Shown here in pieces: positions 1 through 64,000 of a stretch of DNA of 64,000 nt. How positions within the stretch are numbered: position 1 is the stretch's first letter; each line of letters begins with the position of its first letter. This DNA is from Turnera subulata. Its lineage: Eukaryota > Streptophyta > Magnoliopsida > Malpighiales > Passifloraceae. The notes beneath the pieces were generated by a model, which made no database searches, was not told where the DNA came from, and was given only the letters and a program-made list of their open reading frames with translations. Location of the stretch: contig JAKUCV010002493.1 of assembly GCA_028386065.3 (NCBI GenBank), forward strand, positions 83,139 to 147,138, given 5' to 3'. The translations under genes were made by a program, and so were the position numbers.

Positions 1-339
1 TCCGACCCATATAACGGGTATATTATCGGATGGTTTCTTGATAGAGTTGAACTGTTAAATGCATGGCCATGCTCGGATTAGGTGATATGGTGATATCACG
101 GGTATCCGTTTTAAACAGTTATCTCGGGGATCAAGAAACATAGATTAAACATATACGAGATTGGCATATTCCATGTTTCGTGTTTGATCTTGATGATGGG
201 ACGAAAGGACGATGACATGTTCCGAGGCATAGAGAATCAGTACTGATCTTGTCGTTCGGGTAGCAATGATGTGTTGCTAGACGCTGCTCTTTATTTATAA
301 TTGTAAAATGAGATTTTACAATTATTTCCGGACGTTACA
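1..339 (-). mobile_element. Possible terminal part of a gypsy-type LTR
   Basis: Read on the minus strand, this stretch begins TGTAACGTCCGG at 339, which resembles the TGTAAC... start of Tekay/Del-type LTRs such as those ending at 6500, 52244, 55171 and 60510 in this window. A perfect hairpin with 13-bp arms (297-309 and 313-325, 3-nt loop GAG) lies next to that end; the better preserved LTRs here also have A/T-rich inverted repeats near the same terminus. The other end lies outside the window and no partner LTR is visible, so the assignment is tentative. Confidence 0.3.
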
Positions 340-1059
340 AGTGCCTACAGGGTCACACACAAAGAACCGTTGATTCGAGCAGTTGGTTGAACCGTGGTTG
401 GACCATAGTTGGACCGGGTGTGGTTGGACCGTGGTTGAACCGTGGTTGGACCATGGTTGAACCAAGGTCGTTTTGGGACAATATTTATCAGAATTATTGA
501 CCAGAGATTAGTGGAGAGGAGTGTTTATGTCTGCTTATGGCTAATGGTGGACATGATAATGAAATGTCATTATCATGGGCCATTAAGGTCATTATCATGG
601 GCCATTAGTGTTGGCCATTCACTTATGCACTAATTGAGGGATTAGAGAGAGTAAGTGATCTAATCATTTTTGCTGCTCCCTCCCCTCTCTTTGCACGTTT
701 TTGACAGCACCAAAAACACCTCCTCTTCTTCTTCTTCTTCCAGGTGAAAGATAGAAGAAAACCACACACGCAAAAGGCACCCGGTTTTCTTGTTGCTAGC
801 ACATCAGTCCGGGGAGCTCGAGGCTTGATTCGTGTGACGATTCCAAGCCAATCACGGTTCGTGTGGATACCGTAGAGGAGCCAGGACGTTGTCTTGCTCT
901 TGCTGATTCCATACACAAGTTAGGTGAAAGATCCTAACCTTCTAGGTATGTAAAAATTGTTATTCGGTTTATGCATGCTTCACTTGGTTCTTGGATAGTT
1001 TCCCTTGTTTCCGCTGCTTGTTGTGCTTGTTATGAATGTCATAATAGCTCTAGGGAAAC
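340..1059. mobile_element. Unclassified repeat inserted in the gypsy pol
   Basis: No gene is recognised. The stretch contains degenerate direct repeats of GGTTGGACC/GGTTGAACC type (about 381-472), a 20-bp exact duplication at 566-585 and 588-607, a pyrimidine tract near 720-740, and a block around 860-1020 that resembles the 3' part of plant LTRs (a GTGTGGATACC-like motif, then a T-rich stretch and TTTCCGCTGC). It ends in ...CTTACA exactly where the minus-strand RT homology to the right breaks off. The best explanation is a terminal or solo LTR inserted into pol, but I could not define its left end or a target duplication. Confidence 0.3.
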
Positions 1060-1860
1060 TTACAGGAAAAACCCTCGATGAATCTCCGGTAATATCCTGC
1101 AAGGCCAAGAAAACTCCTGACTTCGGGTACCGTCTTAGGCGGCTCCCACTCCAAAACAGCCTTCACTTTAGCAGGGTCAACCTTAATCCCATCTCCGGAT
1201 ACAACATGTCCAAGGAATGCAACTTTCTCATGCCAGAATTCGCACTTGCTGAATTTAGCATACAACTCCTTCTCTCGCAGCCTCTGTAGTACTACCGTCA
1301 GGTGCTCCTCATGTTCTTCCCTGCTCTTGGAGTATATCAGAATGTTGTCGATGAAGACTACTACGAACTTATCCAAGAACTCGTTCAAGACCAAGTGCAT
1401 TAAGCACTTGAAAACTGCAGGTGCATTGGTTAACCCGAAAAGGAACCATTGTGAACTCAAAATGCCCATACCGAGTACGGAAGGCCATCTTCGGTATGTC
1501 TTTCTCCGCAATCTTGACCTGATGGTAGCCAGATCGAAGATCAATCTTAGAAAAAACTGTAGCTCCCTGTAGCTGATCAAAGAGGTCATCAATCCTGGGA
1601 AGCGGGTACTTGTTCTTCACTGTCACCTTGTTCAACTGTCGGTAGTCCACACACATCCGTAAACTGCCATCTTTCTTCTTCACAAAGAGGACTGGTGATC
1701 CCCAAGGTGATGTACTAGGTCTAATGAAACCCTTATCGAGTAGCTCATCCAACTGCTTCTTCAACTCTTGGAGTTCTGTCGGTGCCATCGAGATAGGTGT
1801 CACTCCTGGCAATAAATCGATGGTGTACTCAACTTCCCTGCCAGGCGGCAATCCTGGCAA
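1060..1860 (-). pseudogene. pol: Tekay/Del-type gypsy reverse transcriptase, partial
   Basis: Fragment of Ty3/gypsy RT, which copies element RNA into DNA in cytoplasmic particles. Visible landmarks in order are the finger region with [19 protein letters not shown], the [14 protein letters not shown] motif and the active-site region [13 protein letters not shown]. The family normally has FIDD at this site, so the second catalytic aspartate is replaced by asparagine. A frameshift near 1440 separates the two halves, and the homology stops at about 1060, just after the [14 protein letters not shown] motif, so thumb, RNase H, integrase and chromodomain are missing. It lies downstream of the protease fragment in the same minus-strand element whose 5' LTR is at 3754-6500. 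It cannot be functional. Confidence 0.9.
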
Positions 1861-2464
1861 ATCTTCTGGAAAACACGTCTGGAAACTCCCTCACAACTAT
1901 GATGTCCCCCAAAACCGGAGTCTTAACTTCTTCTCCCTTGACATGGGTCAGCAAAGCATCTGGACCCAATGGCTTCATCCCAACATCCTGATTAGCAGAG
2001 ATACTACATGTAGTAGCGGCTCTCCCAATACCTGTCATCAAAATCTTATGTCCACCTTCGGAAGTCAACAGCACTTCCTTGGTTTGACAGTTCACCATAA
2101 CACTGTACTTGGACAACCAATCCATCCCCAAGATGATGTCAAAACCTCCCATATTCATCACAATCAACCGTGCAAGAAAAACCTCGCTATCGTATGAAAG
2201 CGAAACATCTCTACATACATGGGTTAACCTGACCACTATACCCGCAGGTAACCTAACCCTCATCGGGCAAGCTAAACTCTCTCCTGTACAATTATGTAGT
2301 ATTGCAAAACTTTGCGCAATAAACGAATGCGTAGCACCAGGGTCTATCAATGTATAAGCAGTACTACCAAAAACTGTAAAGGTACCTGCTATAACATCAG
2401 CGTTCTCTGGATCCTCCTCAGCGGTGATCACAAATGCTCTCGGCACTGCTTTACTCTGGTTCAT
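1829..2464 (-). pseudogene. Gypsy aspartic protease fragment
   Basis: Retropepsin-like domain of the same Tekay-type element, expected to cut the Gag-Pol polyprotein. The active-site loop reads LIDPGATHSFIA, the DPGATHSF variant usual for plant chromoviruses, followed by the conserved ILGMDWLSKY motif. The frame overlaps the start of the RT fragment, consistent with one original polyprotein later broken by frameshifts. The absence of a continuous frame with gag (2551-3495) or RT marks it as a decayed copy. Confidence 0.85.
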
Positions 2465-2550
2465 GGCTGACTGGGTCCTAGCAGGAACAGCTCCAAGCCT
2501 CGGCCAACTCCAGAACCACTAGGAACACTGGCAACTGAAGCTTGCACCGT

Positions 2551-3495
2551 CTAAACAGGTGCCGAACCTCCAGATCTTCCCAACTTGGGACAATCATAAC
2601 GGTAGTGCCCAACTTCGTTACACTCATAGCACCTCACCTGAGACAAAGGAGGTCTCGGGCAAGCATTCCAGGATGAAGTCCCTCTAGACTGAGTCCAAGA
2701 ACTACCTCGGTTGTTGTAGTTGTTGTTCCATCCACGTCCCTGACTCCCTGGCATGAACCGGCTCTGTCCATATCCTGACCAGTTCGCTGGTGTCTGGAAC
2801 CTCTTGTTCTGTCCCCCAGAACTCTGTGCGGCATGTCTCTTGCGAATCTCCTGCTGCTCTCTCTCATTACCCAGCCAAATAATCTCAGCTCTCAGGACAT
2901 CTGTCAGCATGTCTTGGTAAGTCTCATAGACCTTGCACCATATAACTGTCTGTATACCAGATCGAAGACCATCCTAGAAACGTTTGCATCTAGCCTCCGG
3001 AGTAGCCACAAACTCACTAGCATAGATGGACAGGCGGTTGAACTTGATCTCATAATCGTTGACCGTCTGATCTGGTCCCTGTTGCAGTCCCAAAAACTCC
3101 TGTCTCAGCTGGTCCTGGTATGCCTCAGAAACAAACTTTCTTCGGAACATTTCCATGAACTAGGTCCACGGCATAGTGACAGGTGTCGGCATGTCCCTGG
3201 TGGTAGACTCCCACCAATCAATAGCATCTCCTCGAAACATGGCAGCGGCATATCTGGCCCACCTGTCATCCCTGCATGTCAGCTTCAGCATAACCCTGTT
3301 TATTTGTCTGAGCCATCGATCAGCATCCTGTGGTGTAGTGACACCGGTGAAGATCTCGGCCCCAAGCTTCTCCAGCTTCATATACACTGGATCCTCAACT
3401 GGCCCCTGATTTTCCTGTCCCTGGGCTCCCATAGCATCAATACGTGCATCCCTGGCTTCTTGCCTCCGCAGGATCTGAGTTACCACATTCAGCAT
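2551..3495 (-). pseudogene. gag: Gypsy gag with zinc knuckle, broken
   Basis: Capsid-nucleocapsid protein of the Tekay-type element. The N-terminal part holds the retrotransposon gag domain (DADRWLRQINRVM and DAIDWWEST motifs, about 3160-3495; then FRRKFVSEAYQDQLRQEFLGL at 2974-3156). The C-terminal part, 2551-2910, is Arg/Asn/Gly-rich and ends with a CCHC zinc knuckle, CYECNEVGHYRYDC. Stop codons or frameshifts separate the three pieces. Upstream on the minus strand, 3496-3738 is the leader between the primer site and gag. Confidence 0.85.
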
Positions 3496-3738
3496 CTGCG
3501 TAGGGTCTCCTAACGGAATATTCGGAAGGTGTTCCGGACCTCCCGCAGCTTGCTGCGGTTAATCCACAGATACCTGATCATCATCTATGTGACCTCCAGC
3601 ATGCTGATTCCCTCCAATCGGATCCATTCGTACCTATTGAGAATGTATATGAATGCATGTCATATCATGTCGTGACAAATCTTATGCACAAACAAACAAT
3701 CATACAACCACAGTTATGTCCCTAATGACCTACTGCCT

Positions 3739-3750
3739 GCTCCGCTACCA
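3739..3750 (-). promoter_or_regulatory. tRNA primer-binding site of the Tekay-type element
   Basis: Minus-strand TGGTAGCGGAGC lies 3 bp inside the LTR end at 3754. It matches the initiator-Met primer-site consensus at most positions (GCG replaces TCA in the middle). The same 12-mer is used by three other element families in this window. Confidence 0.75.
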
Positions 3751-3753
3751 AAC

Positions 3754-6500
3754 TGAAGCGCCCCGACCCGTATTTACCTTACACAGTAAACACGTGCCGA
3801 AACTATTCTTATTAACAGATCAGGCAGTACATCGCAGTAAAATACTACACATAAAATCTAAATACAACAGCACACCATGTTACAGTTGTCACCCATATTC
3901 GGGGACCATTATTCAGCAATCACAGCTCACATTATACATTAGTAACAGAGAAAAGAGCAAGCAATAGCAGCGGAATTATAATACAACAACATATGCAACA
4001 AAACAGCAGCGGAAGACTCTATGCACATGCAGCGGGGTATGGATCCGGAGTCAGGTGGAGAAGAAAGCAGCAGCCAACGAACATCGTACCTGAACTACGA
4101 AGCAACCAAACCTACGGGATGAAACCCCGCAGGCGAGGGGTGAGTCCGAAGTGCTCACCGACGAAGGATAAACAGAGATATATATTCACCCGTAATACTT
4201 TCAAAGTAAGCACAACAATCTCAACAGTAAGCTCAAACAATCACAACACAAGGAACTACCATAACAACTATGCCAAGACCAAAAGAATGCTTAATCATTT
4301 TTATTACTAATTTTATCTTCTGGGCCCGTCACTGGACAAGCTAGGGTCGTACCTGGTTATTAACTAATTCTGGATGTCAGGCCCAACCACAATCCGGGAT
4401 CAACATCCCAATATCACAAATCCGGGATCAACATCCCAAACAACCAACCAACCGGCCATGACACCACAGAACTAGTCTCTAACCATCTAGTGGTACCACT
4501 ACTTTCCAAGTGACAATTATATCATCATCTTAATTTCAATTCCAATTCCATTACTCTATCATCATTATTCAACTTTTAATCGTCACAGATTATTTCTCAA
4601 GCTCAACCAGCCAACAATTTCATATCACTAAATACTCACAATATCACAAACCAACAACACATTCAAGCAACATCATGGCAAAATCCACAGCAGATAAATA
4701 GTAACAACAATCATCAACAATTTCCATAGCAATCATATATCAGCCAATAATCGATTCAACAGTTCAATCAAACAACAAAATCAAACACAGTATTACAGGC
4801 ACATATCCAAGGTTATCCATCCTCACCTTAGCCGATTATCAGTTATGAAACTGCCCAACAGACTCCAAGTCCGGCTCCTCAGGTATCTGCTCGTTATCAA
4901 CTCCTATATCAAACAAATAATATGCACACATAAGTGATATGCAATGTCATGCTACTACTGTATTACGAAAATAAATACTGACTCGTCTCAGTAACCCCTC
5001 CCGGGTTATTTTCCCATTACCATCATCATCATTCACCATACCTTACTTACTTATTCCTGTACAATACCTACTTTGTTAATACCCTTTCCACATTTTTCCT
5101 ACAAGTATGTACTTTCCAAAATTATTAATTACTATTTATTATTATTATTATTTTTTTCCATGATTATCTCCTCAATTTAATTACTCTACTATTGTTTATC
5201 ACATTTATATTTTTCCCTAAAATACAAATTATTTTTATTTCTAAAATTATATTTATTTATTTTTTTATTCCAGAATATTTCTTCTCTTCTCCTTCTTTTT
5301 TTTTTTTACTGGACTGGGCTGGACTATGCAGCCCATCAGCCACAGCCCAGCCTAAACCCATCTCAAACTCAGCCCAGCTACTGCACAAGCCCAAATCCAA
5401 GCTCACATGGGAGCCTGGTGGGCCCGTGCAGCAGCCCACCAAGATGATCCGACCCAAGTTAACCCGAGCCTAGATCAGCCCAGCAAAAACCGGGTCGGCC
5501 CGCCCGTTTAGACGGGTCGTCCCCAACCCGTGAGTGCTGCTCACCTTCGCGAGCTGCAGCACGGCGGCGCCAAGCGAGGTGAAAGGAGGTCGAGCAGGGC
5601 GGTGAGGCGCGAGCGGCGCGCGGCGGGGAAGGGCGTGACGACAACGGTGACGGCAGACACGAGTCCAAGGGTCGTCGGCACGGCTGTTGGCTCGGGTCTT
5701 CGCTCGGGCGGCGGCGGTTCGCAGCAGGGCAGAGGCGTCGATGGCAGTGACCGGCATAGAGAGGAGGACGGCGCGCGTGTGGGAAAGGAGGGGAGGTGCA
5801 GGTGGTGGCGATAAGGTGGTGGCGTGTGGTGCCGGTGGTGGCTCGGCCACGGGAAGAGGAAGAAGGAAGAAGAAGGTGGTGTTGGGGGGTGGTCCAAAAC
5901 GTCACCGTTCGGGCTGGTGTGTGTCTTTGTGTTGTTTGTTTTTGTTTTGTTTTTTTTTTTTTTTGCAGGTTGAGTTGCAGTGAAGGGTGGCTTATGGCAG
6001 ACGGTTTGCAGGTGGAGTTTGGTTGCAGAGGGGATGAGGGGATGCTGAGCAAAAAGAAATGGTGGTGGTGATGTACTGGAAAGAAGGAAAAGAATAAAAA
6101 CACGGCAAAGTCTATCATGTAGATTATTGGTATGTCACGGGCAGAAAACTAATCATTCACATGCTCACAGTGAATGGCGGCTGCAGCCCCCTCACTGTGT
6201 AGCATGTGAGGCGGGTTCTGTCCGGACCAGAAAATAACTATAATACCCCTTTGACTTTATTTTTCTGGCCCGATAATTCGGGGTTAAACCTGACTTTTCT
6301 GAAGATTCATGGACCCGAAAAATTCCAATTTGGTCCGAAAAATCCGCAGAAAATTCCCGAGCGTGGGACAAGACTCGGTTTCGGAATCCGATGCACGAGT
6401 TACCATAAATTAATTACCCAAGATTAATTTTAATGGTAAATGACTGTAAAATAAATTTTACGGTATCGGTAAAAACGTAAAAATTACCTGGGCTGTTACA
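3754..6500 (-). repeat. 5' LTR of the Tekay-type element (2.75 kb)
   Basis: Minus-strand LTR running TGTAACAGCC... (6500) to ...GGGGCGCTTCA (3754). Both ends match the LTRs at 49312-52244, 52264-55171 and 57577-60510, but the body is diverged. It contains two GGGATCAACATCCC palindromes near 4395-4440, a strongly conserved 60-bp block (4111-4170) able to form two hairpins, an AT-rich part, a GC-rich island (about 5460-5870) and short T-runs. It is the upstream LTR because the primer site lies immediately to its left. The frames that appear open in the GC-rich island are not conserved between LTR copies, so I do not call them genes. Confidence 0.85.
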
Positions 6501-8838
6501 TGTATAGATGGGATAGATGGGTGGTGGTGGTGTGAACATATAATGATGTGATTTTAATGCTAAGGAAACCTGCTGCTTGGCTTCCTTTAGCTCCGTCTGA
6601 TATTGAATCTTTTATGAGGTTGAATTTATGTTTTGTTCCTTTAGCCCATAAATTCTATTAAGCCTAAAATTTTATATAGGCCATATGTTAGTTAAGCTTC
6701 GACAAAAAAAAAATATGTTAGTTAAGCTTTTAAAGTTTAAGCTAGTATTAACTTTTGTTTGGTTGAAACATCAAGGCACATATAACCATTCTACCCTATC
6801 TAGAAAGTTTTTCCGACCCAGTAAAATATGACACTTGCTGAGAAGTAACTTGACTTTACAACCAATGATAAAGCTACATGTGATAGCCTTTTAAAATAGA
6901 ATGAAGCGCAATGTTAATTAGGTTAAAGTAATATTGTTAATATAATTTAATTTCTATCTAAATTTGGCATGTAAACATGCTACAATCCTTCTAGTTTTGA
7001 TTTTAAAATTGTAAAATCTAGTACACGCTTAGTGGCCTACCAAACTTTCACGAAATATTTTAAGATAAATTTGAAAAAATTGATGAACATTAAAGCTCCA
7101 ACAATCTAGTGCACAAACAAACACAATTCTAATATCTTTATTATTTAGAATAGTAACATTCTCATTATTCTCAATAAACTCACATTACGGATGTTGTGAG
7201 TCTACCCTTAACATATTGGATTAGATAAATCATAAAGTAAATTTTGAAAACTTATTTCCTTTCTATAAAATCCATGCCTTCTATTCTAAAAATAATAAAA
7301 TTTCAACATATTATTTGTCTCTATTGAATTTAGTAGTTTCTCCAACAACTATAACCTTTCTCATTGTTTTAGTTTATAACAACTTTATTATGTTTCTTAT
7401 TTTTCTCCCATTATGTTCTTTGGTGTGCCATTCTCATATTAAAAAGAAAGAATTTGTTATACCTTTACTAAATTTTCTCACAGGGAAAAATAATTAGCTA
7501 CTTAAACAAATTAATATTAACAACATCTCGAGCTAAGCTTATTATTTAAAGGTTTTAATTTCATGTTAAAAATGTTTAGCTATTATATTAACTAGTATAT
7601 AATTCCTAGTGATTAAATCTTTATTGTTGCTTTTTTTAGTGCTTAACAAAAAATTATTTTGTAAGAAGTGTATTATTGTTTTTGTTTTTTTGACAATGTT
7701 CATAAACTTTAGGTTTTCCTATCTTGTGCGTCAGGAAAAATGTTAACAAAATCCATGATTATATGATACCAATTGTTTTATAGCTATTATTTATGATTGC
7801 AAAAACAACAGGTCAACAAAAAGATGTATATTCTTAACTATTTTTCCCTTTGTTAGATATCATTTGTGGTAGTTATCTAAAAATATTGAAATATAGGTTC
7901 AACTTAGAAATGAACCAATGAAAAAATAATATTTATATGATGATTATTGTCATTAAATTTTTGAAATTTTAATTCATTATTTGCAGCTTGTTAAGCATAT
8001 GGCACAAGATGAAAAAATCTAAAAAGTTTATAAAATATAAATAGTTAAAATAGCAGGAACTTATTATAATTTAATCGGAAGAAAATGTGAAAAACTATAA
8101 AAATAAAAAGAATATAATAATACTAGAAATGTTATCTTAAGAAAACTTATCCCAAATAAGAAAAAATAATAATCCTTAAACTCTTATTAGTAACTTTCTT
8201 TTCTTACTTCTTAGTCTCACAAGAGAAGATTCCAAGGTGACAAATAGATAGTATAAACATTTATATTTCATAAATACTATCATAATCTTCATAAAGGGAA
8301 ATAAAATCTCTTAATCAAAATGCAAAGGCAGTATATATTCATAAATGAAATCTAATGGCATCTCGAGATAATGTATTTATGACTATCTTTAGAAACTATC
8401 ATTCTCCTCAAGCCCTTGCATGGACAAAAGCAAAGCAGCTTTCCCTATAATTTTGGTGATGATCTTATCTGTTCGGCTTAAGGTAAAAGATTGGCGTAGT
8501 GTGCTGTGCAAAATTTCTTATGTTTAAAACTTCTTTTGCATTCTGTATTATATCAGGTTTAGGATTAAGATCCACTAGTTTCAGGAGGACTCTCTTTTGG
8601 TTCTAGTGACAAGGATGTGGAATGTTTTTGCGGTCTCGGTAGGGATTATCATTTCGGTGACCTGTAACACTTGTTTATTATATCAATAAAATCATTTTTA
8701 TCAAAAAAAATAAATGTATATTGTAGGCACCTACTTTTGTTTAATCCTTTATACCTTGTTTATGGTAATCAGATCTACTATTTTTTGGACAAAGATTTTC
8801 TTACCATTCTAATTAAACTAATAATCTAGCCTTGCCAA
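6501..8838. other. AT-rich intergenic DNA, no gene recognised
   Basis: No coding frame with recognisable composition or motifs is present. The only structured piece is about 8560-8712, which ends in TATCAATAAAATC...TATCAAAAAAAA like the 3' tail of a plant LINE or a processed transcript on the plus strand. I could not identify a coding part for it. Confidence 0.5.
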
Positions 8839-8846
8839 TATAAATA
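8839..8846 (+). promoter_or_regulatory. TATA box of the cysteine-rich peptide gene
   Basis: TATAAATA at 8839-8846, preceded by GCCAAT. It lies 82 bp upstream of the start codon at 8928, which leaves room for a transcription start about 30 bp downstream and a 5' leader of roughly 50 nt. Confidence 0.55.
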
Positions 8847-8927
8847 TGGTCTGAAGCAATCTAAATTCTTACATTGATACCAAGCTTAACATATTTTAAA
8901 GAATTACCTGATAGAAACAAAAACGTT

Positions 8928-9718
8928 ATGGAGAAGTCTTCAGTCAAGTTGGCCTCTTTAGTTGTGCTCTTGGTTTTCGCAATTGGTTAGTATTCTTACT
9001 TTGATCCCAACATGCTTCTTCTTTTACCATCCAAATCTATGCTTTCTGTCTTTTATTTTTAATTAATTTTTTTATAAGTTGATTTTTTTCATAAAAATAG
9101 ATGGAGAGTATAAGATGTGACCTATTAATATGAAAGTTGTTCAATTCATTGGATGTGCACAATAAATCATTTATTAAAATTTATAATTTTGGGTGTGAAA
9201 CTTTTTTTTTTTATTTTGACTAACAGAAAAAAATATTGGTTTCAGATTCTTTACATATATCTGAAGCAAGAGAGGGTGGCGTATCCATCCGATGCAACAA
9301 TGACAAGGATTGCAGCCCAGGATGTAGGTGTACTGCCTTGGGATGCAATTGTCTTCCACCCAAAAAAATATTAAGAGAGGGTGGCGTATCTATTCGATGC
9401 AACACTGATAAGGATTGCAGCCGAGGATGTCGGTGCACTGCTTTGGGATGTAATTGTCTTCCACCCAAAAAAATATTAAGAGAGGGTGGCGTATCTATTC
9501 GATGCGACACTGATAAGGATTGCAGCCGAGGATGTCGATGCACTGCTTTGGGATGTAATTGTCTTCCACCCAAAGAAATATTAAGAGAGGGTGGAGTATC
9601 TATCCGATGTAATACTGATAAGGATTGTAGTCCAGGGTGTCGATGCACTGCTTTGGGATGTAATTGTCTTCCACCTAAGAAAATGTCAAGTGTTGAGCCC
9701 TCAATGGAACACATATAA
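8928..9718 (+). CDS. Secreted precursor with four tandem six-cysteine peptides
   Basis: Two-exon gene. Exon 1 is 8928-8985, the phase-1 intron 8986-9245 has GTTAGT and TTTCAG borders, and exon 2 is 9246-9718; the spliced product has 176 residues. Residues 1-27 form a signal peptide (MEKSSVKLASLVVLLVFAI core, then ...SEA). The rest is four near-identical 35-residue repeats (105 bp period, starting about 9271, 9376, 9481 and 9586), each GGVSIRC...LPPKK, plus a short tail. Each repeat has C-x5-C-x3-C-x1-C-x4-C-x1-C. The first five spacings resemble cysteines 2-6 of squash-type knottin protease inhibitors, but the usual first cysteine is missing and one is added at the end. The C-x5-C...C-x4-C-x1-C pattern also recalls nodule-type cysteine-rich peptides. 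The product is probably secreted, perhaps processed at the KK/RE linkers; a defence or inhibitor role is inference. I do not recognise a named family. Confidence 0.75.
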
Positions 9719-9961
9719 ATAATGTAAAAGGATATGTTGTTGCCATTAATAAGAAGTAAGGCATAATTATATTTTTAATAAACTTTAAGTTTGGTGGTCA
9801 TTTCATTTTCACAATCTATCATTTTTGATGTCATTTTACCAAATTAATTTTTTAAATATGAGAACTCCGTTTAAAAACGTAAGTTTTAGGATTTCTTTCC
9901 TGTCTTGGAGTCATCAACTAAATTCTATCGAAAGTAGAAAAAAAGGGGTAAAAGTACTGCT

Positions 9962-9972
9962 CATTAAAACCT
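9962..9972. repeat. LINE target-site duplication, copy 1
   Basis: CATTAAAACCT immediately before a T-run (poly(A) of a minus-strand LINE). The same 11-mer recurs at 14174-14184 and 14835-14845, bounding two LINE tails. Confidence 0.65.
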
Positions 9973-10759
9973 TTTTTTTTTTTGGTTACAACGAGAGCCA
10001 TACGAAAAAACTAGAATACAGAGTGTCCATTAAGATGACAATCCACATGCAAAATAGGCAGAATACTTCGTGGAGCCATTCGTAGAAATTGGATGTCACC
10101 AGCAGCAGTTAACGCCATCTTGGCTAGAGCATCAGCCACCAAATTTGTATCTCTAGGACAATGCATGAACTGTACTTGACCTAGTCGGTTACATAGATCC
10201 CGAATGCCCATACTTAGAGGATGCGAAGTCAAACGATTTGCAGTACGATTATTGAGCATTTGTATCACTTCCAGGGAGTCAGATTCCACTAAGATATTCT
10301 GATACACAGTCTTGGAGGCCATCAGTAATCCATCATGTATAGCATGGAGCTCTGCAAAGGGGACGGAACACGGCAGAATACGGTGACAGAAACCCATCAC
10401 CCACTCGCCAGAATGAGCACGGGCCACACCACCCGTCGCCGTAGTATTCGTTGCCATTGCCACTGCAGCATCAACATTAATTTTAAGGCAGCCATCCGGT
10501 GGTGGCACCCAACACAACTGGCTTCGAGTTTCCTCGTTAATAGGAGATAATAATAAGTCACACTCAAAACAGACCTCTTTGGCATATCTTTAAATACCTG
10601 CAAGTACAGTCTCCAGAGTCCGAGCAACCTCCTGAAACATCGTCTCATTCCTCCACTTCCATAAGAGCCAGCACGCCATCCCAAAAAGAATATGGGAGGG
10701 AATACGCGAAGTAAGTTGGAACCGTGATGACAAACCTTATCGCAACCAGGAGTCCCGAT
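9973..10759 (-). pseudogene. LINE 3' fragment with RNase H-like (RVT_3) domain
   Basis: Minus-strand, 5'-truncated plant L1-type LINE tail. The long frame at 10011-10517 starts WVPPPDGCLKINVDAA, typical of the RNase H-like domain that ends plant LINE ORF2, and continues with GGVAR, ELHAIHDGL, ESDSLEVIQ and NLVADALAKMA motifs, so the catalytic aspartates (NVDAA, ESDS, VADALA) are visible. Upstream, 10590-10690 encodes a WLLWKWRNE motif in another frame, followed by a stop, so the copy is broken. Its poly(A) is the T-run at 9972-9983. The Copia element at 10760-14153 is inserted in it; a few LINE bases resume at 14159-14173. Confidence 0.8.
10755..10759. repeat. Target-site duplication CCGAT (left)
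   Basis: CCGAT at 10755-10759 and 14154-14158 exactly flanks the Copia element. Confidence 0.85.
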
Positions 10760-10923
10760 GGAACAGAATGAATATCAGGATACCTCTCATGGTCTTCCTG
10801 ATGAGTATTTGTATTGTTGAATTACACAAGAGTCATACAAGTACAAGAGTTCTAAACACTCTAACTGATCAGAATGCCAACTAACTACTGCTGAGAATGT
10901 ACAGAGATTATCCTTATCTATTA
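10760..10923 (-). repeat. 3' LTR of the compact Copia element
   Basis: 164 bp. Its inner border on the minus strand is GGGGGAG|TAATAG. The terminal base on the target side reads C where the other copy has A, so the end is CC rather than CA. Confidence 0.85.
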
Positions 10924-12737
10924 CTCCCCCTCAATTGGAGGGTGTTTTTACAAAACAAACTCAAATTGTTACATAACAAGTAGAAAGCAGAGGTACTTAG
11001 TGATTTAGTGAAAATATCTGCAAGCTGGTTATTGGAGTCGACATGAACAACTTGTATGTGCCTTTGGTGAATCTTCTCACGTATGAAATGTAAATCGATT
11101 TCCAAGTGCTTTGTTCTTTGGTGTTGAACTGGGTTATTTGCAAGAAATGTTGCAGAGAGGTTGTCACAATGAACAACTATAGGTTGTGTTGGTGGCACCT
11201 GTAGTTCCCGTAGAAGATGACGCATCCAGGTGACATCTGCTACGGCACTGGCCAAGGCTCCGTACTCTGATTCTGCGCTACTGTGAGACACCGTGGACTG
11301 TTTTTTAGCTGACCACGAAACAAGATTGGCCCCTAAGTAAACACAATATCCTGTGGTGGACCCTCTCGTATCAATGCATCCTGCCCAGTCTGCATCACTA
11401 TATGCAGCTAGTGAATGAATGGAAGTGGGACGAAGAAGAAAGCCATAGGTTCTTGTACCAGTCAAATAACGGAGAATTTGTTTGACTGCCTGCCAATGCG
11501 CTGTGGTGGGTGCATGCATGAACTGGCATACCGAATTGACAGCATAGGAGATGTCCGGCCGCGTGAATGTAAGGTACTGCAAAGCACCTACTATCGTGCG
11601 ATACAGCTTCTGTTCTTCCGACGAAAGACGAACCCCATGGTGTATGGACAAAGACAACCGTGGTTGCATTGGTGTGGATATGGGTTTGAGATCTTCCAAC
11701 TTTGCCCGTGTCAAAATACTATCAAGGTACTTTTGTTGATGAAGGAAGAGGCCATCGCGAGTTTGTTGCACTTGTATTCCCAAGAAATAATGCAATTCAA
11801 CGAGATCCGTCATAGCAAACTCTTGTTTAAGAAGATTGAGCAAGGAGAACAAGAGTGTCGAGGAGGAAGCAATGACTATAATGTCATCGACATATAGCAA
11901 TAAAAAAGCAGTGCTTGTGGTAGAATGGAGGATGAACAGGGATGAATCAGAATGGCTGACCACAAAACCATGCACCAGTATGAAAGTTGCAAAACGCTGG
12001 TACCAGGCACGTGGAGCTTGCTTTAATCCGTACAACGCGCGTTGCAACTTACAGACATGATCTGGTCTCTCGGCATCTTCAAAACCAGGTGGCTGTCGCA
12101 TAAAGACCTCTTCCTTCAAGTATCCATTCAAGAAGGCATTTTTGACGTCAAGCTGCAGGATATCCCATCGTCGGGAAATGGCCAATGAAAGCACTGTGCG
12201 AATAGTTGCCGGCTTTACCACCGGACTGTAAGTCTCGTCGTAATCCTCCCCTGCGCGTTGGGTATAACCCTGGGCCACAAGACGTGCTTTGTACCGTGCA
12301 AGACTGCCATCAGAGCTAAATTTCCTGTGATAAACCCATCGTGAGCCAACAATATTTACATTAGAAGAAGGAGGAGGTACCAATACCCATGTGTGATTCT
12401 TAAGCAAAGCGTGATATTCATCTGCCATAGCATGGCGCCAGTTTTCATCTTTTGCCGCCTGAGAATAGGTTTTCGGGTCTTTGGCTTCTGTAGTGATGGT
12501 TAGGGCATACTTTGGATTGGGTTTGATAACACCGACACGTAAACGGGTTGTCATTGTATGTAATGGTTGAGGTGGGGGTGTTGATGATTGGGGTATTGGA
12601 GCAGAGGAGGGTAGAGAGGAAGAAGAGGTACTCGGTGTGGTCACCGAGGCTGGTGCATGGGATGAAGACGAGCGAGGAGAAGATAATAACTGTGTTGGTG
12701 CAGGAGGGTTATGTGGTGGATCAGGGGCGATAGAAGA
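10924..12737 (-). CDS. pol: Copia reverse transcriptase-RNase H
   Basis: Open frame from just below the stop at 12738-12740 to about 10914; the last codons run into the LTR. After a Ser/Pro-rich linker come the RT landmarks [46 protein letters not shown] and the catalytic YVDDI, then RNase H motifs (AAYSDADWAG, SAESEYGAL, HCDNLSA and a C-terminal ADIFTK). All catalytic residues that I can check are intact. It is in the same frame as the gag-integrase frame upstream and separated from it only by one TAG. It may once have been translated as a single polyprotein; the present copy would need readthrough. Confidence 0.85.
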
Positions 12738-13907
12738 CTAAGGACAAAGAGGTTGTGTGGAGGAGGGAATAGAAGAGACCAGTCTCGACTTAGTACCTTG
12801 AACCATTGACGGAACCAATGCATCTGGCAGATTGAAAATTGAGGTTGGATCAAAACCTAAAGATTGTGGAGATGAGGTTGTATCTTGTAGAGAAAGACAA
12901 GGAAAAAGGGTTTCATTAAACACAATGTTTCTGGATATCACAACTTTGCGAGAGGTTGGATGATAACACTGAAAGCCTTTGTGACATGATGAGATGCCCA
13001 GAAAAATATGGAGATCAGTGCGTGGAGAAAGTTTGTGCTTACCAGGACTTATATCAAGTGGGTAACAGGCACATCCAAAAACCTTAACCTGAGTGAAATG
13101 AGGACTGCAGCCATGCAGAACACGAAAAGGACTCTGCCACTTTAGGGTTACGTGAGGGAGACGATTTTGAATATAATTAACGTAATGAAGAGCTTCGACC
13201 CAAAAGGATGAAGGCAGATTTGCCTGAAAAAGAATTGAGCGAATAGAATTAAGCAGAGTCCTATGTTTGCGTTCAGCCATCCCATTTTGAGGATGACTAT
13301 AGGGACACGAGATTCGTCGCTGTATGCCATGTTCACGCAGATAGTCATCAAAGAGTTTGTTACAAAACTCACCGCCTCCATCACTTTGAAGAAAACGAAT
13401 AGGAGTCTGAAACTGTGTTTGAATTTGAGCATGTAACTGTTTAAAAATTGCAAAAACTTCATGCTTAAAACGTAAGAGAAAAACCCAGCAGAATTTAGAA
13501 AACTCATCGAGGAACAAAACATAATGTTTAAGGATATCTGGGCTAATGGTGGCATATATCCAGATGACGAGAGTGCTATCCACCTGGTGCCACAAGGCAA
13601 AAAGAGGGTTGGGAGTGGGAGGTGCTGTGGGTTCGGCTCCAGCAAAGAAAGGGTCAGGGGGAACACCGGTTCCATCAATATGGTCAAGGACCATGTGAGA
13701 CTGGAAGACAGCAGAGAGAAGACTCTGCCAGACAAGGAAATTACTGAAGTCGAGTCTAGCTGGTACATAATTCCGGATATTACTAACACTAAGGACAGAA
13801 TGAGTGTGTGTCGCAGGAACTGAGGCATGAGAAGAAGAAGAAGATGAAGAAGAACCAGAAACAGTAGAAGGTGTCGAACCAGAAACTATTGATGGTGACG
13901 AAGACAT
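12738..13907 (-). CDS. Fused gag N-terminus and integrase core of Copia
   Basis: 389-residue frame starting at an ATG close to the primer site. Residues 1-125 are a Ser-rich start plus the copia gag N-terminal region (YVPARLDFSNFLVWQSLL, then WIYATISPDIL). They continue in frame directly into the integrase core (VLFLDEFSKFCW), with the DDE residues visible in FLDEFS, LQSDGGGEF and NGMAERKHR. The zinc knuckle, protease and integrase zinc domain expected in between (roughly 1.3 kb in full-length relatives) are absent, so this is an in-frame deletion product. The stop is TAG, after which the frame stays open into RT. Such a copy would depend on an intact relative for protease and gag. Confidence 0.8.
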   Translation of the reverse strand: MSSSPSIVSGSTPSTVSGSSSSSSSSHASVPATHTHSVLSVSNIRNYVPARLDFSNFLVWQSLLSAVFQSHMVLDHIDGTGVPPDPFFAGAEPTAPPTPNPLFALWHQVDSTLVIWIYATISPDILKHYVLFLDEFSKFCWVFLLRFKHEVFAIFKQLHAQIQTQFQTPIRFLQSDGGGEFCNKLFDDYLREHGIQRRISCPYSHPQNGMAERKHRTLLNSIRSILFQANLPSSFWVEALHYVNYIQNRLPHVTLKWQSPFRVLHGCSPHFTQVKVFGCACYPLDISPGKHKLSPRTDLHIFLGISSCHKGFQCYHPTSRKVVISRNIVFNETLFPCLSLQDTTSSPQSLGFDPTSIFNLPDALVPSMVQGTKSRLVSSIPSSTQPLCP

Positions 13908-13977
13908 AGTATAGGAGGATGAAGAAAATGAAAGAGGAAGAAGTAAAGGTTGTATGCAGACGGGAAAAAGAAAACCT

Positions 13978-13989
13978 GCTCCGCTACCA
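13978..13989 (-). promoter_or_regulatory. Primer-binding site of the compact Copia element
   Basis: Minus-strand TGGTAGCGGAGC, continuing AGGTTT, directly abutting the 5' LTR at 13990. It is close to the complement of the initiator-Met tRNA 3' end. Confidence 0.75.
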
Positions 13990-14153
13990 TGAACAGAATG
14001 AATATCAGGATACCTCTCATGGTCTTCCTGATGAGTATTTGTATTGATGAATTACACAAGAGTCATACAAGTACAAGAGTTCTAACCACTCTAACTGATC
14101 AGAATGCCAACTAACTATTGCTGAGAATGTACAGAGATTATCCTTATCTATTA
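13990..14153 (-). repeat. 5' LTR of the compact Copia element
   Basis: 164 bp, nearly identical to 10760-10923 and followed by the second CCGAT target copy at 14154-14158. Confidence 0.85.
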
Positions 14154-14184
14154 CCGATCACTAGAGAAGAAACCATTAAAACCT

Positions 14185-14834
14185 TTTTTTTTATACTAAT
14201 CGAGGTGTATTTATTGAAACCATAAAATATGTACAAAAGAGGCAACCCAGGGCATGTACCGTAGGTTGCAAACAAGTCACAACACTTTAGGGCTGCTCAG
14301 CACCTATGTACCTGTGAAACCTATTGTGACTACTTTGCTAGCACGCCACCCCGTGAGAGGCTCGGGAGAGATCAACACGGCTGCTGCCGTTTACGGGAAT
14401 CGCGGGTGTAGATTCTGGAACCACCAAAGGCTCGAACAATAACAAGATCAAACAGCAAGTCCGCCTGCAATGGCTTTTGCGTGAAGATGAGGGCATTGCG
14501 AGCAAGCCAAACTGTCCATAGCATAGCCAACCCAAGTAACACCCAAGCTTGCTCGGCATGTCGCTCACCGGCAAGTCCCACCCACTGAACGAACCAGGAA
14601 TCAAGGCGAGTAGGAGGCACCCAGCAGACCCCCCACCATCGACATAGGCGGTTCCCAAGTTGCATAGTCACGGGGCAAAGGAGAAACAGATGATGTATAT
14701 CTTCTTACCTATAAAGACAAAAAGGGCAGTAGGAATCTGCTAGCTGGATGACGCCTCTATGCCAAAGAGTAGCTCTGGTTGCTACACCACCATGCAGCAC
14801 CATCCATAAGAAACAATCAATTTTTGGAGACTCT
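14185..14834 (-). pseudogene. Second LINE 3' fragment (zf-RVT region)
   Basis: Minus-strand, 5'-truncated LINE ORF2 tail. It encodes the zinc-binding RT-associated region: a C-x2-C knuckle followed by an HLFLLCP-type motif around 14690-14740, then WVLLGLAMLWTVWLARNALIF in the frame at 14372-14671. A stop separates the knuckle from the later frame. The T-run at 14183-14192 is its poly(A). It is flanked by CATTAAAACCT at 14174-14184 and 14835-14845; the left copy is shared with the first LINE. Confidence 0.75.
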
Positions 14835-14845
14835 CATTAAAACCT

Positions 14846-16403
14846 TTAGAAGGACTAACCAAGCAAACTAGAAAAACCGAAGTGTGGGGCTTGACATAGG
14901 TAGAAGGTATGAGGCAACCATCTATACTTTGGACGAAATATCACTTTATAGAAAATAAAACCTTATTTCGTGCATAGAAGTGAAATGCACAACCACAAGA
15001 TATGCATATCCCAACCTCATATTTGGTTGAAGATTATTCTTTATCTAGAATTACAAAGAGTTTTTCATGAGTTTTTTTCAAATAAATTTGGATGATGACT
15101 CCTTGTACAAAAAATTAGGACCTAGAAAAAAGGGAATGTCTTATGCGATTATATCTGAACTTTCATGCAAAGTGACCTTTATGAACAAGTTTCAAAAGGA
15201 ATGAGCAAGAGCATACATCTCATATCCCATAAATGAATTAAATTCACAATGAGTTTGAAATGAGTTTCCTTAGCTAATGAATACTGTATGAGTAAACTCT
15301 ATTAGGAGACTATGTTTTAAGTAGGACCAATTTGACTTTTCCAACCTTTTCAAATAATCTACTTAGAATGACGATTTTGTCTTATGAATCTACTAGTTAG
15401 ACTTTCTTATAAATTGCTAAATATAAACGTCTAAAGAAATCCTAACCAAAGAAAAAGAGTCAAAATGTAAATTTGAAATAAAAAATTGGTTGTGCAAAAA
15501 ATTCATTTACCACGGTATTATACTAATGGGAAGGAAGGATAATTTTATTGTTGTTCAAATGAGAAATGTTATATACAACTTGGGCCATCCTAGTTATTTA
15601 ATAAATCTTGTATAACTTGACTTGATTAGAAGTGAATCAATGCCTTTGACGAGTGTCTTAGAAAATGACCAAATTGATTGAATTTGTTATATTCAAAGCC
15701 TAATTTTTCAAAATTAAATCATGAGGACCAAAATAACTAATCGAGAAAAATTTTTGGGCTATATTGGGCATTTTGCCTTTTTCTTGTTTATTTTTTCTTT
15801 ATATTTTTTTTAAGAAAGAAAGATTTGGATGTTTTTTCTCGTAGAAACATCTTGCACTAAGCATACTTAAAGGTCTCATATTATAAGCACATTTACCTTA
15901 CATTTTTTTTGATAAAACTAAGATAAAGTAGTAATATTGTCAATCAAGGTTCTTAAAATATTCTAAGAAGCAAGAAATTAAAAAATTTAAAAACTAGAAC
16001 AAAATGTAAACAAAGGCAAAACTAGCAAATTGGAGTTTCTATCCTGTGAGCCCGCCATGGTTGAAAGGTACCAAAAACAATGAGACTTGGCAGATGATAT
16101 GTCTAATATTGCAAACTTTGCCACTTGGGTGCCAAATGAGAACCCTTCGGACCTGCCACATGAGCCTTAAAATTGGCCATGGTTGGGCTGGCTGGGAATA
16201 AGACCCCAAAACTTGTTGTAACGTTCCAGCTTGACGACTACCATTATGGACCAACATAAGACCTTTCTAACATATTTTTTCATCACATGCATGTTTTTTG
16301 AAAAAATTTTCTAGGAGGTTATCATCTTGGAATTGCTCAAAAACATTTAATTTTGCAGTTTTTATGATATTTTTTTTTTCTGTGATAAAACGATGAGATG
16401 AGA
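14846..16403. other. Intergenic DNA, nothing recognised
   Basis: AT-rich sequence with no coding frame of recognisable type, no paired repeats and no RNA gene that I can support. It lies between the LINE target duplication and the first TRIM LTR. Confidence 0.5.
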
Positions 16404-18889
16404 TGTGATAACCCAAGTCCCATATCGAAAGTGAGTGAGTGGGGTCTTGGAATATACACCAAGGAATTGGATACCAAAAAACATTGAGCTTAAGCTTTTG
16501 GGCCATGTGGTTTCGGCCCAGCTTTAGAGGTTATTTTGGGCCAATCAATTACTTGAGGGTGAAAAAATGGTAGCGGAGCCAATCTCACTCCCCTTTTGGG
16601 TCATGGGCTATATGGTCCGTTGCTCAAGGGTTGATACTGAGATGACGATCGGTACGACCCGATGATTGGGGTTCTTATGATATGGATTTGGGCACGAGGA
16701 CGCAAGGTCTAAAGGAGCGAAGAATGTGGTGACCCAAGTCCCACATCGAAAGTGAGTGAGAGAGGTCTTGGGCATATATACACTAAGGAGTTGGCTACCA
16801 AATAATCTCAAGCTTAAGCTTTTAGGCCACGTAGTTTCGACCCAGTTTTGGAGGTTATTCGAGGCCAGTCAATTACTTGGGGCGTGACAAAATGGTAGCG
16901 AATCTCACTCCACTTTTGGGAGGGCTTGGGCCATATGGCCCCGTTCCTCAAGGGTTGATATTGAGATTACGATGAATACGGCCCGATGATCGGGGTACTT
17001 ATGATATGGATTTGGGCTCCCCTCACGAGGACGTGAGGTCTAAAGGAGGGGAGAAACTGATGACCCATGTCCCACATCAGAAGTGAGAGAGGTTTTGGGC
17101 GTGTATACACCAAGGAGTTGGTTACCAAATAACCTCAAGCGTAAGCTTTTGGGCCACATAGTTTTGGCCTAGCTTTGGAGGTTATTCTGGGGTAGTTGAC
17201 TACTTGGGGTGTGATAAAATGATAGCAGAGCCGATCTCACTACACTTTCGGGTGGGCTTGGGCCCTATTACCTGTTTCTCAAGGGTTGATATTGAGATTA
17301 CGATCGATACGACCAGGTGATCAAGGTACCTACGATTTGGATTTGGGCTCCCCACGTGAAGATGTGAGGTCCAAAGAAGGGGAGAATGTGATGACCCAAG
17401 TCCCGCATCAGAAGCGAGTGAGAGAGGTTTTGGGCATGTATACACCAAGGAGTTGGCTATTAAATAACCTCAAGCGTAAGCTTTTGGGCCACATGGTTTT
17501 GGCCTAGCTTTGGAGGTTATTTGGGCTAGTTGACTATATGGGGTATGACAAAATGATAGCGGAGCCGATCTCACTGCACTTTCGGGTGGGCTTGGGCCCT
17601 ATTACCTGTTTCTCAAGGGTTGATATTGAGATTACGATCGATACGACCCGGTGATCGAGGTACTTACGATTTGGATTTGGGCTCCCCACGTGAAGATGTA
17701 AGGTCCAAAGGAGGAGAGAATGTGATAAGCTAAGTCCCACATCGGAAGCGAATGAGAGAGGTTTTGGGCATGTATACACCATAGAGTTGGCTACAAAATA
17801 ACCTCAAGCTTAAACTTTTGGGCCACATGGTTTTAGCCTAGCTTTGGAGGTTATTCTGGGCTAGTTGACTACTTGGGGTGTGACAAAATGATAGTGGAGC
17901 CGTTCTCAATCCACTTTTGGATGGGTTTGGGCCCTATTACCTATTTCTCAAGGGTTGATATTGAGATTACGATCGGTATGACCCGGTGATCGAGGTACTT
18001 ACGATTTGGATTTGGGCTCCCGACGTGAAGATGTGAGGTCCAAAGGAGGGGAGAATGTGATAACCCAAGTCCTACATCGAAAATGAGTGAGAGAGATCTT
18101 GGGCATATATAATCCAAGGATTTGGATACCAAATAACCTCAACCTTAAAATTTTGCGTCAAGTGATTTCGACCCAGCTTTGGAGGTTATACTAGGCCAGT
18201 CGATTACCTGGGGTGTGACAAAATGGTAGCAGAGGCGATCTCACTCCACTTTTAGATGGGCTTAGGCCATATGACCCATTTGTCTAGGGTTGATACTGAG
18301 ATTACGATCGGTACGACCCGATGATCGGGATACCGATGATTTAGATTTGGGCTCCCCTCGTGAGGATGCGAGGTCTAATGGAGGGAAGAATGCGATAACC
18401 CAAGTCTCACATCGGAAGTGAGTGAGAGAGATCTTGGGCATATATACACCAAGGACTTGGCTACCAAATAACCTCAACCTTAAACTTTTGGGTCTCGTAG
18501 TTTCGACCCAGCTTCGGAGGTTATTTTAGGCCAGTCAATTACTTGGGACGTGACAAAATGGTAGCGGAGCTGATCTCTCTCCACTTTTGGGTGGGCTGGG
18601 GCCATATGGCCTGTTTCTCAGGGGTTGATACTAAGATGACGATCGGTACAAATCAGTGATCAGGGTATTTATGATATGGATTTGGGCTCCCCTTACGAGA
18701 ACGTGAGGTCTAAAGGAGGGGAGGATGTGATGACCCAAGTCGCACATCGAAAGCGAGTGAGAGAGGTCTTGGCATATATGCAACAAGGAGTTGGATACCA
18801 AATAACCTCAAGTTTAAGCTTTTGGGCCATGTGATTTCGGCCCAGCTTTGCATATTATTCTAGGCCAGTTGACTACTTGGGGTGTGACA
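16404..18889 (+). mobile_element. Tandem TRIM array: 8 LTRs, 7 internal regions
   Basis: Non-coding terminal-repeat retrotransposon in miniature, present as a tandem array of period about 321-335 bp. LTRs of about 160-165 bp start TGTGATAACCCAAGTCCCAC and end GGGGTGTGACA, at 16404-16562, 16725-16889, 17056-17216, 17387-17550, 17721-17885, 18056-18220, 18391-18555 and 18726-18889. Each LTR but the last is followed by AAA/AAAA and the primer site TGGTAGCGGAGCC (or close variants), about 165 bp of internal sequence, and a purine tract (GGAGGGGAGAA) before the next LTR. The LTRs hold a GCATATATACACC TATA-like box. The outer flanks TGAGA (16399-16403) and TGGGA (18890-18894) are a near-match target duplication. 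No coding capacity, so mobility would depend on proteins from another element. Confidence 0.9.
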
Positions 18890-19524
18890 TGGGATATATT
18901 ATATTGTGAACATCCAAATTTGACCCATGAAAATTATATTGGGATTAGACTCCAGAGATGTTTAAATCGTAAGATTGATAAGTTAGTCTTGGGTTGAAGC
19001 ATGGATGGGGTTTAATTTTAGTAGAATTTATATATTATAGTAATTAAGACTTTTATATGTCTAGGATTAATGAGACGATTTAATCATAGGATATGTTAAG
19101 GACTAAATTGCTAAAATGTATTTTTTCTCATTAAATTTGGGCTTGTTTATTTATTAAACCCAATTATATTTATTCTTAGGTTGAAGATAAATGTAAGGGT
19201 CCAATTTAATAAGGTATGGAATTTTCCTCAGAGTTGCACAGCCCATTAACACCTTGCTTGCAGATAAATTTAGCTCTGATTTTCGTGGAAAAACAGAGTT
19301 AAATCATTCCTTAATAGTAAGGATGTTTTTGGTATGATTTTGGCTTAAAATGAGGAATCAATGTGTAATTAGTCAATTAGGAGATGATTGAGAGGAGTAG
19401 TAATCAAGAAAGCAGAGGATTCTGGGCAGTCTAGGGGTTAATTATGCGGTAGGATCAATCAGGGAGGAATTAGGGGAGAATTGGGACGGAAAAAAGAAAA
19501 GAACGGGTGAGGCACGTAGGCACG

Positions 19525-19632
19525 GGCGGTCATCTCGGGATGACCGCCAGGCCTGGGCGGTCTTCCACCCATGACCGCCCGGCCTGGCTGTCATCCATAG
19601 GATGACCGCCGGCCATGGCAGTCATGCACCCC
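19525..19632 (+). promoter_or_regulatory. GGCGGTCAT inverted-repeat cluster in the Tat LTR
   Basis: Three successive inverted repeats: GGCGGTCAT, 6 bp, ATGACCGCC; then GGCGGTC, spacer, ATGACCGCC; then GGCTGTCAT, 7 bp, ATGACCGCC; and a final half-site GGCAGTCAT. The same module is found at 29817-30004 upstream of the antisense gene. The 3' LTR keeps it with several C-to-T/G-to-A changes (43278-43385). Confidence 0.7.
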
Positions 19633-19750
19633 CAGAAACGTGTTTTCTCTCCGATTTTCGCCTGTAATCTGATTCTACTCGGTTTTGGCCCAGAATTTTG
19701 GCCATTACCTTGATCATTAAGTTGGTCCACGCCCCTAGGCTATCCAGACA

Positions 19751-19760
19751 CTATAAATAG
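19751..19760 (+). promoter_or_regulatory. LTR TATA box (Tat-like element)
   Basis: CTATAAATAG, a canonical plant TATA box; the 3' LTR has the same box at 43507-43516. It predicts transcription start near 19785. Confidence 0.75.
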
Positions 19761-20518
19761 GACCCTCCTCTCACATTTCAAGAGACACATGTTGTTACAC
19801 AAACACTCTTCATAAAGCTTTGAAGCTTGGAGAAACTCTATCTTTCCAAGCTTAAGAAATAGTTCCATAGGCAAAACTCTGGTAGAATTTCGTGGGTAGC
19901 ATCATCCATTAAAGGAAACAAAGGGGAAAATCAAGAAGAACTCCAAGATTGAGTTGAGGAGTGGGAGGAAATTGTGTGAGAGGCACAACCAAAACCAAGG
20001 AGCTAGAGGAAGGCTACAAGAGGTAATCCTAATCCCTTTTTGTCTGACCAATTATTGTTGAAATATTGATGTTGATGATGATGTGATTGTTGTGATGCCA
20101 TGTCAAGAACTACGTGGGCTTTGAACTCGGTCGCCGGGGTACGTAGGTGGTTTCTAGTGGTGGAAACTCAAGCCAAATCTTCTTCTTCTCCCCTTTCTTT
20201 TTAATATTCAATTATTATGTGTTTTGGTGCTCACACTTGCACACTTACACAAGGCATACAAAATCCTCTAATTGCACAAAGTTTCGCCCCAACATGGATG
20301 GGTGCCTAACACCTTCCCATCTGTGATGAATCCCCGGGTCCAGCATCTTTGGTTCGCTATCCAGTAGCCTAAATGGAGTCACCTAAAGGGTTTTTCCCAA
20401 GTTTTTATCCCTTAATAAAATTTGGGTGGCGACTCCAAAAATGTTGGATAATGGTTAAGAAGAAGGTGTAAGGGAAAGGTGAATAGGCCCAAGTGATTTT
20501 GGGTCGAGTATTCACAGC

Positions 20519-20538
20519 TGACGACTTCGCTGGGGACC
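20519..20538 (+). promoter_or_regulatory. Arg-type tRNA primer-binding site
   Basis: TGACGACTTCGCTGGGGACC, 4 bp after the 5' LTR. It is two changes away from the TGGCGACTCCGCTGGGGAC primer site (tRNA-Arg) characteristic of Tat/Ogre elements. Confidence 0.75.
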
Positions 20539-21053
20539 TTGAGGGTTCAAGAAACTTTGTGCAATTATTGATTTTTTTGTATGCCTTTTTATGTGTCATC
20601 ATAAGTGCCCTGCATTCATGATAAATGTTGTGAAGCCCTTACCGTAAGAGTTCCGGGGGATCCAAGTCCGCTACAATGCTTTCTTTAAGCGATAGTGGCT
20701 TGTGTGAACCGGTTTCTCGCTGCTCATGCAATGATAGGGATTAATGGCCCTTGGACCTGACACGATATCTTTTATCACATGTGAGTAGGCCAAACTATTC
20801 CTTAGCGGCAGTCTTTTTAGCCTCCAACCAGCTGCTTACCCTGAGCATCCCATGCATGATGAATCAATAGGTGTTGTGTGCATTTGAGTGCTTGTTGTTG
20901 TGAGTTCAAGTAGAAATACATGAGGTGCCCCCTCGTTCATTCCTCCATATATAAATCCGGAAAGAAATGTGTGAGATAGTCCCTGGGAGTTGAAGACCCT
21001 GACACCGGTCCTTTAAATATTAGGACAATAAGAATGAGGAAAACGGTGCCAAA

Positions 21054-21893
21054 GTGCCTGAGGAAATTCTGAACTTACTCAAGGATCTGAATATCATGGA
21101 AGCACTCCAAGCTCTGAAGAAAGGGAAGATGGTGTCCCCTAGGAGTAATGGGGGACAAATTTCAAAACCGGATGGCGAGCATAATGTGGTGATAGTTCAG
21201 GATAGTGATTCAGAGGTGCAAGAATCTAAAGGAGATAGGGAGAGACTTAGAAGACTGGAGGACCTCTTGAAAACCATGAAGAAGAAAGAGGACGATTGGA
21301 ATTTAGATCGTCTGTCTTTGTTCCCCGAAGCCTGTTTGCCTGAAAAATTTAAGATGCCAGATATCGAGAAGTTCAATGGAATAGGATGTCCCACAACTCA
21401 CCTGAAGATCTATGTGAGGATGCTGCAACCTATGGGGATTGGGCCTGAATTAATGACCCAAATATTCCAAAGAACTTTATCTAGAGGAGCTTTGAGGTGG
21501 TTCACGACCTTGGATGAGAGCAAGATAAGCAAATGGGAGGACCTCTATAAAGAATTCCGGAAGCAGTATAGCTATAACACTGAGGTAGATGTGACCAAAA
21601 GGGATCTCGAGATAACCAAGCAAGAAGTTCAAGAGACATTTTCCGCTAACATCTCGAGATGGCGTAACAAAGCATCTTTGATGGTAGACAGACCCACAGA
21701 AGAAGATCAAGTGCAGATGGTGATTAAGAACCTACAGCCGATTCACTACGATCGCATGGTTGGCAATTATTATGCCAATTTTAAAGCACTCATTGGGGCA
21801 GGAATACAACTAGAAGATGCTATTAGTTTGGGAAAGATCAGGATGCCTACGGACACCTCCAGGAGGAGTTTCAATGTGCCCCCAGGAAAATAG
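21054..21893 (+). CDS. gag: Tat-type gag, capsid region
   Basis: 280-codon frame. A charged N-terminal region (coiled-coil-like ERLRRLEDLLKTMKKKEDDW, about residues 63-83) is followed by the gag domain with PEKFKMPDIEKFNG, THLKIYVRMLQPMG, LSRGALRWFTTLDES, WEDLYKEFRKQYSYN and FSANISRWRNKA motifs, the set typical of Tat/Ogre capsids. It forms the particle shell and packages element RNA. I did not identify a convincing upstream start; the frame may begin before 21054. A stop at 21891 cuts it off from the zinc-knuckle region at about 22075-22116 (C-x2-H-x5-H-x5-C type), which is in another frame, so the polyprotein is broken. Confidence 0.8.
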   Translation: MPEEILNLLKDLNIMEALQALKKGKMVSPRSNGGQISKPDGEHNVVIVQDSDSEVQESKGDRERLRRLEDLLKTMKKKEDDWNLDRLSLFPEACLPEKFKMPDIEKFNGIGCPTTHLKIYVRMLQPMGIGPELMTQIFQRTLSRGALRWFTTLDESKISKWEDLYKEFRKQYSYNTEVDVTKRDLEITKQEVQETFSANISRWRNKASLMVDRPTEEDQVQMVIKNLQPIHYDRMVGNYYANFKALIGAGIQLEDAISLGKIRMPTDTSRRSFNVPPGK

Positions 21894-22124
21894 CACGCCG
21901 AAGTGAATCATGTCGCAGTTCAGACCCCACTACAGGTTAAGTCGAATAGAAGGGAATTTACTCCCCTCTCTATGTCTTTATGAAAGATGCTGCAGAAGTG
22001 TGTGGAAAAGAATTTACTGCAGCCCCTGGAACCAAAATCTGGTCTTCCATATGGAGGGGACCCTAATAAATTCTGCGGATTCCATCAGGCGGCTGGGCAT
22101 GCTACAGACAACTGCGTCTGACTT

Positions 22125-23326
22125 TTGCATGAGATCCAGGATTTAATAGAAAGGAATGAAATAATTCTGCCCAAAAGGCCGAATACCAAGTCAAATCCCC
22201 TGCCCTTACTCGGAGAGGTCGATATGATGGAGGTCGATTCCGAGCCTGAGCTGCCATGTTGCGTGTTCGATCTGAGTTGGTATGAAGGCTCTGATGAAGA
22301 AGTTGATGTCATCACTAGATCAGGAAGAGTGGCGAGGAGGGCTCCCCTTCGCCTAGATGAACCGGAAGAAATAACGGACCCTGAAGAAGACATGGTGATA
22401 AAACAATTGAAGAAGACTCAGACCAATATCTCTATCTGGGGTTTACTAATGTCATCTCGCCCACATCGAGAAAAGGTATTCCAAACCTTAAGCAAGGCCC
22501 ATGTCCCTATTGATACCGCACCAGATGCATTGGCCAACATGATAGCTTCAGTAGAAGTTGACAATCAGATATCCTTCTCAGATAAAGACCTCCGCTCGGG
22601 TAGGGAAGCCCATATTGATGCCCTATACATAACTGTTCAGGCAAAGAAAAATCAGATACCCCTGGTATTAATAGATAATGGATTCGCCCTGAATGTCTGT
22701 CCATTAAAAACCGCAAGTTCCTTAGGATTTGGAGTTGCAGATTTCTTACCCTCCCGAACTATAGTCAGGGCATATGACAATGCTAGAAGAGATGTGTTGG
22801 GCATGATAATGCTGGAAGTCGTCATCGGGCCCGCTCCTTTTCTGGTAGAGTTCCAAGTGCTCGATATTGCATCGAGTTTCAATTTTCTCCTTGGAAGACC
22901 ATGGTTGCACCAAGCCCGAGCTATAGCCTCCACCTTACATCAAACGTTGCGATTCCTTTACAAAGGGGGGATAGTCACCATTAAAGGAGAAATGGTTGAA
23001 AAGAATATCAAACCGTGTGTGGGATTGACGAAGAAGAAGAGGTGTCTTTATTCGGTTTTGTTCTTGAATCTATCAGCACCATAATGATAGATAAGCCCAT
23101 TATGAGACCCCCTTATTATGACCCATTTGGCAATTCGTTGGTTATGAGCATTATGGGAAAGATGAAATATTTTCCGATTATGGGGTTAGGAAGGAGGCAG
23201 CAAGGAGTGTTAGAAGTCCCTGAAATTTCGAATGTTGTGCCTCCTTTTGGTTTGGGATATGTTCCAACTCTGGCGGAGCTGGAAAAGCAAAAGGTGAAGA
23301 ACCAAGCTAAGGTAGCAGCTCGCTAG
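22125..23326 (+). pseudogene. Tat-type protease region, frameshifted
   Basis: Continuation of the gag-protease polyprotein. The frame 22125-23084 contains a linker and a retropepsin-like domain with LIDNGFALNVCPL, the DNG variant of the catalytic Asp loop used in Tat/Ogre elements, and FNFLLGRPWLHQ as the flap-to-C-terminal motif. Near 23015-23084 the frame shifts into a second one (23015-23326) with the conserved YFPIMGLGRRQQG and PPFGLGYVP motifs that normally follow the protease. The coding continues to 23408, where the nested element at 23409 interrupts it. Confidence 0.75.
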
Positions 23327-23403
23327 AACAAACAGGAATGGGATTTTCCCATGACTCCATACTTCAAAACACTAAATGGATATTTTGTGAAGGAAGGAGA
23401 GGA

Positions 23404-23408
23404 CTTTC
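23404..23408. repeat. Target-site duplication CTTTC
   Basis: CTTTC at 23404-23408 and 27656-27660 flanks the 4.2-kb nested element exactly. Confidence 0.9.
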
Positions 23409-24421
23409 TGATGCAAAATTACCTAGAAAAGCTTGGATATGGCAAGCTTATCTTCAGAGGCATCAAAGAGGAGCATCGATCTCACATGAATTTCAAGAAG
23501 AGTTGGACATCAAAGCGAAGGACGCGAAGAACGCGTGCAGAAATTCCTGGACCGTGCAGTATTGGGAATAAATTCATATCTCGAGCTCTACAACTCGGAT
23601 TGCTGCGATCTTTGACTCTTAAGAAAGATAAGACGAAGATCTACAACTTTTATGTTGAGCCCAGAAGCTGAATCGGCCGTTTTACTTTATTAAAATGCGC
23701 TTGAAGTTGACGGACAGATTCTATCCGGAAATTCGGTTTAGTTTTTTTATTATTTGGGCTAAAGTGTTTTTAGTTGGATTTTATTATTTGTTGGGTTTGT
23801 AATTTCGTCTTGGACTATATTTGGGTTACTATTTGTGAGCTTTAGTTCAGTTATTTGGTTTTTAATTGTAAGGTTTTTAATTAGTGTCCAAATTATGTGG
23901 GCTCAATTAAAAACCTAGTCCAATTAGGGTTAGGGTTTCGGTCACTTTAGGGTTAGGAATAGGGTTTGGCAGACTTGGCCCTATTAGGTGACGACCTAGT
24001 TAGTATAAATACTTTCTTTACTTTCAGAATTAGGGGATGACGAATTTTGATAAAAAAATACGGTTACTCTTTTAAAAGTTTCTTTTCTGTTTGAGTGATT
24101 CAAACTTCTACCTTGTGTGCTGATTCTCTTGGTGACCTTGTGTGCTGATTCACATGGTTTATTCTAGGGATTAGATTTACTTATCAGATTTACAAATCTG
24201 TGGCGTGTTTCTAATTCTTTGTTGTCGTTTCTGTTCTCTTGCTGATTAGGGTTCAGGGGTGACGACACCATTGGTGATTTCAAGCTTTCTTATTTCTGTT
24301 CATGCCGATTTGAGGAGGAATAAGGGGTGGAGAATTACTTAGTTTGATTGGGATTGAGGTCGGGACCACAATCTGATTCAGTAGGAGTTCTGGTGCTGAT
24401 TCTAGGGTTCCTACCGTATCA
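23409..24421 (+). repeat. 5' LTR of the protease-only gypsy element
   Basis: 1013 bp. Promoter-like GTATAAATAC at about 24003-24012. The apparent open frame near the start (23351-23671) recurs in the other LTR simply because the LTR is duplicated; it has no family motif. Confidence 0.85.
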
Positions 24422-24426
24422 TCTTT

Positions 24427-24438
24427 TGGTAGCGGAGC
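24427..24438 (+). promoter_or_regulatory. Primer-binding site of the protease-only element
   Basis: TGGTAGCGGAGC continuing AGGTTTC. The extended similarity to the complement of the initiator-Met tRNA 3' end and T-stem supports a Met-type primer with substitutions. Confidence 0.75.
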
Positions 24439-25305
24439 AGGTTTCAATCAATCATATCCCTTTGTTTTATTTCTATTCTTTGTGTTTTCATTAAATTTGT
24501 GGCCTGTTCTTGTTTGTTCTTCAGTTTTCTGTGTTTTATCCCCTTTGTTTACCCTAGTCGAATTCTGTCAATTAAAAAAAAAAAAGAGTGTCGAGTTACT
24601 GTTCACAGTACTGTTCACCGTCACTATTCACTGTTACTATTCACGATGGAAAAAAAAAAAAGGTTTCTGTGAGAGTGTGTATTGTCGACATCAATTATAA
24701 AAAAAAAATAAAAGAGCAAAGTCAACTTGGTTGAAAATAAGGGTTTCTGAAATTGTTGTTCTTGCTGATTGGAATTGCAATTTGGGAAATCTTGTTGTAG
24801 GAACTGAAATTGGGCCGAATTGATTTGGTCAATTGATTGTTGAATTGGTTGATTTGAGTTGATTGGAAGTGTTGGAATTGTTGTTTTGGAGGTTGGAGTT
24901 GTCGATTGCATTTTGCAGGGGAAGCCAAAATTTTTAAGTTCACTTTCTTTCTTATATTTGCGGATTTTTGCTTTTCATTGTGTTGAGTGGTTTTTTGTTT
25001 CAAAATTGCTCAACTTGTGCTAAAATCAAACACATACAATTCTTGTTCTGTGTGTGTTATTTTCTTTTCTTCTTGGAGTCTGAATTGCCTCTAGAATTGC
25101 TAACCTATCTTCCTTTCTATTAGGGTTTCTTTGCATTCCTTAGAATTACTTCACTGATTTTGTTTGTTTGATTTGTTTGTTTAGATCCTGACTAATAAAC
25201 TGAAGTTGAATCAGGAGAGGTAAAAGGCTGAGTGTTACATCAATTGCCAAGAGGGATTAAACACGAGTGTAAACACGTGAGGAATTATTTTCTACTAACA
25301 CTTTC

Positions 25306-26316
25306 TTGCAGGATAACATCATGGAATATTCGAGATACCGTTGCAGCAAATACTACGATGAAGAAGAGTTCGATAGACGCAATACACTCAAACCTCAAAA
25401 GATGCCCAAAGCTCAAAAAGTTATTTTCTATACTAGATGTTATGTGAAGGAAAAAGGTTGTAGCCTGAAAGTTGATGCGGGAAGATATACCAACTTGGTG
25501 AGTACACATATGGTGGACACACTAGGATTGGAGTGTATGATGCATCCAAGACCCTATTAACTAAGAGGGAAGAATGCCATGAGAGAGATCAAGGTAACTA
25601 AACAAGTCCTTGTTTCTTTTTACATTGGGAGGTATTCCGACCAAGTGTTGTGTGATGTTGTGCCTATGATTGAGAACCATCTAGTACTCGGTAGACTGTG
25701 GCAATTTGAAAGGAGAGTGGCTCTTGAGAGAGATAAGAGTAGGTACTCATTATACATGGGGGACCAGAAGTTTATCCTTCGGCCATTGTCACCACAAGAA
25801 GTCAATGAAGATCAATTGCATATTAGAGGAAGAGTGGCAGCATGGCGAGCTGAGTTGGCCAAAGCTCAAGCCAAGCTTGAGGAAGAGAGGAAGGTTGAGA
25901 ACCTTGCAAAAGGAGAGTTAGAGAGGGAGGCTGAGAGCCTTGCAAAAGAAGAGCTAGAGAGGAAGGCTGAGAGCTTTGCAAAGGGAGAGGAGAGCTCAAA
26001 AGAAAGATTTGAGGAGAAAGAAAAGGAAGAGAATGCCGAGAGTGAGAGAAGAAAAGAGTTAAAAGAAGTCTCAAAAGAAATTGTGTTAAAGGGCTCAAAT
26101 GAGAGAGAAGTAAAGGTTGAATATGAGAGGAAAAAGAGTTTGTTTGTACTTTTGTACAAGGAAGCTTGGTTTAAAGCTAACCCTAACCCTTGTCTTTCTA
26201 GGTGTGATGTGTTTCTTTTGCAGGTTTCTAGGGATGCTTGTCCTAAAGGATTGCCGGCCCAAGGGAAAGAAGGATCTATACATGGGGTGCTGATTACAAT
26301 CACAAAGGAGCATTAG
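25306..26316 (+). pseudogene. Retropepsin-like domain with charged coiled coil
   Basis: Two frames, 25306-25560 and 25579-26316, separated by a stop just after HPRPY; together they cover one protease-like domain. The first contains the active-site-like LKVDAGRYTNLVSTHMV, where most gypsy relatives have D-G/S-G. The second has KVTKQVLVSFYIG, CDVVPM and HLVLGRLWQFER, the usual C-terminal half of this protease, then a linker. From about residue 90 of the second frame a Glu/Lys/Ala-rich heptad-like segment of roughly 75 residues (LEREAES and LERKAES repeats) predicts a long coiled coil. No RT follows. Whether the product was ever used is unknown; in this copy the stop separates the catalytic half. 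Confidence 0.7.
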
Positions 26317-26643
26317 GTTTTAAGTTCCTTTTCTATGATTACAATGCCTAAATTGGACATCGTGATGAGTAATTGAGATGCTTGTTTCATTGATTATCAT
26401 CCATATACATTACTTGTTATGCATGCTTCGAAGTTAATCTTTAGGGATGAACAAAAGAGTGCTAATTACTTGTTGCTTGATCCTGGGAGGAGAAGCTAGG
26501 TGCGACAAGCTTGATCCTCTACACATAACCTTTGATTCACAAGGTGAGTATAGTGTTCATGCTATATTAGATATGACTGAAATTCCTCCTATTGATTTCG
26601 TAGGCATCGATTCGAGGACGAATCGCTTTGAGGAGGGAGGGAA

Positions 26644-27655
26644 TGATGCAAATTACCTAGAAAAGCTTGGATATGGCAAGCTTATCTTTAGAGGCATCAA
26701 AGAGAAGCATCGATCTCACAAGAATTTCAAGAAGAGTTGGACATCAAAGCGAAGGACGCGAAGAACGCATGCAGAAATTCCTGGACCGTGCAGTATCGGG
26801 AATAAATTCATATCTCGAGATCTACAACTCGGATTGCTGCGATCTTGGACTCTCAAGAAAGATAAGACGAAGATCTACAACTTTTATGTTGAGCCCAGAA
26901 GCTGAATCGGCCGTTTTTCTTTATTAAAATGCGCTTGAAGTCGACGGACAGATTCTGTCCGGAAATTCGGTTTAGTTTTTTTATTATTTGGGCTAAAGTG
27001 TTTTTAGTTGGATTTTATTATTTGTTGGGTTTGTAATTTCGTCTTGGACTGTATTTGGGTTACTATTTGTGGGCTTTAGTTCAGTTATTTGGTTTTTAAT
27101 TGTAAGATTTTTAATTAGTGTCCAAATTATGTGGGCTCAATTAAAAACCTAGTCCAATTAGGGTTAGGGTTTCAGTCACTTTAGAGTTAAGAATAGGGTT
27201 TGGCAGACTTGGCCCTATTAGGTGACGACCTAGTTAGTATAAATACTTTCTTTACTTTCAGAATTAGGGGATGATGAATTTTAATAAAAAAAACGGTTAC
27301 TGTTTGAGAGTTTCTTTTCTGTTTGAGTGATTCAAACAAAATCCATGAGTGCTGATGCTCTTGGACAAACCTATCACACGACTAAGTGAACCAAATAAAA
27401 TTCCTAAATCTAATGAATAGTCCAAATTAGTTTAGACACCGCACAAGATTAAGGAACAACAACAAAGACAAGAGAACGACTAATCCCAAGTCCCCACTGC
27501 TCATTTTTGGTGATTCAATTGTTCTTATTCTTTTCATGCTGATTTGGGAGGAATAAGGGGAGGCGAATTGTTGAGTTTGATTGAGATTGAGGTCGGGACC
27601 ACAATCTGATTCAGTAGGAATTCTAGTGCTGATTCCAGGGTCTCCTGCCGTATCA
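26644..27655 (+). repeat. 3' LTR of the protease-only gypsy element
   Basis: 1012 bp copy of 23409-24421 with scattered substitutions and a divergent stretch near 27335-27520. Confidence 0.85.
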
Positions 27656-27845
27656 CTTTCCCTTTTGCGGCTTCTCTAAACCATGGATGTGTAGCATCAC
27701 GAAGACCAGAAAACCGGGATTTGAGCTATTCTTTGACTGTTGTCCTGAAGAAATATGGGAGGAAGAAGAAGAAGAAAAGAGGAGGGTAGACAAAGACGAG
27801 GACTTTGGTTGTTGGCATCTCTTTGGGGAAGGTGGGATCGCTTGA
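27656..27845 (+). pseudogene. Displaced end of the Tat gag-protease frame
   Basis: When the nested element and one copy of CTTTC are ignored, the frame that stops at 23408 continues here without a shift (FCGFSKPW..., then a run of glutamates and a stop near 27843). This shows that the Tat coding region ended here and that RT was already absent when the nested element landed. Downstream, 27846-28333 is non-coding and includes a G10 run at about 28188-28197. Confidence 0.6.
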
Positions 27846-28333
27846 GGATTTGTGTGTTGACTTTTGTAGAGTGCTTAGTTGAGAGTTTAATAAGCCAATG
27901 GGCAAGTTTATGCTATGTTTTGTTTCAATAAAAGGGGCACTCTCTCTGTTATTTTAATAATGTTTTTTTACATATATGGTTCATATGAATATGGTGTGTT
28001 GGACAAACTCCCCAAAATATCTGGACGTTAATCTAAGAATGGAACATTAATGATAACAATAATAATCTTGATCAAAGCCCCAATCAAATAGAGGTCTCTG
28101 ATCAAGCCATTCGAGCAAGAAAAAATTCTTATCCAATAGACCAAAGAAGAGAACTACGTGAGCCTGATCTCGTGAGCCTAAAAGAGGGGGGGGGGTGTGG
28201 TCATGCGTACGTAGGAAGCCCAACAAGGGTTCGGTTCCATTATTATCATTGATGATCTAAAGATGGACAAAAGATAAAGGGAGTTTGTTCACTCATTTAT
28301 TCGCATGCATCATAAGTGTAAAGAGATAGTTGT

Positions 28334-29657
28334 TGGAATGAGACTCATTCCTTCTTGTGCCTTTTTCGACTTGGAGCGTCGTCCCCGCCATTCTTCTTTC
28401 TGACTAGACGATTGGGCAATCCAAAGCCTAGGGGCACCAACTCTTCTAAGAATGCTTCTCACAATAGACGCAAGGACCTCTCAGTATCAGCCACATCCTC
28501 TTTCAGCCACTCCAAATATGCCAATGAGGGATGTATCTCGAAATAACCACCAGTACCTTCTCCCAAGGCCAGAGCCCAGCCTCCTTTAATGACCTTTAGA
28601 GCAGCCGCCTCCAAGGGTCCTGTGTTAGGAGTTGGGATAGTTGATGGAACTACTTGACTTATGCCGAATTGTCTCAGGATCCTGTTCGGACGATAGTATG
28701 TGGATTTCTCTAGACCCAGGAGTGGGACCCAATCCTTGGAGAAAGTACGAACGACTACCCTTTGCATCCCCAACCACCTGCAACACCACGTGATTTGCGC
28801 GCCTGTGAGATCCCTCATGAAGATGGTCCAATCCCGAATGGTGTGGGAGAAGACGGAATAACCATGACGAATGTAATTCAGAGGATTGGTTTGAGGCCGT
28901 TCAATCAATGTGAGGTGTTCACATAACCGCATCTGAAAAAGTATAAAGAATCAACATGATAAAGATGATACTCCGAGAATCAGAGTGGGAGAATTTATAC
29001 CTGAAGCAAGAGGGGAGAGCCGAACATAAGAGTTGAGGGATCATCCACCAGTTTGTCTAGACAATGGAGGGTTTCGCCTAAAATCATTGGAGTAAGGCTC
29101 TTTTTGTTAAAAAGTTTAGCCACCAAAGCACCGATTCGGAGAGGACAAACACCAGGGGAGCCTACTACGAGAAATTCATGTGTCATCACAAGGACAAGAG
29201 CATGGTTTCGTTTTTCTCTCCATTCGGCATCACACTCCTCCGGATGATGTTCCGAACCACTAAGGAAATATTGGTCTACGATTTTCGATAAGTCAAGACA
29301 GTTATGCTGATCCAGAAGAAAACTAAGCTTCCCATCAGCAAAGAAAAGAAATTTGCTAACCTCTTTCAGGACGGGTTTTGCAAGATAAACCATGGCAACT
29401 TTGCTTATGAATTTTCCTCCCATGAACGTGTTGAATTCGTCAATAGAAGGACAAAGCTCCATCATGTCTTGACGGAAGCGAAAAACGCGACGACTCTTGT
29501 CCCAGAATTTTGCAGCAGCACGAATCAAGTTCTCCTCCACTGCCACGCCACGAAGTTAGAACAATGTGGAGAGTCCCAGCACTGCAAAACTCAGACGGCA
29601 TATGCGAGGCACGCTCGCCATCCATTGAAGCACCTTAGCATGAAAATTGTCACTCAT
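28334..29657 (-). pseudogene. Antisense accessory gene, plant-mobile-domain-like
   Basis: Gene on the strand opposite to the Tat gag. ATG at 29657-29655; exon 1 to 29001; a 68-bp intron (29000-28933) with GTATAA...TTTTTCAG borders joining in phase; exon 2 to a stop near 28334. Motifs such as LIRAAAKFWDKSRRVFRF, MELCPSIDEFNTFMG and SPLLLQ followed by RLCEHL resemble the DUF7745/plant mobile domain proteins carried antisense by many Tat/Ogre elements. Two premature stops (TAA near 29558, TGA at 28459-28461) make this copy a pseudogene. Its function in relatives is not established. It has its own TATA box and upstream repeats. Confidence 0.65.
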
Positions 29658-29724
29658 GTTTGTTTTAGATGTGTGTTGAAGGGATTCTGAGGTTTATGAG
29701 GGTCTTTAGACATCCCCAGAGCTA

Positions 29725-29733
29725 TATTTATAG
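29725..29733 (-). promoter_or_regulatory. TATA box of the antisense accessory gene
   Basis: Minus-strand CTATAAATA, about 70 bp upstream of the antisense ATG, so it probably starts a separate transcript from inside the element. Confidence 0.65.
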
Positions 29734-29816
29734 TGTTTTGAGATGAGAGGACTCGTGAAACCCTAAAGCACAAACCCAAAGACCAAAAAAGGAAAAAAGA
29801 CAAAAACCCGAGAGCT

Positions 29817-30004
29817 GTGGCGGCCAGCGCTGGCGGTTATGACGAGAACCCAAACCCAAAGACCAAAAAAGGAAAAAAATACAAAAACCCGGGAGCTATG
29901 GCCGCCAGCACGGGCGGTCATGACGAGAACACCGCCACGCCTGGCGGTCATCCACACAAGACTGTCAGGAAGTGGCGGTCATCTCTCCCCTTGACCGCCC
30001 AGCC
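29817..30004 (-). promoter_or_regulatory. GGCGGTCAT inverted-repeat cluster at the antisense promoter
   Basis: Read towards the antisense gene: GGGCGGTC...ATGACCGCC, then a degenerate CCTGACAGTC...ATGACCGCC, then GGCGGTG...ATGACCGCC, matching the order in the LTR at 19525-19632. A direct duplication of about 77 bp (from about 29767 and about 29844, each containing CCCAAAGACC and AAAAAAGGAAAAAA) overlaps the promoter-proximal part. Confidence 0.65.
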
Positions 30005-30178
30005 TGCACTGTTCACCCAAAAAATCATTTTTCCAAAAAAATTCTAGAAAATTGAGAGAGGAAGAAAAAAAAATGAAAGAGAGGATACGAAAGAGATGCA
30101 AGGAAAACATGTGTATTCATCACTTAAGGGGCATTTTATGATTGTTTATTTGAATTTACAATGATATGTGTTATGATG

Positions 30179-30183
30179 GGTTA
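30179..30183. repeat. Target-site duplication GGTTA
   Basis: GGTTA at 30179-30183 and 41602-41606 precisely flanks the SIRE-type element. Confidence 0.9.
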
Positions 30184-30473
30184 TGTTAGAACTCATGTCT
30201 CATTGTCTCATTTCAGGGTTTTGATATTGACAAACAAAGCATGACTCAATTGATGACAATCAATCTTGAAGAAAAAAGAAATCAATCAAAGAACAAAGGT
30301 CCCAAGAGAAAAGAGCACAAGAATTAAAGTAACAAGCAAGATGGGTTAGGAACACAAAATGTCCAAGGGTAAAACACTCAATTCTTCTAAAGACATTGGC
30401 TCAAAACAAAATCAATTTTACACATGCATCAAATAGCACTCTATCAAACACAAAAATGATTTTTGAGTATTGA

Positions 30474-30908
30474 ATATCGATGTTCATCTTTTAAAACATC
30501 GATGTTCCTGCCTAACAATGTTCTAGAAAACAGGCAGTAGCCCAGAACATCGATGTTGGCTTCCCAAACACCGACGTTCTTGTGACCGTTGCACCTAAAA
30601 CTCTTTGCAGCACCAGAACATCGATGTTCCAATTCAAGACATCGATGTTCCCTCAATTTGTTCTCTTTAGAATTTCGGCAGAGGCTCAAAACATCGATGT
30701 CCGAATGGCAAACATCGATGTTCCAACAAAGAACATCGATGTTCATCATTCAGACATCGATGTTCACATGATGCTCATCTTTAATCTGTTTTGGCAGTGT
30801 TTCAAAACATCGATGTTCCCTTGGTAAACATCGATGTTTTAGTGACCGTTGGCTTCAATAATTCAAATCCAACAGACAAACATCGATGTTGTGATATCCA
30901 ACATCGAT
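30474..30908 (+). repeat. Array of AACATCGATGTT palindromes (5' LTR)
   Basis: Fourteen sites in seven pairs. Core ATCGAT positions are 30476/30498, 30549/30570 (second degenerate), 30620/30641, 30693/30714, 30735/30756, 30809/30830 and 30882/30903. Within pairs the distance is 21 or 22 bp; 30693-30756 forms a run of four at exactly 21 bp. CCGTTG motifs occur between pairs. The array ends about 100 bp before the TATA box. Because the motif is its own complement, both strands stay partly open over it; those frames are not genes. Confidence 0.9.
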
Positions 30909-31006
30909 GTTGTGCCGTTAGAATCAAAAATCCTTTTCCACCTTGCATGTTATCTTGTCTAAAGGTGTTCAGAACTTGTTCCCAACGTCCATATAAGTTT
31001 TTGAAG

Positions 31007-31016
31007 CTATAAATAG
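31007..31016 (+). promoter_or_regulatory. LTR TATA box (SIRE-type)
   Basis: CTATAAATAG. The same box is present in the 3' LTR near 41078. Confidence 0.8.
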
Positions 31017-31535
31017 AGGCATTAAACCTCTCTTTCAAAATGAATCAACTCTCTACATTTTAAGCATTCATTGTTATACATTCATACACATTTTTTTATG
31101 AGCCAATATTCTTGAGAATTGAGAGTTGCCTTTATAGAGCTTTACTTGTTACTCATATCCACTCTTTGAGAGAGCTTTTGTTTGAGTGTTTTCAAAGTGT
31201 TGTTCATACACCTTAAGGGAGGATTGTTCCCTTGTAGCATCTCATAGGAAGAGTGTTGAAGTGAGGTATCTTCAAGCAAGTAGAGTTTCGTGTGAGTCGG
31301 GCTCTAAGATTGTATACGGTTTGTTAAGCACCCGGAAGCTTAACCTAGATAGTGAAATCTTCGAGAGAGTCTCTCGGAGGACTGGATTAGCCACACAAGT
31401 TGTGTGTGTGAACCAGTATAAAATTCGGTGTGTCCTTCATTCTTTCAATTCCGCAATTATTTCCTGCAAGTTTTTGATTTTGTCCATAAAATGCTATTCA
31501 CCCCCCCTCTAGCGTAGGGCACCTATTCTAACAAT

Positions 31536-31547
31536 TGGTAGCAGAGC
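31536..31547 (+). promoter_or_regulatory. Primer-binding site (SIRE-type)
   Basis: TGGTAGCAGAGC, 2 bp after the 5' LTR; Met-type, one base away from the initiator-Met consensus over most of its length. Confidence 0.85.
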
Positions 31548-31588
31548 CTAGCTCTCTGAAAGACTTAACCGTTTGAGAGAAACTTTCC

Positions 31589-32734
31589 ATGGCTTCTTCA
31601 AGTAATTATGCAGGACTCTTCGAAGGACAATCAACCACTCGTCCACCGCTCTTTGATGGCACCAACTACAGCTACTGGAAGGAGAGGATGAGAATCTTCC
31701 TCCAATCCAACAACTATGCTCTTTGGCGAATCATGAAGATCGGAGAGCAAATTCCGATGGAGAAAGTTGGTGAAATCACAGTGCCAAAGACGGAGGAGGA
31801 GTATAACGCTGCAGACATTATGATGGTTGAAAACAACGCCAAATCAATCAACATGCTCTATTGTGCAGTCAACCCCGATGATTACCGGAAAATCTCTTGT
31901 TGCACAACTGCAAAGGAAATGTGGGATAAACTGGAGGTCACCTACGAAGGAACCGATCAAGTTCGAGAGGCCAAAATCGACTCCCTCACTGCAGATTACG
32001 AACTCTTTTGAATGAAGGAGAACGAGGGAGTAGAGGAGATGTTCGAACGATTTTCTAAAATCATAAATAACCTTCATGCTCTCAAGAAGGTCTACTCCGA
32101 CAAGGACTTGGTAAGAAAAGTGCTTAGATGCCTCACTCTCGAATGGCGTTCTAAAGCCGACGCAATCTATGAAAACATCGGGACTTTGAACACAACCATT
32201 GACAGTCTTAGAGGTAATCTTCTAACCTATGAAGCTACTATTCTTAAACCCTCTTTGCAGGAACCAAAGAAGAAGAACATAGCTCTCAAAGCTTCCACCT
32301 CCAAAATACAAGAGCTCTCTGAATTGGACTCTAGCGATGACGATCAAGAACTCGGACTTGTCATCCGTAAATTCCACAAATTCATGAAGAAGGAATTTGA
32401 AAAGAAAGGAAGAAAGATGTCTGGTCCACCCAAGTGCTATGGATGTGGAGAGGTTAGGCACATCAAGCCTAAGTGCCCCAAGACAAAGAAAGGAAAGGAA
32501 AAGAAGCCCTACAAGAAGCAAAGGACATACATCTCTTGGGGAGGCGATTCCGGCGATGAATCATCCGACAGCGATGAAGAAGAGACGGCCAACCTATGTC
32601 TCATGGCAAAGGAAGAAGAACTGGAAGAGGTAAGTACCACTTCTCTAAGTGCAGATTTTACACATGAAGAATTGCAAAATGTATTTGATGAGCTTTATAG
32701 TGAATATATTTCTGCCTCTAAAATAAGGGCTTAA
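31589..32734 (+). pseudogene. gag: SIRE-type gag, interrupted
   Basis: Copia capsid-nucleocapsid protein. The start MASSSNYAGLFEG is 41 bp after the primer site. The first part has PPLFDGTNYSYWKERMRIFL and AKEMWDKLEVTYEGT, standard UBN2-type gag motifs. An in-frame TGA at 32009-32011 (CGA-to-TGA type change) interrupts it; the same frame continues with ERFSKIINNLHAL and a CCHC knuckle, CYGCGEVRHIKPKC, then Lys-rich and acidic segments, to a stop at 32732-32734. A frameshift near 32725 puts the next segment in another frame. Confidence 0.85.
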
Positions 32735-32763
32735 AGAAACAAATTACAACTTTAGAAAGTAAC

Positions 32764-33262
32764 GTGGAAAAATTGTCTAAAGAAAATGTAAAACTTAAAG
32801 AAGAAAATGAACTCTACGGAAAGAAGAGTACTAATGAACCGAAAAGTCCAATTAAGGAATGTGCATCATGTAAATCACTAAAGGAACAAATTGAAGAACT
32901 TGAAACAAAAACTAGGGAGTGTTCGTCATGTGAGACATTAAAAGAACAAGTTAACGAACTTGAAACAACACTAAAGAAATTTAACACCCCTCAAAAGAAC
33001 TTGAATTCTCTCTTAGATAATTTGCAATCAACTAAACATGGAGTAGGATTCAAAAATGAGCCTAAGAAGAAGAAAATTGAGACTAAGCCTAGGAAACCTA
33101 AGGTTCAACCTAAGGAAAACAAGGTGAGTAAAGTGCACAAACATAGGCAACATAATAACTATTATCAACCTAGATGGATGCACAACCCAAACGTTATTTG
33201 CCATTATTGCAATAGAATAGGACACATTGCTCCTGTTTGCTTTACTAGGCATAGACATTGGG
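32764..33262 (+). CDS. SIRE-type gag-pol continuation with second zinc knuckle
   Basis: Coiled-coil-like Lys/Glu-rich segment with two CASCKSLKEQIEELE-like repeats (ECASCKSLKEQ and ECSSCETLKEQ), a Lys-rich basic stretch, and a second CCHC knuckle, CHYCNRIGHIAPVC. The frame runs into the N gap. Protease and the N-terminal half of integrase should lie in the gap. Confidence 0.8.
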
Positions 33263-34139
33263 NNNNNNNNNNNNNNNNNNNNNNNNNNNNNNNNNNNNNN
33301 NNNNNNNNNNNNNNNNNNNNNNNNNNNNNNNNNNNNNNNNNNNNNNNNNNNNNNNNNNNNNNNNNNNNNNNNNNNNNNNNNNNNNNNNNNNNNNNNNNNN
33401 NNNNNNNNNNNNNNNNNNNNNNNNNNNNNNNNNNNNNNNNNNNNNNNNNNNNNNNNNNNNNNNNNNNNNNNNNNNNNNNNNNNNNNNNNNNNNNNNNNNN
33501 NNNNNNNNNNNNNNNNNNNNNNNNNNNNNNNNNNNNNNNNNNNNNNNNNNNNNNNNNNNNNNNNNNNNNNNNNNNNNNNNNNNNNNNNNNNNNNNNNNNN
33601 NNNNNNNNNNNNNNNNNNNNNNNNNNNNNNNNNNNNNNNNNNNNNNNNNNNNNNNNNNNNNNNNNNNNNNNNNNNNNNNNNNNNNNNNNNNNNNNNNNNN
33701 NNNNNNNNNNNNNNNNNNNNNNNNNNNNNNNNNNNNNNNNNNNNNNNNNNNNNNNNNNNNNNNNNNNNNNNNNNNNNNNNNNNNNNNNNNNNNNNNNNNN
33801 NNNNNNNNNNNNNNNNNNNNNNNNNNNNNNNNNNNNNNNNNNNNNNNNNNNNNNNNNNNNNNNNNNNNNNNNNNNNNNNNNNNNNNNNNNNNNNNNNNNN
33901 NNNNNNNNNNNNNNNNNNNNNNNNNNNNNNNNNNNNNNNNNNNNNNNNNNNNNNNNNNNNNNNNNNNNNNNNNNNNNNNNNNNNNNNNNNNNNNNNNNNN
34001 NNNNNNNNNNNNNNNNNNNNNNNNNNNNNNNNNNNNNNNNNNNNNNNNNNNNNNNNNNNNNNNNNNNNNNNNNNNNNNNNNNNNNNNNNNNNNNNNNNNN
34101 NNNNNNNNNNNNNNNNNNNNNNNNNNNNNNNNNNNNNNN
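33263..34139. other. Assembly gap (877 N)
   Basis: Unknown bases. The gap length may be estimated. Reading frames drawn across it are meaningless. Confidence 0.99.
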
Positions 34140-36489
34140 TGATGCAGTAAGTACGGCTTGCTATGTGTTAAACCGAGCAATCATTAGGCCAATACTCATG
34201 AAAACGCCCTATGAATTATACAAGGGAAGAAAGCCTAACATTTCTCATTTACGAGTCTTTGGATGCAAATGTTTTGTTCATAATAATGGGAAAGACAATT
34301 TGGGAAAATTTGACGCAAAATCTGATGAAGGCATCTTTCTCAGTTATTCATTGCGCAGCAAAGCGTATAGAGTCTTCAATAAACGTACCTTAAGTGTTGA
34401 GGAATCCCCTCATGTTGTGTTTGCAGAAAATGATACTCGCTTGGCGAGAAAGGACTTTTGTGATGATCTTGTAGGTACACTTGAGAAGATATCCTTGGGT
34501 GACAAAGAAGAAGAAGAGCCAAGTCACTTAACCAAAGAAGGAAATACCCCTGCTGAATTATCTTCTCATCAAGACAGCACAAATGCGAAAGAAACAACGG
34601 TTGATGTCAATCAAGAACTACCTAGAGGATGGCGAGAATCAAAAGACCATCCTCTTGAAACGGTAATTGGTGATATCAACCGCGGGGTAAGTACTCGTAA
34701 TTCTCTTAGAAACACAATAGGTCATATGGCATTTGTTTCACAACTTGAGCCTATAACCATTTCTGAAGCAATTAATGATGAACATTGGACCTTGGCTATG
34801 CAAGAAGAGCTAAATCAATTCAAACGTAATGATGTTTGGAAATTGGTTCCAAGGCCCATTGATCATACAATAATTGGCACGAAATGGGTTTTTAGAAATA
34901 AGCTAGAAGAAAATGGCATAATAACTAGAAACAAAGCTAGGTTAGTAGCAAAAGGCTACAATCAAGAAGAGGGAATTGACTTTAAAGAAAGATATGCACC
35001 TGTTGCACGCTTAGAAGCTATTCGCCTATTTCTTGCATTTGCATCATTAATGGACTTTAAGTTGTATCAAATGGATGTCAAAAGTGCATTTCTAAATGGC
35101 TTCATTCAAGAAGAAGTGTATGTTAATCAACCCCCAGGCTTTGAAGATCATGCATTCCCTGATCACGTTTTCAGACTTAAGAAAGCACTCTACGGTCTTA
35201 AGCAAGCTCCCAGAGCTTGGTATGAATGCTTGAGAAAATTTCTTTTGGACAATGGGTTCAAAAGAGGGAAGGTTGATACTACACTCTTTATTAAAAGTAC
35301 AAACAATGACATCCTCTTAGTACAAATTTATGTAGATGATATCATTTTCGGTGCTACTAATATGTCCTTGTGCAAGGAATTCTCTACTATGATGACCAGT
35401 GAATTTGAGATGTCCATGATGGAAGAATTGACCTTCTTTTTGGGCCTACAAGTCAAACAAATGAAGGAAGGCACATTCATCTCACAATCAAAGTATTGCA
35501 AGGAAGTGCTTAAGCGCTTTGAAATGGATGGATCAAAGGAAATGGCCACACCAATGAGCACTTCTGAACATCTAGACAAGGATGAGAAAGGTAAGAAAGT
35601 TGAGGTCAAAAAGTATCGATGTATGATCGGATCCCTTCTCTACTTAACTGCTAGTAGGCCAGACATTATGTTTAGTGTTTGCTTATGTGCTAGGTATCAA
35701 TCATGTCCTAAAGAGTCTCATCTTAAGGCAATTAAAAGAATTATGAAATACCTAATAGGCACAATTAATGTTGGACTATGGTATCCTAAAGGTTCTACAC
35801 TTCAACTCATAGGCTATTCNAAGTATCGAGGTATGATCGGATCCCTTCTCTACTTAACTGCTAGTAGGCCAGACATTATGTTTAGTGTTTGCTTATGTGC
35901 TAGGTATCAATCATGTCCTAAAGAGTCTCATCTTAAGGCAATTAAAAGAATTATGAAATACCTAATAGGCACAATTAATGTTGGACTATGGTATCCTAAA
36001 GGTTCTACACTTCAACTCATAGGCTATTCCGACTCAGACTTTGCTGGATGCAAACTAGATCGTAAAAGTACTAGTGGAACTTGTCACTTACTTGGCAGCT
36101 CCTTAGTTTCTTGGTTTAGTAAGAAACAAGCTAGTGTAGCATTATGCACCACCGAGGCAGAATACATTGCAGCTGGTAGTTGTTGTGCTCAAATCATTTG
36201 GATGAAACAACAACTAGAGGATTTTGGTCTTCACATCAATCACATTCCTCTTAGGTGTGACAATACTAGTGCCATAAGTCTAACTAAGAATCCAATCTTA
36301 CACTCAAGGACTAAACATATTGACATTAGACATCACTTTATTAGAGATCATGTTCTCAAGGGAGACATAGCTATTGAATTTGTAGACACAAAATTTCAAT
36401 TAGCAGACATTTTTACAAAACCCTTGGAGAAAGAGTCATTCTTTCGCATTCATACTGAACTTGGCATTCTTGACTCTACAATAATCTAA
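34140..36489 (+). CDS. pol: SIRE-type integrase C-terminus, RT and RNase H
   Basis: Open to the stop at 36487-36489. The integrase end has [30 protein letters not shown] and [11 protein letters not shown] follows with [36 protein letters not shown] and catalytic YVDDIIFG, then RNase H with [28 protein letters not shown] and [11 protein letters not shown]. The region 35611-35819 is repeated at 35821-36029 with a single N between and one base difference. The repeat is 210 bp including the N, so the frame survives; this is most likely an unmerged contig overlap. Otherwise the catalytic residues are intact. Confidence 0.88.
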
Positions 36490-36752
36490 ATTCATGCATT
36501 CTTTCATCATAATTATCACACATACAAAGATCATAAAACCTGAATTCTTTCATTACAGTCACACACACACACGCTCACACTATTTCATAATATTACAATC
36601 GCGCACACACTTACATCATTTATATTACACTACAATCACACATATTTTTTTAAACATACATACCTATCATAATCAAGCTCTTAACGATTTGGTACAGCAG
36701 TTACAGAGAAGCTATTAGGGTCATTGACTATATTAACCCTCACACTATCATT

Positions 36753-37364
36753 CTATGCAAACCACATTCCACCCGAGTTATTCTGGCCCGGGATTTCAAA
36801 CCGGTTCACTGATGGAAAATGGAGAGGGATGACCCCGTGGTTTTCGCCAGGTTGCCATAATGTCTCAGTGAGCAGAACCATGTTCGTTTTGTATTGGTTC
36901 TTCAGGTCTCTCAAGTTTCTTGCAAAATCTTCAGAGAGCCTAGTGATTCCCCTGCAATTCCACACTAGCAGGCGAACCTTTAGCCAAGTCGGTGGTAAGA
37001 CAGGGACCCGTGAAGCACTCTGAGCAGTCATTGAAAGATGGTAATAACTTCATTGTTCTAAGGTTTGATGGGTAGACTCTATTTGAAAACTTTCAAGCCT
37101 CTTAGACATGAAGAACATGGTGGCATTGGCGGTACCATAGAAGGATGTTCTAAGTGGGCTTTGACTCTCAAGAAAAATTGACTCTTCCATGGGTGTGACA
37201 AAAAACCTAGAAGAGTAGAGCTCATCAACAAATACTAAGCGAGGAATTCTACTTAGTTCATTAGGCAGCTCCTCAGATGGCTCACCTACCATACTATAGG
37301 CTAATCGGTTTCTCCTGCCTAAAGCTGCACCCTCAACCAAAAAGACAGTGGAAGGGGAAGGCAT
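36753..37364 (-). pseudogene. Antisense accessory gene homologous to 56618-57229
   Basis: Minus-strand frame from ATG at 37364 to the stop at 36753, interrupted by one in-frame TGA just after TLEQ (37050) where the relative at 56618-57229 has GGA. The N-terminal 120 residues have no family that I recognise (GRRNRLAY, RLVFVDELYSSRFFVTPMEE). The C-terminal 75 residues (LLVWNCRGI, NMVLLTET, GQNNSGGMWF) resemble the first part of the EEP endonuclease domain of plant LINEs, keeping the Asn of WN and the Glu of TET but lacking all later catalytic residues. A hydrolase activity is therefore unlikely. It has its own TATA box. It lies between pol and the sense accessory frame. Confidence 0.7.
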
Positions 37365-37437
37365 TCTTGCTTTTGATTTTTTTTTTTTTGCTAACTCTCT
37401 TACTGAAATTGGCTGATAATTTTCTGTGTTTCGTATG

Positions 37438-37448
37438 CCTATTTATAG
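37438..37448 (-). promoter_or_regulatory. TATA box of the antisense accessory gene (SIRE-type)
   Basis: Minus-strand CTATAAATAGG, about 75 bp upstream of the ATG at 37364. Farther upstream are three AGG-TGACCCCTACC-like repeats (37480-37585). Confidence 0.7.
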
Positions 37449-38006
37449 AAACACAACTATGATGCTTCTTCTCTCAGAAGGTGACCCCTACCAATTTCTG
37501 AAGTGTCCAGAGATTGTTCAGGAGGTGACCCCTACCTATCTTTGCAGTATCGAGAACAATGTTCAGGCAAAGACCCCTACTTCGATTTTCACGAATCTTC
37601 TTTTTTGAAAAAACTTGCCAATTAGTTAAATTATTGCTCAATCAATGTCTGCAACCTTACAAATTTTTCCGATTATCAAAGATTTTCTTTTTGACAATCG
37701 TGTTTTTAATTGAATTATTGATTCCTCACGAGATTTGTTGTCTGGCACCAAAACGGATACTTTCCGACAGAGATAATCAAAGTCCAATTGATGGGACAAA
37801 TATCTCACCAACCGTGTTTATATGACGAAGCTGATCCTATTTGAGAGTACCGGAAATTTCAAATTTTTTTTTTCTCTCTTACAATCTTCTCATTTCTTAG
37901 AGTTACATATTACTAACTTGAGCGTCGGAGCATTTTTTTAGTTATTTTGCAGGTACCCTTCATTTAAGCCAAAAGATAGGGGGAACAAGAAAGCCAAGAC
38001 TGCAAA

Positions 38007-38535
38007 ACATCGATGTTGCTCAACTGAACATCGATGTTCCTAATGTACAAACTTGGACCCGAGGCCGTCAAACATCGATGTTGAGGAGCCAACATTGATG
38101 TTGAGTAGACTTCAGCTCATACCATTCCCATCCAGCAGCTTCAAAACATCGATGTTCAGTATCGAAACATCGATGTTCAGTAAGTATTTTTTCTTCCCAG
38201 TAGTTTTAGACATCGATGCTTCCAGGTCAGACATCGATGTTCTGTCATTTCAGCTTACAATTTTTCCATCCAGTAGTTTTAAACATCGATGTTCTCATAT
38301 TCAAACATCGATGTTGTCTCAATTGGCGCCATTTCAGATTTTGTCCAGAAGCTCCACAACATCGATGTTGAACTTATGAACATCGATATTGCGACCTAAG
38401 CTTTCAAAAAATATAGCCGTTGGGGAATCAAACATCGATGTCTTCAACCAGAACATCGATGTTTGACCGTTAAAATTTCAAAAATATAGCCGTTGGCGAG
38501 CCTCAACATCGATGTTCTTTTGTCCAGACATCGAT
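38007..38535 (+). repeat. Array of AACATCGATGTT palindromes (internal)
   Basis: Sixteen sites in eight pairs with ATCGAT cores at 38009/38030, 38074/38094 (ATTGAT), 38148/38169, 38212/38233, 38285/38307, 38361/38382, 38434/38455 and 38508/38530. Distances within pairs are 20-22 bp; the pairs repeat every 64-76 bp. It ends about 95 bp before the internal TATA box. ATAGCCGTTGG motifs lie between the last pairs, as in the LTR. Confidence 0.9.
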
Positions 38536-38625
38536 GTTTACACGTTGTGATTCAAAAAAAAATAGTCGTTAAACTAGCCGTTGGAGCCTGTTGCAAGGAC
38601 TACAACGGCTCTATTTTTTGCTCCC

Positions 38626-38634
38626 CTATATAAG
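38626..38634 (+). promoter_or_regulatory. Internal TATA box for the sense accessory frame
   Basis: CTATATAAG about 100 bp upstream of the ATG at 38728 and about 97 bp after the last palindrome core, the same geometry as in the LTR. Confidence 0.7.
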
Positions 38635-38727
38635 AGATGCCTCCTTCGCTCATTTTACACACTTCCTACTGTTCATTCACTCTATCTTTACTCTCCACAT
38701 CATTCTCCTACTCATTTCTTCTCAAGT

Positions 38728-40029
38728 ATGGCAGGTGGAAAGAAGAGTTCCAAAGGCAAATCTCCCGCTAAGGAGAGACCATCCAAGCCAAGAGGAGGCT
38801 CCTCCAGCTCAGCCCCTCGCTATGCCGTAGAAGGCACCTCCAATTGGTTCCCTTCCAGGGCCGACCTTCACAACTTCATGACTCACTTCTCCAAGCGGCT
38901 CATTGCAACCCCTCGTTATCTTCCGACAATTTACCCTGCCATGAAGAATTACACACAGCTGGAGCCCCTTCTTCAAGCATCGGGATTATAGGGGTTCGTG
39001 ACCCACAGTCAGCTTCAATTCAGTGCCGACTTTGTACGAGCTTTTTACTCCACCCTCCGCCGAGATGGTGATAACCTGACTGCTCACGTAAATGGCGTCT
39101 CCATCAACATGACGTTGGAAGAATTTGGCACAGTTGCTGCCTTGCCCTTTGAGGGAGACAATATTGCATCATACGGAGGTGATCATTGGGCCACCATCCA
39201 TGAACCACCCTTCCTGAATGAGCTTGGCTTCACGACCCTTGTTCGTCACAGTTCCGGGAGGCCAACCATTCAGACAATCAACCCGGAGTACCGACTTCTG
39301 TTCTACCTTCTCACCCGGGTCATCAAGCCACGAGACGGCAACCACACAATTATATCCGTTGAAGATATAAAAGTGCTTCATGCCATCCTTCACCATGCCC
39401 CAATTAATTGGGCACGATTTGTGCTTATGCACATGTCAGACTATCCGTCCACCTTTCCTGACCATCCCTTACCATATGCCTTCCTAGTCGTGCGCATTTT
39501 GTTAAATGCAGGTGTCAATGCTCGCGTCGATGCACAGGTTCCTCACTCAAAATTTTGGACAATCGGTGATGCCACATTTCACAGCAGAAAATCTGTGGCA
39601 GAACCACGGACCGAACAACCTTCCGAGCAAGCTCCAAGCACTGCTCCAGCCGAAAGCTCCCGTGTTGCCGCTTCTCGACGCCGATCCTCCGGAGTCACTC
39701 TTGAATCCATTGCTGATTCCATCCATGGTCTTCAATTAAGCATGACAAGCATGAGCCGAGCAATAGAGAGGATTGACACGGAAGTACAACGACAAGGCCA
39801 CTCTCTTCGGTCTTACTTTGCCCGTGTGAACTACAATCCTCCACCGTATCACACCACACTTCATGGCTACAACTTTGACGATGAAGGTGATGATGATGAT
39901 GATGACTACACTGAAACTGTGGACGAAGATCCAATGGATGTGGAGGATGGTAAAGAAGGAGATGATGGTGAAGAAGGAGCAGCTGAAGAAGAAGAAGATG
40001 ATGATGGGAGCGAAAGCCCAACTTTCTAA
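38728..40029 (+). pseudogene. Sense accessory frame, putative plant transposon protein
   Basis: Starts MAGGKKSSKGKSPAK, a Lys/Ser-rich nuclear-type N-terminus, followed by a globular region with FSADFVRAFYSTLRRDGD, VNGVSINMTLEEFGTVAALP and INWARFVLMHM. This pattern matches the 'putative plant transposon protein' domain (PF20167 type) found 3' of pol in SIRE-like and other plant elements. The last 60 residues are almost all Asp/Glu. One in-frame TAG at 38989-38991 interrupts it; the frame is otherwise open. No membrane segment is visible, so it is not an envelope protein. Its role is unknown; a DNA- or chromatin-related function would be only a guess. Confidence 0.7.
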
Positions 40030-40254
40030 ACTCTTATCTCTTGTTATGTTTATGTCTTTTCAATTCAATAAAATGTTTCCTCTTTTCAATTCAATAAAAT
40101 GCTATTTCTTTTTGCTAATGCCAAAAGGGGGAAGATAAGAAGAAGTATATGCACCAAGTTAGGCGAATCATAGTTTGAAAAACATAGAGGGAATTACATT
40201 CATAAAACTTGGCATATACTCTTATTTGTTTGTCATTATAAAAAATGGGGAAAT

Positions 40255-41601
40255 TGTTAGAACTCATGTCTCCTTGTCTCATTTCAGGGTTTTGATATTG
40301 ACAAACAAAGCATGACTCAATTGATGACAATCAATCTTGAAGCAAAAAGAAATCAATCAAAGAACAAAGGTCCCAAGAGAAAAGAGCACAAGAATTGAAG
40401 TAACAAGCAAGATGGGTTAGGAACACAAAATGTACAAGGGTAAAACACTCAATTCTTCTAAAGACATTGGCTCAAAACAAAATCAATTTTACACATGCAT
40501 CAAATAGCACTCTATCAAACACAAAAATAATTTTTGAGTATTGAACATCGATGTTCATGTTTTAAAACATCGATGTTCCTGCCTAACAATGTTCTAGAAA
40601 ACAGGCAGTAGCCCAGAACATCGATGTTGGCTTCCCAAACATCAATGTTCTTGTGACCGTTGCACCTAAAACTCTTTGCAGCACCAGAACATCAATGTTT
40701 CAATTCAAGACATTGATGTTCCCTCAATTTGTTCTCTTTAGAATTTCGGCAGAGGCTCAAAACATCGATGTCCGAATGGCAAACATCGATGTTCCAACAA
40801 AGAACATCGATGTTCATCATTCAGACATCGATGTTCACATGATGCTCATCTTTAATCTGTTTTGGCAGTGTTTCAAAACATCGATGTTCCCTTGGTAAAC
40901 ATCGATGTTTTAGTGACCGTTGGCTTCAATAATTCAAATCCAACGGACAAACATCAATGTTGTGATATCCAACATCGATGTTGTGCCGTTAGAATCAAAA
41001 ATCCTTTTCCACCTTGCATGTTATCTTATCTAAAGGTGTTCAGAACTTATTCCCAACATCCATATAAGTTTTTGAAGCTATAAATAGAGGCATTAAACGT
41101 CTCTTTCAAATAGATCAACTCTCTACATTTTAAGCATTCATTGTTATACATTCATACACATTTTATGAGCCAATATTCTTGAGAATTGAGAGTTGCCTTT
41201 ATAGAGCTTTACTTGTTACTCATATCTACTCTTTGAGAGAGCTTTTGTTTGAGTTTTTTTTTAAAGTGTTGGTCATACACCTTAAGGGAGGATTGTTCCC
41301 TTGTAGCATCTCATAGGAAGAGTGTGAAGTGAGGTATTTTCAAGCAAGTAGAGTTTCGTGTGAGTCGGACTCTAGGATTGTGTACGGTTTGTTAAGCACC
41401 CGGAAGCTTAACCTAGATAGTGAAATCTTCGAGAGAGTCTCTCGGAGGACTGGATTAGCCACACAAATTGTGTGTGTGAACCAGTATAAAACTCGGTGTG
41501 TCCTTCATTCTTTCAATTCTGCAATTATATTCCTGCAAGTTTTTGATTTTGTTCATAAAACGCTATTCACCCCCCTCTAGCGTAGGGCACCTATTCTAAC
41601 A
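40255..41601 (+). repeat. 3' LTR of the SIRE-type element
   Basis: 1347 bp, preceded by AAAAATGGGGAAAT. Its palindrome array (about 40544-40985) keeps ten intact cores; four others have ATCAAT or ATTGAT, that is CpG changed to CpA or TpG. Confidence 0.92.
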
Positions 41602-41910
41602 GGTTAGACGTGTATTTTTCTTTAGAATGATGAGTCTTTTGAAAACTTGATGAGCCTATTCTTTGGATGATTGCCATAAATGAAGGAGGATTCGAAGGGT
41701 CCGCAAACATGCTCGATATAGACCAGCCGAGACCAGGAGCAGATGCCCCTAAGATAGAAGTAGAATTAATGAGAGTCGTTAGGGGCAGATACCCCTAAAC
41801 TAGAGTGGATAAAGATGTTGAGGGATAGGTACCCTAAGGACGTTGTCCCAACGTAGAGGAGCACCGAGCCAATGTAGATGAACCACAGGATGATCACCGT
41901 TAGCTCTTGG

Positions 41911-42540
41911 GACCAGGAAAATCCCAAGACCCTCGAGATGAGATGAGATCCTCACGGGAGGGCGACAATATCCCTAGTTAACATAGGTGAGAGGATCCTA
42001 GTTAGCAAAATCCCCAAAGGATGGTGATAATATCCTTTGTTAGCACAATCCCCACAGGAGGGTGATAATATCCTTAGTTGGCAAAATCCCCGCGGGAGGG
42101 TGACAATATCTCTAGTTAGCAAGATCCCCACGGGAGGGTGACAATATCCCTAGTTAGCAAAATCCCCACGGGAGGGTGATAATATCCTTAGTTAACAAAA
42201 TCCCCACAGGAGGGTGATAATATCCTTAGTTGGCAAAATCCCCACGGGAGGGTGACAATATCCCTAGTTAGCGAAATCCCCACGGGAGGGTGACTATATC
42301 CCTAGTTAGCGAAATCCCCACGGGAGGGTGATAATATCCTTAGTTGGCAAAATCCCCACAGGAGGGTGATAATATCCTTAGTTAGCATAGGTGAGATGGA
42401 CTTTTGTTAATGACTTTTGGGACCAGGAAAATCCCAAAAGAAACCCCGGGATGAGATGATTCTCGGTAGCTTTTGGGACCAGGAAAATCCCAAGAGATGA
42501 GATGAGACAATCACAAACCTCGGGATGAGATGATTCTCGA
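41911..42540 (+). repeat. 38-bp minisatellite and flanking repeats near the Tat 3' LTR
   Basis: About ten full copies plus a partial one (about 41950-42387) of a 38-bp unit, consensus AATCCCCACGGGAGGGTGAT followed by AATATCCTTAGTTAGCAA. Variants recur every fourth unit (CACAGG with TTGGC), giving a higher-order period of 152 bp. On both sides lie copies of TTTGGGACCAGGAAAATCCC (41915, 42415, 42473). Tandem repeats between the coding part and the 3' LTR are known in Tat-lineage elements and can seed satellites. Confidence 0.85.
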
Positions 42541-42662
42541 GGTGGAGCATCTGATGCTCCAACCATTGGTCCACAACAATCACATTCGTTATCCAAATTT
42601 GGTTGTTCCTTCCTTGCGTTGCTTCGTTTTTAAGTTTTAAAGACTCACCAATGAGGGGCATC

Positions 42663-44270
42663 TGTAAACACCCAAATTGGACCCATGAATTATATTGAGA
42701 TTAGACTCCAGACATGTTTGAATCATAAGATTGATAAGTTGGTCTTGGGTTGAAGCATGGATGGGGTTTAATTTTAGTAGAATTTATACGTTACAGTAAT
42801 TAAGACTTTTATATGCCTAGGATTAATGAGACGATTTAATCATAGAATATGTTAAGGACTAAATTTCTAAAATATATTTTATCTCATTAAATTTGGGCTT
42901 GTTTATTTATTAAACCCAATTATATTTATTCTTGGGTTGAAGATAAATATAAGGGTCCAATTTAATAAGGTATGGACTTTTCTTCAGAGTTGCACAGCCC
43001 ATTAACACCTTGCTTGCAGATAAATTTAGCTCTGATTTTCGTGGAAAATCAGAGTTAAATCATTCCTTAATAGAAAGGATGTTTTTGGTATGATTTTGGC
43101 TTAAAATGAGGAATCAATGTGTAATTAGTCAATTAGGAGATGATTGAGAGGAGTAGTATTCAAGAAAGCACAGCATTCTGGGCAGTCTAGGGGTTAATTA
43201 CGCGGTAGGATCAATCAGGGAGGAATTAGGGGAGAATAGGGACCGAAAAAGAAAAGAACGAGTGAGGCAAGTAGGTGCGGGCGGTCATCTCGGGATGACC
43301 ACCAGGCCTGGGCGGTCTTCCACCCATAACCGCTCGGCCTGGCTATCATCCATAGGATGACCACCTGCCATGGCGGTCATGCACCCCCAGAAACGCGTTT
43401 TCTCCCTGATTTTTGCCCGTAATCTGATTCTACTCGGTTTTGGCCTAGAGTTTTTGCCATTACCTTGATCATTAAGTTGGCCCACGCCCCTATGCTACCC
43501 AGAACACTATAAATAGGACCATCCTCTCATATTTCAAGAGACACATGCTATTACACAAACACTCTTCATAAAGCTTTGAAGCTTGGAGAAACTCTATCTT
43601 TCCAAGCTTAAGAAATAGTTCCATAGGCAAAACTCTGGTAGAATTTCGTGGGTAGCATCATCCATTAAAGGCAGCAAAGGGGAAAATCAAGAAGAACTCC
43701 AAGATTGAGTTGAGGAGTGGGAGGAAATTGTGTGAGAGGCACAACCCAAACTAAGGTGCTAGTGGAGGGCTACAAGAGGTAATCCTAATCCCTTTTTGTC
43801 TGACCAATTATTGTTGAAATGTTGATATTGATGATGATGTGATTGTTGTGATGCCATGTCAAGAACTACGTGGGCTTTGAACCCGGTCGCCGGGGTACGT
43901 AGGTGGTTTCTAGTGGTGGAAACTCATGCCCATTCTTCTTCTTCTCCCCTTTCTTTTTAATATTCAGTTATTATGTGTTTTGGTGCTCACACTTGCACAC
44001 TTGCACAAGGCATACAAAATCCTCTAATTGCACAAAGTTTCGCCCCAACATGGATGGGTGCCTAACACCTTCCCATCTGTGACGAATCCCCGGGTCCAGC
44101 ATCTTTGGTTCGCTATCCAGTAGCCTAAATGGAGTCACCTAAAGGGTTTTTCCCAAGTTTTTGTCCCTTAATAAAATTTGGGTGGCGACTCCAAAGATGT
44201 TGGATGATGGTTATGAAGAAGGTGTAAGGGAAAGGTGAATAGGCCCAAGTGCTTTTGGGTCGGGTATTCA
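42663..44270 (+). repeat. 3' LTR of the Tat-like element
   Basis: 1608 bp, TGTAAACACCC...GTATTCA, preceded by GAGGGGCATC. TATA box at 43507-43516. Many differences from the 5' LTR are C-to-T or G-to-A changes. Confidence 0.9.
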
Positions 44271-44339
44271 GATATATATGTATAAAAGTTACAAGAAAAT
44301 TAACAGAGGACACAAATCATGAAGGTAAAGCCCATGCAA

Positions 44340-44605
44340 CCGTCTATATCTTGTACAAAACTCAAATCACACTTGATACCTTTCCACTGGTGGAAAAAAA
44401 TCTGATGACATTAACAACCCATCCACAATGAAGTCCTAAATATTATTAGATCAAACTCTTTCCAAGTGGCTCTCTACATATATATCTCGTACAAAACTCA
44501 AATCACACTTGACACCTTTCCACTGGTGAAAAAAAACCCGATGACAATAACAACCCATCCACAATAAAGTCCTGAATATTATTAGATCAGACTCCTTTTC
44601 CAAGT
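44340..44605. repeat. Direct duplication of about 120 bp
   Basis: 44350-44465 and 44486-44603 share GTACAAAACTCAAATCACAC, the CCTTTCCACTGGTG block and ATTATTAGATCA with few differences. The second copy overlaps the LINE tail frame below. Confidence 0.7.
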
Positions 44606-44714
44606 CTATGACTTCACCTTTAAAAATAACCCTATCTCGTGATAGCCAAATAGACCATAGCAAAGAAAAGGATAACCCAGGAGGATCACGCCTAACTCTC
44701 ACTAGGTAAGTCAA
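44451..44714 (-). pseudogene. LINE ORF2 C-terminal fragment
   Basis: Short minus-strand frame containing SLLWSIWLSRDRVIFKGE, the motif that follows the zf-RVT zinc knuckle in plant LINE ORF2. No knuckle or RT remains. It is a decayed 3' end of an element unrelated in orientation to the LINE downstream. Confidence 0.6.
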
Positions 44715-46145
44715 ATCATTGGATAAATTTAGATTCCAGATCCATTGGTAAACAACACAGCATCCCCCACCATTAGCAAATTTTCATCTGTTTTTATAGA
44801 ATGATTATCGAAAAGGTTGGTGTATCTTGTTGATATAGTTAATACCTATCAAACCACTTAAGCTATTCTAAATTGTACAGTCTTATACCTATATAACTTG
44901 AAATCACTTCATTTAGGCTATTCTTAATTATATAGTCCCATACCTAACTACGAAATCGCTAAACTGTGTTACCCCATCCCTGCACAGTAAAAGAATCTTT
45001 TCTATTCGGGTATAGATTTGGTTCATTCATCTATCCTTCTGTCTAGAAGCCACCCAGAAGCCCCTCCTTGTCCACGTGCTCCTTGGCATCAACATACACT
45101 TCCTGCCTTTATCGACCCAAGGTGTCACACCTGTATCTATTTGAATCCTGGTATAACATATTACTAGAAGAGCTTCTTTATGTAGAATAATTAATCTCTA
45201 GAGATTTTAGTACATATAACATCTATAAGCTAAAGGAGGAGAAGCATATATTTGTTACACTGACCTTTCATTTGAGCACCACCATGTCAAAAGAGAGGGA
45301 GTTTGGTGTGAACTGTCAAACCTGTCAAAAAAGATGGTAATGCGGATCTATCCCTGTAGTTGTTTACCATTGAGCCAAGTACTCATTTTCCATCTCTGGT
45401 GGAGGTTGGTGTCATGCCATTATTGGCCTGTTTTGAGGGCCTTGCATCATGACTCCAGGTTTACATCTCTTGATCCATATCAAATTCTGCATGCATGGAT
45501 TGATATATGGCCATTGCGGAATGAACAAGTTGTTTCTAGTTACTCGTCTTGGTTGTAGACGGAATAGAGGAGGTCTACATTCACCTAATGAACCAATTTG
45601 CTCAATAAAAAAACCCATTCCTTATGGTTTTGTTTGACTTGGTCAGCCTTTAGAACTTTCAAGGGTTTGCGCTTCTTGGCTGCACCAAGAATTAGATCAG
45701 ACAGCTCTTACTAGTTTTCATATTTCGTTGCTCGATGGTCTTTGTGGACACACTTTCCTTGCCTTTGGATTTTCCTCGCCAAGTTGGGAATAATCTCACT
45801 ATAGTTTTCTTGGATTTTGGTTGGGATCTTTAGCGCATAATCGAATAACACTTACATGGTATCTTTCCCTCTACATCTAAAGATCGTAGCTCTTTGATAA
45901 TTCTAATTCAATACCTTCGTTCTCCCTTGTAGACATCTTGCTGAGGTGATTGTGCCACCGTTCTGTCGCCGGTGCACACTCATTCAACGGCTAACGATTC
46001 ATCCTCCTCACAACATACTACTCAGATAGTCGCTTCAGGTCCTGTTCAGGCGTGTCTAGTAGAAAACCAGCATTCATAGTCATAGGATCCCTTAAATTTA
46101 AGACCCATAATTCAAGGAACCCACACTGACGCCCAGCCGCCTTCC
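44715..46145. other. Mostly unrecognised; possible degraded LINE 5' part
   Basis: No intact gene. Since a plus-strand LINE frame begins at 46146, the right-hand part (about 45300-46145) may be its 5' region with a ruined DUF4283-type ORF1 start, but I see no motif that proves it. Confidence 0.35.
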
Positions 46146-46856
46146 ATGGGACAGTCCTCACAGTCCCCTATGTTGATCCCCTCTGAATTGTCAAAGCATA
46201 CTGTGGTCCACCAAACCCCATCTCACCAGCCCAGGTCATCCAACCCTCACAACTCACCTATCAGTTCACTTAAGGCCACCTGCAAAGCCCACGAAGCCCC
46301 CATAACTCATGTGACGACTTCTCCTATGTTGGGCCTGCCTAACCATTTCGGGCCTGAAAATGAGACAAGCCTCCCCCTAGACCCCTATATGCCCACTCTC
46401 GCATCTAAGAGCACAATTAACCTCAGCCCATCCCCCACTCAACTTCCTTATCCTGAGAGTGTGGCGTCTTCCTCACATTCATTTAGTAAGCCCTCACTCT
46501 ATGATGCTGTCGAGAAACAAGTCCTGGCTATCCTAAGGAATATGGGAATTAACGGGTTGCAGCAGAAGAGGAGCAGATACTTATCTAAGCATGGGAGTAT
46601 TATCTCCACCCCAAAGAGCCATCTATCTATTTCCGATTCTGACATCCGTGATGCTAATAAAAGAGTCTTGAAGAAAGCTGGTGATACCAGTGACATCCCG
46701 ATTTCCTTTAATTCCTTAGAAGTTTCTGAGATAAATAGAGTTGGGGATTTAAATGGATGGGATCGTTCTAGTAATATGGAAGACGACGAGCACTTGGTTT
46801 CTGCTCTAGTGGAGAAAGAAGCCGTGGATTGGGTGAATGCTAGGGCATCTGCCTAG
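46146..46856 (+). pseudogene. LINE ORF1-like frame, partial
   Basis: 236-codon frame rich in Ser, Pro and His, without recognisable RNA-binding motif, lying just before and overlapping the start of the endonuclease frame. Position and composition fit the variable C-terminal part of the ORF1 (gag-like) protein of plant L1 elements. The N-terminal DUF4283 and zinc-knuckle parts are not visible. Confidence 0.5.
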
Positions 46857-46890
46857 CTTCCACTCCATTGACCTGTGTCCTATCATTGCT

Positions 46891-47581
46891 ATGATCTGTA
46901 TTCTCTCTTGGAATATCAGGGGCATATGCTCCTCCCAAAAGCTGAGACATGTGCGCAATCTTATTTATCAATGGAATGCTAATTTCTTGTTCATTTGTGA
47001 ATCTAAATGTAGTGGTGTGGATTTACCTTTCTGTCATAAGCTATGGGGTGCCGGGAATATAGACTTCATTTCTGTTGATGCCAGAGGTTCTGCTGGCAGC
47101 TTAATATTGATATGGGACTCTGATGTGTTCGAATTGTCTCATTATAAATGCTCTGAGAATTGTATTATTGTTGAGGGTATTATCTTACCTGGTGGTCAAT
47201 GTGTATCTATATGGCGGTGTTTATGGCGACTCTGAGGTAGGCTCCCGTATCCAAATGTTTACTGACCTTACAGCACTTAAGTCTGTTTTCCCGACTCCAT
47301 GGTTAATCATTGGGGACTTCAATGAGACTTTACATCATTCGGATCAAAAGAGTGGCAGACTTTTCAACAGAGGTGTCGCCGCCTTTCGTGATTTTATTCA
47401 AAGTCTTAATTTGGTCGAATTTGCTTTAAGGGATCGGTTCTTAACCAGGGGAAACTATAAATACGCAAGTCAAATCGATAGGGCCTTCACTGAAGGAGAC
47501 TGGTCTATCTTCTTCCCATTTTTGTGTTTAAAGTTGGGCAGCAAGCAATCCTCTAACTGCTGTCCTCTCATTTTATCCTAA
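46891..47581 (+). pseudogene. LINE ORF2 EEP endonuclease
   Basis: Apurinic-endonuclease-like domain that nicks target DNA for LINE integration. It begins ILSWNIRGI (catalytic Asn) with FICESK (catalytic Glu) in the frame ending 47235. After a frameshift near 47200, the frame ending 47581 has WLIIGDFNETL (catalytic Asp/Asn) and a degraded C-terminus. The frame break makes it inactive. Confidence 0.85.
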
Positions 47582-47647
47582 GAAAAGCTGTGGTGGGGTG
47601 TCAGATCGTTTCGTTTTATTGCTGCATGGTGGGAGTATCTGGGCTTT

Positions 47648-49306
47648 TTGGATGTAATTGCAAACATGTGGAATGAAGCCTCTACAGCCTTTCCTAGGAA
47701 GTTCTGTCTTCTTAAGAAACTGAGCTTGCTTCGTAAACTGCTGTCCAGGTGGAATAAAAGGGTTTTCGGCAATGTAAAGGAGGCCTTTGTTACTATACAA
47801 GCAGACCTGGATCAATTGGATAAAGCTGTTGAGCTGCGTGACTTGTCAAATCAAGAGTCTTCCCTAGTACATGATCTGAAGGTGGATTTTTCTCTGAAAA
47901 GCAAACAGTTGGAGTCTATGTGGTGGCAGAAAGCTAGAATTAAGTGGTGCAAACTTGGGGACCAAAATTCTCGTTTCTTTCATATATCGGCTTGTGTTAG
48001 GGGAAGGAAGAACAGGATCAACCATCTATGGTGCAACAACCAACTTGTTTCTGACCCAGTGGAGATTAAGGAGCTGATGAGGGATTTCTTCGCTAACTTA
48101 TATGCCTGTAACACTAAGTGCAGACCCTCCATCGGATCTATTCTGTTTCGCCTCTCGATTCAGCAACCGCCAATGACTTAGAACGACCTTTCACATTGGA
48201 CAAGATCAAAGAAGCACTTTAGAGTTATGATAGTTCCAAGGCTCCAGGACCCGACGGATTTTGTTTTTCCTTCTATAAGAGATGCTGGCACCTAATCAAA
48301 GATGATGTGTGCAATGTGGTTTTACATTTTTTCTCAACAGGTTAATTACTGAAAGGGGCAAATTCTGCATACATCACTCTTATTGCAAAAAAGGTTGGTG
48401 CAGAATCTCTCTATGACTTCAGACCCATAACGCTCGTTAGTGGAATTTATAAGATAGTATCTAAACTACTTGCATTGAGGTTGAAAACTGTGTTGCCGAT
48501 TTTGGTTGAGAATCAACAAACGGCATTCATCAAAGGAAGGAACATTGCTGATGGTGCATTACTAGCTTGTGAAGTCGTTCAGACCTTGAGAAAGTCTAAG
48601 GACAAGGTGGTGCAGTGGAAACTCGATTTCAAGAAGGCTTACGACTCTATTGATTGGTCGTATTTGATTGATGTGCTGACAGCTATGGGTTTCGGGTCTA
48701 AGTGGATAATGTGGATTAAGGCATGTTTATTTTCCTCCTCCCTAGCTGTTCTAGTTAACGGCTCTCCAACTGCAGATTTTGGAATTGGTCGGGGCCTCAA
48801 ACAAGGCTATCCCCTCTCTCTATTCTTGTTTAATTTGGCTGCGAAGGGCTACCTTGCATTCTGTCCAGAGGCTCGGCTTTACATCTCATTAATGAGGTAT
48901 CAGTACATGGCATCCCTCTTTCTATCCTTCAATACGCAGATGATACCATCCTTTTCTCTCAAGCGGATCTGCACTGCTTACTAAATCTGAAACGGTGTCT
49001 TAGTGTTTTTGAAGCTTTGTCAGGTGTAAGCATCAACTTCTACAAAAGTAGTGTGATTGGCATTGGCCTTCGACACCACCAAGTGGAGGATCTTGCTAAT
49101 AGGCTTCACTCTCGGGGGGATCACTTCCCACTTAACTATCTCGGATACCAGTTGGGTGTGAATATGAGTAGAGTGGCAGCATGGAAGCCAGTATTGGACA
49201 AGTTTTCCAACAAGTTGAAGGCGTGGAAAGGTAAACACCTATCGATCGGGGGGAGGGTGACACTCATTAAGGCTGTCCTGAGTGGTCTACCTATTTATTT
49301 CATGCC
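47648..49306 (+). pseudogene. LINE ORF2 reverse transcriptase
   Basis: Connector with KLGDQNSRFFH and RKNRINHL (frame to 48181), then the RT fingers with SKAPGPDGF (48235-48260) and FRPITLV, LDFKKAYDSIDW and GLKQGYPLS in the frame 48475-48984. The catalytic TACGCAGATGAT (YADD) at 48933-48944 is in a different frame, followed by GVSINFYKS and YLGYQLG in the frame from 49017. At least three stops or shifts occur. The solo LTR at 49312 interrupts the thumb region after LPIYFMPL. Confidence 0.88.
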
Positions 49307-49311
49307 ACTTC
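49307..49311. repeat. Target-site duplication ACTTC
   Basis: ACTTC at 49307-49311 and 52245-52249 exactly flanks the solo LTR. Confidence 0.9.
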
Positions 49312-52244
49312 TGAAACGCCCCGACCCGTATTTACCGTACACATTAAACACGTGCCGGAACTGTGACGACCCAACCAAACTAAGCCCAGCATACAGTGTA
49401 TACAACAGAAACTCGGGCTCAACAGCCCAAAATAAGAACATCAATAACATCATAACCGGCCCAATGGCCCAACAATAGCAATATAATGCATAGCGGAAGA
49501 CTTAATAACTCACAAGGACACTGTATGCGACACTGATGCAACCTATGGATCCAAGTCCTGTCCAAGGGATAACGCTGCAGCCTGTCTGGAATGCAACAAA
49601 CCTGTACCACAGATAATCCATCCTACGGGATGAAAGCCCGCAGGTGAGGGGTGAGTCCGAAGTGCTCACCGACGAAGGATAGATAATCAATATGCAACAC
49701 TATGAGTACTCAAGGTCAAAAACAGGCAAAAACCACCAAATACATACCAAACCAAAAACTCGACCCAAAACTGGTCCAAGACCAAAAAGACTAAAACAAA
49801 AATCCAATTTTCCAATTTTATCTTTCCGGGCCCCGTCACGGATAAGCTAGCGGTCATACTTGGTTATCAACATATTTCGGGTGCCAGACCAAATCCAAGA
49901 GAACCCAGGGATCGACATCCCAAAAATAAGAACCCAAGGATAGACATCCCAAGCATAGACATGCTTATCACAAGAACCCAGATCATGGCCACCACAAAAC
50001 AGTCTTAAACCATCGAGTCGTACCACTACTTACCACGTGATAATTATATTATCATCTTTCATAATCAAATCACAAGGATCAACATCCCTAACCAAAATGC
50101 CGGGATAGATATCCCATCCAAAACCGAGGATCGACATCCTTATCACATTTTATTATTTAGTCCATTTTATTTAATGCCAAAAAGACTCAAGGATAAACAT
50201 CCAAAAACCAATCAAGATACTGGGATAAACATCCCGACAACAATCAAGACAATGGGATAAACATCCCGAATCAAACCACAACAAATGCAACACCCAACAA
50301 TGCAATAATCATCAAACACAATAACCGAGTAATACAGGCACATATTGAAGGAAATCCATCCTCACCTTGGCCGATTACTCAACTCCGGAGACAATGTCCG
50401 GTCCGAAGTCGGCACCTCGGAAACTGCCCGATATCCGAACCTATACAACAAAACAATATATACACATAAATCAACATAATCAGTATGCTATGATGCCAAA
50501 ACTGCGAAATAACCCATCCTGGTTCATATCCTTTATTATCATCTTTTACCATAATTATCCCTTTTTCCGAAAATATATCATATGCATATAAGGTTACAAA
50601 AATATATTTCCAAAACTATTAAATCAAAATATTTTCATAAAATAATATACCTTTTCCAAAATAATAATTACCATAATTTTTTTGGAAATTATAACATATG
50701 TATATATTTTCCATAATATTTCCATAAAAATTATTATACTTTCCAAAATATAATTTCCAAGTATTATTATCTTTAGAAAACTCCATTTCCAGAAAGTATA
50801 TTCACATAAACTTATTTTTTGAAAATAAATACGAATTTATAAATACACATATATATTTCCAACATAAAATACTTTTCCAAATAATTACATTATCAAAATA
50901 ATTATATATTTCAGAAATATAAATCATGTATACCATATATATTTTTCAAAGTTAATTACCATAATTTTCCTGAAAAATAATAACGTATTTATAATTTCCA
51001 GAAAATATATACAGTATTTATCTTTTTCTAAATAAACATAATATTAATTTTCTAAAACAACATTTAATTATCTTAATTTTGAAGAATCAAAGTATATATA
51101 TTTTCTAAACCCCAAACCCAGAATAATACATATAATTTTTCAAAATAATATCTACCCTTTTTCTTCAAAAATTAATTAGCAGAAAATAGTTACATATATA
51201 TAAATATATATTTTTTTAAAAAAAAATAAAGGAATCCGGACTGCCCAGAACCCAACCCAGGCGCGACCCGGCCGCGACCCGCCCAGACGAATCGGGTCTC
51301 ACCTTAGGAACGGCGGTCGGCGGCGCGACAACGCGAGGGGAAACTGGCGCGGGCAAGAGGAGACGCTGGCGACGCGAGGAGCGGTGGAAGGGCGGCACTG
51401 CGTCGTCGGCAAGAGGCGGCAGCCGTGGAGAAGTCAGATCCGCGGGTCGCACGGCGGGTCAACGGCACATCACGGCGTTTCGGTGGACGGAAAGGCACGG
51501 GGGCGACGGCAACAAGTCGGCGACATCATGGCGAGCATGCTGGTGGCGGCGGTACGACGAGTGGCGGTGCCGATCGTCTTCCCGTGAACAATAACCCGAG
51601 GGAGAGGAGGGTGACGAACTGTTCACTCCCGGGTTTTCCTTTTTTTTCTTTCTTTTTTCTATTTTCTTTCCATTTTTTTTTCATTTTCTTTTTTTTTCTA
51701 TCTTCTGTATTTATTTTTTTTCTTCTTCTCTTTTTTTTTTTCTTTTCCCTCTTCTCTTTTTTTCCGATTCCTATTTTTTCTTTTTTTTCTTCTTCTTTTT
51801 TTTATTTCTTTTCTTTTTCTCACTCTTTTTTTTTTCCTCTCCTTTTTTCTCTCTCTCTCTCTTTTTTTTTCCTCTCTTCCCCTCCTCTTCCATTCTTCCT
51901 CTGCTTCCGATTTATAAACCGTGAAAATACTGTACAACGTGTGATCATTCAATAATGCAGCTTGTCTGCATTATGAAGCGAGTCCGGTCCGGACCAGAAA
52001 ATAACTGATACCCCCTTAGTTATTTTTCGGTGTGATTTTCCTGAGGACTTCGGGACCAGAAAAATACCAACTTTGGTCCGTAAAATCCACGGAAAAATCA
52101 CAAGCGCGGGAAAACCCTCGGTTTCAAAAAATGACGCCCGATTTACCTTGAATTAATTACCCAAGATTAATTCATTCGGTAAATTGTTGTAAAAAGACTT
52201 TTACAGTCCCGGTAAAAATCCAAATTTTTACCCGAGCTGTTACA
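49312..52244 (-). mobile_element. Solo LTR of the Tekay-like non-autonomous family
   Basis: 2933 bp, with the same termini and internal structure as 57577-60510 and a perfect target duplication of its own. No internal region adjoins it, so it is the product of LTR-LTR recombination after an insertion independent of the element to the right. Confidence 0.92.
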
Positions 52245-52258
52245 ACTTCTCTGAATGC

Positions 52259-52263
52259 CGCTT
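52259..52263. repeat. Target-site duplication CGCTT
   Basis: CGCTT at 52259-52263 and 60511-60515 flanks the complete element. Confidence 0.9.
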
Positions 52264-55171
52264 TGAAATGCCCAGACTTGTATTTACCGTACACAGTAAA
52301 CACGTGCCGGAACTGTGACGACACAACCAAACTAAGCTCAGCATACAGTGTATACAGCAGGAGCTCGGGCTCAACAGCCCAAAATAAAAACAATGATAAT
52401 AACTCAACCGGCCCAATGGCCCAATAATATCAATAAACTGCACAGCCGAAGACTTAATAACTCACAAAAACACTGTATGCGACATAGATGCAAACTATGG
52501 ATCCGAGCCCTGTCCAAGGGATAACGCCGCAGCCTGTCTGGAATGCACCAAACCTGTACGACAAATAACTCATCCTACGGGATGAAAGCCCGCAGGTGAG
52601 GGGTGAGTCCGAAGTGCTCACCGACGAAGGATAGACAATCAATATGCAACACAGTAATTACTCAAGTCAAAAACAGGCACAACAGCCAACCCAAAAGACT
52701 CGACCCAAAACTGGTCCAAGACCAAAAAGACTAAAACAAAAATCCAATTTTATCTTTCCGGGCCCCGTCACGGACAAGCTAGAGGTCAGACCTGGTTATC
52801 AACATATTCCGGGTGCCAGACCAAATCCAGAGAACCCAGGGATCGACATCCCAAAAATACGAACCCAGGGATAGATATCCCAAAAATAATCATGGGATAG
52901 ACATCCCAAGCATAGACATGCTTATCACAAGTAACCCAGGTCATGGCCACCACAAAACAGTCTTAAACCATCGAGTCGTACCACTACTTATCACGTGACA
53001 ATTATATTATCGTCATCAAAATCAAGTCACAGGGATCAGCATCCCTAACCAAAATACCGGGATAGACATCCCTATCCAAAATCAAGGATCGACATCCTTA
53101 TCACAATTTATTATTAATTCCATTACACTTTAAACCAAAAAGACGCAAGGATAAACATCCAAAAACCAACATGGGATAAACATCCCGACAACAATCAAGA
53201 CCATGGGATAAACATCCCGAACCAAACCACAGCAAACCACAGCAAATGCAACATCCAACCAAGCAATAATCATCAAACACAATAACCGAGTAATACAGGC
53301 ACATATTGAAGGAAATCCATCCTCGCCTTGGCTGATTACTCAACTCCGGAGACAATGACCGGTCTGAAGCCGGCTCCTCGGGAAACTGCCCGATATCCGA
53401 ACCTATACAACAAAACAATATATACACATAAATGCACATAATCAGTATGTTATGATGCCAAAACTACGAAATTACCCATCCCGATTCTTATCTTTTATTT
53501 TCATCTTTTACCGGAAATATTATACCGTACGTATCTCCGAATATAATTTCGGTACCATACTTTAACTAAAACTCTTTCAAAAATATTTTCATAAAATAAT
53601 ATACTTTTTCCAAAATAATAATTACCATAATTTTTCTGGAAATTATAACATATGTATATATTTTCCATAATATTTCCATAAAAATTATTATACTTTCCAA
53701 AATAAAATTTCCAAGTATTATTATCTTTAGAAAACTCCATTTCCAGAAAGTATAATCACATAAACTTATTTTCTGAAAATAAATACGAATTTATAAATAC
53801 ACTTATATTTTTCCAAACATAAAATACTTTCCAAACAATTACATTATCAAAATAATTATATATTTCAGAAATATAAATCATGTGTACCACATATATATTT
53901 CCAAAGTTAATTACCATAATTTTCCAGAAAATTAATAACATATTTATAATTCCCAGAAAATATATATACAATATTTATCATTTCATAATTATATATGATA
54001 ACATTTTTTTCAAAACAAAGCATAATTATCAAGGTATATATATACGTACATTTTTCCCTAAAACCATAAATCATACTTTCTATATTTTTCTCAAAGTGAA
54101 TATATATATTTTTTTTGAAAATTAAATACCAGAATAATTATATAAACAGATTTATATATATATATATTTTTAAAAAATAAAACAACCCAACCCGGCAATC
54201 CAGGAGGTTGCGACCCGGACACAACCCGACCAGCACAACGGGTCCTCACCAAGCAGCGGCGCGACGCAGCGCGGGGAAGGTGTCGCGAGGCGCGGCATGA
54301 TACATCGACTCCACAGGCGGTGGAAACCCGGGCGCGACGGCGCTGGAGGCTGAGCAGGCGCGGAGGAAGACGGATCCGCGGGTTTCGCCACGGGTCAACG
54401 GCGCTTCGGTGGACGGAAGGCGACGGAGGCAGCGGGGCTGAGCTCACGACGGCACGGCGAGCGTGCTGCTGGGGTCGGTGTCATGCACGGCTGACCGAAG
54501 CTCTTCGAGGTGAACAGTAACCGAGGAGAGGATCCGGGTGACGCACTGTTCACGTTATTTTTTTTCTTTTTCTTTCTTTTTTTCTATTTTCTTCTTTTTC
54601 TTTCTATTTTCTGTTTTTATTATTTTTTTTCTTCTTCTCGTTTTTTTTTCCTCTTCTCTCTTTTTTTTTCTCTGTTTTTCTGTTTTTTCTCTTTTTTTAT
54701 TTCTTTTCTTTTCTTTTTTTTCCTTTTTCTTTTCTTTTTTTTTCTCTCTTTTCTTCTTTTGTCTCTTTTGTTTTTTCTTCTCCTTTTCTCTCTTTTTCTC
54801 TTCTTCCTCTTCTCCTGCTTTCTTCTTCTTCTTCTTTCATAAACGATGAATTACTATGCAGCGTGTGATCATCCAATAATGCAGCTTGTCTGCATTATAA
54901 AGCGAGTCCGGTCCGGACCAGAAAATAACTGATATCCCCTTAGTTATTTTCCGGTGTGATTTTTCTGAGAATTTCGGGACCCGAAAAAAAATACCGGCTT
55001 AGGCCCGAAAAATTCACGGAAAAATCACGAGCGCTGGAAAACTCTCGGTTTCGAAAAACGACGCTCGATTTACCTTGAATTAATTGCCCAAGATTAATTC
55101 TTCTGGTAAATCACTATAGAAAGACTTTTACAGTCCGGTAAAAATCCAAAATTTTTACCCAGGCTGTTACA
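52264..55171 (-). repeat. 3' LTR of the non-autonomous Tekay-like element
   Basis: 2908 bp. Holds, from left to right on the plus strand: the conserved two-hairpin block 52574-52633, a GGGATnnnCATCCC palindrome field (about 52835-53220), an AT-rich kilobase, a GC-rich island (54190-54540) and a polypyrimidine tract (54555-54840). Frames of phenylalanine and leucine in that tract are low-complexity artefacts. Confidence 0.9.
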
Positions 55172-55279
55172 GTCTACCCACCTTAAAAAGAATTTTGTCC
55201 CCGAAATTATGTCTTATCCGTGGGTCCTACCACGATAAGCTTCTGGCACACTCTGCCAGGTGTCCAAGCTCAACGCGTT

Positions 55280-55322
55280 ATGTCGCTTATACCCTTAAGC
55301 GACATCTCATCCTCTATAAAAA
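55280..55322 (+). promoter_or_regulatory. Inverted repeat and TATA box of antisense gene 1
   Basis: ATGTCGCTTA (55280-55289), 6-bp spacer, and its exact complement (55296-55305), then TATAAAAA at 55315-55322, 35 bp upstream of the ATG at 55357. The short leader suggests that transcription starts very close to the ATG. Confidence 0.65.
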
Positions 55323-55356
55323 CCAAACCTCATGACTGGCATACTCACACACAGTC

Positions 55357-55734
55357 ATGGACTCTCCAATCCGATCTCGTACTACCTCTGACTCCGAGAA
55401 CAACAGCTATATCGGTGGTATTGCCTTCCTGACAAGCTCCGATGAAGAACCTCCGAAGAAACACTTCAAGACGAACATTATCGGCCTGAAAGAACACATG
55501 GTGGTCTCCAGCAGACGGCGTAAGAAGCGTGCTGACAAGAAAGCTGAAGATCGAAAGGGCAAGGCGACGGCTGAAAGTAGCACTCCGCAGCAGATTCTGA
55601 CGCAGCTGAACATCTCACTGAAGAAGATCAGCTCGGCGGTGATGCAGATCGAACAGGCGTGCGCGGAACTCTTCCCTCACGTGAAGAACGTACAAAAGCT
55701 TGTAAAAGACTTAGAGAAGCAAGTAGCTCCATAG
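55357..55734 (+). CDS. Antisense gene 1: small basic coiled-coil protein
   Basis: 125 residues, complete frame with ATG and stop. Residues 1-40 are Ser/Asp-rich; residues 50-70 hold a bipartite-like basic cluster (SRRRKKRADKKAEDRKGK), probably a nuclear signal; residues 75-125 have a heptad-like pattern (ILTQLNISLKKISSAVMQIE, then VQKLVKDLEKQV) predicting a coiled coil. Codons are GC-richer than the surrounding AT-rich DNA, and the downstream sequence has AATAAA-like signals (about 55765-55778). It lies antisense to the host element, near its 3' LTR. I recognise no family; a DNA- or protein-binding role is inference from composition only. Confidence 0.65.
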   Translation: MDSPIRSRTTSDSENNSYIGGIAFLTSSDEEPPKKHFKTNIIGLKEHMVVSSRRRKKRADKKAEDRKGKATAESSTPQQILTQLNISLKKISSAVMQIEQACAELFPHVKNVQKLVKDLEKQVAP

Positions 55735-56480
55735 AGTACTTCTTCTCCTGTTGTATAACTGTTATAAAATAAATAAAATAAGCTTTCTTTTTAAATCAAA
55801 AACTCTTGTTAAATTGTGAAAACTTATGCTAACAGAAAGATAAAAACATCCCAAAGCAAAAAAAAAATCAACAATAAGGATATAAAATCAAATATAAAGA
55901 AATTAAAAACAAAACTCGTTTAACAAAATCAAAACATAAAGAAATTAAAACCAAAAACATGTTTTCATGATCGGCGCTCGTATCGGACGTGAACATCCTC
56001 GAACCCAAGAAACGTGACATGCATAGCTAACGGTGACGTCGATTCCCTCGTGGAAAAGACATCCATTAACTCGCATGGTGACGATCACGAGAGCGTCCTG
56101 TGTCCCTCGAAAGAAACATACCCACTTGTCCACAAATTCCGCATGAGCCAAAAACATCTGTCAAGTCTCGTATCCCTCCATGATGTCCGAGCAGGTGTAA
56201 GCTTGTCGCACATGCGCTCTACTCGAGGTATGGTCCCATCAGTCTAGCCTCAACGGTCACGGATGCATGTGATAAAAGATGCGGGAAAATGTATTAAAAC
56301 CATGAAAAGAAAGGACAAAGTAGCCCGGGCGAAAGAAAACCGTGAGATGGAAAAGGGCTGAAAAACACTGGCATTGTAGCCCGAAAAACGTATAAAGTAA
56401 CGAAACAATAAATGAAACAACGGCAAAATTTGCAAAAAAGCAAAACCTTGAAAATTGAAAACAGTAATCACGCTCCTCAT
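55735..56480. promoter_or_regulatory. Intergenic region between the two antisense genes
   Basis: Non-coding. 55960-56250 is GC-richer and holds TGACG-type motifs (GGTGACGTCG near 56031, GGTGACGATCACG near 56080), which are bZIP-like sites, and several ACATCC half-sites resembling those in the LTR palindromes. I see no coding motif. Confidence 0.4.
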
Positions 56481-56484
56481 AAGA

Positions 56485-56493
56485 GTATAAAAG
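56485..56493 (+). promoter_or_regulatory. TATA box of antisense gene 2
   Basis: AGTATAAAAG region, flanked by the 6-bp inverted arms CGCTCC and GGAGCG, about 130 bp upstream of the ATG at 56618. Confidence 0.6.
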
Positions 56494-56617
56494 ACGGAGC
56501 GGTGAGGTGTAAATCATCAAAAGCATTTTAAAGCAACAAACGCTCAGAAAAACAAAACCACAACGCTCAGAAAAAAAAACAAAAAAAAAAACAAAATACC
56601 CACGCTTCCAAAACACG

Positions 56618-57229
56618 ATGTCTGCTCCTTCATCCTTCTTCTTCTTTGAAGGTGCCAATCTAGGCAGAAGGAACCGTCTGGCCTACAACATGGTCAACGA
56701 GCGTCCAGAAGAATTACCGAACGAGCTCGGCAGGATGCCACGTCTGGTCTTCGTCGACGAGCTCTACTCATCGAGATTCTTCGTCACTCCAATGGAAGAG
56801 ACGTTCTTCCTAGAGGACCATGGCACTCTGAGGACCTCCTACTACGGCTCGGCAAACTCCATCATGTTCTTCATCTCCGAAAGACTTCAGGAGTTCAACC
56901 TAGAGTCCACTTGCCACTTCCTGGAGCAAGGCACCTACTACCAGCTCTCGATGACGGCCCAAAGCATGCCCAGAGTCACTCGGTTACCCGTAACTTGGCC
57001 CAAGGCCCGACTACTGGTGTGGAACTACAGAGGAGTCGCTAGGCGTTCCCAGGAGTTCTCGCGTACTCTGAGGGACCTGAAGAACCAGTACAAGCCAAAC
57101 ATGGTTCTTCTCACGGAGACCCAGTGGCAGCCTCAAGACGATCACGGTCTCATCCCACTCCGGTTCCCTCAAGCAAACCGGTTCGACCTTCCCGGCCAGA
57201 ACAACGCAGGCGGCATGTGGTTCTCGTAG
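56618..57229 (+). CDS. Antisense gene 2: conserved accessory protein with EEP-like end
   Basis: 203 residues, intact ATG-to-TAG frame. Residues 1-125 form an unrecognised domain (GRRNRLAYN, ELPNELGRMPRLVFVDELYS, RFFVTPMEE). Residues 130-203 resemble the first part of the LINE-type EEP endonuclease (LLVWNYRGV, MVLLTET, GQNNAGGMWF); later catalytic residues are absent, so endonuclease activity is not expected. A collinear, interrupted homologue lies antisense in the SIRE copia at 36753-37364. In a 31-codon stretch (EELPNEL... to ...TPMEE), 22 codons differ silently and only 2 change the residue. GC-rich third positions contrast with AT-rich ones in the other copy. It ends about 350 bp before the 5' LTR of its element. 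Confidence 0.75.
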   Translation: MSAPSSFFFFEGANLGRRNRLAYNMVNERPEELPNELGRMPRLVFVDELYSSRFFVTPMEETFFLEDHGTLRTSYYGSANSIMFFISERLQEFNLESTCHFLEQGTYYQLSMTAQSMPRVTRLPVTWPKARLLVWNYRGVARRSQEFSRTLRDLKNQYKPNMVLLTETQWQPQDDHGLIPLRFPQANRFDLPGQNNAGGMWFS

Positions 57230-57561
57230 AGCAACAGCATCACGGTCAACATCAACAATGACCCCAACAGCTTCAGGGTCAACGTCGTTCCGAGAAGATA
57301 AATGTATTTTCATTTTTTTTATATAAAATATCAATGTAACAATTATGTTTGTAATTATATTATTAGCAATATTAATAATATTTACATTTCTGCTTATTTA
57401 TGGCATCATTACCTCTTATGTGTATGTTCTGCGACAGCTGGCGTCCCTTGACTGGATCCATAATGCACTAACTAAAATGATATAAAATAATAAACAACTG
57501 GAGCGAACTATGCAAACAAGAACAACAACACACAAAGACTGCCCAACAAGACCTAACGCCC

Positions 57562-57573
57562 GCTCCGCTACCA
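57562..57573 (-). promoter_or_regulatory. Primer-binding site of the non-autonomous Tekay-like element
   Basis: Minus-strand TGGTAGCGGAGC, 3 bp from the LTR end at 57577; it fixes the element orientation. Confidence 0.8.
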
Positions 57574-57576
57574 AAA

Positions 57577-60510
57577 TGAAACGCCCCGACCCGTATTTAC
57601 CGTACACAGTAAACACCTGCCGGAACTGTGACGACACAACCAAACTAAGCTCAGCATACAGTGTATACAACAGGAACTCGGGCTCAACAGCCCAAAATAA
57701 AAACAATGATAACAACTCAACCGGCCCAATGGCCCAATAATATCAATAAACTGCACAGCGGAAGACTTAATAACTCACAAAAACACTGTATGCGACATAG
57801 ATGCAAACAATGGATCCGAGCCCTGTCCAAGGGATAACACCGCAGCCTGTCTGAAATGCACCAAACCTGTACCACAAATAACTCATCCTACGGGATGAAA
57901 GCCCGCAGGTGAGGGGTGAGTCCGAAGTGCTCACCGACAAAGGATAGACAATCAATATGCAACACAGTAATTACTCAAGTAAAAAACAGGCACAACAGCC
58001 AAACCAAAAGACTCGACCCAAAACTGGTCCAAGACCAAAAAGACTAAAACAAAAATCCAATTTTATCTTTCCGGGCCCCATCACGGACAAGCTAGAGGTC
58101 AGACCTGGTTATCAACATATTCCGGGTGCCAGACCAAATCCAGAGAACCCAGGGATCGACATCCAAAAAATACGAACCCAGGGATAGACATCCCAAAAAT
58201 AATCACGGGATAGACATCCCAAGCATAGACATGCTTATCACAAGTAACCCAGGTCATGGCCACCACAAAACAGTCTTAAACCATCGAATCGTACCACTAC
58301 TTATCACGTGACAATTATATTATCGTCATCAAAATCAAATCACAGGGATCAGCATCCCTAACCAAAATACCGGGATAGACATCCCTATCCAAAATCAAGG
58401 ATCGACATCCTTATCACAATTTATTATTAATTCCATTATACTTTAAACCAAAAAGACGCAAGGATAAACATCCAAAAACCAACATGGGATAAACATCCCG
58501 ACAACAATCAAGACCATGGGATAAACATCCCGAACCAAACCACAGCAAACCACAGCAAATGCAACATCCAACAAAGCAATAATCATCAAACACAATAACC
58601 GAGTAATACAGGCACATATTGAAGGAAATCCATCCTCACCTTGGCTGATTACTCAACTCCGGAGACAATGACCGGTCCGAAGCCGGCTCCTCGGGAAACT
58701 GCCCGATATCCGAACCTATACAACAAAACAATATATACACATAAATGCACATAATCGGTATGCTATGATGCCAAAACTACGAAATTACCCATCCCGGTTC
58801 TTATCTTTTATTTTCATCTTTTACCGGAAATATTATACCGTACGTATCTCCGAATATAATTTCGGTACCATAATTTAACTAAAACTCTTTCAAAAATATT
58901 TTCATAAAATAATATACTTTTTCCTAAATAATAATTACCATAATTTTTCTGGAAATTATAACATATGTATATATTTTCCATAATATTTCCATAAAAATTA
59001 TTATACTTTCCAAAACATAATTTCCAAGTATTATTATCTTTAGAAAACTCCATTTCCAGAAAGTATAATCACATAAACTTATTTTCTGGAAATAAATACG
59101 AATTTATAAATACACCTATATTTTTCCAAACATAAAATACTTTCCAAACAATTACATTATCAAAATAATTATATATTTCAGAAATATAAATCATGTGTAC
59201 CATATATATATTTCCAAAGTTAATTACCATAATTTTCCAGAAAATTAATAACATATTTATAATTCCCAGAAAATATATATACAATATTTATCTTTTTCCT
59301 AATTATATATGATAACATTTTTTTCAAAACAAAGCATAATTATCAAGGTATATATATACATACATTTTTCCCTAAAACCATAAATCATACTTTCTATATT
59401 TTTCTCAAAGTGAATATATATATTTTTTGTGAAAATTAAATACCAGAATAATTATATAAATAGATATATATATATATATATATTTTAAAAAATAAAACAA
59501 CCCAACCCGACAACCCAGGAGGTCGCGACCCGGACACAACCCGACCAGCACAACGGGTCCTCACCTAGCAGTGGCGGTCGGCGGCGCGACGCAGCGCTGG
59601 GAAGGTGTCGCGAGGCGCGGCGTGAGACATCGACTCCACAGGCGGTGGAAACCCGGGTGCGACGGTGCTGGAGGCTGAGCAGGCGCGGAGGAAGACGGAT
59701 CCGCGAGTTTCGCCACGGGTCAACGGTGCGTCACGGCGCTTCGGTGGACGGAAGGCGACAGAGGCAGCGGGGCTGAGCTCGCGACGGCACGGCAAGCGTG
59801 CTGCTGGGGTCGGTGTCGTGCACGGCTGACCGAAGCTCTTCGAGGTGAACAGTAACCGAGGAGAGGATCCCGGTGACACATTGTTCACATTATTTTTTTC
59901 CTTTTTCTTTCTTTTTTTCTATTTTTTTCTTTTTCTTTCTATTTTCTGTTTTTATTATTTTTTTTCTTCTTCTCTTTTTTTTTTTCCTCTTCTCTCTTTT
60001 TTTTCTCTGTTTTGCTGTTTTTTTCTCTTTTTTTTATTTCTTTTCTTTTCTTTTTTTTTCCTTTTTCTTTTCTTTTTTTTTCTCTCTTTTCTTCTTTTCT
60101 CTCTTTTTCTTTTTCTTCTCCTTTTCTCTCTTTTTCTCTTCTTCCCCTTCTCCTGCTTTCTTCTTCTTCTTCTTTTATAAACGATGAATTACTATGCAGC
60201 GTGTGATCATCCAATAATGCAGCTTGTCTGCATTATAAAGCGAGTCCGGTCCGGACCAGAAAATAACTGATACCCCCTTAGTTATTTTCCGGTGTGATTT
60301 TTCTGAGAATTCCGGGACCCGAAAAAAAAATACCGACTTAGGCCCGAAAAATCCACGGAAAAATCACAAGCGCGGGAAAACTCTCGGTTTCGAAAAACGA
60401 CGCTCGAATTACCTTGAATTAATTACCCAAGTTTAATTCTTCCAGTAAATCACTGTAGAAAGACTTTTACAGTCTGGTAAAAATCCAAAATTTTTACCTA
60501 GGCTGTTACA
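57577..60510 (-). repeat. 5' LTR of the non-autonomous Tekay-like element
   Basis: 2934 bp, minus strand TGTAACAGCC...GGGGCGTTTCA. Two-hairpin block 57887-57946, about ten GGGATnnnCATCCC-type palindromes at 58151-58531, GC-rich island 59510-59880, polypyrimidine tract 59890-60178. Confidence 0.9.
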
Positions 60511-60515
60511 CGCTT

Positions 60516-61777
60516 GCCATGGCGAAGAAAATTACTGCCATTCAAAGGAACTTTTTTTGGAGTGGACTGGCTAAATCTAGAAAAGTGTGTCTTGTGTCAT
60601 GGAAGCATATTTCGATCCCAAAGAAGTTCGGTGGTATGGGGATAATTGATTTGCATTGATGAACCAATGTCTTCTCTTCAAGTGGCTCTGGAATTTCACT
60701 AAAAAAGGAGACTCGATGTGGAAAGACATGATCAGGAATAAATGCGGTAAACCTTCCACTGTTTTGGCGCCATCCTTCAACATTAATAAATCCTCTCCAT
60801 TATGGCGTGACATAATCATGTCTTCTTGGGAACCTCATCATGGCAATTCTCTGCTTCAGAACGGAGTACGCATCGAACTAGGTAATGGGCATACTACTTT
60901 TTTCTGGTCTGACAGTTGGTCCAGGTATGGGGCTTTTAAAGACTTGTATCCACGCCTATACTCTGCTGCGTCGTCTCAACAAATGTCTATGTTTCAGTGT
61001 TTGGAGGTGGTTGGCTCACAACCTAGGTGTACATCTTCTTGGCGGAGACGATTGTGGGAGTGGGAAGAACGCGACGTGTCAGCTCTGGCCGCATTGGTTC
61101 CCTCGGTGTGTCTGCGAACTTCCTTGGATGATCGCTGGTGGTGGACCTCTGATACCAGCGGCGAGTATTCAGTGGCAAAAGGGAGGGACTTCTTATATTC
61201 GCAAAGGGGCATAGTCAGATGTACACCTTTCGTTTGGCTGGCCTTAACTCCCTTCAAAATCGAATGTTGGCTATGGTTGGCTCTTCACAACGGCATCCCC
61301 ACCAAGGACCAGCTTAGACATAGAGGTATTATTACACTTGCTGAGTCTACTTGCCCCTTGTGCTCGAATTGTCTTGAAACCCGAGACCACCTGCTACTCT
61401 TGTGTTCCTTTTCTTGGAGGGTCTGGTCCAAAGTTTGCAGGTGGTGGGGTATCCATTGGTGCTGCCCTGCTACGTTAGAGGAGCTATTGATACAGTATGC
61501 ATTCACATCCCCTTTCAACTGTAGTCGTCCTATCTGGGTGTCAATTGCTTTTGCTGTGCTGTGGTCTCTTTGGTTGGAGAGGAACACGAGGGTTTTCAAA
61601 GGCAGCAATTCAGAGGTGGATAGAGTTGCCGATTTGGCCGTGGTTAATGCTGTCCTATGGTTCAAGGCGAAGCATGGTAACTTCCCAATTGGTGCTTCCT
61701 TAGTTCTGTCATGTGCAGATTCTATCAAACATTGGGCAACACCATACTGTAATTTCAATGTTCTCGCTTCCTTTTGA
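60516..61777 (+). pseudogene. LINE ORF2 C-terminal part with zf-RVT
   Basis: Continuation of the LINE interrupted at 49311 (AKKITAIQRNFFWSG directly after the element). After a stop near 60658 the frame 60656-61777 is open: WRDIIMSSWEPH, NGVRIELGNGHTTFFWSDSW, the DDRWWWTSDTSGEYSVAKG linker, and the zinc-binding CPLCSNCLETRDHLLLLCSF motif (about residues 240-260), then VLWSLWLERNTRVFKG. The 3' untranslated part (61778-61915) ends AATAAAATCATCGC without an obvious poly(A). Confidence 0.85.
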
Positions 61778-61915
61778 GTAAGTGTAGCATGAGTATAATT
61801 GTGTCTTATATGTACTGTAATTTGAGAGAACTTGGTCTGTGAGGACCTGATGTCTGTTCCTTTTGTCCACTTTTTTCTTTGTAAATATTGTTCTGAATAA
61901 AATCATCGCTAGCAT

Positions 61916-63209
61916 AAAGAAAACGGTAACAAAAATATCAAAATTCCCATATTTGAACCTGATCCAAACTTCCTTACTCGTTTTATTAATAATCTAGGGA
62001 AAAGGTTTCCAATCTCAAATATAATTTGAATATGCATATGCATATGCCCATGCCATCAACTAAAGTTCTCGGAGCGTTGGTTCAATCGAGTGTAAGAAGG
62101 TAAAAGCTCTGGATATGCGCATTCTTTTTTTGGACCTGTTATCATGTCTAGAGGCAGCTAACGCAATTGAACCGAAAAAGCTAAATTTGTGAGAATTGCT
62201 TGATTAAGAGGCAGATCCGACAACAATAGAGTTTGAGTGCCATGTGCTGATTCGAGACGAGCCACGACACACCATCTAGCACTTGGAAATAGTCCTAAAA
62301 AATCAAACCTGAGCTGAAGAGATTGTCATTCTTATCAATGATTCGAAAGTCAACCTTTTTGCTCCATGTTTGCTTCATTTGGAAACGATTGCTGAGATTC
62401 GGCGAGTTTAATACACCTTTGCCACTAGGAATGTCTTAGCTATCATGCAACCAACAATGTTGTCGAGATGAAACTCATCATTGGCCTCTTTTATATCTCC
62501 CAGAACTATTACGAGTTCTAGTGCCATTGTAAATAGACGAACATGATTGTCAATGAACTGAGAGAATGAGGTTTGGATTCCAAAACTTGAAAACAAGGAA
62601 AATTAATAAATCCACAATCTCAGTTGAGATTGATTATGAAGAATATAATAAAGCGATGCTGTGACGGATCTAGGGAACAAGCAGGAACTCCCCTACAATC
62701 TTATTTCATACTTATGTTATAGTAATCAAACAAAAAGCTTTAAGTGGTCTGGTGGCTTATGTGTGCGTCACTCAACCCAAGCTTGTGCCTTGAGTGATAC
62801 TTTTTCCTTCATTTTTATTCAAACTAACCCTACCAATATAGATAATATGCTATTATGGGCCTCTTACAAAATTTTTCGGAATCCGCCCTTGAAGCAATGA
62901 GAGATTAGGATTAAGTGAGACAGTCACGAAGAGGTTTAGATGTGGAAAAACATAAGGGTTGCAACTAAGAGGGCAGTAGACTTGAGAAAACCTAATTTCT
63001 GAGTTTGAGAGAAAACCATGCATTACATGCGCAATATTTCCCAGCTTCAAAGATTTAGTTGTTGTCATCCCCTTCAATCGGGTCTCGGGAATTTGAGAGA
63101 AATGTTGCATTATCAAACTCTTCACCAGGCATTAAATCTACGCCCAACACCCGGAGGTATCACCAATTGCGATAAGGAATTTAGGACATATATAATTTTT
63201 CTTAATTTA
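61916..63209. other. Intergenic DNA, no gene recognised
   Basis: No coding motif, RNA gene or paired repeat that I can support. Only short AT-rich frames are present. Parts around 62650-62890 look like decayed repeat sequence. Confidence 0.45.
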
Positions 63210-63423
63210 AACAAGTGAAAACAAAATTTTAGGATAATGGAACAAATTGTTGTAAAATACTTGTGTTTATGAAGAATTAAGAGGAAGAAAAATTGATGAA
63301 AAGAGTAGAAGAAGAACATAGAAGAAGAGCAGCTCATCGTCTACCAATTTTCATTCGTTGTTGATGTGCTTATATACACTGTAATTAGGTACAACAGTGT
63401 CCACAATTTATCACGTTTTATAA
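63210..63423 (-). repeat. 3' LTR of a minus-strand copia element
   Basis: Minus strand begins TGTTATAAAACG at 63423, directly after a CCAAGGGGGAG purine tract (63424-63434), and has a GTATATAAGC TATA box (about 63368-63377). The left end is uncertain (63180-63240). The internal sequence to the right (63424-64000), with the CTCCCCCTTGG and ACCCAGTGGGATAAAAAC blocks, is a widespread plant copia non-coding segment; the rest of the element lies beyond the window. Confidence 0.6.
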
Positions 63424-63556
63424 CACTCCCCCTTGGATACTGTTGTACCTTGGGTAGAATATGCTTCTTGGGATAACTGCCTCATTAAAAACCTTACCAA
63501 GAAAAAAAAACCCAGTGGGATAAAAACTTGGTGAAGGAAAAAAGAGTGCAGTGCAT

Positions 63557-63844
63557 TGTGAAGGCCCTCTCCCCGAGGGACCCACCATATTCAGGTATTG
63601 TTACATCACTCCCTCCGCCCGATTAAATCCTTTACCATGCTGCAGCACTAGGGATTCGAACTCGGGACGTGATGCTTTTTATGCAGCTAAGTTGGTGAAG
63701 GTGCTCTCCTTGAAGGGGATAAAAAGCATCACGTCCGGAGTTCGAATCCCTAGTGCTGCAGCATGGTAAAGGATTTAATCGGGCGGAGGGAGTGATATAA
63801 CAATACCTGAATATAGTGGGTCCCTCGGGGAGAAGGCCTTCACA
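63557..63844. mobile_element. SINE-like inverted repeat with pol III boxes
   Basis: Arms of 126 bp (63557-63682 and 63719-63844) are complementary with 4 mismatches, separated by 36 bp. On the plus strand, CAGCTAAGTTGG (63684-63695) matches a tRNA A box in 11 of 12 positions and AGTTCGAATCC (63739-63749) matches the B box in 10 of 11, 55 bp apart. The unit runs TGTGAAGG...CCTTCACA and is flanked by TGCAT/TGCGT (63552-63556 and 63845-63849), a likely 5-bp target duplication. It is inserted in copia non-coding DNA. A transcript starting in the loop would run into the right arm only; readthrough across both arms would fold into a long hairpin. Confidence 0.75.
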
Positions 63845-64000
63845 TGCGTATTCTACTCCCCCTTATTTTGGCCTCTCTTAATGTCATTGCATGCCAATAA
63901 TCCTCTTGTCAACTTCTGGTGATGTGTGCCTTGTCTGATCACTTTTGATACATCATTACTCTAACTGGACAATATGGGTAGTTTTATCTTCATAATTTTG

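Follow-up and report, generated by a model that had tools for sequence, protein, structure and literature searches.

Antisense accessory genes of plant LTR retrotransposons have been known since the 1990s and have no proven function (PMC7264820, in the text accessible to us). The aORF-3R (or eORF-3'R) genes (Grande gene23, RIRE2, Retand ORF4 and PvRetro13) are antisense and conserved, and their function is described as unknown in the accessible portions of two reports (PMC7264820, PMC11963269). For the Grande antisense ORF, an own promoter and a nuclear product have been reported (PMC7264820). A review of these genes found, in its accessible text, that their products do not clearly resemble other proteins, apart from domains such as TRP28 or SMC, and resemble no other transposable elements (PMC7264820). 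Accessory ORFs have apparently been exchanged across retroelement types in bdelloid rotifers, i.e. the ORF3 types of LTR elements and Penelope-like Terminons (PMC5408684), and stop-codon suppression has been reported in the SIRE lineage for the envelope-like gene of SIRE1 (PMC2829016).

Here we compare with these systems an antisense gene, hereafter gene B, carried by two LTR elements of Turnera subulata. Gene B resembles the aORF-3R genes in being antisense and conserved, but differs from them in that a copia element and a gypsy-type element share it; its C-terminal part is weakly LINE-like, and an amber codon is common to both copies. It also differs from the bdelloid ORF3 types, which belong to the DEDDy, GDSL, CC and TM families and among which no antisense accessory ORF is described in the accessible part of that report (PMC5408684). 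The suppressed stop of SIRE1 lies on the sense strand, between pol and the env-like gene, the latter being unrelated to gene B (PMC2829016, accessible text). Among the literature matches listed, titles and abstract starts held no description of one antisense gene common to plant copia and gypsy elements.

The window, i.e. the whole stretch of 64,000 nt that was analysed, covers positions 83,139-147,138 of the forward strand of contig JAKUCV010002493.1 (assembly GCA_028386065.3). Nested insertions are frequent within it. A SIRE-like copia element occupies 30184-41601 on the plus strand, as delimited by its LTRs (30184-31533 and 40255-41601, 96.8% identity) and its TSD (GGTTA), and Pfam matches to RVT_2, SH3_retrovirus and Retrotran_gag_2 indicate copia pol and gag. 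Its layout fits the SIRE-like assignment, with a sense 3' ORF carrying PF20167 and clusters of palindromes in the LTRs and before the PF20167 gene. The second host is a gypsy-type LTR element with both ends complete (52264-60510, minus strand), bounded by a 5' LTR (57577-60510, minus) and a 3' LTR (52264-55171, minus) of 96.2% identity and flanked by a perfect 5-bp TSD, CGCTT, at 52259-52263 and 60511-60515. Its strand was judged by eye from PBS- and PPT-like sequences, which we take to be such from their motifs, and it may be Tekay-like, to judge by the look of its LTRs. No match to gag or pol, reverse transcriptase included, was found in its interior (55172-57576) among the 10 ORFs scanned of 34 stop-to-stop ORFs. 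In this it is like LARD-type and other non-autonomous LTR elements, which have intact LTRs and TSD without recognisable gag and pol, but unlike them it has two antisense reading frames, one a conserved gene and the other a candidate gene. A near precedent comes from Retand, whose non-autonomous elements can hold antisense ORFs (PMC11963269, as far as accessible). The LTRs of the two elements share no detectable DNA match.

In the gypsy-type element, gene B runs from its ATG to an amber codon at 56618-57229 on the plus strand (203 codons plus TAG). This ORF was supported by shuffling: when the interior was shuffled 500 times with dinucleotides preserved, no ATG ORF as long arose, which rules out a chance ORF of 203 codons. 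The SIRE copy spans 36753-37364 on the minus strand from ATG to amber and is broken by a TGA at codon 105 (37050-37052), which the earlier note on this DNA had overlooked, so that it is not an intact protein of 203 residues. The pol ORF of the SIRE-like element ends at 36489, so that gene B (36681-37364 with the extension described below) lies there between pol and the 3' LTR. The proposal of collinear homologous ORFs of about 200 residues was confirmed, with 69% identity over 203 residues, zero gaps and a tblastn E-value of 7e-95 in the 64-kb window. Both copies are internal and antisense to their hosts, as claimed before; this is indicated by the LTRs and, on visual judgement, by the PBS- and PPT-like sequences. 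The GC3 of gene B is 70%, and the adjoining non-coding DNA has 38% GC. All comparisons of gene B rest on these n = 2 copies, both from the window.

Selection has kept the protein, a conclusion supported by the excess of pS (0.905) over pN (0.164) in the alignment. The pN/pS ratio was 0.18 (bootstrap 95% interval 0.14-0.24, 202 codons), far from the value near 1 expected without constraint, and pN was similar in the two parts of the gene (0.173 and 0.149). A maximum likelihood estimate gave dN of 0.20 and dS of 2.6 for 202 codons; LWL85 and YN00 gave no dN/dS because of saturation. Purifying selection, first proposed from 31 codons with 7 identical, 22 silent and 2 replacement changes, therefore holds over the whole alignment; that count is exact for codons 31-61, but they form the most favourable stretch, and the full 227 codons give 61 identical, 94 silent and 72 replacement. 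The old divergence proposed along with it stands only in part, its age being partly inflated by a GC3 shift (70% versus 45%) that increases silent divergence.

Nucleotide identity is 67% before the TAG and 58% after it, and falls to 36%, i.e. chance level, in the flanking 69 nt at both ends, so that homology is bounded by the ATG and a downstream TAA. That a piece of one element simply inserted into the other and has no function, as the frequency of nested insertions in the window might suggest, is hardly conceivable given these sharp bounds and a pN/pS of 0.18. Saturated silent sites together with a conserved protein exclude both such a fragment and recent copying, as the earlier note had argued for the latter, and the chance-level flanks point the same way. 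Differences at codon positions 1, 2 and 3 numbered 50, 24 and 129 over 204 codons. Conservation that tracks codons in this manner makes it very improbable that the antisense transcript matters in place of the protein, e.g. as a silencing trigger or decoy RNA, even if antisense transcripts of LTR elements have been proposed to make double-stranded RNA (PMC7264820, accessible text).

The protein had been taken to end after 203 residues, but this end is a TAG (codon 204; 57227-57229, plus strand, in the gypsy-type copy) beyond which both copies continue in frame for 23 conserved codons as far as a TAA. The extension lies at 57230-57301 (plus) in the gypsy-type copy and at 36681-36752 (minus) in the SIRE copy. 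Between the copies 14 of its 23 residues are identical, a value reached by none of 200000 codon shuffles, with silent codon changes in 10 of these 14, and its differences at codon positions 1, 2 and 3 number 5, 7 and 17. In gene B, a conserved stop is thus followed by coding sequence that is itself conserved (n = 2 copies), the codons are constrained on both sides of the TAG, and the conserved unit, as read from the two sequences, is ATG-TAG-TAA. Since homology continues in frame past the TAG to a shared TAA, amber bypass is suggested, though two copies give no proof of it; we regard it as a serious possibility that falls a little short of an even chance.

Stop-codon readthrough is associated with the context motif CARYYA. 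At the TAG of gene B, neither this context nor any structure beyond that of shuffles was found when the 70 nt after the TAG were folded in each copy. This absence of a recoding signal would suit a TAG that arose twice, by separate nonsense mutations as the copies aged, in a gene whose active members encode an uninterrupted 227-residue protein without recoding. Both insertions are old enough to have decayed, with LTR divergence of 3.2-3.8% across the two elements and 0.44-0.50 nonsense changes expected per gene since insertion, and the SIRE copy has its second, private stop. The coincidence at one codon is what counts against it: 61 and 62 codons lie one step from a stop, this codon is expected as TAG at only 0.0064 and 0.0054 per copy, and we estimate that the same codon would be hit in about 0.4% of cases, or in about 3% if one starts from the stops that exist, two of them in the SIRE copy and one in the gypsy-type copy. 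Independent nonsense remains, in our judgement, a less favoured but credible account of the shared TAG.

In both copies a short run rich in T precedes the TAG, whose last two letters are AG. The TAG might accordingly be spliced out with this AG as 3' splice site, giving alternative products instead of readthrough, and 14 upstream GT positions coincide between the copies. Against this, a scan for the donor pattern found no candidate in the SIRE copy and a single one in the gypsy-type copy, and the would-be intron is itself under coding constraint, which leaves splicing quite improbable.

The C-terminal part of gene B (residues ~126-170) resembles, with weak E-values, the start of a LINE-type EEP endonuclease. 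Searching a gene B profile against the six-frame translated window gave a single non-self match (E 0.0066), the EEP start of a LINE at 46837-47232 (plus), of which the piece 46882-47232 matched PF03372 with an E-value of 0.0037, under the curated cut-off. The scores of the two pre-TAG parts against the LINE piece were reached by 0 and 1 of 5000 shuffles, and the WN.RG start, acidic ET-type motif and glycine-rich stretch of the EEP superfamily (PF03372, LINE endonuclease) are in part common to gene B and the LINE piece. These statistics, weak as they are, support the truncated EEP start proposed previously. Pfam gave no match for the pre-TAG parts or the extension alone and nothing useful with whole proteins; the best PF03372 match (E 0.014, 15.6 bits against a curated cut-off of 24.5) was seen in one of four pieces with a placeholder residue at the TAG and in none of five with a different placeholder. 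Completion of the EEP match by the extension was dropped, given this dependence on the placeholder and the chance-level scores of the extension against the LINE piece (reached by 4111 and 3318 of 5000 shuffles). The full EEP catalytic set includes late Asp and His residues. Gene B has the domain start only and no robust Pfam match, and because it stops long before these later catalytic residues it could not act as a normal nuclease.

No match to the first ~125 residues was obtained in anything searched. In a protein collection including plant proteins, 22 candidates had no E-value at or below 0.001 and 560 had none at or below 10; viral and prokaryote contigs, searched with a peptide-pattern prefilter, yielded no relatives, and PDB sequences gave E-values of 0.15-0.89 at best, judged as chance. 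AlphaFold models had mean pLDDT of 36.5 and 34.1, i.e. very low confidence. Alternatively, the two elements may never have exchanged gene B, each having taken it up on its own from a LINE or a host gene family, as the LINE-like C-terminal part and the several independent sources proposed for plant eORFs (PMC6317226, accessible text) would allow. Both copies, however, share the same layout of N-domain and EEP start, the ATG, TAG and TAA and the antisense orientation, and these limited searches of the protein collection retrieved no host relative; independent capture thus appears unlikely.

The TATA box claimed for each copy is present, at 56486-56492 (plus, 132 nt upstream of the ATG) in the gypsy-type copy, where a second match lies at -227, and at 37441-37447 (minus, 83 nt upstream) in the SIRE copy, but each is weak singly, because chance alone would give about 0.25 such boxes in 160 nt. 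A candidate antisense gene A of 125 residues was called from ORFs in the gypsy-type element (55357-55734, plus), with a TATA box at 55315-55321 (plus, 42 nt upstream of its ATG). Its length was matched by 47 of 500 shuffles, Pfam returned only weak coiled-coil type matches under cut-off, viral contigs held no relatives and tblastn elsewhere in the window gave only weak matches (E of at least 0.18); it was therefore dropped as a proven gene.

On balance, we consider it probable that in gene B plant LTR retrotransposons have an antisense accessory gene that moved between copia and gypsy-type elements and was kept by selection on its protein, which may exist in 203- and 227-residue forms and may act in trans on the host. 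It lies antisense inside both elements, with a putative TATA promoter of its own from which transcription is presumed, and would yield a 203-residue protein and, by partial amber bypass, a 227-residue form. Its LINE-like C-terminal part would more likely bind nucleic acid or a host factor. That the copies are 69% identical, with no DNA match detected between the LTRs of their hosts, leads us to infer a transfer between superfamilies, by a putative route. Because the LTRs of its two hosts are unrelated and one host lacks recognisable gag and pol, gene B would seem to have a trans action on a host pathway, most likely silencing relief, and not on the proteins of one element. A host-directed role is tentatively put forward on these sequence comparisons, and relief from silencing in particular is more doubtful.

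In its best reading, gene B would be of the aORF-3R kind, i.e. a transferable antisense accessory gene, probably host-directed. A more speculative possibility is that superfamilies trade a dedicated antisense host-directed gene, derived in part from a LINE endonuclease start and read in two forms through an amber codon; since an element without gag and pol carries it too, it would then belong to a shared pool of helper genes rather than to one element's replication machinery. A large published eORF survey used a 250-codon limit (PMC6317226, accessible text), and as gene B has 203 or 227 codons, such genes may be widely overlooked. The conservation of one gene in a copia and a gypsy-type element implies that it can function without relying on the proteins of one element; its sharing points to gene exchange between superfamilies, narrows the candidates for its function to host-directed roles and makes these roles testable.

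Gene B, an antisense ORF, is present once in a SIRE-like copia element (37364-36753, minus strand) and once in a gypsy-type element (56618-57229, plus strand), and each copy runs antisense to its element. The two products are collinear, as an earlier note on this DNA had proposed, and align gap-free with 69 % identity over 203 residues (E 7e-95); that note left unreported an in-frame TGA at codon 105 of the SIRE copy. A TATA box stands upstream of both copies, at -132 (gypsy-type) and -83 (SIRE), and an ATG ORF of 203 codons was found in 0 of 500 dinucleotide shuffles of the gypsy-type interior. The codon tally from which the note had argued (7 identical, 22 silent, 2 replacement) is exact for codons 31-61, but this is the most favourable stretch. 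Over 227 codons (amber excluded), 61 are identical, 94 differ silently and 72 by replacement, the last figure including the TGA position and the two codons next to the amber.

Purifying selection, likewise proposed at that stage, was borne out across 202 codons, the TGA codon having been removed first: pN was 0.164 and pS 0.905, i.e. a pN/pS of 0.18 (bootstrap 0.14-0.24), and the N-terminal (pN 0.173, pS 0.975) and C-terminal (pN 0.149, pS 0.787) parts were alike. Maximum likelihood gave a dN of 0.20 and a dS of 2.6; LWL85 and YN00 gave no estimate because silent sites are saturated. This dS overstates age, since GC3 differs between the copies (70 % in the gypsy-type copy vs 45 % in the SIRE copy) and silent differences are one-sided, with 68 changes from G/C to A/T vs 22 in the opposite direction when read from gypsy-type to SIRE. 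In the SIRE-like element GC3 is 24 % in pol and 44 % in the 3' sense ORF; the composition of the antisense gene is therefore unlike that of its host element's pol.

In both copies the shared TAG is followed by 23 in-frame codons and a TAA at the matching place. Within this extension 14 of the 23 residues are identical, a score reached by 0 of 200,000 codon shuffles, and 10 of these 14 are encoded by differing codons; differences at codon positions 1, 2 and 3 number 5, 7 and 17. Beyond the gene, nucleotide identity drops to 36 % over 69 nt upstream of the ATG and likewise over 69 nt downstream of the TAA. As silent sites are saturated and the extension is conserved, constraint must have acted after the copies parted. 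The TAG, if ancestral, must at times be passed by ribosomes. Its context is not of the CARYYA type, a motif of readthrough contexts, and the 70 nt folded 3' of it showed no structure beyond that of shuffles. The same codon may instead have mutated to a stop independently in the two copies, and the SIRE copy does have a further stop (the TGA), but we estimate the chance of such a coincidence at ~0.4 % a priori and ~3 % with the stops taken as given. Removal of the TAG by splicing, its AG serving as splice site, is a weaker alternative.

From about residue 126 onward, gene B resembles in sequence the start of an EEP endonuclease. When a two-copy profile was run against the six-frame window, its sole other match lay in the local LINE, at its EEP start (E 0.0066, profile positions 127-170). 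Against this LINE piece, the pre-TAG C-terminal part of the gypsy-type copy was equalled by none of 5000 shuffles and that of the SIRE copy by one of 5000; the N-terminal parts were at chance (2395 and 4355 of 5000), as was the extension by itself. Neither the whole proteins nor the pre-TAG pieces matched a Pfam family. PF03372 matched one of four pieces, the gypsy-type piece with extension (E 0.014, 15.6 bits, cut-off 24.5), and this match was lost with two other placeholders at the TAG (0 of 5 pieces); the LINE piece also fell below the cut-off for PF03372 (E 0.0037). The truncated EEP start described in the earlier note is supported by the likeness to the LINE, though with weak statistics, and not by any Pfam match above cut-off. 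The first 125 residues had no match in Pfam, PDB (by sequence) or the protein collection, and AlphaFold on two sequences returned mean pLDDT values of 36.5 and 34.1, so low that nothing was drawn from the models.

The protein collection, which includes plant proteins (Centaurea, Trifolium, Citrus and others), yielded 22 candidates, none at E<=0.001, and in a second run 560, none at E<=10. This search requires common words and similar length, and repeat-borne genes are often unannotated; missing relatives are therefore only slight evidence that the gene is rare. Nor did searches of viral and prokaryote contigs, made with a peptide-pattern prefilter, yield a relative.

The window consists of plant repeat DNA in which elements are nested. 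The SIRE-like element (30184-41601, plus strand; LTRs 96.8 % identical, 5-bp TSD GGTTA) carries copia gag and RVT_2 domains and, in its sense 3' ORF (38728-40029), PF20167; by eye, this ORF appears to begin with the ATG at 38728, ahead of which lies a TATA-like sequence, and it contains a TAG in frame at 38989. Its pol ORF contains a 209-bp tandem duplication (35611-36029, 99.5 % identical). The palindrome ACATCGATGT occurs in 35 copies across 30496-30910, 38007-38537 and 40545-40981, all within the LTRs or immediately before the env-like 3' sense gene, a layout like that of the Sirevirus repeat-motif clusters outlined in PMC2829016, although the core differs. Elsewhere, a tandem array of a ~335-bp unit (16388-18889) adjoins an LTR starting near 18905.

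The second host (52264-60510; 2.9-kb LTRs 96.2 % identical, perfect TSD CGCTT) was assigned to the minus strand from PBS- and PPT-like sequences judged by eye. No RT was found in it, and we take it to be gypsy-type from the look of its LTRs; Pfam recognised no gag or pol in the 10 of 34 stop-to-stop ORFs scanned in its 2.4-kb interior. A candidate second antisense ORF, gene A (55357-55734; 125 residues, TATA at -42, GC3 62 %), is not significant by length itself, and no relative was found for it in the window or viral contigs. The element sits within the LINE (~46.1-49.3 kb and 60.5-61.8 kb), and a solo LTR of its family (49312-52244, 82 % LTR identity, TSD ACTTC) inserted 19 bp away in the same LINE.

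Antisense genes are known from Grande, RIRE2, Retand and PvRetro13 (excerpts of PMC7264820 and PMC11963269), and that of Grande is reported to have its own promoter and a nuclear product (excerpt of PMC7264820). Gene B looks like them in being antisense, with a TATA box, and constrained as a protein; unlike them, it is carried by two element superfamilies. That distant retroelement types can share accessory ORFs is itself known from bdelloid rotifers (excerpt of PMC5408684), as are antisense accessory ORFs from plants. Among the literature matches listed, no title or abstract opening described one antisense gene in a copia and a gypsy-type element whose copies share an amber codon and remain conserved beyond it. 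A large survey applied, according to the excerpt of PMC6317226, a 250-codon minimum, which gene B would therefore escape.

Because orientation, start and ends agree in both copies, we infer that exchange through template switching between element RNAs would fit better than two separate captures. If gene B is useful to elements with unrelated LTRs, one of them without recognisable gag or pol, it more likely acts on the host. Relief of silencing would be the first candidate for such a putative role, for which a plant virus readthrough product that suppresses silencing (excerpt of PMC11166343) offers a precedent.
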